The position numbers and the translations under genes are program-made. Shown here piece after piece: positions 1 to 64,000 of a stretch of DNA of 64,000 bases (the stretch's first letter is position 1; every line of letters begins with the position of its first letter). The stretch is from Candidatus Obscuribacterales bacterium (GTDB lineage: Bacteria > Cyanobacteriota > Vampirovibrionia > Obscuribacterales > Obscuribacteraceae), in contig JAGVKB010000154.1 in the NCBI GenBank assembly GCA_020050835.1, positions 124,001-188,000 of the forward strand. The letters run 5' to 3'. The notes under the pieces were generated by a model. It did not search any database. It had not been told where the DNA came from and was given only the letters and a program-made list of their open reading frames with translations.

Positions 1-180
1 TCGATTTATGCGCTGTTAGTCAACGAATCCTTCAAGCAGAAGCTGCCGGCCTTGCACGCGTTTTACGGCTGGCTGTTCGAGCAGACTAGCTTGCGCTGGC
101 CGATATATGCCGGAGCATTCTTAGCCGCGATTGGATTCTGCCCCACTAAAGCAGAGCCGTTTATCTACTTCCAATTCTAG
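1..180 (+). CDS. MBOAT family O-acyltransferase, C-terminal end (partial)
   Basis: Frame 1 is open from the window edge to a TAG at 178-180, giving the last 59 residues of a protein that begins outside the window. The end is hydrophobic and finishes with PFIYFQF, a C-terminal signature very common in AlgI/DltB-like membrane-bound O-acyltransferases. Members of this family move acyl (often acetyl) groups across the membrane to a glycan. The next gene is an SGNH hydrolase, the usual partner of such acyltransferases (compare AlgI with AlgJ/AlgX, DltB with DltD), which supports the call. Only the C-terminus is visible, so the catalytic histidine cannot be checked. Confidence 0.75.
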   Translation, partial: SIYALLVNESFKQKLPALHAFYGWLFEQTSLRWPIYAGAFLAAIGFCPTKAEPFIYFQF

Positions 181-187
181 GACGACC

Positions 188-1303
188 ATGCCGACAGTAG
201 CAGCCGACAGCCGACATCAAGCTTCTCAGGTCAAGACGAAAACCCGCTCCAGCTGGCGTTGGTCGTTGGTACCGGAGCTTGCACTAGCCTGCGCTCTGGT
301 GCTTGCCGGTCTGGAGTTGATCTTTTTCGCCGCCGGACTGGGAGAGCAAGAATACTTGCAGCCTGACAGAGCGACCGGCACCGCACCTACGCCCGGCAAG
401 CATGTAACCTGGCGACAAGAAGGGTTCTCGCGCACCAGCTTCAACTCAGCCGGTATGCGCGATATCGAGCGCCGCACGACCAAACCGCCTAAGACGTTTC
501 GGGTGGCGGTATTGGGAGATTCGTATGTTGAGTCGCTGCAAGTCGAGCCCGACCGGTCCTTCTGCCAATTAGTCGAAAACCGTTTAAATGCCGCATCTAC
601 AGATACTCATTTCGAAGTAATGAACTTCGGAGTCTCCGCCTACAACCTCGGACAGATGTATCTGCGCCTCAAAAGCTTGGCGCTAAATTTCAAACCCGAC
701 TTGGTGATCCTTGCCATGAGAATAGACCAAGCACCGCAACTGGACCCATATGCGCACGGTGGGCTAATCTTTGCGCGCCCGACATTCAGCCTCGACGCAA
801 AGAAAAATCTCAAGCAAGATAACACCGTCCAGGACGCCTGGCTCAAATCACCCGACGGGCAGCGCACACAAGGCCTTTCCTGGTTGAGAGCTAACAGCAG
901 AGTCTGGGGCGTGATTAGCCTGAGCGTCCAACACCTTGTCAGAAACAATCAAAATGAACTATGCGGTTATCGTGAGCGCCCATTTGATCAACAGTGGCCG
1001 ATTGCGCACGCCCTAATCAAGGCGGTAAATGATCTCTGCAACCAGGAAGGTTGCCGATTCATGCTGCTGGCGCTACCTGGTCCGGGTCCGGACCATAATG
1101 ATCGGCAGCTCAAACTGCTCAGCAATTCAGCCATTACGTTTGGCATTCCTTGCTTGAATTTAACACCGGCATTTAACCAGGCCTTCGCCAAAGGCGCGAA
1201 TCTGTATTTCACCTCACACATGAACGAAAGTGGCCACCAACTGCTTGCCGATGAACTTTCGAAATTTCTCAAACAGAACGATCTGACGAAGCCACAACCT
1301 TAA
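188..1303 (+). CDS. Membrane-anchored SGNH/GDSL hydrolase-like protein
   Basis: 371 residues from the ATG at 188, 7 nt after the MBOAT stop with AGGA just upstream; an in-frame TTG at 131 would lie inside the MBOAT gene and is less likely. One hydrophobic helix near residues 30-50 should anchor the protein, with the rest outside. The SGNH signature is present: VLGDSYVES carries the nucleophilic Ser in block I (about residue 115), and HMNESGHQLL near residue 350 supplies the catalytic His block. Family knowledge: SGNH proteins beside MBOAT genes take part in O-acetylation of exported polysaccharides. Role here (acetyl transfer or removal on the surface glycan) is inferred from this pairing. 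Confidence 0.8.
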   Translation: MPTVAADSRHQASQVKTKTRSSWRWSLVPELALACALVLAGLELIFFAAGLGEQEYLQPDRATGTAPTPGKHVTWRQEGFSRTSFNSAGMRDIERRTTKPPKTFRVAVLGDSYVESLQVEPDRSFCQLVENRLNAASTDTHFEVMNFGVSAYNLGQMYLRLKSLALNFKPDLVILAMRIDQAPQLDPYAHGGLIFARPTFSLDAKKNLKQDNTVQDAWLKSPDGQRTQGLSWLRANSRVWGVISLSVQHLVRNNQNELCGYRERPFDQQWPIAHALIKAVNDLCNQEGCRFMLLALPGPGPDHNDRQLKLLSNSAITFGIPCLNLTPAFNQAFAKGANLYFTSHMNESGHQLLADELSKFLKQNDLTKPQP

Positions 1304-1442
1304 AAATCTCACATAGCGCCGAGCATGGAAGCCAGCTAATTCTTGGCGCTGAGGATAATAGTACAATCGTCCCGGCCAGCTATCTCGGAATAGATAGCTC
1401 GTTTGCCACACCGTGGCGTAACGTTACCCGGGAGGATGAATC
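1304..1442. other. Intergenic region upstream of the dehydrogenase gene
   Basis: 139 nt without a gene. It contains a 6-bp inverted repeat AGCGCC/GGCGCT with a 24-nt loop (about 1315-1350), and a -10-like TACAAT at 1362-1367 without a convincing -35. A strong ribosome binding site GGGAGGA sits at 1430-1436, 6 nt before the ATG at 1443. The region may hold the promoter of the following three-gene unit, but that is only suggestive. Confidence 0.3.
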
Positions 1443-2708
1443 ATGGCTTCGGAGACAAACTCGAAGAGAATCGTCGTGGTGGGAGGATGCGGGAGAGTTG
1501 GACTTCCTCTCGGTCTGGTCTTCGCGGGCACCGGCAGAGCGCAAGTAACATTGCTGGACATCAGCGAAGAGAAGGTGGCGCAGGTTAACGGCGGCACTGT
1601 GCCGTTCATGGAGGACGGTGCGCAAGAACTGCTCAATCGGGTTCTCGACAAATCGCTCACGGCCACCACCGATACATCCTGCCTGCTAACAGCCGATTGC
1701 GTGATCACGGTGATCGGTACGCCGGTAGACTCCCATCAAAATCCAACCATCCTGCAATTCGTGCAAAGTCTCGATGGCGTGTTGACCGCCATGAAGGAGA
1801 ACGCTCTCCTTATTCTGCGCAGCACGGTCTATCCCGGTGTGACCAAGCTAGTTTACGATCGCGCCAAAACATTGGGCAGACCGGTGCATGTCGCCTTCTG
1901 CCCGGAGCGAATCGCCGAAGGCAAAGCGCTCGAGGAGCTGATCTCACTGCCGCAGATCGTCTCGTCCTTTGAACCGGCTGCCCAGGCGCTGGCCTCTGAA
2001 GTCTTCTCGTTGATAGCGCCCAAGCTAATCGAGCTCTCTCCGCTTGAGGCCGAGCTGGCCAAGCTATTCACTAACTGTTGGCGCTACCTGAATTTCGCCA
2101 TCTCCAATCAGTTCTATTTAATCTCCGAAAATAGCGGTTTGGATTTCTATAAGATTTATGATGCGATGACCGTCGATTATCCCCGCATGAAAAGCTTTGC
2201 CCGGGCCGGTTTCGCCGCTGGTCCTTGCCTGCTGAAGGACACGCTGCAATTGTCGACATTCGCCCATAACAACTTCTTCCTGGGCACTTCGGCGATGCTG
2301 ATCAACGAATCACTTCCCAACTTCATCGTCGATCAGCTAAGCAAGCAAGATCTCTCCAATCGCACTGTCGCAGTGTTGGGGATGGGCTTCAAGTCAGGCT
2401 CTGATGATCCGCGCGAGAGCCTGTCTTACAAATTGAAAAAATTGCTGGCCGTATACAGCAAGCGCGTTCTGTGCACCGATCCTTATGTCGATGACATCAC
2501 ACTCGTTCCGCTTGATTATGCGCTGGCGGAAGCAGACATAATAATCCTGGGAGTGCCGCACCCTGATTACAAGGATTTGAAATTCGCCTCCGACAAAGTG
2601 GTGGTAGATATCTGGGGCATGTGGCGCGCCAATCTGCAACCAAAAGCAGCGGAAGTACAAACCAACGCACCAGTTAAAACGCTCGTGAGTCAAAACCTGA
2701 AAGCATGA
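1443..2708 (+). CDS. Nucleotide-sugar 6-dehydrogenase (UDP-glucose/GDP-mannose dehydrogenase family)
   Basis: 421 residues, the normal family length. N-terminal Rossmann domain starts with VVVGGCGRVGLPLG (GxGxxG type) followed by an acidic residue ending beta-2 (LLDISEEK). The central domain has the active-site block G260-P-C262-L-L-K-D, with Cys262 as the thioester nucleophile, and the C-terminal substrate-binding domain begins near VAVLGMGFKSGSDDPRES. Such enzymes oxidise C6 of a UDP-hexose (UDP-Glc, UDP-GlcNAc, UDP-ManNAc) twice to a uronate using NAD+. The start is fixed by GGGAGGA 6 nt upstream. It overlaps the next gene by 4 nt (ATGA), so the two are translationally coupled. It could supply the UDP-GlcNAcA needed by the WlbA/B/E-type genes at 16396-19137; substrate is not determinable from sequence alone. 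Confidence 0.9.
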   Translation: MASETNSKRIVVVGGCGRVGLPLGLVFAGTGRAQVTLLDISEEKVAQVNGGTVPFMEDGAQELLNRVLDKSLTATTDTSCLLTADCVITVIGTPVDSHQNPTILQFVQSLDGVLTAMKENALLILRSTVYPGVTKLVYDRAKTLGRPVHVAFCPERIAEGKALEELISLPQIVSSFEPAAQALASEVFSLIAPKLIELSPLEAELAKLFTNCWRYLNFAISNQFYLISENSGLDFYKIYDAMTVDYPRMKSFARAGFAAGPCLLKDTLQLSTFAHNNFFLGTSAMLINESLPNFIVDQLSKQDLSNRTVAVLGMGFKSGSDDPRESLSYKLKKLLAVYSKRVLCTDPYVDDITLVPLDYALAEADIIILGVPHPDYKDLKFASDKVVVDIWGMWRANLQPKAAEVQTNAPVKTLVSQNLKA

Positions 2709-3727
2709 AAACACTAGTCACCGGTGCCGCCGGATTTATCAACGGATATTTGATCGAAGAGTTGCTCAACAACGGTCATCAAGTGATCGGAATCGACAAT
2801 TTCAGCAAATATGGGCGGGTCGAAAAATCCTACGACAACCATCCGAATTACAAGTTGATCGAAGCCGATGCAAAAGACGTCGAGTTGCTCAAGGATTGGT
2901 TGCAAGGCTGCGATCATTTCGTAGTTTCCGCCGCCATGATCGGTGGGATCAGCTACTTCCACGAGCTTGCCTACGATCTGCTGGCGGAGAACGAGCGAAT
3001 CACAGCCGCAGCATTTGATGCTGCCATTCATGCCTTCAAGAAAGGCGACCTCAAGAAGGTTACGGCTATCTCGTCAAGCATGGTGTTCGAGAGCACGACT
3101 GAGTTTCCCACGCCGGAAGACGCAATTAAACGTTCGCCGCCGCCGCAATCCACCTACGGCTTTCAGAAGCTGGCCGTCGAATATTTCGCCCAGGGAGCAT
3201 GGGAACAGTACAAACTTCCCTATACGATCGTGCGCCCGTTCAATTGTGTTGGAGTCGGAGAAAAACGAGCGCTGAAAGGAAGCCAGGTCACCAGCGGCAA
3301 TATCAAGCTGGCGATGACGCACGTCGTTCCCGACCTCGTTCAGAAGGTGCTGAAGGGTCAGAGTCCCCTGCATATCCTCGGCGAAGGCAATCAAGTTCGT
3401 CATTACACTTATGGCGGCGATCTCGCTCAGGGCATTCGGATCTGCCTGGAGCATCCGGCCGCCACCAATCAGGATTTCAACATTTCAACCAGCACACCAA
3501 CGACAGTGCTGGAGCTGGCTGAAGTAATCTGGAAAAAATGCCACGGCGACGGCAAGCCATTCAATTACGTCAGCGATCCTGCTTTCAAGTACGACGTGCA
3601 AATGCGGACACCAGACACCAGCAAAGCGAAGAAGGTCCTGGGCTATGAAGCAAAAACAACGCTTTCAGAGTTGCTGGACGAAGTCATTCCCTGGATCAAA
3701 GATCAAATTGCTGCCGGTGAGATGTAG
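2705..3727 (+). CDS. NAD-dependent epimerase/dehydratase (extended SDR)
   Basis: 340 residues, typical for an extended short-chain dehydrogenase acting on a nucleotide sugar. The ATG lies inside the stop of the dehydrogenase gene (ATGA). Visible features are the N-terminal dinucleotide loop GAAGFING, the catalytic Ser segment ISSSMVFE (near residue 125) and the YGFQK YxxxK pair (near residue 155). The third glycine of the usual GxxGxxG is Asn (GxxGxxN), a deviation from most paralogs in this window. The C-terminal half has the sugar-nucleotide part with RHYTYGGDLAQG. Coupling to a 6-dehydrogenase suggests it epimerises or otherwise modifies the uronate product, but a 4-epimerase of another sugar is equally possible. 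Confidence 0.82.
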   Translation: MKTLVTGAAGFINGYLIEELLNNGHQVIGIDNFSKYGRVEKSYDNHPNYKLIEADAKDVELLKDWLQGCDHFVVSAAMIGGISYFHELAYDLLAENERITAAAFDAAIHAFKKGDLKKVTAISSSMVFESTTEFPTPEDAIKRSPPPQSTYGFQKLAVEYFAQGAWEQYKLPYTIVRPFNCVGVGEKRALKGSQVTSGNIKLAMTHVVPDLVQKVLKGQSPLHILGEGNQVRHYTYGGDLAQGIRICLEHPAATNQDFNISTSTPTTVLELAEVIWKKCHGDGKPFNYVSDPAFKYDVQMRTPDTSKAKKVLGYEAKTTLSELLDEVIPWIKDQIAAGEM

Positions 3728-3730
3728 ACG

Positions 3731-4531
3731 ATGCCTGATGACGGACAGCGGGAGCAGGCGCCTCTGACCACCCTTGGAGCAGGAAGCCCCAGAGGTATGC
3801 AAAACGCTGGTGAGCTGTCGATCGTCATTCCGGTTTTCAACGAGGGCAAGAACTTTCCGCATCTCTGGTCGGAAGTCACCACTCACATCAAGTCACCGTT
3901 TCATGCCTATCTCGTCTACGACTTCGATCAAGACGACACGGTGCCGGCCGCCCAAAAGGTGATCGACCAGGGTGATTCTCGCTTAAGCCTGGTGAAAAAT
4001 GAGATAAAGCGTGGCGTAGTCGGGGCTATCCGCACCGGTTTCAACCAGATCTCGTCGGGTCCTTGCATCGTAGTGATGGCGGACCTCTCCGATGACCTCA
4101 AGCAGGTCGATGAAATGGTAGAGCTCTATCGCCGGGGAAATCACATCATCGCTGGCAGCCGGTACATGCCGGGCGGTAAGATCGAAGGCTCGAACTTTCT
4201 CAAGCAATTGATGTCCCGAATGGCTGGACTAACACTTTTCTGGTTGCGTGGCATCCCGACACACGACGCTACCAATGCATTCAAACTCTATGACGTGGAG
4301 CTGCTCAAGAAAATTCAAATCGAGAGTCAAGGCGGTTTTGAACTCAGCCTGGAGATTACCGTGAAGGCTTTCCTTTCCGGTTACAAGATTGCCGAAATCC
4401 CTACCACCTGGCGCGATCGCACCGAAGGTGAATCGAAGTTCAGACTCTGGGCCTGGCTACCAAGTTATTTAAAATGGTATTTCTATGCCTTTCAGCCCAA
4501 GCAGAGCAAATCATCCGGCAATCTCAGCTGA
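3731..4531 (+). CDS. Family 2 glycosyltransferase, DPM1-like
   Basis: 266 residues, three nt after the SDR stop, so part of the same operon. The GT-A domain begins with LSIVIPVFNEGKNF and carries an acidic motif VMADLSDDL in place of the usual DADL, then the DPM1-type block AGSRYMPGG and an EISLEIT-like segment (GFELSLEIT). No clear multi-span C-terminal membrane domain is present, so it resembles soluble dolichyl-phosphate-mannose-synthase-like enzymes rather than the GtrB type. Expected role: sugar transfer to polyprenyl phosphate or a lipid-linked glycan at the cytosolic membrane face. A second in-frame ATG at 3797, just before the conserved domain, is an alternative start. Confidence 0.85.
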   Translation: MPDDGQREQAPLTTLGAGSPRGMQNAGELSIVIPVFNEGKNFPHLWSEVTTHIKSPFHAYLVYDFDQDDTVPAAQKVIDQGDSRLSLVKNEIKRGVVGAIRTGFNQISSGPCIVVMADLSDDLKQVDEMVELYRRGNHIIAGSRYMPGGKIEGSNFLKQLMSRMAGLTLFWLRGIPTHDATNAFKLYDVELLKKIQIESQGGFELSLEITVKAFLSGYKIAEIPTTWRDRTEGESKFRLWAWLPSYLKWYFYAFQPKQSKSSGNLS

Positions 4532-4566
4532 ATCAAATGGAGTAGATCTAAAGCGGATTTGAAATT

Positions 4567-4586
4567 CTGTGGACTACTGTCTACAG
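4567..4586. terminator. Hairpin between convergent genes
   Basis: CTGTGGAC-TACT-GTCTACAG forms an 8-bp stem (one G-T pair) with a 4-nt loop, in the 84-nt gap between two converging genes. It could stop transcription from either side. Neither flank has a strong T-run, so efficiency is uncertain. Confidence 0.5.
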
Positions 4587-4615
4587 TTGGCGCTTCCGTT
4601 AGATCAGCCGTCAAC

Positions 4616-6622
4616 TCAACGGCGGCCTTGAAAGAGATTGCCCAGGGCACGCAACGGGCCGGTAATGTTCCAGGAAAATGATGATTGCAATCGTTGAATC
4701 TCGGTTAACGTTTCGGTGAAATCAACCGGCTGAGGCTGGCGTTCGGCTGGTATCCGCTGCAAGGCCCTGGCAAAATTGCGAAACGGTCTGAGCAGCGAAA
4801 GCGATCTCGAATTCCACATCAAGTCGAGCTGGCTGCGCAACAATTCAAGGTCGCGCGCAGTATCACCGGTGGCGAGCTTCAGTAAATTGTTAACAACCTG
4901 ATTTTCAGCAACAAGCTGGTCAACTCTGAAATGCAAACCTTGGGTCAACTGCGCCAAACCCGATAATCGGCGAGGCAATGAATTTTCTACCGGGCGCAAT
5001 GAGCGTCTGAAATCCTTGAACTTGGCAGTAGATCTGTTCATCGAGTCTGGACCGATTCGATACCATACCAGCACTTCCGGAATCGTCTCGAGCGTAAGAC
5101 CGCTCAAGGCAGCAAGCGCAAAAATTTCCCAGTCTTCATGTGAAACACCGAAGTCCTCGGTGAAGCCACCGAGCTGGAAGAATGCGTCTCTCCGGAACAA
5201 CGCGTTGGCATCGCCAAAAAAATTTCGAATCGTTCCGGCGGTTGCAGCATCGCCAAGAAATAGACATGTTTTCGACAGCAGATGCTCCAGGTTGGGCGGA
5301 GCATCTCCCTCGAACATTTGAAGCTGGCAGGTCAAGACATCTGCTTGCCTGTGCTCGGCTACTTTCACAAATGTAGATACTTCGTGCGCTAAGGCAAAAT
5401 TATCATCGTCCATAAAGAGCAGATACTTGCCGCTCGCCCGCCGAGCAGCGCTGTTTCGAGCGGCTCCGACATAGGCGTTTTTCTGCCTGAGCACCGTCCA
5501 GCTTCGCTCTTCGAATTCAATCTCCAATTGCCCCAGCAGGGCGATAGCATCAGCACTGGTGCTGCCGTCGTCCACTAAAATCACTTCAAGATTTGGATAA
5601 TCCTGAGCATAAACCGAATCCAATGCCTGCCTGAGCAGCAAGGGCCGGTTGAAATGTGTCAGGCAGATAGATACCAACGGCAACCGGCTGTCATTCTCCT
5701 CTGCCGGCTGAAGGACAGGTTCGGGCAGTTCTACAGATTGATGCCAGTCCAACCAGCAACGCTCGTTCGTTTCGGTCGAAACCGCTTGAGAAGCTGGTGT
5801 CCCTCCGAATTCAAAAGCCGGTCGAAGCGATGCCGCCAAGGCACCAGCGTCAGGAGCCGCCTCGTTGACCGGCAAAGTACTTTCCGGAGCCAGCCGAGGC
5901 AGCGAGACGAAATTAGCGGAAACTGAGATGAGATCGGGCAAGACAAAGGACTTTTCCGGCAGGATCCAACCATTCTGGCAGGCCCAGTCGAGCACATATT
6001 CGCAGGGAGCGAATACTTCGTCGGCCAGCTCGACTGAACGACTTTCAAGATAGTCTGCTACCACATCGCTTACATGGTCGAGATTGCGCTGGTTGGCCAT
6101 TCTCACCCAGGCCGATGGTCCGTGCAGTCCGACCCGCCAGTAAGTATCCTGGAAGGCTAGACCCTGTTTCTTAGCCAGCAGAGAGTAAAAAGGCAAGCCC
6201 AAGCATGCGGGCGCATGAACGATCTGGAACTGCCTTTCTTTCAACCACTGGTACGCCTGCCAGGACTGCATCATATGGCTGGTGCCGATAAAGTTCTCCG
6301 CAGCAGCAGGCTCGATCGCCTCATAACAGATCCCACGCTCTTTAAACCGGCTGCGCCAGGAAGCCGATGCCTCGGGGCTATAGCTGTCATTGCAAACATG
6401 CAGAATCGTAACCGAGTGCCCGGTGGAAGCCAGCGTCAAAGCCAGATTGACATAGCTGACTCCGATACCGCCATTGGTATCAGATCCGGAGATCTCCGGA
6501 CTGAGGATGCAGATGCGCAAAGAGCGCTGAGCGCCCGCCTTTCCGGTCGCCGTGAGTCGCGAGAATCTTCTTTCCCCTAAGTCGATGGACGCAAGCTGCT
6601 GAGACAGTTGTGACACACTCAT
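4616..6622 (-). CDS. Two-domain glycosyltransferase: GT4 N-terminal domain fused to a GT2 domain
   Basis: 668 residues from the ATG at 6622; an in-frame start 78 nt further up (6700) only adds a basic, unconserved stretch. Residues about 35-245 look like the N-terminal Rossmann half of a GT4 enzyme (RICILSPEISG, then NGGIGVSYVNLALTLASTGH, then HAPACLGLP). The C-terminal GT4 half, with its E-x7-E nucleotide-sugar site, is missing. After a Pro/Ala-rich linker a complete GT2 domain follows (about 320-560): PLVSICLTHFNRP, VILVDDGST, and the metal motif FMDDDN, then HEDWEIF. A last 100 residues are helical and unassigned. Probably an active GT2 using an orphan GT4-like acceptor or protein-binding domain. 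It is a single-gene unit, convergent with the gene before it and divergent from the YfhO gene. Confidence 0.82.
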   Translation of the reverse strand: MSVSQLSQQLASIDLGERRFSRLTATGKAGAQRSLRICILSPEISGSDTNGGIGVSYVNLALTLASTGHSVTILHVCNDSYSPEASASWRSRFKERGICYEAIEPAAAENFIGTSHMMQSWQAYQWLKERQFQIVHAPACLGLPFYSLLAKKQGLAFQDTYWRVGLHGPSAWVRMANQRNLDHVSDVVADYLESRSVELADEVFAPCEYVLDWACQNGWILPEKSFVLPDLISVSANFVSLPRLAPESTLPVNEAAPDAGALAASLRPAFEFGGTPASQAVSTETNERCWLDWHQSVELPEPVLQPAEENDSRLPLVSICLTHFNRPLLLRQALDSVYAQDYPNLEVILVDDGSTSADAIALLGQLEIEFEERSWTVLRQKNAYVGAARNSAARRASGKYLLFMDDDNFALAHEVSTFVKVAEHRQADVLTCQLQMFEGDAPPNLEHLLSKTCLFLGDAATAGTIRNFFGDANALFRRDAFFQLGGFTEDFGVSHEDWEIFALAALSGLTLETIPEVLVWYRIGPDSMNRSTAKFKDFRRSLRPVENSLPRRLSGLAQLTQGLHFRVDQLVAENQVVNNLLKLATGDTARDLELLRSQLDLMWNSRSLSLLRPFRNFARALQRIPAERQPQPVDFTETLTEIQRLQSSFSWNITGPLRALGNLFQGRR

Positions 6623-6981
6623 AGTCAATCGACACCAAAAGTTGAGACTCTGGCAAACTGGCAAAACTCGATGCCGACACTGCTTGACACGAATAGACAT
6701 AGACTACAACAGGACAACTGTTCAAAGATGATGACAGTTTCACTTCCCGCTCACTAGTCAGTCGTTTATCCTGAGAAGCGGTCAAGGTAAAGCTTTCACA
6801 TCCTGTGTTAGCATTTGCCAAGGTTCTCAAGGTGCAAAGTTGAACGTCCCGGCGCCATCAGCCCAGCCTTTCAAGTCACCAGCTAAGCCGGTCGGGCGTA
6901 CCGCTTTTGGTCACTGGAGCGCCGGTTAGATACCGAGTTTCGCTTTTTAATCCCAACAATTTGTCAATCGGGTTGACTAAG
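6623..6981. other. Divergent intergenic region between the fusion GT and a YfhO gene
   Basis: About 360 nt between the starts chosen for two divergent genes, so promoters for both should lie here. I find no strong sigma70 pair. A CAGTTTCA at 6735-6742 lies 24 nt before TATCCT (6767-6772), a weak match on the plus strand to the TGATTTCA-N24-TATAAT arrangement seen elsewhere in the window. Nothing else is recognisable, and no small reading frame with a good ribosome binding site stands out. Confidence 0.3.
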
Positions 6982-9459
6982 ATGCCGCCACTGAATCGAG
7001 AAAGACCGCTCGATCAGGCGACAACTGACGCATCACCGGCGAGCGCTGGCTACCACCAAAGACAGACCGGCACTCCGAAGTCAAATTTAACTAGCTGGCT
7101 GGCCGATCAAAACAACCAAGATCGGCATGACTGGCTGGCAGCGTTGTTGATTCTGGCATTGATATTGCTGGTCTTTTCCAAGACCGTCGTGCTCGGATTA
7201 CCGATCTCCAAGATATCTCGGTTAAATGAATGGGATTCACTCTATGGAGCCTTCTGGACCGGTCGGGGCGGCAATTGCGATCCATCAATCGTCCAGCTTC
7301 TGGTTCCTTACTACTTTCTGGTGGCAAAGATCTGGACTAGCGGGCATCTGCCGCTCTGGAATCCGTTTAGCGGGTTTGGCACTCCTTTGATCGGCGACAT
7401 TCAAGCTGGGGTGTTCTCCCCTTTGCGCCTGGTGTTCGACTTGAATCCGCGCATGCACACTTACAATCTGCTCCTGGTATCAGAGGTGCTCGGGGCGGCA
7501 GTTTGCACATTCCTGGCCGCAAGAGCGCTGGAATTCAAACGATACACCTGTCTCTTTGCGGCGCTCACCTTCGCCTTGTGCCCATACAATCTGCATTACC
7601 TGGAGACCATGTCGGGTCCGTCTTTCTGCCTGCTTCCTGCTCTTATCTGGCTGTTCGTCCGCGTCGCTCAAAATCCCACGGTTGGGCGAGCTTCACTGGC
7701 CGGGATAGGCTGCGCGGCGGCGATTCTGTCCGGGCATCCGGAGAATTCTTTCTTCAATATCAGCTTTGCTGCTCTCTTGATGGTTGCACTCATGTTCTTC
7801 GCACCCTCTAGCAAGACGACTGCTAGCCGACAGTTGATCGATGTCATTGGCAGCCTTTTTTGCGCTGGGCTGGTCGCCTTTTGCCTGTCAGCGCCAGTAC
7901 TGTTGCCGTTTCTCGAGTATCTGCTCAACTCCGATAGTTATAAGTTCGGGATCGGGGGCTCAACCTGGGTACCCTGGCAAGGCATCGGCTACAATCTCCT
8001 CCAGCCGGGATTCGGCGAAGCCAGCCCGTTTCTGGGCATCATTTCGGCCGTAGTTTTGCCGCTCTCCATCTTGCTGGCCTGCAACGGCAGACGAAGATTG
8101 TTGAGCTTGCTCATAGTGGCGTTGACCGCTTTCGCATTTACCGCCCGCTTGGGGCTGCTCAACGACATCTTCATCACAAAGCCGTTTAACTGCCTGATTA
8201 CCGTCTACTGCCTGCCGGTCTTTCTATTACTGGCAACACTCGTCTGCGCCGGTGGACTGGAAGAGCTAGTCGAAAACACCCGCATCGGCATAAATGCCAC
8301 ATTCATCACATTGCTGCTGGCAATCGTGCTCGTCTTCGGACTGCCCTGGTTGCTTCACACCCTCCACTTGAGGCTGGCGGTGGGCGACTTCGACATGATG
8401 ATTCCGCACATGGACGTCAATTTCCGGATCTGGTTTCAGCAGATCGGCTTGCTTTCGGCGGCTATTTTGGTCTTTGTGCTCAGCAAGCGTTGCTCGTGGA
8501 TGCCGAGAGCCGCATTACCATTAACGCTGCTGGTTGTAACTTTCATTAGCCAGACGAGCGTAGCGAAAGGCTCACTTCCGATCCAAACAAAGTTTGCTTA
8601 CCCGGCAGTCGATCCGATCCCACTTTTGCAAAGGACCAGAGATCGCCTGGTGGCAATCGGCGATCACCTTTGCCGCCCGAGCACAACAGCAGTTTATGGC
8701 GTAGCCGACATCCGCACGCATAATCCGCTCTTCCCGAATCGCTACACAGACTTCATGAAGGGCTCCGGAGCTCAGGTTGACATGTTCAACCAGCTGTTCA
8801 AATCGGCCTCGAGCAAACTTTTGGATGTGGCGAATGTTCGCTATGTCCTGAGCCTCGAACCGCTTGCAGACGCCGACAAAGCACCTGGGACCCGACCAGA
8901 TTTGCATCTGATTACCACCACCTCCCAGGGCATTCGAGTGTATGAGCGCAGGAATTACCTGCCGCGAGCCTATATCGTTCACAACTGGCTGTTAGCCAGC
9001 TCCGGAGCTGATGCCTTGCGGATCATGAGTACCGAAGAGTTCAATCCACGGGCTGAAGCTGTAATTGAATCTCCGCTGCTATCTATGCCGCAAACAGGCG
9101 CTGCGAGCAGCAAGCCGGAAGGCCAGGTGAAGATTGAATTCATCGGTCCGAATCAATTGCGGCTGAGTACCGCTGCCAGGCAAGCCGGATTATTGGTGCT
9201 GGCTGACACTTACTATCCCGGCTGGGTAGCCAGACTCGATGGCGCGGAAGTCCCGATCATTAGAGCAAACTATCTGTTTCGCGGCGTGGCAATACCCTCC
9301 GGTGAGCACCAGCTCGTCTTCGAGTATCGGCCGCTCTCTTTCTTCGTGGGAGCGGCCCTTGCCTCTGGCTGTATTGCTTTACTGATACTGCTGGCCGTCC
9401 TGCAATCCAACAAGACCAGGCGGCAATCGCTGCCGGCGACCGGTCAATCCTCCGCCTAG
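6982..9459 (+). CDS. YfhO-family polytopic membrane protein
   Basis: 825 residues from the ATG at 6982 (an in-frame TTG at 6907 would add 25 residues). After a polar N-terminus it has about a dozen hydrophobic helices, a large extracytoplasmic C-terminal domain and a final helix. Family features seen: the first loop motif LPLWNPFSGFGTPL, and the C-terminal block DTYYPGWVARLDG followed by RANYLFRGV. YfhO proteins are GT-C-like membrane proteins; characterised members in Gram-positive bacteria glycosylate lipoteichoic or related polymers using polyprenyl-phosphate sugars. That role is inferred here. Its stop overlaps the stop of the converging gene by 4 nt. Related to, but shorter than, the two YfhO proteins near the end of the window. 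Confidence 0.85.
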   Translation: MPPLNRERPLDQATTDASPASAGYHQRQTGTPKSNLTSWLADQNNQDRHDWLAALLILALILLVFSKTVVLGLPISKISRLNEWDSLYGAFWTGRGGNCDPSIVQLLVPYYFLVAKIWTSGHLPLWNPFSGFGTPLIGDIQAGVFSPLRLVFDLNPRMHTYNLLLVSEVLGAAVCTFLAARALEFKRYTCLFAALTFALCPYNLHYLETMSGPSFCLLPALIWLFVRVAQNPTVGRASLAGIGCAAAILSGHPENSFFNISFAALLMVALMFFAPSSKTTASRQLIDVIGSLFCAGLVAFCLSAPVLLPFLEYLLNSDSYKFGIGGSTWVPWQGIGYNLLQPGFGEASPFLGIISAVVLPLSILLACNGRRRLLSLLIVALTAFAFTARLGLLNDIFITKPFNCLITVYCLPVFLLLATLVCAGGLEELVENTRIGINATFITLLLAIVLVFGLPWLLHTLHLRLAVGDFDMMIPHMDVNFRIWFQQIGLLSAAILVFVLSKRCSWMPRAALPLTLLVVTFISQTSVAKGSLPIQTKFAYPAVDPIPLLQRTRDRLVAIGDHLCRPSTTAVYGVADIRTHNPLFPNRYTDFMKGSGAQVDMFNQLFKSASSKLLDVANVRYVLSLEPLADADKAPGTRPDLHLITTTSQGIRVYERRNYLPRAYIVHNWLLASSGADALRIMSTEEFNPRAEAVIESPLLSMPQTGAASSKPEGQVKIEFIGPNQLRLSTAARQAGLLVLADTYYPGWVARLDGAEVPIIRANYLFRGVAIPSGEHQLVFEYRPLSFFVGAALASGCIALLILLAVLQSNKTRRQSLPATGQSSA

Positions 9460-11135
9460 CGAGACAGGTCGGATTTGACGGACCAGCCAAATCGCTTGGC
9501 GCGGGCGCCAAACTCTTCCCGCGACGAGATCCTTTCCCAGGCACCGAAATCAGGGGCATAAAGGATCATCTGTTTGAATGGATAGCGGCCCAGGAGCAGC
9601 ACTCCGGATCTGTCCTCGAGAGCATCCTTCGTCACAAACAAGCGGCCGGTTATGACATTGGCGTTAATGCTCCTGTCATTGAGCGTTGTACGCACAAGAT
9701 TTTGAAAGTCCCATACACCGTCGACGACCGGCGCCCACCTGACATATCTGGTGATACCGCCGATGATGATTGAGTCGCCGGGCTTGATCTCCGCAGCATG
9801 ATTCTTGATAGCCGCCATCAGCTGCTTCTGCGAGTTCCAAGAAATGATCCAGGGTTTGGCGAACTGCCAATCTACTAACACGAATGAACCGCACAACGCG
9901 GAGACCAGCGCTGCAAAAATGATGTTACGAATCCTTAGCGGCACCGATTTAAATACATCACGCAATATGGCCAGGATTCCGGCTACGGCAAATGAGGCGC
10001 CCAGTGAACCGCATACATTGACGCGATTGCGCCATCCGTCCAAGACAGGCTGATGCTCAGGACTGAATCCAAAGATGGTGTAGGAGCACACGATGGTGAT
10101 CAAGCCTAAGACAACGATGAAAAGGCAACGGCCCCTGTCAAATGCAGGTTGCAACTTGGTCTGTTCCGACACGCACCAGAACACAGCACCAACTGTGAAT
10201 GCCAGACAAACCCAGGAGAGCACTGAAAGTCCTTCCTTCCAAGCTTCGCCGATCATCGAGCCGCAAAAGGAGACCAGATAAGGCGAAAGACTAACGTTGA
10301 TGCCCAGTAGCATGACGTTCATGAAGTTCGGCAAACTAAAGCAAGTCTGGTAATTCCAACCAAGTCCCAGCGCTGGCAGCACCTTACTGCGGTAAATCAC
10401 CATGCTTAGCGCAATCAAGAAGAAGGGCAATTGGCGCAGAACGAACAGCTTGAATCCAACACGCTTGAGCCCGACCGGCTCGCCGTTTAGAAGAGTCACC
10501 AGCGGATAAAGAACTACCAGCGGCAGCGTTTGCTCGTAGTTATATACGGAACAGAAATATGCCATTGCGGCAAGCTGAAACAACCAGTTGCGCCGCTCAT
10601 CCAGCGCTTTTATAAAGAGCCAGAGGCTGAGCGTGAAGAAAGAAGCGCTTACCTGCTCACCGGAGGCTGTTATGTAATAGTGGGAGGCATCATGCGTCGG
10701 ATACAACAAAAAAAGAGCGGCAGTCGCCAGGGCGATCGCCCGGCTGCGCACAAGCCTGGTCACAGCCAGATAGAGAAACCACCCGCCGAAAAACTCCGTC
10801 ACGTAACAGACCAGGTGGTATAGAAACGGCTTTTCCCAAGCCAAGAAAAAGATCGGTCCGAAATGGAGCGCTTCTAACGGTCTGACTATTATTCTTGGAT
10901 CCCAGAACAGCGCCGAGACCAGAGCGCCAAAGGTATGTTCGACGAAATGTAAATTACCGAAGTAAATCCATTCGTCCTGATAGACGCCGACATTCTTTAC
11001 ATTAAGACCAAATGCAACCACTTCAAGTAAGAGCAGACACAGGAATGGCCAAAGCCAACCAGCGCTCTTGCTCACGGTGCCGGAAGGCGGGAGCACCTCT
11101 GTCTTGCTTTGACTAACAGCGGCGATCTCGCTCAT
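9456..11135 (-). CDS. Polytopic membrane protein, GT-C glycosyltransferase-like
   Basis: 559 residues with roughly eleven hydrophobic segments and a short soluble C-terminus. The first extracytoplasmic loop has VYQDEWIYFGN, an acidic loop after the first helix as in GT-C enzymes, where the acidic residue binds metal or acts as base. No known family name can be assigned with certainty. The likely job is transfer of a sugar from a polyprenyl-phosphate donor on the outer membrane face. It is a single-gene unit, with its 3' end overlapping the YfhO gene by 4 nt and its 5' end facing the GT2 gene at 11510. Start ATG at 11135 with AAGGA about 14 nt upstream. Confidence 0.65.
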   Translation of the reverse strand: MSEIAAVSQSKTEVLPPSGTVSKSAGWLWPFLCLLLLEVVAFGLNVKNVGVYQDEWIYFGNLHFVEHTFGALVSALFWDPRIIVRPLEALHFGPIFFLAWEKPFLYHLVCYVTEFFGGWFLYLAVTRLVRSRAIALATAALFLLYPTHDASHYYITASGEQVSASFFTLSLWLFIKALDERRNWLFQLAAMAYFCSVYNYEQTLPLVVLYPLVTLLNGEPVGLKRVGFKLFVLRQLPFFLIALSMVIYRSKVLPALGLGWNYQTCFSLPNFMNVMLLGINVSLSPYLVSFCGSMIGEAWKEGLSVLSWVCLAFTVGAVFWCVSEQTKLQPAFDRGRCLFIVVLGLITIVCSYTIFGFSPEHQPVLDGWRNRVNVCGSLGASFAVAGILAILRDVFKSVPLRIRNIIFAALVSALCGSFVLVDWQFAKPWIISWNSQKQLMAAIKNHAAEIKPGDSIIIGGITRYVRWAPVVDGVWDFQNLVRTTLNDRSINANVITGRLFVTKDALEDRSGVLLLGRYPFKQMILYAPDFGAWERISSREEFGARAKRFGWSVKSDLSR

Positions 11136-11509
11136 CAGATAGCTTTAGTTCCTTAAGACCTGTCACCAAACGCAGAGACAGGGCGTAAATTCTAGCATTG
11201 CTTCCTCTTTAGATCTGCCTCTCCCGACTAATCAGCCGGCAATTGATGGCAACAGAATGGGCGAAACAAGAACGCGCGCTCATTTGGAGATTTAACTCAA
11301 GTAGCGGCCGATTCGAAATGATAGATTCAACATCAAACTAGAATGGCTGAGCGAGCAGCCTGGATGACAGATCGCTAATATTTAATTGATGAACATCTTT
11401 TCAGGCGAAATTGGCAATCTTGTAAAGTCGTCGCATCCTTGATAACTTATGGCTGTCCAACGCAGCTCAGCTCCGGCGGCTGTTTTCCATTTGAGGTTAA
11501 GTCCCGACA
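11136..11509. other. Divergent intergenic region
   Basis: 374 nt between the GT-C-like gene (minus) and the GT2 gene (plus), probably carrying both promoters. On the plus strand TAGAAT (11339-11344) and TTGTAA (11420-11425) followed 15 nt later by GATAAC (11441-11446) are candidate elements, none strong. On the minus strand a TAGAAT lies near 11190. No small gene or RNA structure is recognisable. Confidence 0.3.
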
Positions 11510-12529
11510 GTGCGCGCAGAACAAGCTACTATCCTGACGATAGTGATTCCGCTCTACAATGAAGAGAGCAATATCAAAGGGCTGTTCGTGCGCCTGAAGC
11601 AACTCGAAGAGCGCTTGCGTCCGGTCGGGTTGGAAATAGTTTTCGTCGATGACTGCTCGCAAGATCAAACCGTCAATCTGGTCAAGGAGCTCTGCCGGCA
11701 GAACGAGAATGTTCGGCTAATTAGCTTCGCGAAGAATTCCGGCAGTCATGCCGCAATCATGGCTGGAGTTGTAGCCAGTAATGGCGACTGCGTCATGTTT
11801 ATCGCCGGCGATCTGCAGGATCCGCCTGAAATCATTCCTGAATTGCTCGAGAAATGGCGCGCCGGCGACAGCATCGTCTGGGCCGCTCGCACAGAGGTGC
11901 TCGGACAGAAACGGCAGGACACCTTCTTCTCGTCGATGTACTGGTTGATGGTTCACCACCTCAATCATCTTCCTATACCAAAGACCGGAGTAGACTTCTT
12001 CTTAATCGACCGAAAGGTTGTCGAAGCGATCGCTCCCCGTCACGATTGCAACATTCCTTACTTTCAAATCGTAGCTGAGACCGGCTTCAAAACTGGCATC
12101 GTTTACTATTCAAAAGCCAATCGCGGCGGAGGCAAGTCGGGATGGACTCTTAAGAAGAAGCTGTTACTGGTGCTCGATACGCTTCTGTTCTCACCGGTTC
12201 CGCTGCGAGCCTTTACAGCGCTGGGCGCGGCATTGGCTGTTACCGGCGGGCTGTCAGCAATGATTGCCGGAATCGCACACTTTGTCCTGGGAGCAGCGGT
12301 CGATCTCTTCCTTCTGATTTGGATCGCCATGTCATTCTTCTGCGGATTGCAAATGACTATGATTGGTTTAGTCGGCGAGTATCTGCTTTTAACACTCAAG
12401 GAAAGCCGCCGCGCGCCGCGCTACGTTGTGGCCGAACGGGTCAATTTCAGCGAGCCAAATCAAAGGCAGCAAGCCGAGGCGTACAGCATGCCCGCGAGAA
12501 CGGCGACGGCGCAGATTATTAGCAACTAG
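11510..12529 (+). CDS. Polyprenyl-phosphate glycosyltransferase, GtrB/ArnC-like GT2 with two C-terminal helices
   Basis: 339 residues from a GTG at 11510 (GAGG about 13 nt upstream). The GT-A domain has LTIVIPLYNEESN, IVFVDDCSQD and the metal-binding FIAGDLQDPPE, the D-x-D-like QDPP block typical of DPM1/GtrB enzymes. Two hydrophobic helices at about 230-255 and 265-290 form the membrane anchor. Such proteins transfer a hexose or aminoarabinose from its nucleotide to undecaprenyl phosphate on the cytosolic face; the product is flipped and used by GT-C enzymes. It lies between two GT-C-like genes (9456-11135 and 12568-14262), which fits this division of labour. Confidence 0.9.
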   Translation: MRAEQATILTIVIPLYNEESNIKGLFVRLKQLEERLRPVGLEIVFVDDCSQDQTVNLVKELCRQNENVRLISFAKNSGSHAAIMAGVVASNGDCVMFIAGDLQDPPEIIPELLEKWRAGDSIVWAARTEVLGQKRQDTFFSSMYWLMVHHLNHLPIPKTGVDFFLIDRKVVEAIAPRHDCNIPYFQIVAETGFKTGIVYYSKANRGGGKSGWTLKKKLLLVLDTLLFSPVPLRAFTALGAALAVTGGLSAMIAGIAHFVLGAAVDLFLLIWIAMSFFCGLQMTMIGLVGEYLLLTLKESRRAPRYVVAERVNFSEPNQRQQAEAYSMPARTATAQIISN

Positions 12530-12533
12530 TTGC

Positions 12534-12556
12534 CGGGCGATGCATGGCACCGCCCG
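12534..12556. terminator. Hairpin between convergent genes
   Basis: CGGGCG (12534-12539) pairs with CGCCCG (12551-12556), and TGC-ATG-GCA inside the loop extends the stem after one A-C mismatch. An AT-rich tail follows (ATTATTTAC). It lies in the 38-nt gap between the converging GT2 and GT-C genes, so it may act as a two-way terminator. Confidence 0.6.
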
Positions 12557-12567
12557 ATTATTTACTT

Positions 12568-14262
12568 CTACTTCTGCCGGTAAAGATAAAGCGTCGTGCC
12601 GTCTGGCAAGACGTGACTGCCGCGCAGATCGAACTTGCCGCTGTGCTCAACGAAATCAATCAGCTTGGCATAGCTCTTCTCGCTGGCATCGTCTCGCAGC
12701 AGATTGCCTTGATAGCCTGATTTCAGCAGGTACCACTGATAATAAAGCGCCACGGTCGGATCGAAACGAACATCATCGCCCATCACTGTCCAGCGGCGCG
12801 AAGTTGTCGGTCTGACCGGACTGCCCAGCATCCGGCCGATCAGCTCAAACGTATTGCCGTTCAGCTGCACATAATCAGGAAGGATATTGAGATAGACTGC
12901 CTTCTTACCCTCGAAATCATCGATCGTGCGCAGCACCCACTCCTGGCCCCAATCTTGCGGAGGCTGCGGATTGCTATGCCGAATCTGTGTCTCGCGTTTG
13001 TCGCGAGCAGTCAGTCCGATCGTCTCCACCATGTTGACTCCCAGCTTCTCGGAGATCTGGGCGACAGCAGGCGGAGCCGCAAGCGGGTAGGGCGCAAAAT
13101 TGAAAGAGACGAATTGCAACAGCCCGGCCGCGATCAATGCCACGACAGCACCAGCGAGCGCCCGCTTCTCCATCAATCTGGACAGAGCATATCCGCTGTA
13201 GACAGCGACAGCGACAGTGGCCGGAGCGTCATATCGAAACGATGGAAACGCCCAGGTCAGCGTGCTCAGAAGAACCACACCGCCGAAGGCGGACAGCGCC
13301 AGCGGTAACAGTCGAAAATGAACGCCGCGCTCAATCATAGGCAGGCTGCAAAAGAATGCTATGCAAAACAGCGGAGACAGGATGGCCGGCAAGCTGTTGG
13401 CATAAAACTGCAGATCTCGCGGAAATACCTCAGCCAAGGTCAGTTTGCCCATGAACTGCTGATTGTCCTGGGCCAGAAACTTGATGTGATTGAGATTGGT
13501 CAGCAGCCAGGGCAAGCCGCACAACACGGTCAGAACGGCTGCCCCGAAAAGTTGCAAGCTGAGGTTCCAGCGCTTGCTCCTCCAATCGATAAGGGCGCTT
13601 TCTACAAATAAAAACAGACCGGGACCGACTAAGTATGCGGCGGCAATCTGCTTACTCAAGCAGACGGCGCCGAGGCTGAGACCGAGCAGCAGCGTTCGTC
13701 CCAGCGACGGCGAGGAACGCCACCAGAACATCATGAAAAGCCCGAAACTGACCATCGACAGCAATGGTGCATCCAGAGCAAAACCATGATTCATGCAGGA
13801 CGTTTGCGGATAGAGGTTGACCAGAACCGCCGCAATTGCCGCAGCACGCCAGCTGCCGGTCAAAAGGCGCGCGGTGCCAAACACTGTCGCCGACAATATG
13901 GCATTGAACAGCATGACGGACACGGCATTTACCCAGTGCCCGCATCCCAGAGCCAATCGCAGCAAACCGTTGATTATCATCACGGTCGGCGGATAAACCC
14001 GATTGACGGTCAACATGTTGTACCACCAATCGACTCTCCAGAACTTGGGATGCCTGAGGAGATCGGCATAGCGAAAGCTTCCCAAGATGTAAGAAGAATC
14101 GTCGGGCGCCGGCAGCGCGTGATCCAACCAATGCCAGAGTCCCACCATAGCGGCGAAGAAAAACACAATCGCCAAAACGACAGGCACCGTCCAAGCGGAC
14201 TGCACCACTTTCGGTGCAGCCCGCTCGACAGACGCTTCTGCTGTTCTTATGACTGCAGTCAT
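12568..14262 (-). CDS. GT-C membrane glycosyltransferase (PMT/ArnT-like, GT39/83 type)
   Basis: 564 residues. The start at 14262 is chosen because its ATG overlaps the stop of the upstream methyltransferase gene (TAATG) and AGAAGG lies in range. About eleven membrane segments and a soluble C-terminal part of about 130 residues. The first loop after helix 1 contains APDDSSYILG, with the acidic pair expected of PMT/ArnT GT-C enzymes, followed by VNRVYPPTVMIING. Role: transfer of a sugar from a polyprenyl-phosphate donor outside the cytoplasm. It is the last gene of the seven-gene minus-strand operon that makes diamino-sugar intermediates, so it may transfer a sugar modified by that operon. Confidence 0.75.
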   Translation of the reverse strand: MTAVIRTAEASVERAAPKVVQSAWTVPVVLAIVFFFAAMVGLWHWLDHALPAPDDSSYILGSFRYADLLRHPKFWRVDWWYNMLTVNRVYPPTVMIINGLLRLALGCGHWVNAVSVMLFNAILSATVFGTARLLTGSWRAAAIAAVLVNLYPQTSCMNHGFALDAPLLSMVSFGLFMMFWWRSSPSLGRTLLLGLSLGAVCLSKQIAAAYLVGPGLFLFVESALIDWRSKRWNLSLQLFGAAVLTVLCGLPWLLTNLNHIKFLAQDNQQFMGKLTLAEVFPRDLQFYANSLPAILSPLFCIAFFCSLPMIERGVHFRLLPLALSAFGGVVLLSTLTWAFPSFRYDAPATVAVAVYSGYALSRLMEKRALAGAVVALIAAGLLQFVSFNFAPYPLAAPPAVAQISEKLGVNMVETIGLTARDKRETQIRHSNPQPPQDWGQEWVLRTIDDFEGKKAVYLNILPDYVQLNGNTFELIGRMLGSPVRPTTSRRWTVMGDDVRFDPTVALYYQWYLLKSGYQGNLLRDDASEKSYAKLIDFVEHSGKFDLRGSHVLPDGTTLYLYRQK

Positions 14263-15059
14263 TAAGCCTTCTTGCGGAAGACGCATACACCAGGGTAGCC
14301 AATCTTGTCGAATTCAGCGGGCGCGATGCCGGCTCTTTGCAGATCGGTAGCGACACGATTGATGGCATGCAGATGCTGCGGTGCCTCCGGAGCCATGACC
14401 AACGGCTGCAAGACTCTCGACAAGAACACATAGAAGCCGAGGCTCTCATAAGCGATCAGATCGGCTTTCGGCGCCAGATGTGCAATCATGCGCTCCTTAC
14501 TAATCAACTGATTGTGCGGCACCAGGTACATCTTATCCAAACCGCATTGCTCGCGGCAATCATCCAGCGCAGACCAGCTTTCCGACCAGCCTTCACTCAA
14601 CAGGTAGAGCCCACCTGGAGCCAGGCAATCGAAGATATTGTCGACAGCCTGAAATTGTAGCTTCTCTTCCGGCAGGTTAATCAAGCAACGCAGAGTGATG
14701 GCCACGTCAAACGGCGCGTAAGGCTTGACCGTCTCACTAAGCTTCAAGATGTCGCCGTGCAGACAAGTCACGTTCTTCAAACCTTCACTGGCACAAAGCT
14801 CAGCTGCTTGCTTCACGTAGTTCTCCACATAATCAATCGCCACGACCGATTTGGCGTTCTTGGCGAACTCTTTCGTGGATACACCGTCGCCGCAACCGAC
14901 ATCAAGCACTTTCTTGCCAGCGGGAAGATGCTTGAGCATCGCCGCTTCGACCGCTCTTTGCAGATAAGGGTCGCGCCCGGTCGGCTTCAAGCCCATGTCA
15001 TCCAGCGGGGTTAGGCTTTTGGCTTCCCAGTATTGTTTGATCTGTTCACTTACGGTCAT
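14262..15059 (-). CDS. Class I SAM-dependent methyltransferase
   Basis: 265 residues. Motif I VLDVGCGDGVSTKEFA lies at about 51-66, VVAIDYVENYVK follows as the acidic motif, and the post-motifs FDVAITLRCLINLP and GGLYLLSEGW are clear. Arg-Cys-Leu in the motif IV region is similar to small-molecule methyltransferases acting on sugars or amines. TGGAGATTG precedes the ATG. Coupled through a TAATG overlap to the GT-C gene downstream and 98 nt behind the DegT aminotransferase, so N-methylation of the amino group made by that aminotransferase is a reasonable but unproven idea. Confidence 0.85.
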   Translation of the reverse strand: MTVSEQIKQYWEAKSLTPLDDMGLKPTGRDPYLQRAVEAAMLKHLPAGKKVLDVGCGDGVSTKEFAKNAKSVVAIDYVENYVKQAAELCASEGLKNVTCLHGDILKLSETVKPYAPFDVAITLRCLINLPEEKLQFQAVDNIFDCLAPGGLYLLSEGWSESWSALDDCREQCGLDKMYLVPHNQLISKERMIAHLAPKADLIAYESLGFYVFLSRVLQPLVMAPEAPQHLHAINRVATDLQRAGIAPAEFDKIGYPGVCVFRKKA

Positions 15060-15157
15060 TTTTCAATCTCCAACTTGCTTTTACGTTTGGTTGAACTCAA
15101 TCATTGAAACTTGGCACGAGGGCGGCGATTGCAGCAGCTTGACCTCGGCGATATCTG

Positions 15158-16345
15158 TTAACGGACGGCCGCACCGGCTCGAACGGATGCCACAGCAGCG
15201 GTTACGGCTGAAATCACTTTCTCAACATCCTGCTCGCTCAACTGCGGATAGATCGGCAGGAAGAAGGAGCGCTCCGATACACTCTCCGTATGAGGCAAGA
15301 CCAATCCGGTGGCATAGACCGGCTCCCTGTGAATCGGCGGGATGCCGCGACGGGTCGACACTCCACTCTCTTCAAGCTTCTGCATCACAGCGTTGCGCTC
15401 TTCGGCACCACCTCTTTGCAGGCGAAGCGGATAGGATTGATAATTCCAGAGCGTGGCGTAAGCAGGAGCGGTGATCAACTCGATGCCCTCTAGTTTCGCG
15501 AACGCCTGGTTGTACCGCGATGCAACCGACCGCCGGCGCTCCACAAAGGAATCCAGCTTTTCGAGCTGCTTGATACCGATCGCCGCCTGGAGATCAGTCA
15601 GGCGATAGTTGTATCCAAGCACGTCGTAGGTTTCTTGCGCCAGACAGCCTGCTTTGTGCCTGGCAAAATCAGAGCTGGAAGCGCCATGAGCTCGCAAGAC
15701 GCGCGCCTTGTCCGCCAGCGCTTGATCTTTGGTCAGCACCATTCCCCCTTCTCCGCAAGAGATGACTTTCCGCGGGTGAAAGCTCAAAGTGCCTACATGT
15801 CCGGAGGCTCCGATTGGTTTGCCTTTATATCTAGAACCAATTGCGCAGGCCGAATCTTCCATCAGCACCAAGCCATGCTTTGAGGCTAGCGCCGCCAATG
15901 AGTCTATGTCGCAGGCAATTCCGATCTGGTGAACAGCCAGAATTCCTTTCAAGCAATTGCCGGTCTTCTTGTTGCGCATGTCCGCGGTGTAGTTTGACTC
16001 AATGAAACTCTCCACGGCTACCGGGCAGATGTTGAGCGTATCTGGATCGATATCGACGAACTGAGGCTGAGCGCCTGAGTAACGAATGCCATTGGCAGTA
16101 GCAATAAAACTGTAGGACGGACAAAGTACGTCGTCGCCCGCCCCGATATTGTTGACGAGCATCGCCAAATGCAAGGCGGTCGTGCAGGATGTGCTGGCAA
16201 CGGCGTGCGCAGCGCCGGTATACTTTGCTACCGCTTCTTCAAAACGAGCCACCATCGGTCCCTGGCAAACCCAGCCGGTTTGCATCACTTCGGCGATCAA
16301 ATCCGTTTCGTCACCGCTAAAGCAGGGCTTGGCTATCGGAATCAT
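15158..16345 (-). CDS. DegT/DnrJ/EryC1/StrS family sugar aminotransferase
   Basis: 395 residues, the family's usual length. Signals: IPIAKPCFSGDE at the N-terminus, the cofactor loop STSCTTALHLAM, Asp of LMEDSACAIG which contacts the pyridine nitrogen of PLP, and SFHPRKVISCGEGGM with the aldimine Lys. The start is set by AAGGAGAT 11 nt before the ATG. These enzymes aminate a 3- or 4-keto nucleotide sugar with glutamate as donor. It is the second DegT gene in the operon, only about 35-40% similar by eye to the one at 16396, so it probably has another substrate. A 4-keto sugar would fit an SDR dehydratase made elsewhere in the cluster. Confidence 0.92.
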   Translation of the reverse strand: MIPIAKPCFSGDETDLIAEVMQTGWVCQGPMVARFEEAVAKYTGAAHAVASTSCTTALHLAMLVNNIGAGDDVLCPSYSFIATANGIRYSGAQPQFVDIDPDTLNICPVAVESFIESNYTADMRNKKTGNCLKGILAVHQIGIACDIDSLAALASKHGLVLMEDSACAIGSRYKGKPIGASGHVGTLSFHPRKVISCGEGGMVLTKDQALADKARVLRAHGASSSDFARHKAGCLAQETYDVLGYNYRLTDLQAAIGIKQLEKLDSFVERRRSVASRYNQAFAKLEGIELITAPAYATLWNYQSYPLRLQRGGAEERNAVMQKLEESGVSTRRGIPPIHREPVYATGLVLPHTESVSERSFFLPIYPQLSEQDVEKVISAVTAAVASVRAGAAVR

Positions 16346-16395
16346 GCTGGTGATATCTCCTTCTACCTTTTCTCTAAACCTTCAGGCAGCGACAG

Positions 16396-17517
16396 TTAGG
16401 TTGCCCGGCGCAGCACGTCTATCACACGCTCTTGTTGAGCTTCCGTCAGCTCGGCAAACATAGGCAAACTCAGTATCTTGCCAGCCAGCGCTTCTGCAAC
16501 CGGAAAGGTGCCTTGCTTGTAGCCTAGATTGCTGTATGCATCCTGCAGATGCACCGGCTTGGGATAATGAATCCCGGTTTGAACGTTGCTTGCATTCATC
16601 GCTTGCTGCACTCTTGCTCTATCGTCCACTTGCACTACATACAGGTGGAAAACCGACAGATTGCCTGGTGCGACGTAAGGCACGACTACGCCGGGCAGAT
16701 CGGCCAATTTGCTTTCGTAGTAGTCTGCATGCCGCTGGCGGAGAGCATTCCAGCTGTCCAGATGCGGCAGCTTCACATTGAGGATTGCCGCTTGAATCGT
16801 ATCTAGCCGGAAATTGTGCCCGACTAATTCATGCTCGTACTTTCTGCGCGAGCCATGATCGCGCAACAGCTTCACTTTCTCAGCAGTCTCCGCGCAATTG
16901 GTGACGACAGCACCGCCATCACCGGCGGCTCCCAGGTTCTTGCCCGGATAGAAGCTGAAGCAAGAGACGTCAGACAGTGTGCCGACTCTCACGCCTTTGT
17001 AGAGAGCACCATGAGCCTGGCAAGCATCCTCTACCACCTTCAAGTTGTGCTTGGCGGCGATCGCGCCAATAGCGTCCAAATCTGCCGGTTGGCCAAACAG
17101 GTGAACCGGGATAATCGCCTTGGTCTTGCTGGTAATGGCGGCTTCAATCGCGGCCGGATCGAGATTGTATGTCAGCGGGCAGGCATCAACAAAGCGCGGA
17201 GTTGCTCCGGTAAAGGAGATCGCTTCGGCGGTGGCGATAAACGTGTTGGCGACGGTAATCACCTCGTCACCCGGACCGATGTCGAGCGCCAACAATGCAA
17301 GATGCAGCGCAGCTGTTCCGCTGTTCAGGCTTACACAAAATTTGGCGTTGTTGTATTGCGCAAACGCTTGCTCAAATTCGGCCACAGCCGGGCCCAGAAT
17401 AAAACCAGTGGACTCGAACACCGGAGCGAGCGCTTTGTCTATCTCCGGTTTGAGGCTGCGAAACTGCGCCGGCAGATCGATGAACGGCACGGAGTTTCCG
17501 ATTATCGTGGCAGACAT
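16396..17517 (-). CDS. DegT family aminotransferase, WlbE/WbpE-like
   Basis: 373 residues. PLP-site features: SLNSGTAALHLAL, VVEDACQAHGALYKG (Asp for pyridine N) and SFYPGKNLGAAGDGGA with the catalytic Lys. AAGAGGATT lies before the ATG. The start sits 16 nt inside the end of the acyltransferase gene, and a 3-dehydrogenase of the Gfo/Idh/MocA family lies just upstream. This trio is the known set for 3-amination of UDP-GlcNAc uronic acid (WlbA, WlbE, WlbB; WbpB, WbpE, WbpD), so the predicted reaction is glutamate-dependent 3-amination of the 3-keto uronate. Related FdtB-type enzymes are an alternative, but no FdtA-like ketoisomerase is present. Confidence 0.87.
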   Translation of the reverse strand: MSATIIGNSVPFIDLPAQFRSLKPEIDKALAPVFESTGFILGPAVAEFEQAFAQYNNAKFCVSLNSGTAALHLALLALDIGPGDEVITVANTFIATAEAISFTGATPRFVDACPLTYNLDPAAIEAAITSKTKAIIPVHLFGQPADLDAIGAIAAKHNLKVVEDACQAHGALYKGVRVGTLSDVSCFSFYPGKNLGAAGDGGAVVTNCAETAEKVKLLRDHGSRRKYEHELVGHNFRLDTIQAAILNVKLPHLDSWNALRQRHADYYESKLADLPGVVVPYVAPGNLSVFHLYVVQVDDRARVQQAMNASNVQTGIHYPKPVHLQDAYSNLGYKQGTFPVAEALAGKILSLPMFAELTEAQQERVIDVLRRAT

Positions 17518-18035
17518 TGTGAATCCTCTTTAGCCAGCGCCATTTGCGCTTTGTCCCCTTCCCTCAAGACTCTCGCCGGATTTCCCACGACCACCGCACC
17601 AGGTGGAACATCCTTCGTCACAACCGCACCGGCTCCGACAAGCGCGCCGGCACCGACAGTAACATTGCAAAGTATGACGGCACCAGATCCAATCGAAGCT
17701 CCCCGCTCAACGACGGTCGGATTCACCTTCCAATCGGCTTCTGTTTGCAAGCGTCCGCCGGGAGCCGTTGCGCGCGGCTCGGGATCGTTAATGAACATGA
17801 CGCCGTGACCGATGAAAACCTCATCTTCGATCGTCACTCCTTCACACACGAAAGTATGGCTGGAGATTTTGCAGTAATCACCGACCGACGCCTTCTTTTG
17901 AATCTCGACGAAGCTTCCGATCTTGCAGTTGGCTCCAACCCGGCAGCCATAAAGATTGACAAAATCCGCCACATAGGTGCCCTCGCCAATTTCGACATCG
18001 GCGCTGATCTTTTGCAATGGTCCAGGTTTAATCAT
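17502..18035 (-). CDS. wlbB: Hexapeptide-repeat N-acetyltransferase, WlbB/WbpD-like
   Basis: 177 residues forming a left-handed beta-helix from repeated hexapeptides (for example VEIGEG, CKIGSF, ASIGSG, VTVGAG, ALVGAG). The loop HGVMFINDPEPRA is characteristic of WlbB/WbpD, which acetylate the 3-amino group of UDP-GlcNAc3NA with acetyl-CoA; its His is the likely base. Ends with the usual GNPARVLRE. Nineteen nt separate it from the dehydrogenase gene and its 3' end overlaps the aminotransferase by 16 nt, so the three genes are expressed together. FdtC/QdtC sugar acetyltransferases are the main alternative. Confidence 0.87.
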   Translation of the reverse strand: MIKPGPLQKISADVEIGEGTYVADFVNLYGCRVGANCKIGSFVEIQKKASVGDYCKISSHTFVCEGVTIEDEVFIGHGVMFINDPEPRATAPGGRLQTEADWKVNPTVVERGASIGSGAVILCNVTVGAGALVGAGAVVTKDVPPGAVVVGNPARVLREGDKAQMALAKEDSQCLPR

Positions 18036-18054
18036 TCGCTCTTAATTCCAATGC

Positions 18055-19137
18055 CTACTTGCTGCGGGTCTCCAGCGGAGCAAAACTCTGATTGGCGATC
18101 GGCGACGCCACTCCATCGGTCGGAATCTCCTGCGGTTGCCCAGTTTTCAACGATAGGTTGGCCGCTTCCATGATGCGCACTATTCTGAGACCGGAGCGAC
18201 CATCGGTAATCGGCTTCTGCCCATTCAAGACGCAATCGACGAAGTGAGAAACCTCTACTTTGAGCGCTTCGGTCAAGTCGTATACAGGCGAATACATATC
18301 GCCAATCCGGTAGGAGACTGAATTGACATAACTGCTGTCAACGTTTTGCGGCTCGGAGATGGAGATGCCCTTGTCGTAAATGCGAATCTTCTCCATCGGA
18401 GTGAGATCGTCGTAAGCGATCATTTTTTTTGTGCCGCCAATCAGCATCTGACGCACCTTCACTGGCGACAACCAACTGACATTAAAATGGGCGATCAAGT
18501 TGTTGTCGAAATTGAGAGTGATGTACGCGATGTCCTCGATGCCATTGCCGGCATGACAGGAGCCGGTTGCATGCACGGTTTTCGGTGTCTGCCCCAACAG
18601 GTAGTCCATGATGGACAGGTCGTGAGGAGCGAGGTCCCAGATTACATTTACATCACTTTGGAACAAGCCGAGGTTGATGCGCACGGAATCGAAGTAGAGG
18701 ATCTCACCCAATTCTCCACGCTCAATCGCTCCTTTGATGGTTCTGACTGCACCATGGTAGGCAAAGGTGTGATCGACCATCAAGGTTAACCCGCGCTCAT
18801 CCGCCAGAGCAACCAATTGAGCGCATTCGGCGGAGCTTCCGCACATCGGCTTCTCGACCAGCACGTGCTTGTTTGCCGACAACGCTTGTTGAGCCAGCCG
18901 AAAATGCGTCCGAACCGGCGTAGCGATCACAATTGCATCGAGCTCTGGATCGCTCAGCAGGTCCTGGTAATTGACGGTGGTTTTGACGGTGGGATAACGG
19001 CGCTCGAGCTTTGCCAGCTTTTCCGGCACAAGGTCGCAGACGTATTTCAAATCTACTCGCTCGTTTTCATAAAAGTTCCTAATCAGGTTGGGGCCCCAAT
19101 AGCCGCAGCCTACAACCCCGACGGAGAGCTGTCTCAC
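18055..19137 (-). CDS. wlbA: Gfo/Idh/MocA family sugar-nucleotide 3-dehydrogenase, WlbA-like
   Basis: 360 residues from the GTG at 19137, which has GAGAGGA 10 nt upstream; an in-frame TTG at 19146 is only 1 nt from that site. The N-terminal Rossmann fold starts VGVVGCGYWGPNLIRNF, and EKPMCGS is the conserved EKP block with the catalytic Lys. The C-terminal domain carries the YDLAPHDLSIMDYLLG-like segment (WDLAPHDLSI). WlbA/WbpB oxidises C3 of UDP-GlcNAc uronate, starting the UDP-GlcNAc(3NAc)A route. Together with the acyltransferase, aminotransferase and the distant 6-dehydrogenase at 1443, every step to UDP-GlcNAc3NAcA is present; no WbpI-type 2-epimerase is seen. Confidence 0.87.
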   Translation of the reverse strand: MRQLSVGVVGCGYWGPNLIRNFYENERVDLKYVCDLVPEKLAKLERRYPTVKTTVNYQDLLSDPELDAIVIATPVRTHFRLAQQALSANKHVLVEKPMCGSSAECAQLVALADERGLTLMVDHTFAYHGAVRTIKGAIERGELGEILYFDSVRINLGLFQSDVNVIWDLAPHDLSIMDYLLGQTPKTVHATGSCHAGNGIEDIAYITLNFDNNLIAHFNVSWLSPVKVRQMLIGGTKKMIAYDDLTPMEKIRIYDKGISISEPQNVDSSYVNSVSYRIGDMYSPVYDLTEALKVEVSHFVDCVLNGQKPITDGRSGLRIVRIMEAANLSLKTGQPQEIPTDGVASPIANQSFAPLETRSK

Positions 19138-19250
19138 AGCGCACAATTCCTCTCATTGAGAATGGACCTAATATGCTTCGTCCAATGATCTCATATGCCT
19201 GTGCTCGTTACAACCCGCGCACCGGCTGTGTGAGCTTTGAAGAGTTTCAT

Positions 19251-19272
19251 GGTCACGAAATTTGCTGTGACC
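19251..19272. other. Inverted repeat downstream of the SDR gene
   Basis: GGTCAC, a 10-nt loop, then GTGACC: a perfect 6-bp stem in the 172-nt gap between the SDR gene (ends at 19310 on the minus strand) and the WlbA-like gene (starts 19137). It may be an attenuating hairpin or an operator for the downstream genes. No T-run follows. Confidence 0.4.
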
Positions 19273-19309
19273 AGCGCTGATTAGAATTCGATCAGACAGC
19301 CTCGAGACA

Positions 19310-20302
19310 CTATTGCACCCGGGCAACTTGCTTATCGGCGACTCGCTGATTCTGCCACCAAGCGACCAGACGCTTCAAACCTTCCTCCAGTCCAATCTCT
19401 GACTTGAACCCGATCGCCCTTTCAGCCAGAGAAACATCGGCAAGACGCTTGCGTACAGCATTAACTTTTCGCTCGGGCTGAAACTCGATGGACAAATCCG
19501 AGTTCATCACGCGCAACAAAGCCTGTGCCAATTGGAGCAGACTGGTCTCTTGCCCGCTGGCGATGTTGAGACAGAGATCACCGGCATCGGCCTTCGCCGC
19601 CAGGATATTCGAGCGAGCGATGTCTTCAATGAAAACGAAGTCCATCGTCTGGCTGCCGTCGCCCATGATGATCGGCGGCTGCCCGGCCACTATCCGCTCC
19701 ATCCAGCGAATCAACACTTCGGTATAGACACCGATTGTGTCCATGCGCGGACCGTAGATATTGAAGTAACGCAATGCAATGTAATCCAGTCCATACATTT
19801 CGTTGAAGCTCCTAAGCAAGCCTTCGTTGAAAGTTTTTGCTGCACCGTATATGGTGCGATTATTGAACGGATGATGAGCTTCGCCTGTTGGAAAGGATTC
19901 CGCCATGCCGTAAACAGACGCCGAAGAGGCCGCAACAACCCGTTTTACTTTCTCCGCCACACAGGCTTCGAGCACATTGAAAGTGCCCGTGCACATAATG
20001 TCCAACGCCAGCCTGGGGTCCTCTGCGCAATGAGTGATGCGAATAGCCGCCTGATGGAAGACCAGATCGATTCCGGCAGTCAGCTCGCGTACGAGAGCAG
20101 CGTCTCGAATGTCGCCGTTGACGACTTTTAGCAGGCCATCCGGAAACGGACCGGCGAGATTCTCCACCCTTCCCCGCGTAAAGTTATCGAGCACCACAAT
20201 CTGCTTAACGCCTTCAGCTACAAGCTGATCGGCGATATGCGATCCAACCAATCCGGCCCCGCCGGTAATTAAAACTCGACTGTCTTTTAGCTCTGCCATC
20301 AT
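19310..20302 (-). CDS. NAD-dependent epimerase (extended SDR, GalE-like)
   Basis: 330 residues from the ATG at 20302 (GGAGA about 13 nt upstream; the TTG at 20311 and ATG at 20299 are alternatives). Cofactor motif TGGAGLVGSH, then VVLDNFTRG, the catalytic segment ASSASVYG and the YGAAK YxxxK pair, followed by RYFNIYGPRMD. These are features of UDP-hexose and UDP-hexosamine 4-epimerases. It is the first gene of the minus-strand unit that continues with the WlbA/B/E set, though a 172-nt gap with a hairpin separates them. Likely epimerises UDP-Glc(NAc) or a uronate. Confidence 0.85.
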   Translation of the reverse strand: MMAELKDSRVLITGGAGLVGSHIADQLVAEGVKQIVVLDNFTRGRVENLAGPFPDGLLKVVNGDIRDAALVRELTAGIDLVFHQAAIRITHCAEDPRLALDIMCTGTFNVLEACVAEKVKRVVAASSASVYGMAESFPTGEAHHPFNNRTIYGAAKTFNEGLLRSFNEMYGLDYIALRYFNIYGPRMDTIGVYTEVLIRWMERIVAGQPPIIMGDGSQTMDFVFIEDIARSNILAAKADAGDLCLNIASGQETSLLQLAQALLRVMNSDLSIEFQPERKVNAVRKRLADVSLAERAIGFKSEIGLEEGLKRLVAWWQNQRVADKQVARVQ

Positions 20303-20336
20303 GCTCACCAAGTCTCCACTAATAAAAGCTCAATAG

Positions 20337-20372
20337 ATTTTATCTAGCTGAACGAACTCAATAGTGAAACAA
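20337..20372 (-). promoter_or_regulatory. Possible promoter of the SDR gene (TGTTTCA...TAAAAT)
   Basis: On the minus strand TTGTTTCA (20372-20365) lies 22 nt before TAAAAT (20342-20337), about 35 nt upstream of the start at 20302. It resembles the TTTCA-then-minus-10 layout found before four other minus-strand genes. No classical -35 is present at 17 nt. Confidence 0.35.
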
Positions 20373-20477
20373 GTCTCATTCGTAACGGATCCTGGCTGAA
20401 GGGTAAAATTTGCCAGCGTTTTACCTAAAATAGCGGCTCAAAACTACGTGCACGGACTGACCGTCGCCTAACTTCAC

Positions 20478-22481
20478 TTGCAATTCAAATTCAACCGAGC
20501 CCTTATCCTCGTGCCAGCTGCGCTCGCGCTGCTCTATCTGCTTTTGCTCACGGTTCCATGCAAGTTTCAAGCGCTCCACCCGCCGTTGCTGGATGACTGC
20601 TGGTGTTACGCCTTGAACATGCTGACGCCATCAGGATATACCTTCGGTCAGGACGTCGTCTTCACTTACGGACCGCTCGGTTACCTGCTAGAGCCCCGAA
20701 ATTTGTTTTCAAGTATGACCGACAGCAGCCTCGTGTTCATTTCAATCATGGCTGTCTGGGCAGCAACTCTTACGGCGTATTTGATCGCCGCTGATCGAAA
20801 ACAGCAGTTTTTCGTCTTTGTACTCTGCTTTTCGGTCGTCTATTCACTCCAGCTATCAGTCGATTATCACCTGCTGATCATCATCTTGCTCCTCTGCTAC
20901 CTCCCTTTCCGACTGAATCGACCGACAACTCTGGCCGGCAGCGTCGCCGGTCTGCTGGCCGGGATGCTTACGATGATGAAGTTCAACCTTGGTCTGAGCG
21001 CCTTGCTGAGCGTATTTCTAGCAGCCGCATGCTGGCGCCTCGAATTCAAAGCGAAAGCGACTCGTTCGATCGTAGCTACAATTGGCTCTTTCGCTTTCAC
21101 GTTTCTGCTTTTAAGCGCAGCTTACTTCAAATCGGCAGACAACCTTTTCGCCTGGATTCGCGGTTCAGTCGAGATTGCCAGCGGCTACAGTGCGACCATG
21201 GGATTGATCGATCCGGACAGCTCGCTGGCAGCAGCTTTGAGTCTTATGATCATTTTTGCAGCGGCGACTTCGATCTTGCTGCTCAAAAGGTCGCCGGCCG
21301 GCTATCCGTTCTTAATCGCCCTGCCTGGAATTCTTTTGGCCTACAAGCACAGCTTCGTTAGGCAAGATGCGCATCAAGCCTTTCTATTTACCTTTATGGC
21401 CGGAGTCTTGTCAGCTGTCGGGTTGGCCAGCCGCAATCAAAAGTCCTCCGCTCTAACCTATTGCTCTGTGCCGGTGGTAATTCTTTTGGGGCTGAAGGCG
21501 ATTTTAATGTCGGGTCAAACCGAGGCCGACCTCCTATACAACCTGAGCGCCAGCCCCGGTCTGTTGAAGTTGAATCGACTGATGCACATCAATCAATTGA
21601 AAGCAGAGCTGGACAGACAAACTGAGCGGAGCGCATCTGAATGCCGGTTGCCAGCCACAATCTTACAACGCATAAAGCAAGCAGGAGATGCGCCGGTTGG
21701 GACTCTACCAAATTGTATCGGTTACTGCCCGGCCAACGGTTTACGCTGGAGCCCGCTACCGGTTCTACAACTCTACTCCGCCTACACACCGTATTTAGAC
21801 AAGCTCTGCGCAGTTCATTTCGAAAAGGAGGATGCACCGAAATTTGTGATCTTCGGTTCAAACAGATATCTAGACGTCGACCTGGGTGAGATCGATCATC
21901 GGCACCCGCTGCTCGAAGCTCCATTGACGACGCTGGCCTTGCTCGAGAAATACCAATTGGCGGAGTCGCAAGCGCAAAGCAATGTCATTTTGCTGGAGCG
22001 GAAAGCCGCAACAGCGCACGCCACTTTCACGGACTTAAACACAACCCAGCAGCGGCTCGAGGAGTGGCTGCCGGTGCCTGGTTCAGACCGCCCGCTGCTG
22101 GCATGCATAAAACTCACCGCCACTCCGGGCGGAGCCTTGCTGCCACCACTTTATCAATTGCCGCCGGTCGAATTAGAAGTAGCCTTCCCGGAGGGAAACC
22201 GCTCCTGGCGCATGACTCCGGCTAATCTCAAGTCCGGGTTGTTGATCAATCGCCTTCCCCGAAACTACTGCGAGCTAGCAACTGTTTTCTCGGGAGAGAA
22301 TCCCAGTCACGTGCAGGCCGTCAGGCTGACCGGACCGGGCTGCAAACTGTTCAAGAAAGCGTTCGAGATAAAGTGGGTAAAGGTCAGCTTCGATCAGCCG
22401 GAAAATGGCAGATTGCAGGGCTCAACGGCGACCGGGCCGGCACCGTTGTCCGGCGAGACATCATCCTACAGCTGCAAGTGA
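20478..22481 (+). CDS. Large polytopic membrane protein, unassigned (GT-C-like)
   Basis: 667 residues starting at a TTG, which is the only start ahead of the first hydrophobic helix (residues about 8-26). About ten membrane segments occupy the first 330 residues, and a soluble domain of about 320 residues follows. The first loop has an acidic pair (PPLLDDCWCYALN) and VFTYGPLGYLLEPRN, a YGPLG motif I have seen in uncharacterised GT-C-like proteins. The sequence supports a membrane glycosyltransferase, but I cannot name the family. The last 16 nt overlap the end of the converging RmlD-like gene. Confidence 0.6.
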   Translation: MQFKFNRALILVPAALALLYLLLLTVPCKFQALHPPLLDDCWCYALNMLTPSGYTFGQDVVFTYGPLGYLLEPRNLFSSMTDSSLVFISIMAVWAATLTAYLIAADRKQQFFVFVLCFSVVYSLQLSVDYHLLIIILLLCYLPFRLNRPTTLAGSVAGLLAGMLTMMKFNLGLSALLSVFLAAACWRLEFKAKATRSIVATIGSFAFTFLLLSAAYFKSADNLFAWIRGSVEIASGYSATMGLIDPDSSLAAALSLMIIFAAATSILLLKRSPAGYPFLIALPGILLAYKHSFVRQDAHQAFLFTFMAGVLSAVGLASRNQKSSALTYCSVPVVILLGLKAILMSGQTEADLLYNLSASPGLLKLNRLMHINQLKAELDRQTERSASECRLPATILQRIKQAGDAPVGTLPNCIGYCPANGLRWSPLPVLQLYSAYTPYLDKLCAVHFEKEDAPKFVIFGSNRYLDVDLGEIDHRHPLLEAPLTTLALLEKYQLAESQAQSNVILLERKAATAHATFTDLNTTQQRLEEWLPVPGSDRPLLACIKLTATPGGALLPPLYQLPPVELEVAFPEGNRSWRMTPANLKSGLLINRLPRNYCELATVFSGENPSHVQAVRLTGPGCKLFKKAFEIKWVKVSFDQPENGRLQGSTATGPAPLSGETSSYSCK

Positions 22482-23368
22482 TCGCCGCCAATGCCGGCGA
22501 GCGAATCCTCGATGCAGCGCCACAAATCCGGCGGCGAAAGACCAAGTTCTCGCTCCAGGTGGCTGGCGTCCAACGTGCAGTGACGGTTGGCGGGATATAG
22601 TGTCAGACCAGCTTCCGCCATCGTGACGGCACGCACCAGCGCGCGATCGATCTCCAAGCTCTCAGCCACTCGATAGGCCGTATCAGCATAGCTGGTCTCC
22701 TCCTTCGCTGAAATCTGAAAGATACCGGTATGCGAACTTTCGCTCAGAGCGGAGAGCGCCGTTACGACGAAATCGAGCGGCACAGGCGCCCAAAACAAGT
22801 CGACGAAAGCCTCGACGACTCGAGAAGATCGCCAGTCGTTTAGCCAGCGCTCGAAAATGGCCGGCCTGCCGGCGAGCACCTTGCTCAGCCTGACTATTGC
22901 ATGCTGGCCTGATATCGAAGTCAAGAACTGCTCGACTTCAGCCTTCTGACGTCCGTACTCGCTCAGCGGGCTTGGCACTGCTTCCGGTGGCATGTTCGGA
23001 TGTAGCCCGTCAAAAACTTGATTGGTCGACAGAAAGATGATTCGACAGCCGCTCTCGGCAAGGCGCCGGCAGACGTACTTTGTCCCTTCGACATTGATGC
23101 CGGCCGTGTACTCCGGCTGATCGCGGCAGAAATCAACTTTTGCAATAGCCGCGCAAACAACTGCCACTGCAGGTGGATCATCATAGACCTTCCGATCGGC
23201 TTGATCAGGAGCGGCCAGGTCGAGACGGAGGGCAGCGTTGGCGTTCGACTGCAATCGCCTGCTCGTACCGCGCGCAGGAGTTCCAGCCCTCTTCAACCGG
23301 TCGAGCAAGGCTGAGCCGACTGTGCTATCCGCTCCAATTACCAGCACTCCTTGCGCAGCGAAAGACAT
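22466..23368 (-). CDS. RmlD-like sugar-nucleotide reductase (SDR)
   Basis: 300 residues, the size of dTDP-4-dehydrorhamnose reductases. Motifs: VLVIGADSTVGSALLD cofactor loop, VCAAIAKVDFCRDQP, the STNQVFDG block with the catalytic Thr/Ser, and SEYGRQKAEVEQFL with YxxxK. The fold and motifs are those of RmlD and related 4-keto-sugar reductases such as those making deoxy-hexoses. No RmlA, RmlB or RmlC is next to it, so the substrate is open; the dehydratase-like SDR at 28119 could feed it. Single or leading gene on the minus strand, 24 nt downstream of the frameshifted methyltransferase. Confidence 0.82.
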   Translation of the reverse strand: MSFAAQGVLVIGADSTVGSALLDRLKRAGTPARGTSRRLQSNANAALRLDLAAPDQADRKVYDDPPAVAVVCAAIAKVDFCRDQPEYTAGINVEGTKYVCRRLAESGCRIIFLSTNQVFDGLHPNMPPEAVPSPLSEYGRQKAEVEQFLTSISGQHAIVRLSKVLAGRPAIFERWLNDWRSSRVVEAFVDLFWAPVPLDFVVTALSALSESSHTGIFQISAKEETSYADTAYRVAESLEIDRALVRAVTMAEAGLTLYPANRHCTLDASHLERELGLSPPDLWRCIEDSLAGIGGDHLQL

Positions 23369-23392
23369 CGTTTTAGAAGCTCGAGCGCGAAA

Positions 23393-24078
23393 CTATTTCT
23401 TGCCGACGCAAAGCGCAAACAAATAATGAGCCATCGGATAGAACCCGGTGTGGACCACTTCATCATTCATCGAGAAGATAAACACATTATGGAAGTACTT
23501 TTCCATCAAAGTCTTCCAACCTTTTGCGCCTTTGCAATTAACATGCCCCTGCTTGCTGTATTCGGAGGCATATGTCTGCGATTCGAGCGAGGGCGTGCCA
23601 ACCAAAAACACGCCTTGCGGCTTCAAACAGGCTGCGATGTTTTTCACGAACAAATCTTCTTGGTCAGCCGCTATATGTTCGATGACATCGAGACTGTAGG
23701 CAGCATCGAACTCCCCTTCGACCGGGCCGGACAGCATGTCGTGAACCCGACAGTCAAACTGCCAACGCTCTGACATGCGCTCCTTTGCGTCGTCTACAAA
23801 CACCTGGTCGAAATCGACAGCAGTCAGCTCTTTTACTTCCTGAAGCACCAGTCGTGAGCCAACGCATCGCCACAGCCAACTTCCAAAACCTTTTGACGCC
23901 CCGAGAGCATCTTGGCGACGAATTTGCTTCGTGCCAAAACGAAGAGCAGATGCCTGGGATCATCACGCCAGAGCTGATTGGTGCACAAACCCAGCGAACT
24001 GAGACCTTCACTGTCTCTAATCGCCACCTGAACTTGATATTGAGGCTCTTTCGTCTGCTCTATAGTGCTCATATCCAT
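23393..24078 (-). pseudogene. Class I methyltransferase, broken by a frameshift
   Basis: Two adjacent minus-strand frames together make one methyltransferase. The first (from about 24078) contains [14 protein letters not shown] motif I, and then runs into a TAA. The second (to 23393) carries the rest: TAVDFDQVFVDDA (acidic motif), FDAAYSLDVIEHI (motif IV) and GVFLVGTPSLESQTYAS. Joining the frames after DALA with a one-base slip near 23855-23862 gives [15 protein letters not shown], which reads as natural sequence. So one base appears lost relative to the ancestor. A sequencing error or programmed frameshift cannot be excluded, but no slippery heptamer is visible. The second part retains no motif I and should be inactive alone. 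Confidence 0.75.
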
Positions 24079-24187
24079 CACCTGAAAACGGGTAGTAAAA
24101 GTTCACTCTCATGGCCCGCATAGCCCCGAGCGACTTCCCAAGCCGGAAAAGTCCACGTCATTGTAGACTCTGCAGGGTTTCCGCTTC

Positions 24188-24225
24188 ATGAACAATCGGT
24201 CAGGTTCTGCCTTACGCTGAAATCA
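24188..24225 (-). promoter_or_regulatory. TGATTTCA element ahead of the frameshifted methyltransferase
   Basis: On the minus strand AATGATTTCAG (24227-24217) occurs upstream of the broken methyltransferase. At the spacing used before the YfhO and GT4 genes (24 nt) the hexamer is GTTCAT, a poor -10. It may be a decayed copy of the same promoter type. Confidence 0.35.
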
Positions 24226-24264
24226 TTCAACCACCGCCGGGAAAGGCCAGCGGTGAACAGCAGC

Positions 24265-24270
24265 TATAAT
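24265..24270 (+). promoter_or_regulatory. -10 box TATAAT upstream of the methyltransferase gene
   Basis: Perfect TATAAT followed by TG, 35 nt before the TTG start at 24305. There is no good -35 hexamer 16-18 nt upstream, so an activator or extended contacts would be needed. Confidence 0.5.
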
Positions 24271-24304
24271 TGTCCGATTGCAAAGTTTCCCGAGGGACTC
24301 CAAA

Positions 24305-25528
24305 TTGACCTCAGCTAATCTTCACGCAGGCAAAACCAAAAGCTCCAAAAGAGGCGACGAAGCATCCCCAAAAGCCGACGCAACTTTAGACTCGGGTCAC
24401 CACTGCCATATCTGCGCAGAGAGCACACTCGAGCTGGTGGAGGGCTACGAGCAGCTGCCCAGAGTAACCTCCGACTGCTGTCCATGGCAAAGCGGGGGCA
24501 AGCTCGGCACGTGTACCCGCTGCGGCTGCGCGCAAAATCCGACTGACCAGCAATGGCTGGGTGAAATCAAAGAGATCTACGGCAAGTATTCCATCTACCA
24601 GCAAGGCTCCGGCAACGAACAGTTTGTGTTCACCGGCGGACAACCGGTGGCTCGCTCGGCCCGGCTGATGGAGATGACCAGTCCGTTTTTGGATCTGTCG
24701 GCTCAAGGCCGGCTCTTGGACTTTGGCTGCGCCAATGGTGGACTCCTGCGCAACTTTGCCCGCCTCAATTCGAATTGGACGATGGTTGGTTTCGAAGTCG
24801 ACGATAAGCACAAGCAGGAGATTGAAGCGATCGCCGCAGTAGAGTCGTTCAGCAGCGGCAGCGTGGAAAGCATTCCCGGCCGGTTCAATCTGATCACTAT
24901 GTCGCACGTACTGGAGCACCTACCGCTGCCGGCGTCGACCCTGTCCGAGCTTTCTCAAAAGCTGACCGCCGGCGGATACCTGCTGATTCAAGTGCCGGAT
25001 GCCGCCCAAAACCCCTTCGATCTGGTTATTGCCGATCACTGCAGCCACTTTACGCTTCACGGACTCAAGCAGCTGGTGGCCAACGCCGGTTATCGAATTG
25101 TGGTTGCTACGACCGATTGGGTGCCGAAAGAGATCTCCATTTTAGCGACCACGCTCTCTGCCAATGAATCCGGCTTGGAGCGAAGCTGGGAAGGCGAGCC
25201 GCGTTTAAATGCAGCAGAATCAATCGCTTGGCTCGCCAGAGTTCAAATCGAGTTGCGTAAACTGCGGGCGGTGGATAGGCTCGGGATATTTGGTTCGTCG
25301 ATCGCGGCAACCTGGCTGTATGCAGCCTTGGAAGGGAAAGTCGACTTTTTCGTCGACGAAGATCCAAACCGGGTCGGTCAGAAACACCTGGACAGACCGA
25401 TTTACAGCATCGATCAGGTTCCGCCGGACAGCCATGTTTTCGTCGGTATGAATCCGGAGAAAGCGACACAGGTTGCTGAGCGTTTGGCCATCGGCGACTT
25501 TCACGTCCACCTGCCGCCCGCCTGCTAG
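24305..25528 (+). CDS. Sugar C-methyltransferase-like protein with N-terminal zinc motif
   Basis: 407 residues from the TTG at 24305, which has GAGGGA 7 nt upstream (a TTG at 24278 would add 9 residues). N-terminal Cys cluster C-H-I-C followed by C-T-R-C-G-C is a putative zinc site as in Methyltransf_13. Middle SAM domain: LLDFGCANGGLLRNF, VGFEVDDKHKQ, ITMSHVLEHLPLP. C-terminal half (from about residue 310) forms another alpha/beta domain, IFGSSIAATWLYAAL then VDFFVDEDPNRVG and FVGMNP, as in Methyltransf_14. This three-part layout is that of NDP-hexose C-methyltransferases (TylC3 type), which methylate a keto-sugar, so it may make a C-branched sugar. A related O-methyltransferase cannot be excluded. 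Confidence 0.85.
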   Translation: MTSANLHAGKTKSSKRGDEASPKADATLDSGHHCHICAESTLELVEGYEQLPRVTSDCCPWQSGGKLGTCTRCGCAQNPTDQQWLGEIKEIYGKYSIYQQGSGNEQFVFTGGQPVARSARLMEMTSPFLDLSAQGRLLDFGCANGGLLRNFARLNSNWTMVGFEVDDKHKQEIEAIAAVESFSSGSVESIPGRFNLITMSHVLEHLPLPASTLSELSQKLTAGGYLLIQVPDAAQNPFDLVIADHCSHFTLHGLKQLVANAGYRIVVATTDWVPKEISILATTLSANESGLERSWEGEPRLNAAESIAWLARVQIELRKLRAVDRLGIFGSSIAATWLYAALEGKVDFFVDEDPNRVGQKHLDRPIYSIDQVPPDSHVFVGMNPEKATQVAERLAIGDFHVHLPPAC

Positions 25529-25916
25529 CACGCCAGCATGCCCAATGGTCGGGAGCGACTGGTAGAGCAATTCCCAATTGACGAACCGTAGGGACCATGC
25601 CCAGCCCCTACAACGGTGCGTCGTCTCCGAAATGAACTACTGCGACGGTGCAAGCGTTGCTGCCGCTGTCCGGCTCCTGGGCAACCAGAAATAGACCTTC
25701 GTCTTTCGATCATTAACTATTCTTAGCGACTTCAACTGCCGCTCAACAGCTTGCTTTTGCTATGCACTAATTCTAGTCGAGGCTTGAGCTATTGAGAGGC
25801 GCTGAGCTAAGCTTATCGCCTGAAAGTATGCGATACTGCTTGACAATAAATTGTTTCCGTCGAGCTCTTTCATTAGACAATCAAGCCGAGCCGCACAGGA
25901 GAATCAATCAATCCAG
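25529..25916. other. Long intergenic stretch between two plus-strand genes
   Basis: 388 nt with no supported gene. A hairpin GTAGGG (25589-25594), 12-nt loop, CCCTAC (25607-25612) could end transcription of the upstream gene, though no T-run follows. A TTGACA lies at 25840-25845 without a -10 at the right spacing. The promoter of the next gene is probably here. Confidence 0.35.
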
Positions 25917-26963
25917 ATGTCCAGCGCAACACTCACTGTGGTAATGCCAAACTTCAACGACTCCCGCTTAATCGGGCGAGCGCTGGAGTCCATTTGCCAA
26001 CAGAGTTTCAGTCCGACCGAAGTGGTCGTGATTGACGACGGGTCGACGGACAACAGCATCGAAATCATAACTGAATGCCAGAAGCGCTTCCCGATCATAC
26101 GCTTAGTAAAGAATGAAACGAATCGTGGCATCATATATAGTGTCAATCGAGCCTTGCACATTGCGCAAAGCGACTATCTCTATTTCGCCTCGGCCAATGA
26201 CGAAGTGCTGCCGGGATTCTTCGAAAAGTCGATGCAGACGCTCGCTCAATATCCGCAAGCCGGGCTTTGCTGCACCGATATCAAGTCAACCGATGCAAAA
26301 ACCGGTCAGAGCCATGAAGCGCACAAAGGCTGGGTGGACGAACCCACCTACTTATCGGGAGATTTCATCGCCGAGCGGCTGGACGGCAGCAATCTGTTCG
26401 GTCCCAGCTTCATATACAAACGCGCTTTCATGTTGAAAGTCGGTGAGTTTCGCCCCGAACTACGCTGGCATTGCGACTGGTTTAGCGCGCACGTGTTGGC
26501 ATTCCGCCATGGCAGCTGCTACGTTCCCGAGCCGCTGGCATTCTGGCGAGACGATGCCGAAGCCAGTTATTGCTCCGGCATGAAGGACTTGAAGCGCCAG
26601 CGGCAAGTATTTGTTGAAGTGCTCAAACTGATGTACAGTCCGGATTACCAGGACATTATGCCGCTGGTAATCAAATCACGGCTTTTGGCGGTATTCATAC
26701 CGGTGATGAGCCTGTCGGCGATCGTTGAGGGCCTTTGCAAAACGCCTCGACCAAACTCTTCGGCTTCGCGATTGACCAGACATCTGATCGCCTTGAAGGC
26801 AGAGAGATCGCGCAGACGCATCAGCAGCAGTTTCAGCAAGACATACGACCGGACCGGACTGGCGAAGGTGCCGGGCATCGTCGCCAATCAATTCGATCAA
26901 GCCTACGCGCAAGCGTTCGCTCGCTTCGACAAACTGAGAAAATCGCTGCGCAGCAGCAAGTAG
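25917..26963 (+). CDS. Family 2 glycosyltransferase
   Basis: 348 residues from the ATG at 25917, chosen because the conserved domain starts immediately (LTVVMPNFNDSRL); a TTG at 25851 would add 22 residues. Motifs: VVVIDDGSTDNS and a variant metal motif YFASANDEVLPGF where DxD is usual (A-x-D type as in some GT2 enzymes), then ELRWHCDWFS as the acceptor-side acidic motif. No membrane helix. Soluble cytosolic GT that adds a sugar to the growing lipid-linked glycan. Convergent with the methyltransferase gene that ends at 26971, only 7 nt apart. Confidence 0.85.
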   Translation: MSSATLTVVMPNFNDSRLIGRALESICQQSFSPTEVVVIDDGSTDNSIEIITECQKRFPIIRLVKNETNRGIIYSVNRALHIAQSDYLYFASANDEVLPGFFEKSMQTLAQYPQAGLCCTDIKSTDAKTGQSHEAHKGWVDEPTYLSGDFIAERLDGSNLFGPSFIYKRAFMLKVGEFRPELRWHCDWFSAHVLAFRHGSCYVPEPLAFWRDDAEASYCSGMKDLKRQRQVFVEVLKLMYSPDYQDIMPLVIKSRLLAVFIPVMSLSAIVEGLCKTPRPNSSASRLTRHLIALKAERSRRRISSSFSKTYDRTGLAKVPGIVANQFDQAYAQAFARFDKLRKSLRSSK

Positions 26964-26970
26964 AGCGGCG

Positions 26971-28071
26971 CTACAGCCTGTCGACAACCGGCATCGGAAT
27001 GCCCTTTGTTGGTATCGGCTCCACATACTGCGCTTCAGGCTCAGCGACTGCTTGCACGGCTGGTGTTTCGGCGGCAACGGCCGTCAAAACTCGATACTTT
27101 ACCCGAGAGGCCAGTCCCCAGATCGCCGGACCGACCATGCCGGCGATTTGGCGCTTCAACGCGCTCGGCTGAGCGGGCGTCGGGGCGAAGTCTTCAAGGT
27201 TGCTTGGCTGCTCAATCGGCTCTGGTGCCACCAGTTCGGACAGCTCGGATTCAGCCGTCTTCATCGACACCGGCAGGTCTTCGAGATTGAGCCCTTCGCT
27301 TTGTGCTCGCTGCCAGGCCTCGAAGAACTTGCGCTGGCTCGGCACGACATCGCAACGCGACTTCTCCAACTTGCGAGCCACCACATACGTGCCGTAGAGC
27401 GCGTCGTCCAGCCCGCCGAAAGATATCTTGTCCAAACAGCCGGGAACATACTCGTAGATTTCGAACGGCAGCTCGCTCAACTCCAGGAGATGCAATCCTG
27501 GCTTGTTCTCATGCCGGAAGACTTGCAAGCGATCGATAGCATACTGGTTAGCCCAATAGTAGTCGCAAAACAGCGTAGGCGAAAAGCTATAGAACCCATG
27601 GTCGAGATAGTTCGAAGATGGCACGACGTGAATTACCCGGCCACCGACCTTCAACATCTTGTGCACGTTCTTGAGTGCATTGGGCACATGAAAAACATGC
27701 TCGATCGTGCCACCATCAATGATGACATCGAATCTACCCAGCAAGTGCTCCGGCAGCGTATCCGAGTTGAGGTCGAAGAGGTGATCCGCCTCTTCGAAGT
27801 CCGAGTAATCCATAGTTTCGGACTGCTGAAATCCGACAGACAGCAAGAACGATTCATCGCTCATGCACCCGAGCTCTTTGAGCGTCGGATGTCGATGCAG
27901 GGAGATTGCCGGCGGTTCGCTCAGCCGGAACGACACTTCGCTGGCATATCGCTTCAACGATTCGTTGCTGAAATAGATGTCCTGCCGGCCCAGCGAAAGA
28001 ACCCGTCCGCTGAACGGTCTTTCATTGCCTTCCTTCATCAGGAGTTTCGCAACTGCTTTCGGAATGCCCAC
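26971..28071 (-). CDS. SAM-dependent methyltransferase-like protein with extended tails
   Basis: 366 residues from a GTG at 28071, confirmed by AAGGAG 7 nt upstream. The core has FDVIIDGGTIEHVFHVPNAL and VGGRVIHVVPSSNYLDHGFY, motifs IV-VI of class I methyltransferases that end in a sugar-type acceptor loop. A clear GxGxG motif I is not visible in the N-terminal half (residues 1-100), so the fold is atypical, resembling proteins annotated as class I methyltransferases in glycan clusters. The last 100 residues are Pro/Glu-rich and unassigned. Last gene of the heptose-type operon, 47 nt behind the SDR gene. Confidence 0.62.
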   Translation of the reverse strand: MGIPKAVAKLLMKEGNERPFSGRVLSLGRQDIYFSNESLKRYASEVSFRLSEPPAISLHRHPTLKELGCMSDESFLLSVGFQQSETMDYSDFEEADHLFDLNSDTLPEHLLGRFDVIIDGGTIEHVFHVPNALKNVHKMLKVGGRVIHVVPSSNYLDHGFYSFSPTLFCDYYWANQYAIDRLQVFRHENKPGLHLLELSELPFEIYEYVPGCLDKISFGGLDDALYGTYVVARKLEKSRCDVVPSQRKFFEAWQRAQSEGLNLEDLPVSMKTAESELSELVAPEPIEQPSNLEDFAPTPAQPSALKRQIAGMVGPAIWGLASRVKYRVLTAVAAETPAVQAVAEPEAQYVEPIPTKGIPMPVVDRL

Positions 28072-28118
28072 TGCTTATCTCCTTTAAAACGACAGGCTGT
28101 ACAAGTTCGACTGCAGAA

Positions 28119-29108
28119 TTACGGCTGGTGAACGTACTCGAGCGAGTGTCGATTAACCTCGCTCCAATTCCCGTCAATCCACTTCACCACTTCCACCAGC
28201 CCTTCTTTCAAGGAAACTCGTGGAGCCCAATCCAACTCTTTTCTGGCTCGGGTCGAGTCAATCACGTAGGCCGCATCTTGCCCCTGACGCTCTTCGACAT
28301 CGGTGATGCAAGCAGCGAAATCACAGTTCATCAATTCCGAAATCATCTCGACGACGCAGCGCACGGAGACGCCGTCATCCGGTGACAAATGATAAATACT
28401 TCCGGGCTTACCGTTCTCCATTGCGGCGAGCTCGCCGCGAGAGATGTCCCGGATGTGGATATAGGACTTCACGGCCTTGCCACCACCATGCAAATGAATC
28501 TTCTTGCCGGACTTGATGTTGATAACCGAACGAGGAATGATCTTCCACAGCTGCTGGTGTGCGCCGTAGACGTTGGTAGAACGGATCATCACCAGTGGGA
28601 AATTGAAGTTCTTGACCATCGTGAACAGGAGCAGATCGGCAGCGGCTTTTGATGCCGCATAAGGGGTGGTCGGATTGAGCGGCGCCGACTCCAAGATTCT
28701 GCCTTCACAGGTGCCGTACACCTCCGGAGAAGAGATATGGACGTAGCGCTTCAGATAATCCCGCTTGCGCAGATTGTTCACCAACTTAGACAGAGCTACC
28801 GTATTGGTTTCGAACCAATGCTCCGGATGCTCCCAACTCGGTGCGACTTCGCTCTGCGCTGCAAAGTTGACGACATAATCCGGACGAACTGAATCCAGCA
28901 ATTCGATCAACTCAGAACTATGCTTGTTCAGGTCCAACTGGTGAAACTTGAAATTAGCCGATGCACGCCGCTTATAAGGCAGGAAAATCTCACTCTTTTC
29001 CGGTGAGCGGCTTACACCTATCACCTCATCATGATCCCGCTCTAAAAGGAGATCAACAAAATCGGCTCCGGAAAAGGAATTGCTCCCTAAAACTACGATC
29101 TTACTCAC
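28119..29108 (-). CDS. NAD-dependent 4,6-dehydratase/epimerase (extended SDR)
   Basis: 329 residues from a GTG at 29108 with AGGA 7-8 nt upstream. Cofactor motif VVLGSNSFSGADFVD is a variant of GxxGxxG. The catalytic residues lie in ISSPEVYGT, where Pro-Glu replaces the usual Ser-Val before Tyr-Gly (as the T-D-E block of RfbB and GDP-mannose 4,6-dehydratase), and in TPYAASKAAADL (YxxxK). NAAQSEV-like FAAQSEVAPSW also resembles 4,6-dehydratases. It may dehydrate the sugar nucleotide supplied by the GmhA and kinase-nucleotidyltransferase genes, as DmhA does for GDP-heptose. The Glu next to the Tyr favours dehydratase over epimerase. Confidence 0.82.
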   Translation of the reverse strand: MSKIVVLGSNSFSGADFVDLLLERDHDEVIGVSRSPEKSEIFLPYKRRASANFKFHQLDLNKHSSELIELLDSVRPDYVVNFAAQSEVAPSWEHPEHWFETNTVALSKLVNNLRKRDYLKRYVHISSPEVYGTCEGRILESAPLNPTTPYAASKAAADLLLFTMVKNFNFPLVMIRSTNVYGAHQQLWKIIPRSVINIKSGKKIHLHGGGKAVKSYIHIRDISRGELAAMENGKPGSIYHLSPDDGVSVRCVVEMISELMNCDFAACITDVEERQGQDAAYVIDSTRARKELDWAPRVSLKEGLVEVVKWIDGNWSEVNRHSLEYVHQP

Positions 29109-29117
29109 GTCAATTTC

Positions 29118-30137
29118 CTACTTTAGTTGAACCTGCTGCATTGCCTTGATGTTGAAGTAACGCACATCGCTCATTGAATCCGGCAGCTTATTAGCCTTGA
29201 AGGCATCTATCAGATCGTTTACCGCATCCTCGATCGTCCGCTTGGGAGTAAACCCAAGCTCTTGCTTGATCTTGTCCGAGCAGATTCGATAGGATCGAAT
29301 GTCCTCCGAAGGCACCTTTTCCACCAGCAACTCACCCTTTTCCGGCATCTTCTGCGCCATTACCTGCTGAACTATTTCGGCCAGCTCCCGCACTTTATGG
29401 TTCTCATAACCAGCGTTGAAGCTCTTGCCAGCGATTCGCCCGCTGTCAATCGTCAGCAACATCACGTAGAGATCCACCATATCTTCGATGTGAATATTCG
29501 GACGCATCTGCTCGCCACCGAATATGGTGATCTTGCCGTTGTTGATGGCATGATTGGTCAGAATATTGACCGTGAGATCCAGGCGCTGCCGAGGAGCATA
29601 ACCGCAGACAGTGGCCGGGCGAATGGCGACGGTGGTGAAGTCCGCTGATTGGTGCTCGAACAAAACCGGTTCGCACATACCCTTGTACTTGTTGTAATCG
29701 GTGATCGGCAAAAGCGGGTGATCTTCAGTCACATTTTCCGCCTCGCTTACGCCATAGACGCTCGAGGTCGAGGCGTAGATAAAACGTCGCACTCCGGATT
29801 GCTTGCTGATCTCTACGAGCGGGCGGAAGGCATCGTAGTTGATCGATTTACTTAATTCGGGATTGAGCTCGAAGCAGGGATCATTGGAGATGCAAGCCAG
29901 GTGAATGACTGAATCACAGCCCGGCAGGATCTCCTTCAAAAGCGCCTGGTCGCGAAGATCACCTTTGATCTCCTGCAGATTGGGATTGCCCTTAACAGAC
30001 TCCAGCACGTTATCGCCGAAGATGTACAGGTCCAAAACTTTGACTTTGTATCCTTCCTTCAGCAGTCTTGGCACGAGCGCCGAGCCGACATAACCAGCTC
30101 CACCCGTAACTAGAACGGTGCCTGCCCCTTTACTCAT
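29118..30137 (-). CDS. NAD-dependent epimerase (extended SDR)
   Basis: 339 residues. The ATG at 30137 overlaps the stop of the GmhA-like gene (ATGA), which makes the long upstream extension to 30308 unlikely. Cofactor motif VTGGAGYVGSALVPRL, then HLACISNDPCFELN, YASTSSVYGVSE and DYNKYKGMCE (YxxxK). A C-terminal substrate domain starts near IRPATVCGYAPRQRLD. The LACISNDPC signature occurs in SDRs found with sugar isomerase and heptose genes; GDP/ADP-heptose epimerase or reductase roles are possible. Ten nt before the next SDR gene. Confidence 0.83.
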   Translation of the reverse strand: MSKGAGTVLVTGGAGYVGSALVPRLLKEGYKVKVLDLYIFGDNVLESVKGNPNLQEIKGDLRDQALLKEILPGCDSVIHLACISNDPCFELNPELSKSINYDAFRPLVEISKQSGVRRFIYASTSSVYGVSEAENVTEDHPLLPITDYNKYKGMCEPVLFEHQSADFTTVAIRPATVCGYAPRQRLDLTVNILTNHAINNGKITIFGGEQMRPNIHIEDMVDLYVMLLTIDSGRIAGKSFNAGYENHKVRELAEIVQQVMAQKMPEKGELLVEKVPSEDIRSYRICSDKIKQELGFTPKRTIEDAVNDLIDAFKANKLPDSMSDVRYFNIKAMQQVQLK

Positions 30138-30763
30138 AAAGTCGCTCCTTGTCGCCTTGCGCACAGTGTATCCGTCAAATAGTGAATGAGAGCCAAATGT
30201 GACACCTCGACCGGACCGTACTTGTCCGAATCGACATAAAAATTGAGATCGCCTTCTGACAGGAGAGGGCAATCGCTCTTGAAGCCGGCCAACGTGATGA
30301 CTCCACAACCCACCGCTCTGGCAGCTTTGACTGCATTCAAGATATTGGGCGACTTACCCGAGCTGCTCACCGCAATCAGAGCATCACCCTTGTGGCAGAA
30401 CATCTCAATTGCCTTTGAATAGACGAATTCGTAACCAAAATCGTTAGCCAGACAGGTCAATTGCGCGAGATCCGTAAAGGTGATTGCCGGAATGCCTACC
30501 GCCTTTGAGAAGTCGACAGCCTGATGACTGGCGATCGCAGCGCTTCCGCCATTGCCGATCAAGGCGACTTTCTTGCCGTCAGTCCCTACTTTTGCCAACA
30601 GCTCCAGCGCTCTGTCCGTGCCTTCTTCAACAGTCAGCTTCTGGCCGTTTCTGTCAGTGGCGACTACGTTCAACAGCAGCTGGTGTAGCCGGTCGAAGTA
30701 ACGAGTGTATGCGGATGTTTTTGCGTTGGCGTCTGTCATTGCCTTTGTCAGTGTGTCAGTCAT
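30134..30763 (-). CDS. gmhA: SIS-domain sedoheptulose-7-phosphate isomerase (GmhA-like)
   Basis: 209 residues from the ATG at 30763 (a TTG at 30778 would add five). SIS fold with VALIGNGGSAAIASHQAVDF at about 70-90, where the GGSA loop binds phosphate, and VSSSGKSPNILNAVKAA for the second phosphate site. Length and motifs match GmhA, which turns sedoheptulose 7-phosphate into D-glycero-manno-heptose 7-phosphate. Related DiaA/LpcA-type SIS proteins are possible, but the adjacent PfkB-nucleotidyltransferase fusion makes GmhA by far the best fit. 27 nt behind that gene and coupled by ATGA to the SDR gene. Confidence 0.87.
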   Translation of the reverse strand: MTDTLTKAMTDANAKTSAYTRYFDRLHQLLLNVVATDRNGQKLTVEEGTDRALELLAKVGTDGKKVALIGNGGSAAIASHQAVDFSKAVGIPAITFTDLAQLTCLANDFGYEFVYSKAIEMFCHKGDALIAVSSSGKSPNILNAVKAARAVGCGVITLAGFKSDCPLLSEGDLNFYVDSDKYGPVEVSHLALIHYLTDTLCARRQGATL

Positions 30764-30790
30764 TTTAGTTGAACCCAACCCTGTTTCGTA

Positions 30791-32386
30791 CTACTTCAAT
30801 AGCGAGGTGATGAATTTGGTCAAAGTGCTGCGATTGATCGAATCCCGGTGCCCGACGGTCGAGACGGCCTGTGCCCCGACGGCGTTGCCGACGAAGCCGA
30901 GCAATTCCAGCGGTGCATTGAGAGCAGCAGCCATCGCCGTCACGGAAAGGAAAGCATCTCCGGCTCCCATTCTGTCCACCACCTGTCCGGCCACCGCCGG
31001 CACCGCGCAGAACCCCTCGTCCTCACTGTAACAGACGCAACCGCGTTTGCCGCGCGTGATTACCACTCGTTTGCTGGACAGCTTCTGTCCCAGCCGGGGC
31101 ATGATATTTGTGACATCACCGGCTCGGTCGCGTACTTCAAGCCGTAGCTCATTTTCAGTGATGCACACATAATCGGCCCGATTGTATTTGAAGATGGTCT
31201 GATACCCGAGATTGCCGGCATTGGACTGAGTATTGACCGCTAAGAATTTAGCCTTTTTACAGATCACTTCGGCCGCTCTGGGAGTAATCATGCTGTGCCC
31301 AAAGTCGACCACAATCACGGCATCATACTCAGGGACTACCTGTTCTAACTTGGCACAGAGCTTCGCATCGTCCGAATCAGTCAACTGCTGATCGTTAATC
31401 GTATAGACAGCCAAAAGCTTATGGAAGAAGTAATTGTCGATGATACGCCGCTTCACAATAGTCGGCGCATCCTGCCTGGTCAGCAGCTCAGCTCTTATCC
31501 GGTCGCTCAAGCTCGAGCGAATGAAGTCTTCTTGCGAGTCTTGCTCGCCGAGAAGACTCAACAAACCGACATTATCAGAGAAATTAGCGACATTGTTGCC
31601 GACTGCGAGAATGCCACCGGCAAATTTTTCAGACGAGATTAACCGCACCGCCAACATCGGCTCTTTGGACGATTTGCCGATCGCTTCGCAATACTGGTAC
31701 TCGTCGATTATGGCTTCACCGATCGTCAAAACCTTGAGCGGCTTCATCATGTCGAGATACTTGACGATATCGTCGACTGAGTATTTATCTGCAAAATCCT
31801 TGAGGTACTCGCTCAACTCTTTCGAGAAAACAGGCATGTGCCGGTTGATCAAGGTTGATGAGCTAAAAACTATATCGTCAGTAAACACCAATTGACCGCC
31901 CACCGATTCGACAGCAGCTTTTTCCAGCGCGATACCGCCGGTGACATCTTTCTCCGCATCTTTGTAATCAGATCCTTTGACATAGTAGTGAGGACGAAGA
32001 AATTTGATCAGTTCGACAGCCATCGGCCACTGGTTGATCGCCACGAAGTCGACGCAATTGAGCGCTGCAATCGCTTCGGCGCGCAAGGTTTCAGAAAACG
32101 CCGGGCGATGAGGACCTTTGTTGACGAATCGGTCAGGAGTCAAAGTCACTACGAGCAGATCGCCTTGTTTCCTTGCTTCTTCAAAATGCCGAATGTGCCC
32201 GATGTGCAACAGGTCGAAGACGCCGTGACAATGCACGACCTTTTGACCGCGAGCGCGAGCGGCATTGATGATGTCGGCAAGCTTCTCGAGTTCGGTAATC
32301 TTATCCTTTGTACCGGCGACAGCTGTGGCGGCCGCTCCATTCGCCTGCGCGGCGGACCCTGAAAAAGTGAAGCCTGACTGATGCAT
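30791..32386 (-). CDS. Bifunctional nucleotidyltransferase-PfkB kinase, HldE-like with inverted domain order
   Basis: 531 residues. Residues about 50-190 are a cytidylyltransferase-like domain: CHGVFDLLHIGHIRHFEEA contains the HxGH site, and YYVKGSDYKD the second motif. Residues about 210-520 are a PfkB/ribokinase-type kinase: VLTIGEAIIDEY, FAGGILAVGNNVAN (substrate loop), VITRGKRGCVCY and DRMGAGDAFLS with the catalytic Asp in the GAGD anion hole. E. coli HldE has the kinase first and the adenylyltransferase last; here the order is reversed. The predicted pair of reactions is phosphorylation at C1 of heptose 7-phosphate and then adenylylation after dephosphorylation. No GmhB-type phosphatase lies in this operon; the HAD gene at 39045 is a candidate. 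Confidence 0.87.
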   Translation of the reverse strand: MHQSGFTFSGSAAQANGAAATAVAGTKDKITELEKLADIINAARARGQKVVHCHGVFDLLHIGHIRHFEEARKQGDLLVVTLTPDRFVNKGPHRPAFSETLRAEAIAALNCVDFVAINQWPMAVELIKFLRPHYYVKGSDYKDAEKDVTGGIALEKAAVESVGGQLVFTDDIVFSSSTLINRHMPVFSKELSEYLKDFADKYSVDDIVKYLDMMKPLKVLTIGEAIIDEYQYCEAIGKSSKEPMLAVRLISSEKFAGGILAVGNNVANFSDNVGLLSLLGEQDSQEDFIRSSLSDRIRAELLTRQDAPTIVKRRIIDNYFFHKLLAVYTINDQQLTDSDDAKLCAKLEQVVPEYDAVIVVDFGHSMITPRAAEVICKKAKFLAVNTQSNAGNLGYQTIFKYNRADYVCITENELRLEVRDRAGDVTNIMPRLGQKLSSKRVVITRGKRGCVCYSEDEGFCAVPAVAGQVVDRMGAGDAFLSVTAMAAALNAPLELLGFVGNAVGAQAVSTVGHRDSINRSTLTKFITSLLK

Positions 32387-32448
32387 AGCCTAAATCCCTT
32401 TGACTCCGTCTTTGCCTGCGACTTTGTACTCTTCCGACACCGCTGTCC

Positions 32449-33462
32449 CTAAACTCCGACCGTCTCACCCAGATAGTTGAACCATTGCTTGGTTGCTTCG
32501 GCAATTGACTGCTGATTCCAAACCGGAGCATCACGCCAGTCATTGATGTGCTCGAGCATCACCGCAACACCTTCGTCGAACCCGACCTTCGGTTGCCAAC
32601 CAAGCACTTGCTTGATTTTGGTGATATCGGCGTAAGTGCAATCCGGCTCACCGGGACGTTTGGGGATATATTGCCTCTCTCCGCCCAGAAGGTCGACGAG
32701 CCGGTTGACGCTGTAGGTTCCACCAGAGCCGACATTGAAGATTTCGCCGGTTAGATTCGACTCAACGGCAGTCACGAACGCATCCACTACGTCGCTAACA
32801 AAGGTGAAGTCTCTGGTCTGACTGCCATCACCAACGATGGTAAACGGCCTGCCGGCCAGCTTCTGCGCCAGAAAGACGCCGAAGACGGCACCATAGGCAC
32901 CAGTTGTGCGCGCCCGCGGTCCATAGACATTGATCAACCGCAAGGAGAGGCAAGGAAGCTTGTAGACTTGCTGCCAGTGCATGACATAACACTCGGCGAG
33001 GTACTTTGTTAATGCATACGGATACTCAGCCTTAATCGGTGCCGATTCCGGCGTGGGAAATTGCTTGGCCAACCCGTAGCATGATGACGATGCTGCGTAA
33101 ATAAACCGTTTGACGCCGGCCGCGCGCGCGCCTTCTAGTACCGCGATTGTTCCGTCGACATTAGAGCGATGATATTCGAGCGGTTGCTCGATCGACGGCA
33201 CGATATCGGCCAGAGCTGCCAGATGGAAGACCCAATCAACGCCGCTGAAAAGCTCTTTAATGGCGGCGGCATCAGCGATATCGACTTGGTGAACCGCCAG
33301 GCGTGGATGGTCGGAAAGATGCTTGAGATTCTTCGGATGGCCGGACGAGAAGTTGTCCAGAACGACAACGGAATGCCCGTCGGACAGCAGCCTGTCCACT
33401 AAGTGACTGCCAATGAAACCAGCTCCGCCGGTCACCAAACATCTCCGGGATCGATTTTGCAC
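32449..33462 (-). CDS. NAD-dependent UDP-sugar epimerase (extended SDR)
   Basis: 337 residues from the GTG at 33462, with AGGGAG 8 nt upstream; a TTG at 33522 without a good site is rejected. Cofactor loop VTGGAGFIGSHLVD, LDNFSSGHPKN, FHLAALADIVPSI, catalytic AASSSCYGLAK, YPYALTKYLAE (YxxxK) and LRLINVYGPRARTTG. The pattern is that of UDP-GlcNAc/UDP-Glc 4-epimerases (WbpP/GalE type), including the Ala-Asp-Ile loop. First gene of the six-gene heptose-type operon. An ADP-heptose epimerase (HldD) function is possible, but HldD's characteristic motifs are not evident. Confidence 0.85.
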   Translation of the reverse strand: MQNRSRRCLVTGGAGFIGSHLVDRLLSDGHSVVVLDNFSSGHPKNLKHLSDHPRLAVHQVDIADAAAIKELFSGVDWVFHLAALADIVPSIEQPLEYHRSNVDGTIAVLEGARAAGVKRFIYAASSSCYGLAKQFPTPESAPIKAEYPYALTKYLAECYVMHWQQVYKLPCLSLRLINVYGPRARTTGAYGAVFGVFLAQKLAGRPFTIVGDGSQTRDFTFVSDVVDAFVTAVESNLTGEIFNVGSGGTYSVNRLVDLLGGERQYIPKRPGEPDCTYADITKIKQVLGWQPKVGFDEGVAVMLEHINDWRDAPVWNQQSIAEATKQWFNYLGETVGV

Positions 33463-33616
33463 TTCAGAAACTCCCTGTCCCTTATGACCGAAACCAAGAA
33501 ACCCGCTGGAGAAATCACACAAGCTTCGCCGTCGCGAAACGCTTAAATCAGCAACTCTCCAGGCTGGGTCCTGAAACAGCCGTGAGGACTATAGCAGCGC
33601 CCACCCCTCTTTGCAT

Positions 33617-33645
33617 GATTCTATCTTCATATGTAAGGACTCTAA
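33617..33645 (-). promoter_or_regulatory. Possible promoter of the heptose-type operon
   Basis: On the minus strand TTTAGA (33645-33640), a 17-nt spacer, then TAGAAT (33622-33617), about 155 nt upstream of the SDR start at 33462. The surrounding 295-nt gap (33463-33757) is A/T-rich and holds no gene. The -35 is weak. Confidence 0.4.
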
Positions 33646-33757
33646 AAGTTCGCACCAGCGGCGAGCTAATTTTATTTTTATGGACAACTTGATAACGATT
33701 GTAAAGCCGACCACATCTGCTGCTGATGCGGTTCAAGCATCGGCTTCCTTTGCAGCG

Positions 33758-34858
33758 TCAGCGCTTTCCGACCGAACCAAGCGATGAGATTGCCGTCCTG
33801 GCCAGCGCTGCCAGCCGCGGAGATTTGACAGCCTGCAACAAACGCCAGGACCGGCTGCGCTGTATGTCGCGCAACAGCTCTTCATTGGCGAATCTTTCTC
33901 GGTCGCATTCCGCCTGCCAGGCAGCAGCCTGCATCTGCGCCGCTTCCAATTGATAAAGCGCCTGAAACGCCAACTCTCTGTAATCAGTCAGAAGCTCATC
34001 GCTGTCATTCCGGGCGACTGCGATGGAAGCGATCTCGCGACCGACCACGCCCTCTTCTCGGACGAGCGTATGTACGTAGTGCGCACTGAATTCGACAGTG
34101 CGTCTCACGAACTCCTGTTCATCAATTCCGAGGCCAGAGAGTCTGTCCCTGTAGATTCTTCCCAGTCGAAACATATCCAAGGTGCACAGGAGAGTTCGCA
34201 TGTTCTTGTTGGTTGCGCTACCGCGATGGTGCCGAAACTGGCAAAGCGGTTCATTGATAAATGCGTAATCGCCACGCTCCAAAATCCTTAACCAATACTC
34301 GAGGTCGCCTAGATGATGGAAGGATTCATCGAAACCGTTTCCGATCGCATCGGACGGAAACATCACCGCACTCGGCTCTCCGATCCAGTTGTAGAGCTTG
34401 ACTAGACAACCATCAATCACGTCCCGGCCGGCGATCAGCCGGCTGGAATCCAACTGTTTGGTGACCTTTTCGCTTTCACCGCGTTCGTTGATCTCGAGAC
34501 GGGCGGTGCCGACTAAGTTTACCGCCGGCGAAGAAGCGAACGCCTCAAGCGCTCGCTCGAGCATTTTCGGCGCCAGAAGGTCATCTTGAGCGAAAAGTTT
34601 GACATACTTTCCGGAAGCCCTCCGCATCGCGGCATTGTAATTCGCAAAAAGCCCCAGGTTGACCGGATTTGACCAAACGACAATCCGGCTGTCCTTTTCG
34701 GCATATGACCGCGCAATGTCCAGCGAACTATCTTGAGACTGATCGTCAGCGATCAGCAACTCGAAGTCGCTAAAAGTTTGAGCCCGGGCGCTCTCGATCG
34801 CCTCGGCCAAGAATCTTTCGCCGTTGTAGACCGGCAGGCAGATGGACACAGTCGGCAC
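33758..34858 (-). CDS. Family 2 glycosyltransferase
   Basis: 366 residues from a GTG at 34858 with TGAGGA 8-9 nt upstream; a TTG at 34873 would add five residues. GT-A motifs: TVSICLPVYNGERF, LIADDQSQDSS and the metal motif LFAQDDLLAPKML, then HLGDLEYWLRI carrying the catalytic-base acidic pair. The C-terminal 100 residues are helical with an RSWRLLQAVKSP-like tail, common in GT2 enzymes of rhamnan/O-antigen clusters. Soluble cytosolic enzyme. Divergent from the LRR gene and separated from the operon at 32449 by about 300 nt, so a separate unit. Confidence 0.87.
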   Translation of the reverse strand: MPTVSICLPVYNGERFLAEAIESARAQTFSDFELLIADDQSQDSSLDIARSYAEKDSRIVVWSNPVNLGLFANYNAAMRRASGKYVKLFAQDDLLAPKMLERALEAFASSPAVNLVGTARLEINERGESEKVTKQLDSSRLIAGRDVIDGCLVKLYNWIGEPSAVMFPSDAIGNGFDESFHHLGDLEYWLRILERGDYAFINEPLCQFRHHRGSATNKNMRTLLCTLDMFRLGRIYRDRLSGLGIDEQEFVRRTVEFSAHYVHTLVREEGVVGREIASIAVARNDSDELLTDYRELAFQALYQLEAAQMQAAAWQAECDRERFANEELLRDIQRSRSWRLLQAVKSPRLAALARTAISSLGSVGKR

Positions 34859-34951
34859 AACTGAATTCCTCAAGACTTCTAAAGCATATACATTTTAAGC
34901 TGGGTTATCATTAGCTGGATCTGTTCAGATGATAAGTGACGGTCAGACAAA

Positions 34952-36106
34952 TTGGATCTATTTAAGCCCGCCCAACCTCAAAGCCAAAGACTGCTCGAAT
35001 TTCCGCCCCATCAAAACTTAGGGCGGCTCTACTATTCGACCGCTCGCGGCTATGCCTTCCTGGACTATGCAATTGGTACAATTTCTGTCCCAAACGGACT
35101 GTCGCTGGTACTGCGCGTCGACTCTCACGTGTCAACGCTGTCGCCGCTGAGCAGTATCCAACCAGATGCCTTCGACTTACTATCGCTGGCACACACGAAT
35201 CTAAGCAATGACGAGCTGCGTCACCTCTCCAATCTAACCGGTCTCAAAGCGCTATTGCTCGATTACACGAGGTTGACCGGTCAAGGGCTGAAATGGCTTC
35301 AGAACATCACACCGTATTTCCTGAGCAGCCGGATGACTCTCTTTTCGGACGAAGGAATGAAGCTACTACCGGCCCTGTCGTCGCTGACATGCTTAGACCT
35401 TTCTGATTCCAGGATTACCGATCTCGGCATGGCCAATCTGGCTGACTTGAAGCACATTGACAGCCTCTCGCTATGGGAAAATCGCATCTCCAGCAAAGCG
35501 GCATTAACGCTGGGTTCAATGAAATCTCTGAAAACGCTCTGCCTGGGCGGTACCATATTTGGTGACGAAGGAGCAAGTTGCCTGCAATCGCTCGATCTGC
35601 TAACCACACTTGAACTGCCGAGAACGGCTATCACCGACAAAGCGCTCGGGCCGCTGGCACTCATCCCAAACCTCGCAGAGCTGGGACTTTCCAGCAATAG
35701 AATTTCAGACGGGGGGATACGTGCGCTTTTAAAATGCCGCACCTTGCGCAAGATTACGCTCGCCCGCACGGCCGTCACGGACGAAGCAATGTTTTATCTG
35801 ACCGAGCTTCCGGCTTTGGAAGAGCTGGACCTGTCGAGCACTGAGCTTACGGACCGGTGCATACCGAGCATTTGCAACATGCCGTCCCTAAAACGAATCA
35901 CACTTCATGAGACAAAGATAAGCCCGGCGGCAGCCGAGAGGCTGCAGCAGCAATGCCCGGCCCTGACAGTTAGCTGGATGCCGTTGATTCGCTCAGCAGT
36001 ACCGCCGCAGCTAGCCGGCACTCCGCTCAATCTGCCTAATTGCGCTGAACCGGAAAGCGTGCGAGCCGCCGATTCTAAAAATGAACCAATCGGAGTTTCA
36101 GCCTGA
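34952..36106 (+). CDS. Leucine-rich-repeat protein (ribonuclease-inhibitor-like repeats)
   Basis: 384 residues from a TTG at 34952; no earlier or better start and no clear ribosome binding site, so the start is weakly supported. Residues about 75-345 consist of about eleven LRRs of 24 residues with the pattern LxxLxLxxTxITDxGLxxL (for example LDLSDSRITDLGMANLA). No signal peptide or membrane helix is evident, so the protein is probably cytosolic. Repeats of this kind bind proteins; many are found in planctomycete-like and cyanobacterial-relative genomes. It is the only gene in the window without an obvious sugar role. It might scaffold the enzymes or be a regulator, but no function can be assigned. 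Confidence 0.75.
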   Translation: MDLFKPAQPQSQRLLEFPPHQNLGRLYYSTARGYAFLDYAIGTISVPNGLSLVLRVDSHVSTLSPLSSIQPDAFDLLSLAHTNLSNDELRHLSNLTGLKALLLDYTRLTGQGLKWLQNITPYFLSSRMTLFSDEGMKLLPALSSLTCLDLSDSRITDLGMANLADLKHIDSLSLWENRISSKAALTLGSMKSLKTLCLGGTIFGDEGASCLQSLDLLTTLELPRTAITDKALGPLALIPNLAELGLSSNRISDGGIRALLKCRTLRKITLARTAVTDEAMFYLTELPALEELDLSSTELTDRCIPSICNMPSLKRITLHETKISPAAAERLQQQCPALTVSWMPLIRSAVPPQLAGTPLNLPNCAEPESVRAADSKNEPIGVSA

Positions 36107-36126
36107 GCGATTTTTCGGGTTTTTAT
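36101..36126 (+). terminator. Weak hairpin with T-rich tail after the LRR gene
   Basis: CCTGA and TCGGG can pair (one G-T) around the stop codon, and TTTTTATTAT follows. It could end the LRR transcript before the transketolase operon, but the stem is only 5 bp. Confidence 0.3.
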
Positions 36127-36177
36127 TATCTATTAGATGATAAACTCTCGACGATTGAGACGGGCAGAGGGTAAGCC

Positions 36178-37074
36178 ATGGAACTCGGATTGACCGCCGG
36201 CACTCGCGAGAGTGCACCGGTTTTTGAGCATTGCGGGCTCAACCGGCTGGGCATTGCTCCTACAGATGCGGAGTACGACGCGCTTTGCCGCCGGATTCGA
36301 GGCAAGGTGCTGGAGCTTTCACACCGCGCTAAGACTCCGCATCTCGCCTCGGCGTTCTCCTGCGTGGAGCTCGTTGCAGTTTTGCTGGGAAGCATCGTTA
36401 AGATGTCGCCGGACAACCCATACGATCCGAATCGCGACCGGTTTGTCTTCAGTAAAGGCCACGCTGCTACAACTCTCTACACGACTCTTTCGACCTTCGG
36501 CTTCTTCCCCGAATCAGTGCTGGACACCTTCGGCACCGCCGGCAGTACACTAGCCGAACAACCGAGCCCACGCTGCCAGCCCGGCGTAGAAGCTGCTACC
36601 GGGTCACTCGGGCACGGGCTGTCGCTCGGCTTGGGAATGGCGCTTGCCAGCAAGATCAAGGAGCAATCGTTTCGAACATTCGTTTTGATGAGCGATGGCG
36701 AGTGCAATGAGGGCTCGGTCTGGGAAGCAGCGATGTTGGCTCCGGCCCAACGTCTGGACAATCTGGTGGCAATTATCGACTTCAACAAATGGCAGGCAAC
36801 CGGTCGAAGCCAGGAGGTTATGGCCCTTTCTCCGCTCAAGCAGAAATGGGAAGCGTTCGGTTGGAGCGCCTACGAAATAGACGGCCATAACACACAGGAG
36901 ATCTTGTCGGTTTTAAGCAAAGTTCCGGACGGATCGGGACGCCCCGTGGCAGTAGTGGCCAACACTGTCAAGGGCAAGGGCGTCTCATTCATGGAAGACG
37001 ACAACAATTGGCACTACCGAATTCCCTCTGAAGAGGAGCTGCTCGCCGCTCGCAAGGAGCTTGGATTGATATGA
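36178..37074 (+). CDS. Transketolase, N-terminal (TPP-binding) subunit
   Basis: 298 residues, about half a full transketolase, which matches two-subunit transketolases. The TPP/Mg site is SDGECNEGSVWEAAM (GDG...NE pattern, D and N ligands) near residue 175-190, preceded by the His-containing FSKGHAATTLY and LGHGLSLGLGMA. The N-terminus has an extra 20 residues before the conserved start. Site AGAGGG precedes the ATG. Acts with the next gene product to transfer a two-carbon ketol group between phosphosugars or, in biosynthetic clusters, onto an activated aldehyde sugar. Not the housekeeping enzyme: it is inside a glycan operon and coupled by ATGA overlap to its partner. Confidence 0.9.
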   Translation: MELGLTAGTRESAPVFEHCGLNRLGIAPTDAEYDALCRRIRGKVLELSHRAKTPHLASAFSCVELVAVLLGSIVKMSPDNPYDPNRDRFVFSKGHAATTLYTTLSTFGFFPESVLDTFGTAGSTLAEQPSPRCQPGVEAATGSLGHGLSLGLGMALASKIKEQSFRTFVLMSDGECNEGSVWEAAMLAPAQRLDNLVAIIDFNKWQATGRSQEVMALSPLKQKWEAFGWSAYEIDGHNTQEILSVLSKVPDGSGRPVAVVANTVKGKGVSFMEDDNNWHYRIPSEEELLAARKELGLI

Positions 37075-38006
37075 GAAATGCTTTTGCCTCTGAGCTGACA
37101 ACAATTGCCGGACAAAACAAAGATGTCGTTCTTTTATCCGGTGACATCGGAAACAAGCTCTTCGATAAGTTTAAAGAAGCAGCGCCCAAGCGATTCTTCA
37201 ATTGCGGTGTGGCGGAAGCAAATATGATTAGCGCCGCCGCCGGGATGGCGATGTGCGGTTTGCGACCGGTCGCTTATACGATTACACCATTCATCACCTC
37301 CCGCTGCTACGAACAGATCAAGATCGATCTTTGCTATCACAACGTGCCGGTGGTGGTGGTCGGAGTCGGAGCTGGACTCAGCTACGCATCGCTGGGAGCG
37401 ACTCATCAGTCCTGCGAAGACATCGCCATTTTGCGAGTGCTTCCTCACATGACGGTCATCTGCCCCGGTGATGCTCACGAGGTGCGCTCAGCGCTGCGTG
37501 AAGCGCTCAAGATCGATGGACCTGTCTATATCAGGCTCGGCAAGAAAGGTGAACCGCTCGTTCATCCCTGCCAGCCGGAGTTCAAAGTCGGACGAGGCAT
37601 TGTCGTCAAAGAAGGATCCGATGTCTGCATTTTGAGCACCGGCAATATGTTGCCGACCGCTGTAGAATGCGGAGAAGAGCTTACACGGCGACAGATTTCA
37701 ACCAGAGTGGTCAGTTTGCATACGGTCAAGCCTCTCGATGAGCAGCTTCTCGCCGAGGCGTTTTCCAGCTACTCGCTGGTGGTTACGCTGGAAGAACATT
37801 CACTGGCTGGTGGACTGGGAGGCAGCATCGCCGAATGGCAAAGCGACAGAATCGGTTTGAAGGCCCGGCTCTTACGGTTTGGAACTGCTGACGCGTATCT
37901 GCATGAATCCGGCAACCAGAAGTATGTCCGACAGCATTTCGGTCTAACCAGCGACAGCATCGTGGCACGCATTGCAGAGACTCTTTCGGAGCAAGCGGGA
38001 AGATAG
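37071..38006 (+). CDS. Transketolase, C-terminal subunit
   Basis: 311 residues, partner of the preceding gene (ATGA overlap). Pyrimidine-binding domain: FNCGVAEANMISAAAGMA contains the catalytic Glu that activates TPP. Then GAGLSYASLGATHQSCEDIAI is the characteristic substrate-loop, and the C-terminal domain follows from about residue 180 (VCILSTGNML, VVTLEEHSLAGGLG). The two halves together equal one transketolase active site at the subunit interface. One nt separates its stop from the dehydrogenase ATG. Confidence 0.9.
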   Translation: MRNAFASELTTIAGQNKDVVLLSGDIGNKLFDKFKEAAPKRFFNCGVAEANMISAAAGMAMCGLRPVAYTITPFITSRCYEQIKIDLCYHNVPVVVVGVGAGLSYASLGATHQSCEDIAILRVLPHMTVICPGDAHEVRSALREALKIDGPVYIRLGKKGEPLVHPCQPEFKVGRGIVVKEGSDVCILSTGNMLPTAVECGEELTRRQISTRVVSLHTVKPLDEQLLAEAFSSYSLVVTLEEHSLAGGLGGSIAEWQSDRIGLKARLLRFGTADAYLHESGNQKYVRQHFGLTSDSIVARIAETLSEQAGR

Positions 38007-38007
38007 C

Positions 38008-39048
38008 ATGAAAACACTGGCAGCAATTCTCGTTGAAACAGGCAAGCCGCTAGTTTTACAAGAGATCGAAATCCCTCAGCTCAAACCCGGGCAAGTATTG
38101 GTCGAGATCAAAACCAGCGGTGTCTGTCACACGCAGGTCTCCGAATGTCGCGGTCATCGGGGCAAAGATGCCTATCTACCGCACTGTCTCGGACACGAGG
38201 GCAGCGGTGTCGTACTGGAGGCCGGAGCGGGAGTGACGAGAGTTAAGTCCGGCGACCGAGTTCTGCTCTCCTGGATGAAAGGCGCCGGAGCAGATGTTCC
38301 TGGCACCGTTTATCAGTCCACGCTCGGCAACGTCAACGCCGGCGGCATCACCACATTTAGTCAGCACGCAATCGTCAGCGAGAACAGACTGACCGTCCTT
38401 CCTTCCCGAATTGCTTTTAGCGAAGCAGCGATTCTCGGCTGCGCTGTTCCAACCGGGATTGGCGCTGTGATGAACACCGCCCAAGCCAAGCCCGGGCAGT
38501 CGGCCGTTGTATTCGGCGTCGGCGGCATCGGACTCTGCGCAGTTGCCGGGGCTGTAATTGCAGGCTTAAGTCCGGTCGTAGCTGTCGACTTAAAACGCGA
38601 GAAGCTAGAAACGGCAAGACTGCTTGGAGCGACTCACGGCATCGAAGCGAACGGAAATGATGTTGTAGCAGCGCTCAAAGACATTGTCAAAGGTGGATTC
38701 GACATTGCAATTGAAGCGAGCGGGCGCCCGCAGGCGATGGTCCAAGCGCTGCAAGCAGTGCGCAATCAGGGCGGCGTAGCGGTCATACTGGGAAATGCTC
38801 GTTTTGGTGAATCGCTGAGCATCGACCCGCGCGAACTCAATAACGGCAAACAGCTTAGAGGCAGCTGGGGCGGTGACAATCAGCCGGAACGAGATTTCCC
38901 TCGCTACTTCGATTATCTGGAAGGCGGCAAGCTGAACGTCGAACCGCTGTTGTCCAAGACCTACAGCTTGACCGAGATCAATCAAGCGATTGATGACCTC
39001 GAGAGCGGCAAGGCGGTAAGACCAATAATCGAGATGTCGCAAGGATGA
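38008..39048 (+). CDS. Zinc-dependent alcohol dehydrogenase (MDR family)
   Basis: 346 residues from the ATG at 38008, 1 nt after the transketolase stop; an earlier in-frame start (37972) overlaps it. Catalytic zinc ligands: Cys of SGVCHTQ, His-Glu of LGHEGSG, as in zinc ADHs. The four-Cys structural zinc loop is missing (the region reads SWMKGAGADVPGTVY). Rossmann motif VVFGVGGIGLCAVAGA at about 165-180 and VDLKREKLETA acidic end of beta-2 indicate NAD(H). A role in reducing the ketose made by the transketolase to an alditol or alcohol, in the way TarJ reduces ribulose 5-phosphate, is plausible but not shown. Confidence 0.87.
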   Translation: MKTLAAILVETGKPLVLQEIEIPQLKPGQVLVEIKTSGVCHTQVSECRGHRGKDAYLPHCLGHEGSGVVLEAGAGVTRVKSGDRVLLSWMKGAGADVPGTVYQSTLGNVNAGGITTFSQHAIVSENRLTVLPSRIAFSEAAILGCAVPTGIGAVMNTAQAKPGQSAVVFGVGGIGLCAVAGAVIAGLSPVVAVDLKREKLETARLLGATHGIEANGNDVVAALKDIVKGGFDIAIEASGRPQAMVQALQAVRNQGGVAVILGNARFGESLSIDPRELNNGKQLRGSWGGDNQPERDFPRYFDYLEGGKLNVEPLLSKTYSLTEINQAIDDLESGKAVRPIIEMSQG

Positions 39049-39662
39049 TCGTCGGCATAGACTTTGATAATACGATCGTTAGCTACGATCAGATCTTTCA
39101 CACAGAGTCTCTGGAGCGCGGTCTGATTTCACTGGATGTTCCGGCACGCAAGGATGCCATAAGAGATTATCTTCGCAAAGCTGCCAAGGAAGATCTTTGG
39201 ACCGAGCTTCAAGGGTATGTTTATGGACCTGGAATCGGCGGAGCTCTGCCATTTCCAGGAGTACTCTCCTTCTTCGAGCACTGCCGTGCGGCCGGAATCA
39301 AGACTTACATAATCAGTCACAAAACAAAACTCCCCTACGCCGGGCCAAGATACGATCTGCATGCGAGCGCGCTGGGCTGGCTGTCAGCGAACAATTTTTT
39401 AGATTCAGCCAGCACCGGTCTTGAAATAGCCGATGTGTTCTTCGCAGCCACTAAGCAAGAGAAGGTTCAGCTAATTCAAAGGAACCATTGCTCCTACTTC
39501 ATTGATGATCTGCCGGAATTTCTCCAGGAGATTGCTGCATCGAATGGCATTGAAAGAGTTCTCTTCGATCCCAATAATGTCCATCTCGACGAAGAACGAT
39601 TCGTCCGGCTGACTTCCTGGAGAGCAGTTGCGGATTTAATTGTGGGGGAATTGGTGCAATGA
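39045..39662 (+). CDS. HAD-superfamily hydrolase (phosphatase-like)
   Basis: 205 residues, translationally coupled on both sides (ATGA overlap at each end). HAD motif I is GIDFDNTIVSYD (nucleophile first Asp), motif II the Ser in IISHKTK, motif III the Lys in AATKQEKVQLI and motif IV FIDDLPEFL (Asp-Asp). The 60-residue cap between motif I and II is helical. Most such enzymes remove phosphate from sugar phosphates. In this operon it could act on a transketolase product, or supply the missing GmhB-type step of the heptose operon. Its coupling to a kinase gene just downstream suggests the two act on the same or successive intermediates. Confidence 0.82.
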   Translation: MIVGIDFDNTIVSYDQIFHTESLERGLISLDVPARKDAIRDYLRKAAKEDLWTELQGYVYGPGIGGALPFPGVLSFFEHCRAAGIKTYIISHKTKLPYAGPRYDLHASALGWLSANNFLDSASTGLEIADVFFAATKQEKVQLIQRNHCSYFIDDLPEFLQEIAASNGIERVLFDPNNVHLDEERFVRLTSWRAVADLIVGELVQ

Positions 39663-40711
39663 CGGACGCTTCTCTGCGGGAGACGTCATGGAAATTGCTC
39701 GCCAAAGAGGGGTTCGCTAAGGACTTCACTGTCGAGCTGTTAAAAGGCGGAAAGAACAATCGCGTCTACCGCGTGGCCTCCAGCGAGAAGGTCGCCTTGC
39801 TCAAAGCATACTTTCGCCATCCAGGCGATCCAAGAGATCGTTTCAGCACTGAGTTCAACTTCTCTTTATTTGCCTGGTCAAACGGACTTAGCTGCATTCC
39901 AAAACCGTTGCACGGTTGTCAGGAATCAGGCTTGGCATTATATGAATTCGTTGACGGAGAGAAACTAACTGCAAGCAAGCTATCAGCAGATGCAGTGCGG
40001 GCCGCCCGGGGCTTCTTCAAAGAGTTGAACAGTCACCGCTTAAGTCCACAAGCGACCGAACTTCAGCCGGCATCTGAAGCGTGTTTCAGCCTTGCTTCGC
40101 ATATTCAGCTAGTTGACCAACGGGTAAGTCGGCTGCTGGCTGCGTCGAAACAGAGCGCTCTTAGCCCCGAGGCCGAGGAATTCGTACATTCCAAACTTGC
40201 CAAGACTTGGGCGCTGGTCTCTGCCAGCACCAGCAAGTTAATCCGACAACTCGACCTGCCTTACGCAGTTGAGCTTGCACCAGACAGCCGGAGACTATCT
40301 CCGTCCGACTTTGGCTTTCACAATGCGCTTCGCCGCTCATCGGGACAGATCTGCTTTCTCGACTTTGAGTATTCCGGATGGGACGACATCGCCAAGACAA
40401 CTTGCGACTTCTTCCTGCAACCGGCCGTTCCGGTGCCGGCAGAATTTTTCAATGATTTTGTCGAGGAATTGCTTGAAGATTTTGCAGACAGACATCTGGA
40501 GAGAGAGCGCATCCGAGTGCTGCTTCCTGTCTATCACGTGAAGTGGGCATGCATCCTCATGAACGACTTTCTTCCGGTCGGAGGGATACGCAGAGGCTTT
40601 TCGTTAGGATTGGAAGAAGACCAAGAGCGCAGAATTGAGCAGCTCCGGCTGGCAGAGGCGGTATTAAAACAGGTTGAATCAGCCGAAGAACGCTACTTTT
40701 GCCGGGCCTAA
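39659..40711 (+). CDS. Aminoglycoside-phosphotransferase (APH/choline-kinase) family kinase
   Basis: 350 residues, start inside the HAD stop (ATGA). Kinase features: glycine-rich GGKNNRVYRV (about 30-39), the Lys in ALLKAYF (about 50), hinge LYEFVDGEKL, a catalytic loop SPSDFGFHNA at about 214-223 in place of HGDxxxxN (Asp and Asn kept, first His replaced by Ser-Pro-Ser), and the metal motif FLDFEYSGWDD at about 234. Members phosphorylate small-molecule hydroxyls such as choline, aminoglycosides, homoserine, fructosamines or sugars. In this operon the substrate should be a small sugar or polyol made by the transketolase and dehydrogenase. The HGD-to-PSD change in the loop is unusual. Confidence 0.83.
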   Translation: MTDASLRETSWKLLAKEGFAKDFTVELLKGGKNNRVYRVASSEKVALLKAYFRHPGDPRDRFSTEFNFSLFAWSNGLSCIPKPLHGCQESGLALYEFVDGEKLTASKLSADAVRAARGFFKELNSHRLSPQATELQPASEACFSLASHIQLVDQRVSRLLAASKQSALSPEAEEFVHSKLAKTWALVSASTSKLIRQLDLPYAVELAPDSRRLSPSDFGFHNALRRSSGQICFLDFEYSGWDDIAKTTCDFFLQPAVPVPAEFFNDFVEELLEDFADRHLERERIRVLLPVYHVKWACILMNDFLPVGGIRRGFSLGLEEDQERRIEQLRLAEAVLKQVESAEERYFCRA

Positions 40712-40776
40712 TTAACCGCTCAACAAACATTCGAAGTAAGGTAATTTCGATTAGCAAGGAGAGTTATCAATCAGCC

Positions 40777-41439
40777 ATGGGACACATCGACTTCCTTTCC
40801 TCTGTTCACAAAAGCACCAAGCGCGATTATCTCGCTCGAGTAAACGAGTTTCCCAAAGCGCAAGCAGCAACGTTAGCCAAGAAATTCGACCTGGACTACT
40901 GGGACGGCAGCCGCCAGACCGGTTATGGTGGCTATAAATACGACGGTCGCTGGCGCTCAGTAGCCGAGGACATAGCCAAACATTACAACCTTAAGGCCGG
41001 CGACAGCGTGCTCGATGTCGGATGCGGCAAAGGCTTCTTGCTCTACGAGCTGGGACAGGCAGTGCCCGGACTAGAACTAGCTGGCATCGACATCTCGGAA
41101 TATGCAATCGAAAATGCCAAAGCGGAGGTGCGCGGCAATCTTAAGGTCGCGTCAGCAGCCAAGCTTCCTTACCCGGACAAGTCGTTCGATCTGATCATCT
41201 CAATCACCACGCTGCACAATCTCTATTGCTTCGATCTGTTCAAGGCGCTCAAAGAGATTGAGCGAGTCGGCAAGAAGAACAAGTACATCTGCGTCGAAGC
41301 CTACCGCAATGAAGAGGAGAAGGTAAACCTCCTTTATTGGCAGCTCACTTGCGAAATGTTCTGTACACCCGAAGAGTGGGACTGGTGGTTCGAACACACC
41401 GGTTACACCGGGGACTATTCGTACATCTACTTCGAGTGA
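40777..41439 (+). CDS. Class I SAM-dependent methyltransferase
   Basis: 220 residues from the ATG at 40777, with AAGGAGAG about 13 nt upstream; an open extension to 40699 overlaps the kinase gene and is not conserved-looking. SAM motifs: VLDVGCGKGFLLYELG (motif I), ELAGIDISEYAIENAK (acidic motif), KSFDLIISITTLHNL (motif IV). The N-terminal segment (YLARVNEFPKAQAATLAK) and Tyr-rich C-terminus resemble sugar or small-molecule methyltransferases. Only 65 nt behind the kinase gene, so probably the end of the operon starting at 36178. Confidence 0.86.
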   Translation: MGHIDFLSSVHKSTKRDYLARVNEFPKAQAATLAKKFDLDYWDGSRQTGYGGYKYDGRWRSVAEDIAKHYNLKAGDSVLDVGCGKGFLLYELGQAVPGLELAGIDISEYAIENAKAEVRGNLKVASAAKLPYPDKSFDLIISITTLHNLYCFDLFKALKEIERVGKKNKYICVEAYRNEEEKVNLLYWQLTCEMFCTPEEWDWWFEHTGYTGDYSYIYFE

Positions 41440-41512
41440 GCCTTTGCAGCACCATGAGAGTTTTATCACAGGAGCGGCTGGAGCTGACGTTGACACTTTA
41501 GGACTTTGCCGG

Positions 41513-41541
41513 TTGACGCTGTACTGAGGAAACGGTATAAC
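41513..41541 (+). promoter_or_regulatory. Sigma70-type promoter for the tandem methyltransferase
   Basis: TTGACG (41513-41518), a 17-nt spacer and TATAAC (41536-41541), about 58 nt before the ATG at 41600. This is the best classical promoter in the window and makes the tandem TylF gene a separate transcription unit in addition to any read-through. Confidence 0.7.
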
Positions 41542-41599
41542 TTGCCAGTTAAACTGGCGACTGCTGACAGCGACATAATTTACGACGAGTTCAACGCGA

Positions 41600-43150
41600 A
41601 TGATTAAAGAGCAGAGCGCAGGCTCGATCGAAAGTTTTCTGGAGAGCGATATCCCGAGCGAAAGGATTCGTCCCTCGTCTCCATCGCTTCTCTTAATCCG
41701 CAAGATAGTAAGAAAGCTCAAGAGACTGAGCGGCTTCGAGCAAGCTGGACCCAAGCTAAGAGAGATTGTTCAACTTAACGAACAACAATTGGCTAACTCG
41801 CTCTATCTTGGGATTCAATACTTGTATGAAGCAGGCGTGGCCGGAGAGATAGCCGAGTTTGGAACGCTTACCGGCAAGAGCAGCGCCGTTCTCTCTAATG
41901 CAATTTTGCAGTATGACCAGCGATTTGCCGCTACCGGCGACAAGCGGTTTCTGGCTAAGCAATTGCTCCTGTTCGACACATTCAAGGGCTTACCGCCGCT
42001 GGAATCAACGGTTGATTATCTCTCGCCGCATGTTCAAAGCGGGCTCTGGGGTCCACACACCAACCTTGGGCTGGACAGGGAAAGCCTACGAAAGCTGTGC
42101 GAAAGACACCTTTCACCAGAGCGTGTTCAAATTCAGGAAGGTCTCCTTAGAGATACGATCAAGAGCCTACCTCCTCAGACGAAGCTAGCCTTCGCACATA
42201 TCTGCTGCAAGTTGTATCAACCCACCGTAGAGGTAGTCGAATACCTGCTTACCAACGGTCTGCTGGCAGAAGGAGCGGTCCTCTACTTCAGCGACTGGAA
42301 TCCCAATCATGCCTCGCCGGAGCTTGGCCAGCGCAAAGCCTGGGCGCAACTAGTCGACAAATACAACGTTTCCTTTAGTGACTGGGGCGCATTCGGCTGG
42401 AGCGGGCAAAGATTCATCATTCACTCTTACGCTCGCGCTCCGAAATGGGTACCACCCTGGCACATGATTGCACCGTCGGAGAGTGAAGATGAGGTGTTAA
42501 GAGAGCTCCAGTTCGGCGTCGAATATGTTTGCGGCGCCGATGTGCCCGGGGAGATCGCCGAGTTCGGCACATTTACCGGCCGCAGCGCGTCGGCGATCGC
42601 AGCTGCCATTTCAGATTGGGATCGCTCGAAGCCGAGCGCCGATGGCCAGCATAACAATCAAAAGGTGCTAATGCTTTTCGACAGCTTCGAGGGTCTGCCC
42701 GAATCTGAATCTGAGATTGACCGAGACTCCCCTCACGTAAAGAGTGGTGTCTGGGGTCCTGGGCTATGCCAGCTCCTGAGCATGGACGGACTGCGAGCTG
42801 TTTGCGAACAATTCATCGACGCTGACCGGGTCATGCTTTTTAAAGGCTGGTTTAAAGATACGGTGCCGAAAATCAAACCCGGCACGAAATTTGCCATGCT
42901 GCATGTCGACTGCGATCTCTATCAATCGACGATTGATTGCCTGGAGTTCATCCTGGCTAACGGAATGCTGTCCGAAGGTGCGGCTGTATTTTTCGACGAT
43001 TGGAATCCCAACCGAGCTTCTCCCAGACACGGTGAACGCAAAGCGTGGTCCGAACTGGTCGAAAGATATTCCATCGACTTCAGCGATTGGGGTTCTTACG
43101 GCTGGAGCGGCAAAAAGTTCATCGTCCACTCCTATCAAGCCTCCCGCTAG
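41600..43150 (+). CDS. Tandem TylF/MycF-type O-methyltransferase, two domains
   Basis: 516 residues holding two copies of the TylF fold (about 45-275 and 295-514). The C-terminal copy is complete: GEIAEFGTFTGRSASAIAA (SAM loop), FDSFEGLPESE, AMLHVDCDLYQST with metal/base Asp residues near 435-437, and VFFDDWNPNRAS near 464. The N-terminal copy keeps the fold (GEIAEFGTLTGKSSA, FDTFKGLPP) but has HICCKLYQPT and YFSDWN, so the DxD and the first Asp of DDW are lost. The second domain should methylate a sugar hydroxyl Mg2+-dependently (macrocin methyltransferase family). The first domain is probably inactive, perhaps used for dimerisation or for substrate binding. Confidence 0.9.
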   Translation: MIKEQSAGSIESFLESDIPSERIRPSSPSLLLIRKIVRKLKRLSGFEQAGPKLREIVQLNEQQLANSLYLGIQYLYEAGVAGEIAEFGTLTGKSSAVLSNAILQYDQRFAATGDKRFLAKQLLLFDTFKGLPPLESTVDYLSPHVQSGLWGPHTNLGLDRESLRKLCERHLSPERVQIQEGLLRDTIKSLPPQTKLAFAHICCKLYQPTVEVVEYLLTNGLLAEGAVLYFSDWNPNHASPELGQRKAWAQLVDKYNVSFSDWGAFGWSGQRFIIHSYARAPKWVPPWHMIAPSESEDEVLRELQFGVEYVCGADVPGEIAEFGTFTGRSASAIAAAISDWDRSKPSADGQHNNQKVLMLFDSFEGLPESESEIDRDSPHVKSGVWGPGLCQLLSMDGLRAVCEQFIDADRVMLFKGWFKDTVPKIKPGTKFAMLHVDCDLYQSTIDCLEFILANGMLSEGAAVFFDDWNPNRASPRHGERKAWSELVERYSIDFSDWGSYGWSGKKFIVHSYQASR

Positions 43151-43181
43151 GCTGGCATCATCACGATTTCAGCCTCACAAT

Positions 43182-43198
43182 GCCGGCGAGCCGCCGGC
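43182..43198. terminator. GC-rich hairpin between convergent genes
   Basis: GCCGGCG-AGC-CGCCGGC forms a perfect 7-bp stem with a 3-nt loop, in the 77-nt gap between the tandem TylF gene and the converging GT4 gene. No T-run follows, so it may act as a two-way pause or terminator or just be a stable structure. Confidence 0.5.
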
Positions 43199-43227
43199 GC
43201 TCCCGGCGCAGCGCTAGTGCTATCTGC

Positions 43228-44733
43228 TTACGAACCGCCGGTCGAGCGCTTTCTTTCGATTGCGGCTTCCAACTGGCTGAGCACACGACTTTTGCCACCG
43301 AAAGATCTGGAAAGCACACCCACTACTTTAGCCAACCCTTTTGCCAGTGTCAGTCGCGGTCTGTCTCTGACCATGCAGAACCAGTGGCTGAGGCGAAACC
43401 GCCATGAGTGCGCATAGAGCAGATCGTAGAGCATCCGCTCATATGATGCGATCAGCTGCTCGGAGGCGGCAAGCAAGTTGCCGGCGCCCTTTCGATAGAG
43501 CCCGAGATCTCCGTTTGCTTGCCAGTTGAGCCGGGCGATTTTGTAAAGCTCCACCGACTGCCGGGCGATCTCTTTGCGATCGAAGTTGGCCAAAACGTGT
43601 GCGCGAGCAAATTGACCGAAGCTCCTTCTTAGAGCGTCGTTCTTCAACAGAGCCAGAATTGCTTCTACGAGGGCTTTCGTGTCGGCCGGCGGAATAATCA
43701 AACCGGATTTACCATGCACCACGTATTCCTTCATGCCACCAGCTGAGGTGCCAATTACGGGTCGTCCGGACGAAAGCGCCTCGATGCATGTAAACGGCGC
43801 ATTATCATACAAAGACGGAACAACGCAGATATCCGCGGAGCGGAAATACGAAGGCATCTCCGCGCTGGGCACTCCGGGAATGAAGGTGACATTTTCAGTG
43901 CAGCCGGAATGCCGAAGCGAAGCCTTCAGCTCTGCGAGCACCGATTTCTTTGCCGGCGCAGTATTGGTATCCCGTCCAACCAGGACGAATTGGACATTAG
44001 GAAATGCGCCAACCACCTGGGGAACGGCTTCAATCAGTTGATAGATTCCCTTGCGAGCCTCAAGCCTACCGGCAAACAGAACTGTCAGCCGGCCATCATG
44101 CTTGAGAGCAACCGGCCCTTCCGGACAGAACTTTTCCGTATTGACAGGATCTCGTACGATTGGCAGATTTCCGCGGCAATAGTTCATGTCCCGGCAGATG
44201 TAATCGGCTAAATCCTCGCTGGGCGAGGTCACCAGGTGAGCCGAAAGGAGCGTCATTCGCTCAAGCATGGCGATGAATTGGTGGTCGAATGCAGCGGTAA
44301 TATTGTGCAGCTTCTCGTCGATAAACTTAAAATGCGGAGTGTAAAGCCTGACCACCAGCGGCGCAACCTTGGAAGTGGCAACAAACAGTCCTTCGGCAAA
44401 CATCTCCGGCGCTTCCACCACATCAAACGGCTTGTCACCGTGAGCAGCGACAAACCGCTGCCAGAGAGCAATGATCTGCTTGAGAATGTTGTGGCTATAA
44501 GGCATCACCGTCAAGAGCCGCTGCTTATCTTCCAACAAGCCGGTCCAGCGAACTCGATGAACGGTTACGCCCTGATAATCGACCGTTTTCTCCTGATCAT
44601 CAGCCGCCAGAGCAAATACTTCCACCTCATGACCGATCTCTGTGAGCCCGAGGGCGAGATCGTGCACAAAAGTAGCGATACCACCCCAGCCGGTGTCGGG
44701 CGGAAACTCACGAGAGATCAGGCAAATTCTCAT
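43228..44733 (-). CDS. Family 4 glycosyltransferase
   Basis: 501 residues. N-terminal domain starts with MRICLISREFPPDTGWGG, the GG loop of GT4 donors, then NHLAL-type helix. The C-terminal donor domain has VLFAGRLEARKGIYQLI (signature), VLVGRDTNTA and the CIEALSSGRPVIGTSAGG E-x7-E motif (residues from about 335). The last 80 residues form a tail containing a basic helical segment with the sequence SYERMLYDLLYAHSWRFRL, which is shared with the paralog at 49771. Cytosolic or peripheral glycosyltransferase of the glycogen-synthase-like GT-B fold. Divergent from the GT-C gene at 44900. Confidence 0.9.
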   Translation of the reverse strand: MRICLISREFPPDTGWGGIATFVHDLALGLTEIGHEVEVFALAADDQEKTVDYQGVTVHRVRWTGLLEDKQRLLTVMPYSHNILKQIIALWQRFVAAHGDKPFDVVEAPEMFAEGLFVATSKVAPLVVRLYTPHFKFIDEKLHNITAAFDHQFIAMLERMTLLSAHLVTSPSEDLADYICRDMNYCRGNLPIVRDPVNTEKFCPEGPVALKHDGRLTVLFAGRLEARKGIYQLIEAVPQVVGAFPNVQFVLVGRDTNTAPAKKSVLAELKASLRHSGCTENVTFIPGVPSAEMPSYFRSADICVVPSLYDNAPFTCIEALSSGRPVIGTSAGGMKEYVVHGKSGLIIPPADTKALVEAILALLKNDALRRSFGQFARAHVLANFDRKEIARQSVELYKIARLNWQANGDLGLYRKGAGNLLAASEQLIASYERMLYDLLYAHSWRFRLSHWFCMVRDRPRLTLAKGLAKVVGVLSRSFGGKSRVLSQLEAAIERKRSTGGS

Positions 44734-44740
44734 AGGGTCA

Positions 44741-44776
44741 ATTTTATTGGTTTCTCACTTGATCTATTTGAAACCA
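44741..44776 (-). promoter_or_regulatory. Possible promoter of the GT4 gene (TGGTTTCA...TAAAAT)
   Basis: On the minus strand TGGTTTCA (44776-44769) lies 22 nt before TAAAAT (44746-44741), which is 7 nt from the ATG; the same arrangement is seen before the gene at 20302. An inverted repeat GGTTTC...GAAACC (44750-44775) overlaps it. The very short distance to the ATG would give an almost leaderless message, so this is doubtful. Confidence 0.3.
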
Positions 44777-44899
44777 GTCTCAGCTTCAGCCCCTTCTTAA
44801 TATCTCGCCCTTCAAATGTTTCATAACCTCTTGCTAATGACATCACGTGCAAGCTAGGTGACAATTTGCTTATTCTCATCACGGCTAACTCAGGTCGAA

Positions 44900-47752
44900 A
44901 TGCAGCCGAGCGCAGTTGCTAAACCTTCCGGTCCACTTCCGGTCGGCCAAGATCCTAGCGAAAAAGGACGCCACCGGGCGAGCCTTGGAGCTGCTCTTGC
45001 GCCCGGCATCTCCTTTCTAGTCGCTCTGTCGCTTGCACTCTGGCTGCACTTCAGCGGGCAGGAGCCGCACAACGTGTTCTTCTCTGATTCGCGTCACTAT
45101 CTGGAGTCCTGCCAGCAGCTCGTGACCTTGATTCAGTCAATGACAGCAGGACTATCTGCCGGGTCCGGTTTTCATCCGCAGATCAGCCGCTCATTGGCCG
45201 ACAACGTTATGCTGGATGGACCGTTAATGCCGCTTTTGCCGGCAATCTACTTTGCGCTTACCGGCAAAAGCCCAACTCCGCTTGACTGGCAACCATTTGT
45301 CGTGCTTGCTTGCACTGTGCACGCGCTTTCAGCAGGTTTGGTCTGCGCGCTGGCTGGACAGCTGACAGGCAGCCGTAAATGGGCTCTATTAGCTGGTCTC
45401 AGCTGGGCGACTTACCCCAGCGCTCTGGTTGCCTCCGGACGCTACCTGACTGAAACGCCCGCCACCCTGCTCTTGCTCTGGACCTTATGGTCGGCCGCAA
45501 GATTGATTGAGCCGGCCGGCAAGAACAATTTGGCCGTCGCTGGCAACGCATTCAGGCTTGGAGTTTTGACTGGCGCAACCCTGCTCTTCAAGCCAGTCCT
45601 TGTTCCGTGCTCCTTGGCTACAACTGCACTTGCGCTTTGCTTTACAAAGCGCTGGAAAACCAAAGCTGTTATGTCGGTTTTGATCGCAGCCGGACTAGCT
45701 ACGCTCCTTGTTCCATGGACGCTCAGCTCAAAAGCGCTTACCGGTCGGATTTATCTCACTCCGCAGCGAGTTCCCGTCTTCAACGTCGCCAAAGGTTGCG
45801 ATGTAGAAGCTGATGGTTGGGGATCGCTTCCTAACTTTCCGCTCACTGATCTGCTGTGTACAACTGATGCGGTTTTGCCGACAATCGCAGCAGTTCTGCA
45901 GACACATCCAGCAGAGCTGGTCGGGCTTACTCTCCGGAAGATTACCCGGTTATGGGGCATTCCCTGGAACGACTTTCGGCTGCCGGTGCTTGGTCTAGAC
46001 AACCAGTCCCAACAATGGTGGCACCTGACTCTGCTAGCGCTCTCGGCGGCCGGCGCTCTCGGCGTGTTCTCGGCCAGAGCTGTGAGCGGAGATAGTGAAG
46101 CTTCCGCTCGCCGGGCTTGCTTTGTAGGCAGTGCTGCTATTTTAACTGTGGCAGCTCATCTTGTTTATGTGCCTTTTGAGACGATCAGCCGCTACGGATT
46201 TTCGTCGATGCCGTTCGTATTGATTCTGGCCGTATACGGATTGTTCGTAGCGGCCCGCCTTCCGGCAAGACGCCGGCCGCTGGCTGTGATCGTCACCTGC
46301 AGCCTGGCGCTTTTCGCATTGGATAAGTGCGCCGGCATCGAAAGCTTCGTGGCAATGCTAGCAGACTTTCGGGCCGCGCTAATAGCGAAATTGGCTTGTG
46401 AATGGTTGCTCATAGCCGCTGCAACCGTTTGCGCGCTCAAGTATGCCAAGCAATTCTCGGACAGCAGAGCTGCAGCCAATCTGTCCGTTGCGCTTAATTG
46501 CGTCGTCGCCATCGGAGCCTTCGCTGTCTCTCTGGCCTTTTGCCTTGATGGCAAGGAATCACGGGAATGGTCAAGTACAGTCCAGTCCGGCTCTACTATT
46601 GTAAGAACGATTGATCTTGCCAAAACAGCGCTGCCTCCCGGCGAGCAATCTGATTTCGCAGCCGTGCTCATTGACGGCGATACCTCCTTAATCAATGCTC
46701 GAGTCGAAGTAAACGGACACTCCATAGACGCTCAACCCGAGCTTCTTCTTCGCTTCAAACCGTCTCAATACTTCCTCTTTGACATTATGCGAACCTTCGC
46801 AGCCAAGGTCGGCACGTCTGTCGAAAACGTACGTCAATGGCGGGCGCTCACCTTTCCTTCCGCCTGGCTCAACCGGCATGGTACAAATCAGATTCGACTC
46901 TCGGCCAAAGCCGGCACGAGCGTCACCATATATGGTGACTATCTGGACGACTGGAATCGGCGCCTCCACCTGCCCGTTGATGATTTTTTCAGCGCCGCTC
47001 GCTTCTGCAATGCGACAGAAGGCACCGAAGGTCGGCTTTATGACCCGGTGATTACTCCTCTTGTTGCTTCCCGTTGCTGGCTAGAGCGAAATGGGCAAGC
47101 AGACTACTACGACCTCTCTTCGTACCGTGGCAAACAAACCGGACAATACAGGCTATTCCTCAGCGTCGGGGTCGGACCGGAAAGCGTGAGCGGCACCAAA
47201 GCGAATCTCGCTTGCCTTCCAGCTCTTTCCGCTCGCTTTGAGCGGAAGCTCGTCGCCAGAGATTTTGATCCGCTGATTGCGCACACGCTGACTGAGGACG
47301 CCGACTTGCGCATTAATCGAGCGATTTTGAAGTCTGTCTCCGACCTTGGTTGCCGCATTCGGCTTCCGGAAGCGATGCGAAGTCCGGACTTCTTGCGAAT
47401 TACAATTTCCGGCTCAATCCGTGCCGGCGCACAACCAGCAATCGGATCTATCTTACCAATCGTGCAAGGCGGCGGCAGCTCACCACCCACTTTTAAGCTA
47501 TTTGCGACACCACCTTATCTTGTTGCTGGAAAAGAGTGGACGAAGTTCGAGATAAGCGACGTTGTCCCAAACTGTGAAATCAAAGGCGGTGTCCGGGAGA
47601 TATCGCTGGCACTCTTCCCGGGTGCCTGGGAAGAAGTTTGGGAGTATGGCTGCGATCGTCGCTGCGGAGATGTCTGCTTCAAGAACCTCAGGCTAGAAGT
47701 CGCGCCCGTAACCCAACCTCGCCTCGATAACCGCAAGCAACTTCTATACTAA
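44900..47752 (+). CDS. Large GT-C membrane glycosyltransferase (PMT/GT39-like)
   Basis: 950 residues from the ATG at 44900 (AGG 5 nt upstream); a GTG at 44858 would add 14. About twelve membrane helices in the first 550 residues, with the first loop FFSDSRHYLES carrying the Asp expected of PMT-type enzymes and ASGRYLTETPATLL following helix 4-5, a motif of GT39/83 proteins. The C-terminal 400 residues form an extracytoplasmic domain of beta-rich type without a clear family. Likely transfers a sugar from a polyprenyl-phosphate donor. Its stop is 1 nt from the end of the converging gene. Confidence 0.75.
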   Translation: MQPSAVAKPSGPLPVGQDPSEKGRHRASLGAALAPGISFLVALSLALWLHFSGQEPHNVFFSDSRHYLESCQQLVTLIQSMTAGLSAGSGFHPQISRSLADNVMLDGPLMPLLPAIYFALTGKSPTPLDWQPFVVLACTVHALSAGLVCALAGQLTGSRKWALLAGLSWATYPSALVASGRYLTETPATLLLLWTLWSAARLIEPAGKNNLAVAGNAFRLGVLTGATLLFKPVLVPCSLATTALALCFTKRWKTKAVMSVLIAAGLATLLVPWTLSSKALTGRIYLTPQRVPVFNVAKGCDVEADGWGSLPNFPLTDLLCTTDAVLPTIAAVLQTHPAELVGLTLRKITRLWGIPWNDFRLPVLGLDNQSQQWWHLTLLALSAAGALGVFSARAVSGDSEASARRACFVGSAAILTVAAHLVYVPFETISRYGFSSMPFVLILAVYGLFVAARLPARRRPLAVIVTCSLALFALDKCAGIESFVAMLADFRAALIAKLACEWLLIAAATVCALKYAKQFSDSRAAANLSVALNCVVAIGAFAVSLAFCLDGKESREWSSTVQSGSTIVRTIDLAKTALPPGEQSDFAAVLIDGDTSLINARVEVNGHSIDAQPELLLRFKPSQYFLFDIMRTFAAKVGTSVENVRQWRALTFPSAWLNRHGTNQIRLSAKAGTSVTIYGDYLDDWNRRLHLPVDDFFSAARFCNATEGTEGRLYDPVITPLVASRCWLERNGQADYYDLSSYRGKQTGQYRLFLSVGVGPESVSGTKANLACLPALSARFERKLVARDFDPLIAHTLTEDADLRINRAILKSVSDLGCRIRLPEAMRSPDFLRITISGSIRAGAQPAIGSILPIVQGGGSSPPTFKLFATPPYLVAGKEWTKFEISDVVPNCEIKGGVREISLALFPGAWEEVWEYGCDRRCGDVCFKNLRLEVAPVTQPRLDNRKQLLY

Positions 47753-47753
47753 A

Positions 47754-49751
47754 TCACTTAATTTCCAGCGTAGCCAGTGGTCCGGTTTGAAAGTAGCTGT
47801 GCCCGTCAGGAGAGACGATCTTGAGCGTTACTACATGTAACCCCTTCGCAAGGAGATCGGTGCGGTATGTACCTCCGAAACCGGAGTGAAGGAAGCTCCT
47901 GCGTCGATACTGGGCTACCACCTCTGGCCTGGGAATTCCCATTCCGGTCGGAATGTCGACTATCGAGTCGACAGAGACGAATACCGCCTTAGATGGGCCA
48001 CGGGCTGGAAAGTCTACCGACCAACCGCGGAAGTTCAGGCTTGGTGTTTTACTGGAATCAACCACGACTGATCTTTGCAACGGGTATGTGTGTGAAGGCT
48101 CTGAATTTATGCTCTCAAGCAGGAATGAAGGCGCCGGAGCTGTCACTGACGATAAGCCGGACAGCGCAACCGGAGGACTTTCAGCAAACAGGCTCAAGTG
48201 ATGAGAACGTAGATATGCCGCGCGTGCACGAATCCAGGCTGGATCGCTAAACAGCTCCGTCAAACCATCGTCACTTTGAAGATCGATAAATCTAACCATA
48301 TTCGAGTATACAACTCGCGCACCACGCACCTGCTCGCCGGCGATCGCTCCGCTTCTCCAACCGGCAACCGCTGCGATACAAAACAAGCAGACAAGCATCC
48401 CGACACGCAAAGCCTGGAAAGTCGATTTCGGTTTACCGAACGAAAGCAACAACAGATACAACCCGGCCAATCCGATCGAAGTAAACGAGCAGTAACGTGA
48501 TTGCAAGGCGGAATCCAGCCCACCTCCAAACCGACCGGCCAAAATCAACAAAGCGGAAGCTAGCGAAAACAAGAAGAGCGTAAGCGGAGCACAAGCGCGC
48601 TCTCGAATGGCCGGCGGTGCCGCCAAAAACGAACAGAGACAGGACGCCAGAAGAAGAACAATTAATACTCCGCTTGCAATTGCCACATCCGGTGAAGCAG
48701 AACAAGGCCCACCCAGGCAAGCCAGAAGATACTGCCCAACCTCGCCCGGATAACGTTTCAGCTTTTCCAGCGACAGCCGGCAAGCTGCGGCCCCAGGCGA
48801 GGTCCGCAAGGTCAGAGTATGCAGATAGTAAGCCAGCGTCAAACCGCCTACTGCGGCCCAGGCGGTCAATCTGAAGACCCAGGCCGGCCGATTGAAATCG
48901 TTGCTGTGCGGATGCAGAGCCGATTCATCCCAGGCGCCGGGCTCCTCCCTATCCGGCCCATCTTGATTGACAGCTGCCAGAGAGGACCGTGTCGGAGGTT
49001 GTTCTGCCTTGGCTTGCAGTAGACAAAAACCACTGACGGCAAGCTGAAAGAGACCAAGCGGCCAAATCACAACCCCGTTGCCCATCGAGAAAGTTGCACC
49101 AAGCGCGGCAGCCAGAGCTAACATGAAACAGGCAGTCGATCGATTCGCTCTGTCCAGCAAGAAAACAGTAAGCACAATCAAGAGTCCGCAGGTGAGAAGA
49201 TGTGCCTGGTGGCCCCAGAGCAAATTCTCCCAGTTGCGCAGGCTGAACATGAGCCAGAATACCGGTGCCAGCAAAAGCAGTGAATTGGCTCTACCTCTCA
49301 CTCTCGGCCAGCCGATTCCGACCAGGCACAGGGATTGCAGTAATATGATCCCAACGCTCAGGTACATCAGCGCAATGCTATTCTGCCGGCTGACAGCGCT
49401 GACCAACAGCATGATCGAGAACGGCACGCATACCTTGTGTTCGTTGTGCTGAACATTGACAAATTCTGCCAGGTTGAGCTTGCCTTCCAGAAATTTCTCG
49501 ACATACTGCAGATATGACCATTCATCCAAGAACGGCACATTGACAGCATTCGCATTGACAAATGCCAGACAAATAGCCACCGGCGCAGCGATCAGCAAAA
49601 AGGGGACTACGACCTTGAGCAAGAGATCAGGCAGAGACCGACTCTTACCAATTCCGCGCGAGCAAGCAGGATTGACCGCTTCAGGCGAGCGGCTGTCCGC
49701 ACCGGTTGGCACTATCACGGTCGTTCTTGGTGAGGGCTGCTCTGGAGACAT
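47754..49751 (-). CDS. Polytopic membrane protein, GT-C-like
   Basis: 665 residues from the ATG at 49751, chosen because the upstream extension to 49814 overlaps the end of the GT4 gene. After a polar Pro-rich N-terminus (about 35 residues) there are roughly ten to eleven membrane helices, then an extracytoplasmic C-terminal domain of about 130 residues. Loop 1 has FLDEWSYLQYVEKF followed by VNVQHNEHKVCVP; an acidic DEW and NEHK motif recurs in uncharacterised GT-C-like proteins. Probably a sugar transferase of the outer face. 19 nt downstream of the GT4 gene and in the same orientation, so cotranscribed with it. Confidence 0.65.
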   Translation of the reverse strand: MSPEQPSPRTTVIVPTGADSRSPEAVNPACSRGIGKSRSLPDLLLKVVVPFLLIAAPVAICLAFVNANAVNVPFLDEWSYLQYVEKFLEGKLNLAEFVNVQHNEHKVCVPFSIMLLVSAVSRQNSIALMYLSVGIILLQSLCLVGIGWPRVRGRANSLLLLAPVFWLMFSLRNWENLLWGHQAHLLTCGLLIVLTVFLLDRANRSTACFMLALAAALGATFSMGNGVVIWPLGLFQLAVSGFCLLQAKAEQPPTRSSLAAVNQDGPDREEPGAWDESALHPHSNDFNRPAWVFRLTAWAAVGGLTLAYYLHTLTLRTSPGAAACRLSLEKLKRYPGEVGQYLLACLGGPCSASPDVAIASGVLIVLLLASCLCSFLAAPPAIRERACAPLTLFLFSLASALLILAGRFGGGLDSALQSRYCSFTSIGLAGLYLLLLSFGKPKSTFQALRVGMLVCLFCIAAVAGWRSGAIAGEQVRGARVVYSNMVRFIDLQSDDGLTELFSDPAWIRARAAYLRSHHLSLFAESPPVALSGLSSVTAPAPSFLLESINSEPSHTYPLQRSVVVDSSKTPSLNFRGWSVDFPARGPSKAVFVSVDSIVDIPTGMGIPRPEVVAQYRRRSFLHSGFGGTYRTDLLAKGLHVVTLKIVSPDGHSYFQTGPLATLEIK

Positions 49752-49770
49752 TGAAAGAGGTTGATTCCTG

Positions 49771-51306
49771 TCAGATTCTGGCCGAATCCGCCTGCTCCGA
49801 TTCGGCTTGCGCACGGCGTTGTCTTACGCGAATCTCCTCTTCCAGCTGGCGAACCAATTCGGAAGAACCGCGCCCAGACAGGCTGTCCCAGGTCCGGGCC
49901 AGCTTGACAAAAACTTTAGCCAGGGACAAACGCGGACGCTTGGAGACAAGGGTCCACCAGTGCTTGAGCCGAAAACGATAAGACTGCAGGTACAACAAGT
50001 CGTACAACATCTTGTCGTAAGAGTACAAGAGCGTGTCGGCATCAGCCAGAGCGCCGGCAATCGGCTTCCGGTAGAGCCGAACCTGCTGGTTTCGCGCGAA
50101 TGCAGACTGCGCTTCATGGTAGAGCTCTACGGTCTGCCTGGCAATTTCATCGCGATGGAACTTCTCAATTACTCGCTTGCGAGCATTATTGCCCAGCCGC
50201 TTGCGCTCGTCGCCTTCCCTGAGTAGCTTGACCAGAGCTCTGGCCAAAGATTCGGCATCGCGCGGCGGAACGATCATCCCCGATTCGTCATGAACGATGT
50301 ACTCGCGAGTGCCACCAGATGAGGTGCCAATCACCGGTTTACCGCAGGACATCGCTTCCAGGCAAGTATATGGCGAATTGTCGTAGACCGAAGGTACGAC
50401 GCAAACATCGGCCGAACGATAGTAATCCGCCAACTCCGCCAGCGGCACGCGTGGAATGAATTCCACATACTGACCACAGCTGTTGCGAACGATCGTCTCT
50501 TTCAGCTCGGCCATTACGGACGACTGCCCTTTACCATTATTGGTGTCATCGCCGAGAATGATGAAGCGAACATTCGGCACGTTGCGCGCCACTTCCGGCA
50601 CGGCGTCAATCAAGTATCTGATGCCCTTGCGCTCTTCCAAACGCCCGACAAATAGAACTTTCAAGCTTCGGTCCGCAGGAATCGCCTTCGGTCCATCCGG
50701 ACTAAACTTGTCGGGGTCGATCGGGTTGCGAACAATCTTTATTCTGTCGAGCGGATAGTTGAGATCGCCTGAGACATACTCAGCCAGATCATCGCTCGGT
50801 GACGTTATTACATCCGCATTCAACATGGCTATCCGTTCGAGCATCGCTACAAATTGATGATCGAACGAATTGGTTACATTATGCAACTGCTCAGCGATAA
50901 ACTTCGAATGTGGCGTATAAAGCCGTATCAACAGTGGAGCCGCTTTAGTTACTGCCGGCACAATCCCTTCGGCGAGTAATTCAGGAGAATCCACCACATC
51001 GAACGGGCGTTGGCAATGAATTTCGGAAAACTTCTTCCACAGAGCAGTTGTTGTTCGCAAGACGTAACAGCTATACGGCATGCAAAGCGACGCCGCGCCG
51101 AGACTACCGTCTATCTGGTGCGGCTCCACGCGATGCACCTTAACGCCATCCTGCTCTACAGTCTTGGCTTTGTCCTTCGCCAGCGCAATCACTTCGACTT
51201 CATGGCCTAAGGCCGTCAATCCAAGCGCAAGATGATTGGCGAATGTAGCGATCCCGCCCCAACCGGTATCCGGCGGGTACTCGCGGGAGATAAGGCAGAT
51301 CCTCAT
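49771..51306 (-). CDS. Family 4 glycosyltransferase, paralog of the one at 43228
   Basis: 511 residues. Same features as its paralog: MRICLISREYPPDTGWGG start, VLFVGRLEERKGIRYLI, IILGDDTNNG and the CLEAMSCGKPVIGTSSGG donor motif with E-x7-E, and a C-terminal helical tail (YDKMLYDLLYLQSYRFRL). The two share most of their length, indicating a duplication in this cluster that was separated by two GT-C genes. A predicted Lys/Arg-rich amphipathic tail may hold it at the membrane. Cytosolic sugar transferase; donor and acceptor unknown. Confidence 0.92.
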   Translation of the reverse strand: MRICLISREYPPDTGWGGIATFANHLALGLTALGHEVEVIALAKDKAKTVEQDGVKVHRVEPHQIDGSLGAASLCMPYSCYVLRTTTALWKKFSEIHCQRPFDVVDSPELLAEGIVPAVTKAAPLLIRLYTPHSKFIAEQLHNVTNSFDHQFVAMLERIAMLNADVITSPSDDLAEYVSGDLNYPLDRIKIVRNPIDPDKFSPDGPKAIPADRSLKVLFVGRLEERKGIRYLIDAVPEVARNVPNVRFIILGDDTNNGKGQSSVMAELKETIVRNSCGQYVEFIPRVPLAELADYYRSADVCVVPSVYDNSPYTCLEAMSCGKPVIGTSSGGTREYIVHDESGMIVPPRDAESLARALVKLLREGDERKRLGNNARKRVIEKFHRDEIARQTVELYHEAQSAFARNQQVRLYRKPIAGALADADTLLYSYDKMLYDLLYLQSYRFRLKHWWTLVSKRPRLSLAKVFVKLARTWDSLSGRGSSELVRQLEEEIRVRQRRAQAESEQADSARI

Positions 51307-51382
51307 TTTCCAGGACTCCCTTCTTTAGAACCAGCAGTTCGAGCCGTCAGCGACGGTCTTAGTTGCGGCTTCCTCAGGTCGT

Positions 51383-51420
51383 ATTCTATAACGCCTGGGA
51401 CGGCAAACCACTTGAAATCA
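51383..51420 (-). promoter_or_regulatory. Promoter of the GT4 gene: TGATTTCA, 24 nt, TAGAAT
   Basis: On the minus strand TGATTTCA (51420-51413) lies exactly 24 nt upstream of TAGAAT (51388-51383), about 75 nt before the start at 51306. The same spacing is present upstream of 60489 and 63723. Here the TGATTTCA is part of a larger palindrome, ACTTGAAATCAAGT (51410-51423), just upstream of the -35 position. The -35 at 17 nt is poor (GTGGTT), which suits an activator-dependent promoter. Confidence 0.5.
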
Positions 51421-51448
51421 AGTTTATTCTAATGGAAATAGCGGCTCT

Positions 51449-51477
51449 TTCACCGCTTGGAATCCCGCTAGTATAAT
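51449..51477 (+). promoter_or_regulatory. Sigma70-type promoter for the GT-A/GT4 operon
   Basis: TTCACC (51449-51454), a 17-nt spacer and a perfect TATAAT (51472-51477), 61 nt before the ATG at 51539. It drives the two plus-strand genes at 51539-53975. Confidence 0.6.
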
Positions 51478-51538
51478 ATTCTTTCTCCTGCGCATCTGTC
51501 GTGCAGAATGAAAGTGTCAAGAACGCCAAGCAATCAAC

Positions 51539-52291
51539 ATGAATTTGCCGGCTCGAAAGGAAATAATCGTAATCCAGTCCTGTCCGGACAAAGGTCGCTT
51601 CCTCAATCCATCGTTAAGAAGCGTGGAGTCGGCGATTAGCCGGGTGGAAGCAGATTATGGCATCGGGACTGAATGGGTACTGGCCGTTTCAGCACTTTCG
51701 GCCGACACGGACGAATATCTGAACAATCAGCTGCCAGCTCGGGTGGAAGCGGTAGTCAGAATTGCGGCGCAACCAGCTGCCGAACAAATCAACTCAATTG
51801 TAAAAAAATCTCTCGCTCGCTTTGTCTGCATTATCGGTGGTGAAGATCTCGTTTCATCCAATTGGCTCAGCCTGGCTTACAACAGCTGCCTGAAAGGAGA
51901 TGACAAGGAAGTGTTTCATCCCGCGATGATAGTGGCATTCGGAGCAGACTCCCACCTCTTCTTGACTCCAGACCAAGCAGATCCAGACTTTACTATCGAC
52001 AGGCTGCTGGCCCGAAATCCATTTCCGGCAATCTGCATCTCAGCAAGACGTACCTTTGAGGAGATACCGTTCCAGTCGCCGAATCATCAGTCGGGCTTCG
52101 GACATTTCGACTGGCATTGGGTGTGCGAAACCACAGCACACGGATTGGTACATAGACCGGTAGCTGGAACGTTTGCCTGCTGCCGCGTACCATCCGAGCA
52201 CAGCTGTTTGGAGCACTGCCGAGAAAACAACTCACTGATCCAATCTTCGCGGCTTTTCAATCCTTTTAGTCCGGAGCGCGCTCGTATTTGA
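51539..52291 (+). CDS. Degenerate GT-A-like protein, function unknown
   Basis: 250 residues. Weak GT2-like pattern: the N-terminal IIVIQSCPDKGRFLNPSLRSVES and RFVCIIGGEDLVSSNWLSLAYNS, where the position of the metal-binding D-x-D is G-E-D. Then FDWHWVCETTAHG may correspond to the acceptor acidic motif. The ordinary VDDGST/DxD motifs are absent. So either a divergent glycosyltransferase or a non-catalytic GT-A domain. It is translated as an operon with the GT4 gene whose ATG follows 1 nt after its stop, so the two products may form one enzyme complex. Not a recognised family. Confidence 0.5.
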   Translation: MNLPARKEIIVIQSCPDKGRFLNPSLRSVESAISRVEADYGIGTEWVLAVSALSADTDEYLNNQLPARVEAVVRIAAQPAAEQINSIVKKSLARFVCIIGGEDLVSSNWLSLAYNSCLKGDDKEVFHPAMIVAFGADSHLFLTPDQADPDFTIDRLLARNPFPAICISARRTFEEIPFQSPNHQSGFGHFDWHWVCETTAHGLVHRPVAGTFACCRVPSEHSCLEHCRENNSLIQSSRLFNPFSPERARI

Positions 52292-52292
52292 A

Positions 52293-53975
52293 ATGAAACG
52301 ACTTCTCTCTTCGATCAAGCACCACAAAGAGATCAAGCTCATCAAAGAGAGCGAGCTTTTCGACGAACACTACTACCTGACACATTACCCGGAAGCATCA
52401 AAATCGGATTTGAGCCCGCTCGAGCATTACGTCAAGCAAGGAAGCGCAGCCGGACTCAAGCCGAATCGTTACTTCGACGACAATTTTTACCGCGACACAA
52501 ATCCCGACGTCAAAAGTTCCGGGGCCAATCCACTGGCACATTTCATCAAGTTCGGTGCCAGCGAAGGCCGCAACCCTTCTCGTTCATTTAATACTCGCTT
52601 CTATCTCGAGCAACATCCCGATGTCGCCGTGACCGGAGCAAACCCGCTCTGGCACTTCCTCAAGTTCGGAGCGCTCGAGAATCGGCAAACCGACAACGCT
52701 CGTGGCGAGGCGCTATCGGCAGAGGCCAGGTCCCTCTATGAGGAGCTAATTCAAATTGAGCCGCTGCTGCCATCGTTTGATTCGCTGGCATTTTTACCGC
52801 TCGCTCGAGGACCAGCTGAGTCTCTGGCTGGGCGTGCTTACTTCAAACTGCGCGGGGAGATCTCAGAGCCTTTTTCACACTTGTTCGTGTTGAGACGCTT
52901 GATACACGGCGGAGCAGATCGTCTGGCCATGCATTTCGTATCGCTCGTGAGAGAAAAGCTTGGAGCCGGTTCTGCGCTGGTGCTGCTCGCCGACTTCCCA
53001 ACCGCGCCGGCAGCCCATCTCTTAGCCGACGGAGTCAAACTGATTTCGCTCGACGAACTGCAACCGGGGCTTACCGAAGAAGACAAGATTCAAGTCATTA
53101 CCAGGCTAATCCTGGAAGCGAAACCACCGGTGGTGCATAACATCAATTCAGACGTCGGCTGGAAAATGTATGCACGCTACCACCAGCAGCTGCGAGCGAA
53201 CTCCGCCCTGGTTGCAAGCTTCTTTACCTGTCACTTCGACGAGGCGGGCAGAAGAGTCGGTCTCGTGCCCCAATACTTCAACAGCTGTATTGATCATTTA
53301 GATCTGGTGTTGACCGACAATCTAGCCTTCAAGAATGATTGCGCGCAACTCTATGCGCTCGAACAACGCAACCTCGACAAGATAATCGTCGCTTACTCGC
53401 CGGTGCCGGATCAGTTTCGAGCGCCGGACCCAGCCGCTGGCGCGTGTAAGCGAATATTATGGGCTTCCAGGTTACATATGGATAAACGACCAGATATCCT
53501 CGCTCAAATTGCCAGTCGCTTACCGGAGGTCAGTTTTGAAGTGTATGGCGAGCCGGCCCTGGAAGAAGCCGAGCTAAAGAAACTCAAGCATCAACCTAAC
53601 ATCAACTTGAACGGTACCTATTCGAATTTCGAAGATCTGCCAACTGCCGGTATCAACGCATTTTTGTACACGACCAAACATGACGGTCTGCCAATCGCGC
53701 TGATGGAGGCAATTGCAGCCGGACTGCCGACGATCGCCCCGGATGTGGGTGGAACGCGTGAACTGCTGTCCGCCGAGTCAGGCTGGCTGATAGATCGACC
53801 AGACAATGTCGATGCCTATGTGGCGGCAATTTTAGAATGTCTGGGAAGCCCGGACGAACGAATTCGGCGCGCACTCGATGCGCAGAAGGTGCTTGCCCGG
53901 CAGCACTCCTGGCTAGCTTTCTCGAAAACGATTGCCGCCCTTGCTGTTTATCAGCTCGGTGCTAGCACCGATTAG
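52293..53975 (+). CDS. GT4 glycosyltransferase with three N-terminal repeats
   Basis: 560 residues, one nt behind the previous gene. Residues about 17-130 contain three repeats of about 37 residues built on FD-x-YYL-x-PD-V-x-G-NPLxHFxxxG-x-EGR-x-P (for example TNPDVKSSGANPLAHFIKFG), a repeat often found in front of glycosyltransferases. Then a linker, and a GT-B fold with ILWASRLHMDKRPDILAQ as the signature and LPIALMEAIAAGLPTIAPDVG as the E-x7-E donor motif. Soluble. The repeats are likely to bind a partner or the acceptor glycan. Its 3' end overlaps the converging GT2 gene by 4 nt. Confidence 0.85.
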   Translation: MKRLLSSIKHHKEIKLIKESELFDEHYYLTHYPEASKSDLSPLEHYVKQGSAAGLKPNRYFDDNFYRDTNPDVKSSGANPLAHFIKFGASEGRNPSRSFNTRFYLEQHPDVAVTGANPLWHFLKFGALENRQTDNARGEALSAEARSLYEELIQIEPLLPSFDSLAFLPLARGPAESLAGRAYFKLRGEISEPFSHLFVLRRLIHGGADRLAMHFVSLVREKLGAGSALVLLADFPTAPAAHLLADGVKLISLDELQPGLTEEDKIQVITRLILEAKPPVVHNINSDVGWKMYARYHQQLRANSALVASFFTCHFDEAGRRVGLVPQYFNSCIDHLDLVLTDNLAFKNDCAQLYALEQRNLDKIIVAYSPVPDQFRAPDPAAGACKRILWASRLHMDKRPDILAQIASRLPEVSFEVYGEPALEEAELKKLKHQPNINLNGTYSNFEDLPTAGINAFLYTTKHDGLPIALMEAIAAGLPTIAPDVGGTRELLSAESGWLIDRPDNVDAYVAAILECLGSPDERIRRALDAQKVLARQHSWLAFSKTIAALAVYQLGASTD

Positions 53976-54676
53976 TCGAAGAACCGGAAGTAGAAAAGCG
54001 CTCTCAATGCGCCGATGCCATCCTTCCAGGTGATTTTCTTACCTTCGGAAAAATCTCTGCCGTAGTAAGAGATCGGCACCTCGAAGAGATGATGCTTGCG
54101 CTTCAGCACCTTTGCCGTGATCTCCGGCTCGAACTCGAAGCGGTTGGATCGAATCGTAATGTTCTTAATGACATCGGCTCTAAAGGCTTTATAACAGGTC
54201 TCCATGTCACTAATCGTGGTGTCATATAGCACATTTGTGACCAGAGTCAGGAATTTGTTGCCAACAAAGTGTAAGAATTTGAACTGCCTGGCCGGCTTAC
54301 CGCCAGTCAAGCGGGAGCCATAAACGACATCGGCTCGATGCGCGACGATCAACTTGACTAGCTCGTCATATTCCTGCGGGTCGTATTCAAGGTCTGCATC
54401 CTGAATTACAATGACATCGCCGGTCGCGTAGCTCAATGCCGTGCGCAAGGCCGCGCCTTTGCCCATGTTCTTGGCATGAAAGTAGATACCCGTGCCGTTT
54501 GCGGGCTCCTTCTGCATCTCCTGAAGAAGCTCCCTGGTTCCATCGGTAGAGCAGTCATCGACCAGGATGATCTCCTTCTCGAGACCGCAAAATGGCGCTG
54601 AGCGCACTGCGCTCAGGACCTCATTCAACGTCTTCGCTTCGTTGAAAACTGGTATCAGAATGGAAATTTTCTTCAT
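53972..54676 (-). CDS. DPM1-like family 2 glycosyltransferase
   Basis: 234 residues, the size of soluble dolichyl-phosphate-mannose synthase-like enzymes. Motifs: ISILIPVFNEAKTL, IILVDDCSTDGT, VIQDADLEYDPQEY (DxD site) and YGSRLTGGKPAR, followed by MTETCYKAFRADV-type DMETCYKAFR and the basic FSEGKKITWKDGIGAL end. No membrane helices. Transfers a sugar, usually to polyprenyl phosphate. Nearly the same sequence pattern as the N-terminal half of the fusion at 54981, so the two arose by duplication or fusion. Single-gene unit on the minus strand. Confidence 0.9.
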   Translation of the reverse strand: MKKISILIPVFNEAKTLNEVLSAVRSAPFCGLEKEIILVDDCSTDGTRELLQEMQKEPANGTGIYFHAKNMGKGAALRTALSYATGDVIVIQDADLEYDPQEYDELVKLIVAHRADVVYGSRLTGGKPARQFKFLHFVGNKFLTLVTNVLYDTTISDMETCYKAFRADVIKNITIRSNRFEFEPEITAKVLKRKHHLFEVPISYYGRDFSEGKKITWKDGIGALRALFYFRFFD

Positions 54677-54980
54677 AAGCTCAGTCCGACAGGCGGCAAC
54701 ACATTCGGCATACGTGCTGCTCAGAGCATCCGTTAAATAACGTGAAAAGCGGCTCTATTGTTAGTCACATTTAACAACGGCTGCCGGCGCAAAAGGTAAG
54801 CACAATCCAATGTTTAGCATGAAGAAATCCAATTCAAGACTACAAATGATAGTCTTACGCTTTCTCTATTGATATGCGTTCTGCGATTTTCTCTTCTTGC
54901 AGATCAAAAATAATCTGGCATTGACGAATGCAGTTTAGGCACAGCATCAACCATCCCAACCACTTGAAGAGGTGATTTAC
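54677..54980. other. Divergent intergenic region with three inverted repeats
   Basis: 304 nt between the DPM1-like gene (minus) and the GT2-methyltransferase fusion (plus). Contains CGTTA-AA-TAACG (54731-54742), TTGTTA-8 nt-TAACAA (54758-54777) and AAGACTA-7 nt-TAGTCTT (54836-54856). The last two could be operators or hairpins. No gene is visible. The plus gene has GAGGTGA 5 nt ahead of its TTG at 54981. Confidence 0.4.
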
Positions 54981-56495
54981 TTGGACGCCCTGGTCGACTC
55001 GCTCACAAGCAGGAGCACCACCCTTCCGGGACAAACTGCCGAGCACTCTCTCCGGAACCAGCAAGCGCTGGGGCAGGAGCAGTATGGCACAACTGCTCAG
55101 CTTCTCAGCATTGTGATGCCGATTTACAATGAGCGGCATACACTGAAAGTAATCTTTGACCGCTTACTCAAAGTCCCATTCCAGATACCGATTGAAGTAA
55201 TCGCGGTGGATGATGCCAGCACCGACGGTAGTACCGAAATGCTCAGACAGATTGCAGCGAGCGACAATCGAATACGGGCTCTGTATCATGACAAGAATCA
55301 GGGCAAGGCACAAGCTGTCCGAACGGCTATTAACTCAATGCAAGGCACTCTGGCAATCATCCAGGATGCAGATCTTGAGTACAATCCGTCCGAGATTCCA
55401 AACATTATTGCACCGATATTAGACGGTCGTGCCGATGCGGTTTTCGGCAGTCGATTTGCCAGCAGCGGCTCACGGCGAGTGCTCTACTTCTGGCACAGCC
55501 TGGCGAACCAAGTTCTTACGCTCTTGACCAATGCTATCTGCGATCTCAATTTGACCGACATGGAAACTTGCTACAAGGCGATCAGAGCTGACATTTTACG
55601 CCAGCTTCCGCTCAAGGCAGAAGGTTTTGGCATAGAGCCGGAGCTGACTGTGCGTTTGTCTCAATGGGGCGCTCGCATCTATGAAGTGCCGATCAGCTAT
55701 TCAGGGCGAACTTACGCCGAGGGCAAAAAGATCAAATGGACCGATGCACTTCAAGTTTTCTGGGTGCTCTTTTGCACGACCGTGCTGGATCGCCGATTCA
55801 CCACTCATGATGGCTTCTATGTGCTTAAAACGTTGCATGGCTCGAGATTATCGCAGTGGATGCTGGAGCAATTTTCCAAGTATGTCGGACAAAATGTCTT
55901 TGAAGCAGGCTGCGGAATCGGAAACTTCACTGAGCTGCTCCTGGACAGGCGCAATCTTACCTGTGCTGACTTTGAACCAGCTTACGTCGATCTGATGAAC
56001 CGAAAGTATGGTTATAGAGAGAGCTTCTCAGCGCGGGTTGTTAACCTGGAAGACGAAGCAGACTTCGGTAAGTTAGAACCGGCAAGCTATGACACGATCA
56101 TCTGTTTGAATGTGCTGGAGCACCTGAAGGATGATGCGATGGTGCTCAACAACTTCTTTCGACTCCTCAAGCCGGGAGGGCATGCGATTGTTCTCGTCCC
56201 CCAACACATGTGGCTGTACACTCCGATCGACGAGGCCGTCGGACATTATCGCCGTTACTCGCACCAGGAGCTCAAAACCAAGATGGAGTTGGCCGGCTTC
56301 CAGGTAGTCCAGCAAACAGGATTCAACAAACTCGGTGTGCCTGGCTGGTTTGTCAACGGAAAGCTCCTTCGTCGCAGAGATCTCGGCAACAAACAAGTCT
56401 GGTTGTTCGACAAACTGATTGGTGCAGCTAAGCTGATCGAGAATATCCCCGGTCTTCCTGCACTCTCTGTAATTGCAGTCGGCCAAAGGGTTTAA
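54981..56495 (+). CDS. Fusion of a DPM1-like GT2 and a SAM methyltransferase
   Basis: 504 residues from the TTG at 54981, because GAGGTGA lies 5 nt upstream; a GTG at 54972 sits inside that site. Residues about 40-270 form a GT2 domain with LSIVMPIYNERHTL, VIAVDDASTDGS, IIQDADLEYNPSE and YAEGKKIKWTDAL, closely matching the neighbouring GT2 gene. Residues about 310-500 form a class I methyltransferase: VFEAGCGIGNFTELLL (motif I), TCADFEPAYVDL, TIICLNVLEHLKDD, then the PGGHAIVLVPQH block. A single chain could make a polyprenyl-linked sugar and methylate it or its precursor. It stands alone, 7 nt from the end of the converging YfhO gene. Confidence 0.9.
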   Translation: MDALVDSLTSRSTTLPGQTAEHSLRNQQALGQEQYGTTAQLLSIVMPIYNERHTLKVIFDRLLKVPFQIPIEVIAVDDASTDGSTEMLRQIAASDNRIRALYHDKNQGKAQAVRTAINSMQGTLAIIQDADLEYNPSEIPNIIAPILDGRADAVFGSRFASSGSRRVLYFWHSLANQVLTLLTNAICDLNLTDMETCYKAIRADILRQLPLKAEGFGIEPELTVRLSQWGARIYEVPISYSGRTYAEGKKIKWTDALQVFWVLFCTTVLDRRFTTHDGFYVLKTLHGSRLSQWMLEQFSKYVGQNVFEAGCGIGNFTELLLDRRNLTCADFEPAYVDLMNRKYGYRESFSARVVNLEDEADFGKLEPASYDTIICLNVLEHLKDDAMVLNNFFRLLKPGGHAIVLVPQHMWLYTPIDEAVGHYRRYSHQELKTKMELAGFQVVQQTGFNKLGVPGWFVNGKLLRRRDLGNKQVWLFDKLIGAAKLIENIPGLPALSVIAVGQRV

Positions 56496-56502
56496 GCCAA
56501 CA

Positions 56503-59448
56503 TCACGCAGCCTGCTTCTTGGTGGCTAAACGATCTCTGAGCCAAATGCACGCCAAGGCCAGCAGCGTAAGCCCACTGAGAAGCAATCCGATATTAAACA
56601 GCTGGGGATAGTATTTGAAGGTAACGTTCTTAGCGCCTGCAGGTAACAATATAGCCCGGAAGCAGTGATTGGCTCTCAGCACCCTTGCTTCATTACCGTC
56701 CACAAAAGCTCGCCAGCCGGGATAATAGGTATCGGTGAGCAACAAGAGCGCTGGCTTAGTGTCGGCAGGCAACGAGATGTGCAATTCGTCGGACGCCGAG
56801 TGAATGATATTCGCCGCTCGACACGACGTCTTGGGACCCAGGCCGGCCAATAACCGTGCTTCGTCCGGTCGAAGGTCTGCTTGATTGAAGACCACTGCCT
56901 GCAATGGTGAAAATGTTTGACTCACCAAGATATTCAGCGCCGCTTGATCATTACCGGCGAGATTGGCGAACGAAAAGACAGCGGCATGAGGAATGACGTC
57001 TCTAACCTCGTGAATCTTCACTTCCTTATCATAAATGCAGAGCTCGCTGTCAGCTCCTTCCAGATGGAGCTTCTTCCATCCGACCCACTCCCACGAACAT
57101 TCAAATCCAGGCTTGGGCCGCGATGCCAACGATACCAAGACTTGTTTGCCCGCAAACTTATTGATATCAAATCGGTAATGCGTAGCGTGCAATTTAGCAG
57201 GATCTGAGTTTACAAAGGAGAACAGTAACGGCGCTAGACCGCTATCAGGTAAAGATACTTCGACCAGCCCCTCGATGGGCGTCTGCCTAGCCGGACAGGC
57301 AGTATCAGGATTTCTCACGAAGTCGAATTCCAAAACCGCATTTTCAACAGGCACGGAGACTGGGAATTTGATCTCACACCGAGCCGGGTTGAGAACCGGA
57401 TGCTGAAACATTACTGTTTGCTTGACACCATCTATGAGAGCATCAGGCACATAACAGATTCGATCGCAAACAGAGTAAAGTTGAGTCTTTTGCGCGTTTG
57501 CGACGATTAGATCGCTGCGGTCGACCGGAGCGATTGTACCTAAAATGTACCTGGTCGATGTAAGAGCGCAAAAACGCCTGAGTCCAAATAAGTTAGCGAC
57601 ACAGTTCTCTGTGCCATCGAACCCACGTCCCCGATAGTCCATACCAGAGTTAGGCAGTAGCGTCGATAGCAGTTGACTGTACCGGGATGGACAGAGCGCG
57701 TCTTGATATGTAGTAGCCATAATATTGAAAACAGCCGACCAATTGGGACGCAATACGCCATCTAGCCCAATTGCGCGAGCATCATGGTCAGCATTTTTCT
57801 GCATAAACTCCAGATATGGTGCGCCCTTGAAGGGGTCAAGACGACTGTCGACCACTCCGGATGGACCGTAGAACGTTTGACACATATAGCCGACGTATGT
57901 TTCACAAAGAAACGGAATCGCCAACAATATGGGAAGAGCCAATCGCACAATCTGAACCTTCCACGAAACAAGTGCCAACAGCGCGGTGGCACCGAGCGCC
58001 CCGAGACCGAGCTTCATGCTGTTACCCATATCTCTTGGAAGGTCGAAGTTCAGTATCATCGGTTCCCTCCGGTACAGGAGGTACAGCAAACTCGCCAGCA
58101 GCCAAAACCCAACGGCCAGGGCGACTATGAATCGCGGTTTGACTTCTCGTCGCTGCAACGCACTGACGCCGAATGAAGCAAGCGCCGCAATACACAGGGA
58201 CATTATCGGTTCATCATACTTTGGGAAAAGCACCATATTAGCCAGCGGCAGCACTCCAATCCATTGCACGAGCGGGCACCCGAAACGCTTGAGCAACATC
58301 ACAAGAAAGGCTGCGCCGAAAAACAGCATCATGACGCTGCTGGCCCGGTCATGCTTGCCCCTAAGCGCACACCAAGCGGCGATACTGCAGCCGAGCATGG
58401 CCAGGTATCCGAGCGCCACTCCATAAAAGCCATGCGCGAAATACTTTTTGGACCAGGCGACCGGAAAGAGGTAGGAAAGCACCCCGCGCTGCCAGTCAGC
58501 GTCGTGTTCCAAGCCGCAAGTTAGCCCAGGTATACTCGGGTCATGGGAATTGACCGACAGCTGCATGTACTCCAGGAATGGCAAGACTTGCGGCAGGGCA
58601 ATCAGCAGTCCCGCCAGATAGGCCACTGTAATCAAGCCAAGCATGCGTATCCGCTGATTCCAACCATTCAACGTACTAAGACGTGCCAGTACGTAGAAGC
58701 CCGCAAACACAATCGCCAAAAAGCTAGACTCCGGCATGCCGCCCAAGAGGTTGAGCGCCACCAGTCCGGAGCACAATCCGACAGAGCCGACTGTCGCGCG
58801 CCGCACCACGACTTCCACGCCCAAAATCAATCCCGGAATGAGGACTGCCACGCTAATCTCGGACATGTTGAGATAGAGCAGCAGGTAACCGGTAAACATG
58901 AATCCGATTGCGCCAAGCAATGCCGCATCTCTGGCCGGTAAGAGAAAACGAAGCGCAAAAAAGGTGCAGACACCACCGACAAGCAACCGCGCCAGCACAA
59001 AAAAGTTCAACGCTAGGCTTGATGCAAACAGCGATGAAAGAACATGCAGCGGATTTAACGGCTGCGACTGCATGTTAGCAAGGAAAGGCATTCCGCATCC
59101 CACATACGGGTTCCAATGCGGAATTTTGTGCTCCGTAAAGTAAGACCAGCCGGTAAACTTCAACCATGGCTCGGTCTGCGACGATTCAGCCCAGGGGTCA
59201 GGACAAAACTGCTTGGCGGGAAGGGTTTGATGATCGCTGCTATAGGCCCCACCAGGCATTATGCTGGAGCAATGCTCCGCCCCGATGGAAAGTGTCTTTC
59301 CGCCAAAAATGATCGGATTGAACATTCCTACAATTGCCACCATCATCAGCACGATAGCCAGGGAAAAGTGCATGGAGTTACCGGATCGACTGATCTCGGG
59401 CTCGACGATTGGCGTTTGCTGCTTGGCTGCTGCTTCTAATTGTGGCAT
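56503..59448 (-). CDS. YfhO-family polytopic membrane protein
   Basis: 981 residues from an ATG at 59448. About thirteen helices, a long extracytoplasmic C-terminal part and a final helix. Conserved family blocks: CPDPWAES, PHWNPYVGCGMPFLAN in the first loop and DTYYPGWRAFVDGNE then RANHCFRAILLPAGA near the end. Same family as the genes at 6982 and 60790, and closest to the latter. YfhO proteins are GT-C-type membrane proteins using polyprenyl-phosphate sugars; a glycosyltransferase role is likely but not proven. 27 nt behind the GT2 gene and cotranscribed with it. Confidence 0.87.
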   Translation of the reverse strand: MPQLEAAAKQQTPIVEPEISRSGNSMHFSLAIVLMMVAIVGMFNPIIFGGKTLSIGAEHCSSIMPGGAYSSDHQTLPAKQFCPDPWAESSQTEPWLKFTGWSYFTEHKIPHWNPYVGCGMPFLANMQSQPLNPLHVLSSLFASSLALNFFVLARLLVGGVCTFFALRFLLPARDAALLGAIGFMFTGYLLLYLNMSEISVAVLIPGLILGVEVVVRRATVGSVGLCSGLVALNLLGGMPESSFLAIVFAGFYVLARLSTLNGWNQRIRMLGLITVAYLAGLLIALPQVLPFLEYMQLSVNSHDPSIPGLTCGLEHDADWQRGVLSYLFPVAWSKKYFAHGFYGVALGYLAMLGCSIAAWCALRGKHDRASSVMMLFFGAAFLVMLLKRFGCPLVQWIGVLPLANMVLFPKYDEPIMSLCIAALASFGVSALQRREVKPRFIVALAVGFWLLASLLYLLYRREPMILNFDLPRDMGNSMKLGLGALGATALLALVSWKVQIVRLALPILLAIPFLCETYVGYMCQTFYGPSGVVDSRLDPFKGAPYLEFMQKNADHDARAIGLDGVLRPNWSAVFNIMATTYQDALCPSRYSQLLSTLLPNSGMDYRGRGFDGTENCVANLFGLRRFCALTSTRYILGTIAPVDRSDLIVANAQKTQLYSVCDRICYVPDALIDGVKQTVMFQHPVLNPARCEIKFPVSVPVENAVLEFDFVRNPDTACPARQTPIEGLVEVSLPDSGLAPLLFSFVNSDPAKLHATHYRFDINKFAGKQVLVSLASRPKPGFECSWEWVGWKKLHLEGADSELCIYDKEVKIHEVRDVIPHAAVFSFANLAGNDQAALNILVSQTFSPLQAVVFNQADLRPDEARLLAGLGPKTSCRAANIIHSASDELHISLPADTKPALLLLTDTYYPGWRAFVDGNEARVLRANHCFRAILLPAGAKNVTFKYYPQLFNIGLLLSGLTLLALACIWLRDRLATKKQAA

Positions 59449-59475
59449 TACTTGCTCATCAATTCGGTCCGGTCC

Positions 59476-60489
59476 TCAGTCCACACTTTTGTAGATTGAG
59501 TTGGACGACTCCACTTTGCCGGCAGAGCGATCGACCGCAAGCAGCTGTCCGTCAAGCGAATTTGCCGCCGGCCTCACCGCCTCCACCGAGAAATTGAGCG
59601 TGCTCCGCTCGGCTAGCGCTGAGCGATTACGATCGCGATGAATCTGCCTGAGCATGGTGGCAAAGATCCCTAGCGCCAGCATTTGTACAGACATCAGGAA
59701 ACTACCGGCCGACAAAAACAGCAATACCGGCCAACTTGCCAGAGAACCAATGATTGCGCTAAGCAAGCACAGAGCCAGACAGCCAATTGCAAGCAGCAAA
59801 AACACTTTCAGCGGATTGTAGAATACAAGCGCTTCCAGGATGTACTGGAGCGTCCGCAAAGTGTCTCTCAATAAACGAACCTTCGACCGCCCGACGCGCG
59901 AGTTGTAACCGATCGGTACATACGTGACGAAGCGTCCGGTCATCATGTATGCCAGTGTCATTGAAGTAGTAAAACTAAATGTGTCGCAGAGATGGTCAAA
60001 ATGCTCCATCACCGCTGCTCGACTAAAGACTCTCAATCCGGAGTTAACATCTGGTACCTTGCGTCCGGTCGTAAACTCAATCAATAGCTGCAAAATCGAC
60101 CGCAGCGGCGACTTGATTACCGACTCACTGTAGTGAGCACCAGTCCGCGCCCCGACGACCATATCAAAGCCCTTTCGGTATTCGTTCAATATGACCGGAA
60201 TTGATTCAGCAGGATAGGTCAGATCGGCATCGATGATTACGATACAGTCATTCCTTGCAGCGGCAATTCCATCTTTGAGCGAGCGTCCGTAGCCGAGATT
60301 GTGCGGATGCCTTACGACCAGCGCTCCGGCAAGCCGAGACTTCTCGCTAGTATCATCGGCCGAACCATCGTCAACGACAATCACTTCGGCATCCGGCAAC
60401 CCAAGCTCATTCAACACGCGGAACACTGAGGCGATAGTGCCCTCGATCGCGCTGCTTTCGTTAAAAGCTGGTATAACCGCCGAAATCAT
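59476..60489 (-). CDS. Membrane-anchored family 2 glycosyltransferase (DPM1/GtrB-like)
   Basis: 337 residues from the ATG at 60489 (a TTG at 60498 would add three). GT-A domain: ISAVIPAFNESSAI, VIVVDDGSADDT, VIIDADLTYPAES with the D-x-D metal site, and GARTGAHYSES. Two to three helices at about 225-285 anchor it in the membrane, and a basic tail of about 55 residues follows. It probably makes a polyprenyl-phosphate sugar for the YfhO proteins beside it; the gene lies upstream of one of them (gap 27 nt) and downstream of the other, on the same strand. Confidence 0.88.
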   Translation of the reverse strand: MISAVIPAFNESSAIEGTIASVFRVLNELGLPDAEVIVVDDGSADDTSEKSRLAGALVVRHPHNLGYGRSLKDGIAAARNDCIVIIDADLTYPAESIPVILNEYRKGFDMVVGARTGAHYSESVIKSPLRSILQLLIEFTTGRKVPDVNSGLRVFSRAAVMEHFDHLCDTFSFTTSMTLAYMMTGRFVTYVPIGYNSRVGRSKVRLLRDTLRTLQYILEALVFYNPLKVFLLLAIGCLALCLLSAIIGSLASWPVLLFLSAGSFLMSVQMLALGIFATMLRQIHRDRNRSALAERSTLNFSVEAVRPAANSLDGQLLAVDRSAGKVESSNSIYKSVD

Positions 60490-60789
60490 CTGTACCAAAC
60501 TTCGCGCCTACTTCAACGCCGCTTTGAATCCAATTCAAACGCAACGAGCTAGAGGTTTTTCGCCTCTTATCAGCCCACAATTATATATGGAACAGTCCGA
60601 GTAAGAACCTGAAATCATTTCTCATTGAATCAGTGCTCCTCACCGCCGGACATTTTAGTCGTGCCGAGAGGACAGCGATCGAAATCTTTGCCTGCCACCC
60701 TACTGCTTGATTAGTCTTGACTCATAAATCCACCCGCCCAGTCGCTCCCAATTCAAGCCTGAACGATTTTGCCGCTGGCAGACAAACGC
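60490..60789. other. Intergenic region between the two YfhO transcription units
   Basis: 300 nt with no gene. It carries the promoter of the GT2 gene (see the TGATTTCA-N24-TATAAT entry) and the 3' flank of the following YfhO gene. No convincing terminator hairpin was found. Confidence 0.35.
60580..60617 (-). promoter_or_regulatory. Promoter of the GT2-YfhO unit: TGATTTCA, 24 nt, TATAAT
   Basis: On the minus strand TGATTTCA (60617-60610) lies exactly 24 nt upstream of a perfect TATAAT (60585-60580), about 90 nt before the GT2 start at 60489. TATAAT is followed by TG. The -35 at the usual spacing is poor (GTTCTT). The flanking AAATGATTTCAG is shared with the promoter of the next YfhO gene. Confidence 0.55.
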
Positions 60790-63723
60790 TTATCTCGCGC
60801 CACGCTTCAACCGCAGTGCCAGCGCCGCCAAGAACGCCAGCAGCGTCAGTCCGCTGACCAACAAACCTAACTTGAAAGGAAGCGAGTCATATTGAAAGCA
60901 AACAGTCTTTGCCCCAACCGGCAGCAAGAGAGCCCGGAAGCATAGATTGCCTCTGAGCAGACTGACTTCCTTTCCGTCTATAGATGCCCGCCAGCCGGGA
61001 AAGTAATTATCCGTCAACAGCAATATGGACGATTCGGCAACGGGAGAGACATCAATCTCCACTCTCTCCGATTCGTACCTGAGGAATTTCGCGGAGCGGC
61101 AAACCCCAGTCTGTCTCAGTTTAGCAACCTGATCAGCTGTCGAATTCGGAAGATCAAAGCGAGTAAACAGGACTTTGCTAAGCGGCGAAAACGACGCTGT
61201 TGCAAGCTTACCGAGCAGCGCCAGCTCGTCGTCTACAATTTCGGCAGCTGAAAAAATCGCTGCGTGCGGTAGAGCGTCTGGCAATTGATAGATCTTAATT
61301 TCGCGGTCGTAAATGCATGCCAACCTGCCTGGATCCTGAAAACTCAATTTCTTCCAGCCCACCCATTCCCAGGAGCACTCGTTGCCTGCGCTCGCCCTGG
61401 AAGTAAGCGACAAAATCACCTTCTTGCCCGCAAAGCGGCGAAGATCCATCTCGTAGCGCGTCGCATGTAGCTTGGCGACATCTTTGTTTACGAACACAAA
61501 CTCGGCTGGATCTATACTTTCATCGCAAGCGCGCACTAAAGCGACAGCTTCCACGGGAGTATGGCGAGCGGGGCAGAACTGATCCGGATTTCTTATAAAG
61601 TCCACCGCCAACTGCGGGCAGACATCAGGCACCGACAGTGGGACGTTCAACTTGTTGCGAGCCGGGTCGCGATTGGGATGTTGAAACATCACTGCCTGCT
61701 TGACACCATCGATAGTGGCTAGCGGCACAAAGCACAGACCTTCGGGACTGTCGTGCGAATTGAACTTATGAGCTGTAGCTACTATGAGATCATCAAACTC
61801 TTCGATCGCATTTGGAGACAACAAAAACGTCGTCGATGTCAAAGCACAAAGCCTCTGCAGCGCCAACCGATTGAACGTGCTGATCTCCGCTCCATCGAAG
61901 CCTCGACCCCGAAACGGACTGGACGGATTCGCCAGAAAATAATCTATCAAGGCGTGGAATTTAGCCGGACAAAGCGCATCCACGAAACGAACATCCTGAA
62001 TGCCGAACGCCGCCGACCAATTTGGCACCAGCACGCTGCCCAAGCCAAAGACGCGCTCATGACCGGTCAACCGCCTCTTCAGAAAGTCGATATAGGGAGC
62101 GCCCTTATATGGCTCGAAAGTTCGTTGTACAAAACCCTCCTTTCCATAGAAAGCCTGCCCTATGTAGCCTGTGTACGTCTCGAACAAGAGCGGAAGCAGG
62201 ATCAGCAAGGGCAGTGCTCGGCGAACTACCCCAATCTTAAAGGAGAGCAAGCATAGTGCCGTGCAGCTGACTAAAGTGACCATCCCAATCAACATGTTGT
62301 TTCTCATGTTCAATTGATTATCGAGATAAGGCAGCGCCGGGCCGCAAGGCAGAAAGTTGAGAATGCTGGCAATCAGCCAAAGAGCGCACGCAAAACCAGC
62401 CACAAATCGTGGCTTTACTGTACTTTGTTGAATCCCAGCCACTCCAAAAGACCCGAGAGCAGCGACACAAACCGCCATTAGAGGCTCGTCATACTTTGTG
62501 TAGAGCACCATGTTGAACAACGGCAGCTGTCCAATCCACTGTACAACAGGGCTGCCAAAGCGCTTCAGCAACATAAGCGCAAATGCGGACAGGAAGAAGA
62601 GCATCATGACATTTGTAAAATGGCCCGGCTTGCCTTTACCGATGCGACTAAGCGCAGAAAATGCCCCAATTACGGCAAGGAAGGAAAGCCCGACTCCGTA
62701 AAATCCTCGTGCAAAGTAGTTGTGCTGCCATCCGACTGGAAAGAGATATGAAAGCAGCCCTCGGCGCCAATCACTGTCATGATCCAACCCACATAGCGTT
62801 CCTGATACAGATGGATCATGAGCATTATCAGAAAAACGTAGATACTCCAAAAACGGCAAGACTTGCGGCAGAGCCAGAGCCAACCCAGCGAAGTAGGCAA
62901 GCGAGACCAACCCAAGCAGGCGTAGCCTGCGGGCCCATCCTTCAACCGTCATAAGACGCACAATTACATAGAACCCTAAGAACACCAAAGATAGAAAACT
63001 CACTTCCGGCAGTCCGCCCAGCAAATTGAGCGCAACCACACCAGCGCAGACTATCGTTGCTACGCAGCTTGGTCTTCGTATTAATTGCTCGGTGGCTAGA
63101 ATCAATGCCGGAATCAGCAATTCCACGAAAATGTCCGGCATGTTCAAGTAAAGCAAAAAGTACCCGGTGAACATGTAGCTCACCGCTCCGACGATTGCAG
63201 CAAACCCTGGTATGAACAATCTCAATGCGAAGAACGTAAATACACCAGCCAGGAGCAGGCGAGACAGAACCATCAGATCAAACGAGAGGTTGGAGGGAAA
63301 CAATGACGCTATGATGTTTGGCGGGCAGAGCGCCTGGGAAATGCTGTTAGCCAGAAACGGCATGCCACAACCCGAGTAAGGATTCCAGAGCGGTATCTTT
63401 ATGTCCCTGCGGATCGAATCGCCTAAGAACTTAAGCCACGCTTCGTTTTGGCAAGCAGCCGCCCACGGGTCTGGGCTAATCTGCCTCTTTGTTGCCGAGA
63501 AATGGTCGCCACCAAAGGCACCGCCGGGCATTACGCTCCGGCAATGCGCGGCTGCTACGACGGTCGTCTTTCCACCAAACAAAACCGGGTAGAACATAAC
63601 CAACAAAGCACTGGAAAGCACTAAGATCGCCCAGATCCAGCTCTCACCCCGGCAGGTACCGATAGCATCCTCAGAGCTGCTGGATGATAGCTCTTTTATC
63701 TGGGTTGCAATCTTTTGCAGCAT
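60790..63723 (-). CDS. YfhO-family polytopic membrane protein, paralog of the one at 56503
   Basis: 977 residues from the ATG at 63723; a GTG at 63798 would add 25 unconserved residues. Same architecture as its paralog, with ISPDPWAA, LWNPYSGCGMPFLAN, NYFPGWRASIDGKE and RGNLCFRALLLPVGA. Both lengths and the conserved GGK...PGGA N-terminal loop match, so the pair comes from a local duplication. Predicted to use a polyprenyl-phosphate sugar donor as a GT-C-type transferase. Own promoter of the same type as the GT2-YfhO unit, which lies downstream. Confidence 0.87.
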   Translation of the reverse strand: MLQKIATQIKELSSSSSEDAIGTCRGESWIWAILVLSSALLVMFYPVLFGGKTTVVAAAHCRSVMPGGAFGGDHFSATKRQISPDPWAAACQNEAWLKFLGDSIRRDIKIPLWNPYSGCGMPFLANSISQALCPPNIIASLFPSNLSFDLMVLSRLLLAGVFTFFALRLFIPGFAAIVGAVSYMFTGYFLLYLNMPDIFVELLIPALILATEQLIRRPSCVATIVCAGVVALNLLGGLPEVSFLSLVFLGFYVIVRLMTVEGWARRLRLLGLVSLAYFAGLALALPQVLPFLEYLRFSDNAHDPSVSGTLCGLDHDSDWRRGLLSYLFPVGWQHNYFARGFYGVGLSFLAVIGAFSALSRIGKGKPGHFTNVMMLFFLSAFALMLLKRFGSPVVQWIGQLPLFNMVLYTKYDEPLMAVCVAALGSFGVAGIQQSTVKPRFVAGFACALWLIASILNFLPCGPALPYLDNQLNMRNNMLIGMVTLVSCTALCLLSFKIGVVRRALPLLILLPLLFETYTGYIGQAFYGKEGFVQRTFEPYKGAPYIDFLKRRLTGHERVFGLGSVLVPNWSAAFGIQDVRFVDALCPAKFHALIDYFLANPSSPFRGRGFDGAEISTFNRLALQRLCALTSTTFLLSPNAIEEFDDLIVATAHKFNSHDSPEGLCFVPLATIDGVKQAVMFQHPNRDPARNKLNVPLSVPDVCPQLAVDFIRNPDQFCPARHTPVEAVALVRACDESIDPAEFVFVNKDVAKLHATRYEMDLRRFAGKKVILSLTSRASAGNECSWEWVGWKKLSFQDPGRLACIYDREIKIYQLPDALPHAAIFSAAEIVDDELALLGKLATASFSPLSKVLFTRFDLPNSTADQVAKLRQTGVCRSAKFLRYESERVEIDVSPVAESSILLLTDNYFPGWRASIDGKEVSLLRGNLCFRALLLPVGAKTVCFQYDSLPFKLGLLVSGLTLLAFLAALALRLKRGAR

Positions 63724-64000
63724 CGACTGTCCGCAGGGATAGTGAACCTGAGACACCAGCCCCTGAATTTCTGTTGTCGACGGACATCTGCCCGGCACGG
63801 AAGTTCGGTGCTACTGAGTGCGATGCGAGGTCGTTAGTACGCTCACCTCTGCCGCATCTCATCCCTGCAATTCTATTAGTGAAACGCCCATTTTAGATCT
63901 GAAATCATTTTTCAGATTAGTCGTCGGAAAGCCATTAGGCGCGATTTATCTAAGCTGCCTGTTCACACCAGCAATGTTTCCCTTGTCATTTTTGTCATGA
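63724..64000. other. Window edge: upstream region of the YfhO gene
   Basis: 277 nt without a supported gene to the edge. It holds the promoter of the YfhO gene and a hairpin CTGAAA-TCATT-TTTCAG (63899-63915) that overlaps the TGATTTCA element. The short open frame from 63818 to the edge has no ribosome binding site and no recognisable sequence, so it is not called. Confidence 0.35.
63870..63907 (-). promoter_or_regulatory. Promoter of the YfhO gene: TGATTTCA, 24 nt, TAGAAT
   Basis: On the minus strand TGATTTCA (63907-63900) lies exactly 24 nt upstream of TAGAAT (63875-63870), 147 nt before the start at 63723. The AAATGATTTCAG context, the AATTG after the -10 and a GGG/GA-rich stretch behind it resemble the promoter at 60580, which suggests duplication of promoter with gene. 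The -35 at 17 nt is poor (ATCTAA). Confidence 0.55.

Follow-up and report, generated by a model that had tools for sequence, protein, structure and literature searches.

A conserved gene cassette with an altered two-part transketolase, probably for an unusual activated cell-surface sugar

The 64,000-nucleotide stretch of DNA analysed here (the window) contains a gene cassette that very probably makes an unusual activated cell-surface sugar using an altered two-part transketolase. The existence of this cassette and its dedicated function are well supported by a gene set conserved in other genomes and by a split transketolase that is additional to the genome's own enzyme, which bears out the dedicated route in a glycan island proposed in an earlier note on this DNA. 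Comparative analysis shows the cassette and its co-inheritance, the fusions of phosphatase and kinase, the exchange of enzymes in the oxidant slot and the change in the transketolase site. The working model given below, which leads to a nucleotide-activated sugar of a surface glycan, is assigned a probability of roughly 0.45, i.e. just short of an even chance.

Organization of the locus

In the Candidatus Obscuribacterales genome from which the window originates, tktN (36178..37074), tktC (37071..38006), ADH (38008..39048), HAD (39045..39662) and APH (39659..40711) follow one another on the plus strand, and all junctions, read directly from the open reading frames, are ATGA overlaps or 1-nt gaps. 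The overlaps join tktN to tktC, which starts with the ATG at 37071, ADH to HAD and HAD to APH, while a single nucleotide lies between tktC and the ATG of ADH at 38008; the longest open reading frame of ADH would begin at a TTG at 37972. The methyltransferase gene MT (40777..41439, plus strand) starts with an ATG 65 nt after the end of APH, its longest reading frame beginning at a TTG at 40699. This is the coupling described in the earlier note, and the enzyme families named there were also recovered. The ThDP-binding subunit tktN matched Pfam Transketolase_N (1.7e-35) and aligned with its family, the pyrimidine and C-terminal domain subunit tktC matched Transket_pyr and Transketolase_C, and the Zn-dependent medium-chain alcohol dehydrogenase ADH matched ADH_N and ADH_zinc_N, scoring under every NCBIfam equivalog cut-off. 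APH was assigned to Pfam APH, and MT to the class I SAM methyltransferases by family match and alignment.

A divergent block on the minus strand (26971-33522) comprises further sugar genes. NTkin (30791..32386) encodes a fusion of a nucleotidyltransferase and a PfkB kinase with intact HIGH and GAGD motifs, in which the domains of HldE are reversed: the nucleotidyltransferase motif stands ahead of GAGD in the window and in nearly all other loci, and the HldE order (kinase, then nucleotidyltransferase) was found only in L115 and L117. Compared to the NCBIfam equivalog of HldE, NTkin reaches 165 of 521 bits. The GmhA-like SIS-domain sugar-phosphate isomerase (30134..30778, minus strand; the true start may be an ATG a few codons inside) likewise stays under the curated gmhA cut-off with 95.8 of 209.45 bits. 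The block also contains epi29 (29118..30140, start approximate), a member of the NAD-dependent sugar-nucleotide epimerase/dehydratase family, o28 (28119..29108), a dehydratase/epimerase family protein resembling dTDP-glucose 4,6-dehydratase under the cut-off, and the GalE-like NAD-dependent epimerase/dehydratase epi32 (32449..33522). The epi29 family adjoins tktN or HAD in many loci, epi32 adjoins NTkin in the window and in many others, and the o28 family occurs in 15 of 63 loci. An RmlD-like reductase (22466..23368, minus strand) is regarded as an accessory gene; its family is present in 17 HAD-anchored loci, and its participation in the pathway is uncertain.

Conservation of the gene set

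Using HAD as the anchor, 63 loci from at least eight phyla were collected, among them marine cyanobacteria, sulfate reducers and a large number of Pseudomonadota, so that the genes are clearly conserved together outside the window. APH was present in 56, tktN in 52, tktC in 51, MT in 44 and the SIS isomerase in 21 of these loci, many of which lie on short contigs. HAD, APH, the transketolase, MT and NTkin stay together across deeply divergent versions and both gene orders, even where MT or NTkin is located elsewhere in the genome. Genome-wide, MT was found in all of the 36 HAD-positive genomes tested and NTkin in 38 of 40 HAD-positive compared to 1 of 40 HAD-negative genomes. Among the 398 genomes of a proteobacterial sample, 28 contained both HAD and MT, 4 HAD alone, 8 MT alone and 358 neither (Fisher p 1.3e-31, kinship ignored), where it has to be considered that the genomes within each lineage are related and the counts overstate their independence. 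No other gene of the cassette is as conserved as MT, whose mean column identity is 67%. The initially assumed exclusiveness of MT to the cassette was weakened by genomes that carry MT beside a split transketolase without HAD and APH. A plasmid collection yielded one match and a phage collection none. Cultured hosts are Thalassotalea marina KCTC 42731 and Solidesulfovibrio carbinolicus DSM 3852 (plasmid pDCAR1).

Since NTkin lies in the divergent block and is tied to HAD, the pathway is larger than first drawn and very probably ends in a nucleotide-activated sugar. The five- or six-gene pathway of the earlier note holds insofar as its genes belong together, but the set was incomplete, as NTkin and the epimerase/dehydratase genes of the opposite strand belong to it as well.

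Split transketolase

The best PDB match of tktN is 6yak, the N-terminal chain of the Carboxydothermus split transketolase (5e-61). His55, His95 and His279 of tktN and Glu49 of tktC are invariant in the family and correspond to H26, H66, H261 and E411 of the E. coli enzyme, the ThDP-binding and catalytic residues of canonical transketolases being present in the pair. The canonical site for the sugar phosphate and the alpha-hydroxyaldehyde (R358, S385, H461, D469, R520) is different in tktC. While Arg2, the equivalent of R358, is kept like Glu49, H461 is replaced by Gly, D469 by Leu and R520 by Lys, and the position of S385 is unconserved among 27 members of the split-transketolase family. In the alignment, the family has lost the residues matching H461 and D469, which belong to the phosphate and acceptor site. 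In E. coli transketolase, S385 touches the substrate phosphate, and changes of D469, R520 and S385 shift the acceptor preference away from phosphorylated aldehydes (PMC5073344); split transketolases, which comprise no linker, are able to accept bulky acceptors (PMC7661550). Since R358 is kept and the exchange of R520 for Lys is conservative, a phosphorylated donor is possible for tktN/tktC.

The same genome also encodes a single-chain transketolase and DXS, so that the split enzyme is an extra one. The single-chain enzyme retains His and Asp (SHAGVSIGQDGPSQ), and the split family reads GxGxxYxxLGxTH at this point.

HAD phosphatase and APH kinase

HAD belongs to an unnamed phosphatase subfamily. 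No Pfam model matched at E<=0.001, with weak matches only to HAD and NT5C, and PDB profile searches gave nothing meaningful. The AlphaFold model (pLDDT 95.5) showed a HAD fold, for which Foldseek listed deoxyribonucleotidase-like and other HAD proteins as best PDB matches, and all of 16 homologues carry the DxDxT, Ser, Lys and DD motifs without variation. Fold and motifs together uphold the assignment as a HAD phosphatase made in the earlier note.

For APH, a small-molecule kinase of the APH/choline-kinase fold, PDB profile searches returned weak kinase matches only. The closest folds of its model (pLDDT 93.2) were choline/ethanolamine kinase, LicA, methylthioribose kinase and NahK, although its score of 21.8 bits against Pfam Choline_kinase lies under the cut-off of 29 and the HGD-type loop of choline kinase and LicA is not present. 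The loop reads SPSDFGFHN, as stated earlier, but it was dropped as a mark of a special substrate: Ser214, Ser216, Asp217, Gly219 and Asn222 are invariant in 28 homologues, and with the catalytic Asp217, Asn222 and the second Asp (Asp235) kept, the loop departs from HGD only in the HG. Because it is a family trait with intact catalytic residues, it says little about the substrate. HAD and APH are neighbours in almost all loci and are fused in several genomes, which suggests that both act on one substrate, one enzyme preceding and the other following a common step.

The ADH slot

Across the loci, the place of ADH is taken by three unrelated enzymes, namely the Zn-dependent ADH, a radical SAM enzyme, or a 2OG-Fe(II) oxygenase together with TIGR04323. 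Two of 47 loci showed more than one of them, compared to 12.4 expected from shuffling; none of 20000 shuffles gave an overlap as low as the observed one (2 of 20000 without near-copies). Based on these gene contents, the three occupy the slot almost to the exclusion of one another. Six changes of occupant were counted along the transketolase tree. The close relatives L084, L085 and L039 each carry a different one of the three enzymes directly downstream of MT, and in L033 the oxygenase sits at the position of ADH in the window. The otherwise complete loci L016 and L082 contain none of the three.

Such a swap of non-homologous enzymes suggests one shared reaction, for which a carbonyl formed on the dephosphorylated sugar would be a candidate; the oxygenase might also act as a hydroxylase. 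Because a radical SAM enzyme or an oxygenase takes the slot elsewhere, an oxidising step is more likely for ADH than the reductase role given in the earlier note. Of the products considered there, the alditol lost ground through the slot swap and a branched or chain-extended sugar gained.

Proposed pathway and alternatives

In the working model, whose step order, substrates and product we infer, a sugar phosphate would be supplied by the SIS isomerase or by central metabolism and dephosphorylated by HAD. ADH, or its counterpart in other genomes (the radical SAM enzyme or the oxygenase pair), would convert a hydroxyl to a carbonyl, to which the split transketolase with its remodelled site would add a two-carbon ketol unit, resulting in a C-branched or chain-extended sugar. 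APH would put the phosphate back, probably for activation, NTkin and the epimerases would form and shape the NDP-sugar, and MT would methylate it. Within this scheme, the two kinase activities, that of APH and that of the NTkin kinase domain, may be redundant. The more specific reading, an undescribed, widely but thinly distributed route whose product is an NDP-sugar that is methylated and either two-carbon-branched or chain-extended, with the split transketolase acting on an oxidised unphosphorylated acceptor and with three unrelated enzymes as oxidants in different lineages, is considered plausible at somewhat less than even odds.

The coupling of HAD and APH and the cytidylyltransferase-like nucleotidyltransferase domain would also fit an alditol or polyol route, in which HAD dephosphorylates a ketose phosphate from the transketolase, ADH reduces the ketone and APH rephosphorylates the product on the way to a CDP-alditol. 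In TarJ-type pathways, ketose phosphates are reduced by medium-chain dehydrogenases. However, NAD(P)H-dependent ketone reduction is not a reaction of radical SAM enzymes and 2OG-Fe(II) oxygenases, which fill the ADH slot elsewhere, the fusion partner of the nucleotidyltransferase domain is a PfkB sugar kinase typical for aldose-1-phosphate activation, and the transketolase is changed at its usual sugar-phosphate site. These points make the route rather unlikely. An ordinary supply of heptose, with sedoheptulose-7-phosphate from the split transketolase, the SIS isomerase as GmhA, NTkin as HldE, HAD as a substitute for GmhB, and APH and MT as decorating enzymes, can be considered since gmhA and HldE are the closest models to the SIS isomerase and NTkin. 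It is judged unlikely in view of scores far under the curated cut-offs, the reversed domain order, the presence of the isomerase in only a third of the loci, the single-chain transketolase already in the genome and the missing equivalents of H461 and D469, and it leaves APH unexplained.

The likeness of APH to choline and ethanolamine kinases and LicA could point to a non-sugar decoration, i.e. a phosphorylated amino alcohol or polyol tail that is methylated by MT and put on the glycan. Sugar kinases such as NahK and methylthioribose kinase share this fold, though, a LicC-like partner is not constant, and NTkin and sugar-nucleotide epimerases accompany the set, and we regard such a decoration as quite improbable. 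That the genes decorate independently and travel together only through block exchange of glycan islands is hardly credible: while the sugar genes around the loci, glycosyltransferases included, do differ between genomes, the constancy of HAD, APH, the transketolase, MT and NTkin over divergent versions, both orders and split locations argues against it, as does the genome-wide co-occurrence.

If the working model holds, surface sugars would be built in at least eight phyla by a biosynthetic logic that is new, and the cassette would provide split transketolases whose acceptor sites are altered by nature, something that biocatalysis groups have sought through engineering. The cassette links two uncharacterised NCBI families (TIGR04323, TIGR04324) to a concrete enzyme set, whereby their role becomes testable; the more specific reading above, if true, would assign a role to both. 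Even with another chemistry, work on glycan structure has in the cassette a clear and conserved target, for which cultured hosts exist.

Comparison with known systems

Searches of the open-licence literature returned no description of a pathway comprising these genes. The NCBI "sporadic carbohydrate cluster" comes close, since its oxygenase TIGR04324 adjoins the same HAD-APH-TK-MT-NTkin genes. TIGR04323 was found only in genomes with the oxygenase at the locus, and accordingly both orphan families mark one variant of the cassette. The window has the Zn-dependent ADH instead, TIGR04323 is absent from its genome, and the rest of the cassette is common to both. The NCBI names of the two families do not point to a pathway, and no open-licence paper using them was found. 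The ADP/GDP-heptose pathway (GmhA, HldE, GmhB, HldD) shares the chemistry of SIS isomerase, sugar kinase, nucleotidyltransferase and epimerase, while the window differs in the order of kinase and nucleotidyltransferase, the scores under the cut-offs and the extra transketolase, ADH, APH and MT.

Bradyrhizose was considered since some matches come from large proteobacterial genomes, whose loci carry two DegT aminotransferases; no link was seen, its eleven-gene cluster being described without a transketolase named in the text (PMC4743980). In the wps-2 polysaccharide cluster of Actinoplanes missouriensis, likened here by description, a methyltransferase, tktN and tktC are neighbours, while HAD, APH and NTkin are not described; its deletion left the sporangia normal (PMC13390465).

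The Carboxydothermus hydrogenoformans split transketolase (PDB 6yaj/6yak) is the best PDB match for both subunits and has the same two-chain architecture. It is the sole transketolase of its organism and keeps the His and the Glu-Asp motif (HAGLTVGEDGASHQ), whereas the window's enzyme stands beside a housekeeping transketolase and reads GAGLSYASLGATHQ. As a precedent for the working model, a dedicated split transketolase with an oxidoreductase, proposed to branch a keto sugar, is also described for miharamycin and amipurimycin, where the transketolase step is unproven (PMC12247030); compared by description, these are Streptomyces-type secondary metabolites, while the cassette lies in a surface-glycan island. 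In C-branched NDP-sugar pathways (YerE and split-transketolase types), a keto sugar receives a carbon unit from a ThDP enzyme; for the cassette, the altered transketolase site and the neighbouring genes may point to such a reaction.

Gene organization and distribution of the cassette

Direct reading of the open reading frames reproduced the positions that the earlier note had given for five overlapping forward-strand genes and the following methyltransferase, and profile matches agreed with the families it had named: the split transketolase tktN (36178-37074) and tktC (37071-38006), a zinc dehydrogenase (ADH, 38008-39048), a HAD phosphatase (39045-39662), an APH kinase (39659-40711) and the methyltransferase (MT, 40777-41439). 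The HAD protein gave no Pfam match at E<=0.001; a structure model (pLDDT 95.5) and fold search predicted a HAD phosphatase with high confidence, and its catalytic motifs were invariant in an alignment of 16 homologues. For the kinase, predicted structure and fold search indicated a choline-kinase/APH fold. Its SPSD loop is common to the whole family, with the catalytic Asp, the Asn and the second Asp retained in the alignment. Two neighbours were also observed, a leucine-rich-repeat protein gene (34952-36106, +) directly 5' of tktN, between the divergent pathway halves, and, after MT, a gene whose product contains two TylF-like methyltransferase halves (41600-43150, +) and has a homologue close to this cassette in a related genome (L006:2-1579).

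Altogether, a dedicated and conserved nucleotide-sugar cassette is highly probable (about 0.9). Being its most specific member, HAD was used as anchor for the comparison of loci. The family is rare (9/386 genomes in the window's phylum; 6/297, 32/398 and 3/246 in three others), with relatives in Obscuribacterales, Dadabacteria, Elusimicrobia, Phycisphaerae, Desulfovibrio, Mailhella, Geobacteraceae, Nitrospirae, Verrucomicrobia, Prochlorococcus and Thalassotalea, and on a short, possibly mis-binned contig labelled Nanoarchaeota. The 63 anchored loci comprised APH in 56, tktN in 52, tktC in 51, MT in 44 and the reversed nucleotidyltransferase-kinase fusion (NTkin; 30791-32386, - in the window) in 39, all lower bounds because many contigs are short, as are the counts for the other reverse-strand families, the epimerase/dehydratase genes epi32 (32449-33522; 23), epi29 (29118-30140; 22) and o28 (28119-29108; 15) and the isomerase SIS (30134-30778; 21). 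Two gene orders were found, tktN-tktC-...-HAD-APH-MT and HAD-APH-tktN-tktC-...-MT, each forming its own separate part of the transketolase tree. Several genomes encode HAD and APH as a single fused protein (loci L083, L097, L102, L103, L013). In Verrucomicrobia LW23, tktN-tktC occurs twice within one locus (L018:8110-9986 and 12524-14400). Plasmid pDCAR1 of the cultured sulfate reducer Solidesulfovibrio carbinolicus (L168, NZ_CP026539.1 89904-108503) carries HAD-APH-tktC-MT-radical SAM, with another split transketolase and methyltransferase about 7 kb upstream.

Genome-wide co-occurrence

MT was present in 36/36 HAD-positive genomes tested, in some cases at a distance from the locus. In a single sample of 398 proteobacterial genomes, 28 had HAD and MT, 4 HAD only, 8 MT only and 358 neither (p 1.3e-31, kinship among genomes ignored). 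In 6/8 MT-only genomes a split transketolase of the cassette's family lay near MT, accompanied in 3 of these 6 by the radical SAM enzyme of the cassette loci. At loci L158, L160, L161 and L166 the MT family accompanies a split transketolase and the radical SAM enzyme, and once ADH alone, with no HAD or APH nearby, which points to a possible smaller core made up of transketolase, oxidant and MT. NTkin was found in 38/40 HAD-positive versus 1/40 HAD-negative genomes, kinship again ignored, and in the two HAD-positive genomes that failed, the locus carries a more divergent version. The usual HldE domain order was seen only in L115:16878-18416 and L117:16949-18460; the others checked were reversed or lacked one motif. 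The MT and NTkin results tie the reverse-strand block (26971-33522) to the forward operon, and both constitute one pathway over two divergent transcription units.

Exchange of the proposed oxidant

In the window, ADH sits between tktC and HAD. At other loci its place there, or directly after MT, is held by a radical SAM protein (Radical_SAM) or a protein matching TIGR04324, the "sporadic carbohydrate cluster 2OG-Fe(II) oxygenase" (295-341 bits; cut-off 150). The companion family TIGR04323 occurs in 9/51 genomes, those with the oxygenase at the locus. The tree covers 47 loci, of which 38 carry a single one of the three enzymes; two enzymes coincide in 2 loci, compared to 12.4 overlaps expected by shuffling (0/20000 shuffles as low; 2/20000 with near-copies dropped), and the tree requires 6 changes between the three enzymes. 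In a close trio, a different one lies directly downstream of MT (L084 radical SAM, L085 ADH, L039 oxygenase), and in L033 the oxygenase pair occupies the exact place that ADH has in the window. Two distinct radical SAM families recur (L095:13133-14197, L016:7135-8235 and relatives), one adjoining tktC/MT, the other, with SPASM, adjoining NTkin or tktN. All three classes are capable of oxidizing a hydroxyl to a carbonyl, and we infer, at somewhat better than even odds, that the exchanged enzymes perform one and the same oxidation.

Active site of the split transketolase

Alignment of 27 split-family members, drawn from both parts of the tree, with the genome's own single-chain transketolase shows the His of SHAGVSIGQDGPSQ replaced by Gly, the Asp by a nearly invariant Leu and an Arg by an invariant Lys, with an invariant Tyr near the altered site. 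We take these positions to be H461, D469 and R520 in E. coli numbering. With R358 retained and a Lys in place of R520, a donor phosphate may still be bound. In the E. coli enzyme S385 contacts the substrate phosphate, and changes of D469, R520 and S385 redirect it to acceptors other than phosphorylated aldehydes (PMC5073344). Split transketolases offer more room for bulky acceptors (PMC7661550).

The 7.0 Mb draft genome in which the window lies belongs to the same family as the two closest HAD-bearing genomes, annotated as Candidatus Obscuribacterales. It also encodes a single-chain transketolase (L126), DXS (L125) and, 22 kb past the window end on the same contig, a second split pair (L122:2051-3648, contig position about 209550-211147) adjoining a GalE-like gene. 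Thus, the cassette's split enzyme (36178-38006) comes in addition to those of central metabolism. The His/Asp pair is missing from the second split enzyme as well (GGVEYGHNGATH), so the island possibly harbours two sugar routes based on transketolases.

Proposed pathway and comparison with known systems

The coupling of HAD and APH suggests that phosphate is taken off and put on again around a step needing the free sugar. HAD would remove it, the exchangeable oxidant would generate a carbonyl, two carbons would be added by the altered transketolase and APH would restore the phosphate. MT, NTkin and the epimerases would complete the sugar and activate it. This complete scheme of dephosphorylation, oxidation, two-carbon addition, rephosphorylation, activation and methylation is tentative, at slightly less than even odds.

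No description of the gene set as a pathway was found in the searched literature. Its parts are known enzyme families, its setting of NDP-sugar genes in a glycan island is known as well, and the orphan "sporadic carbohydrate cluster" names of NCBI apply to only one variant of the cassette. A two-carbon addition, unproven there too, has likewise been proposed for miharamycin and amipurimycin (PMC12247030).
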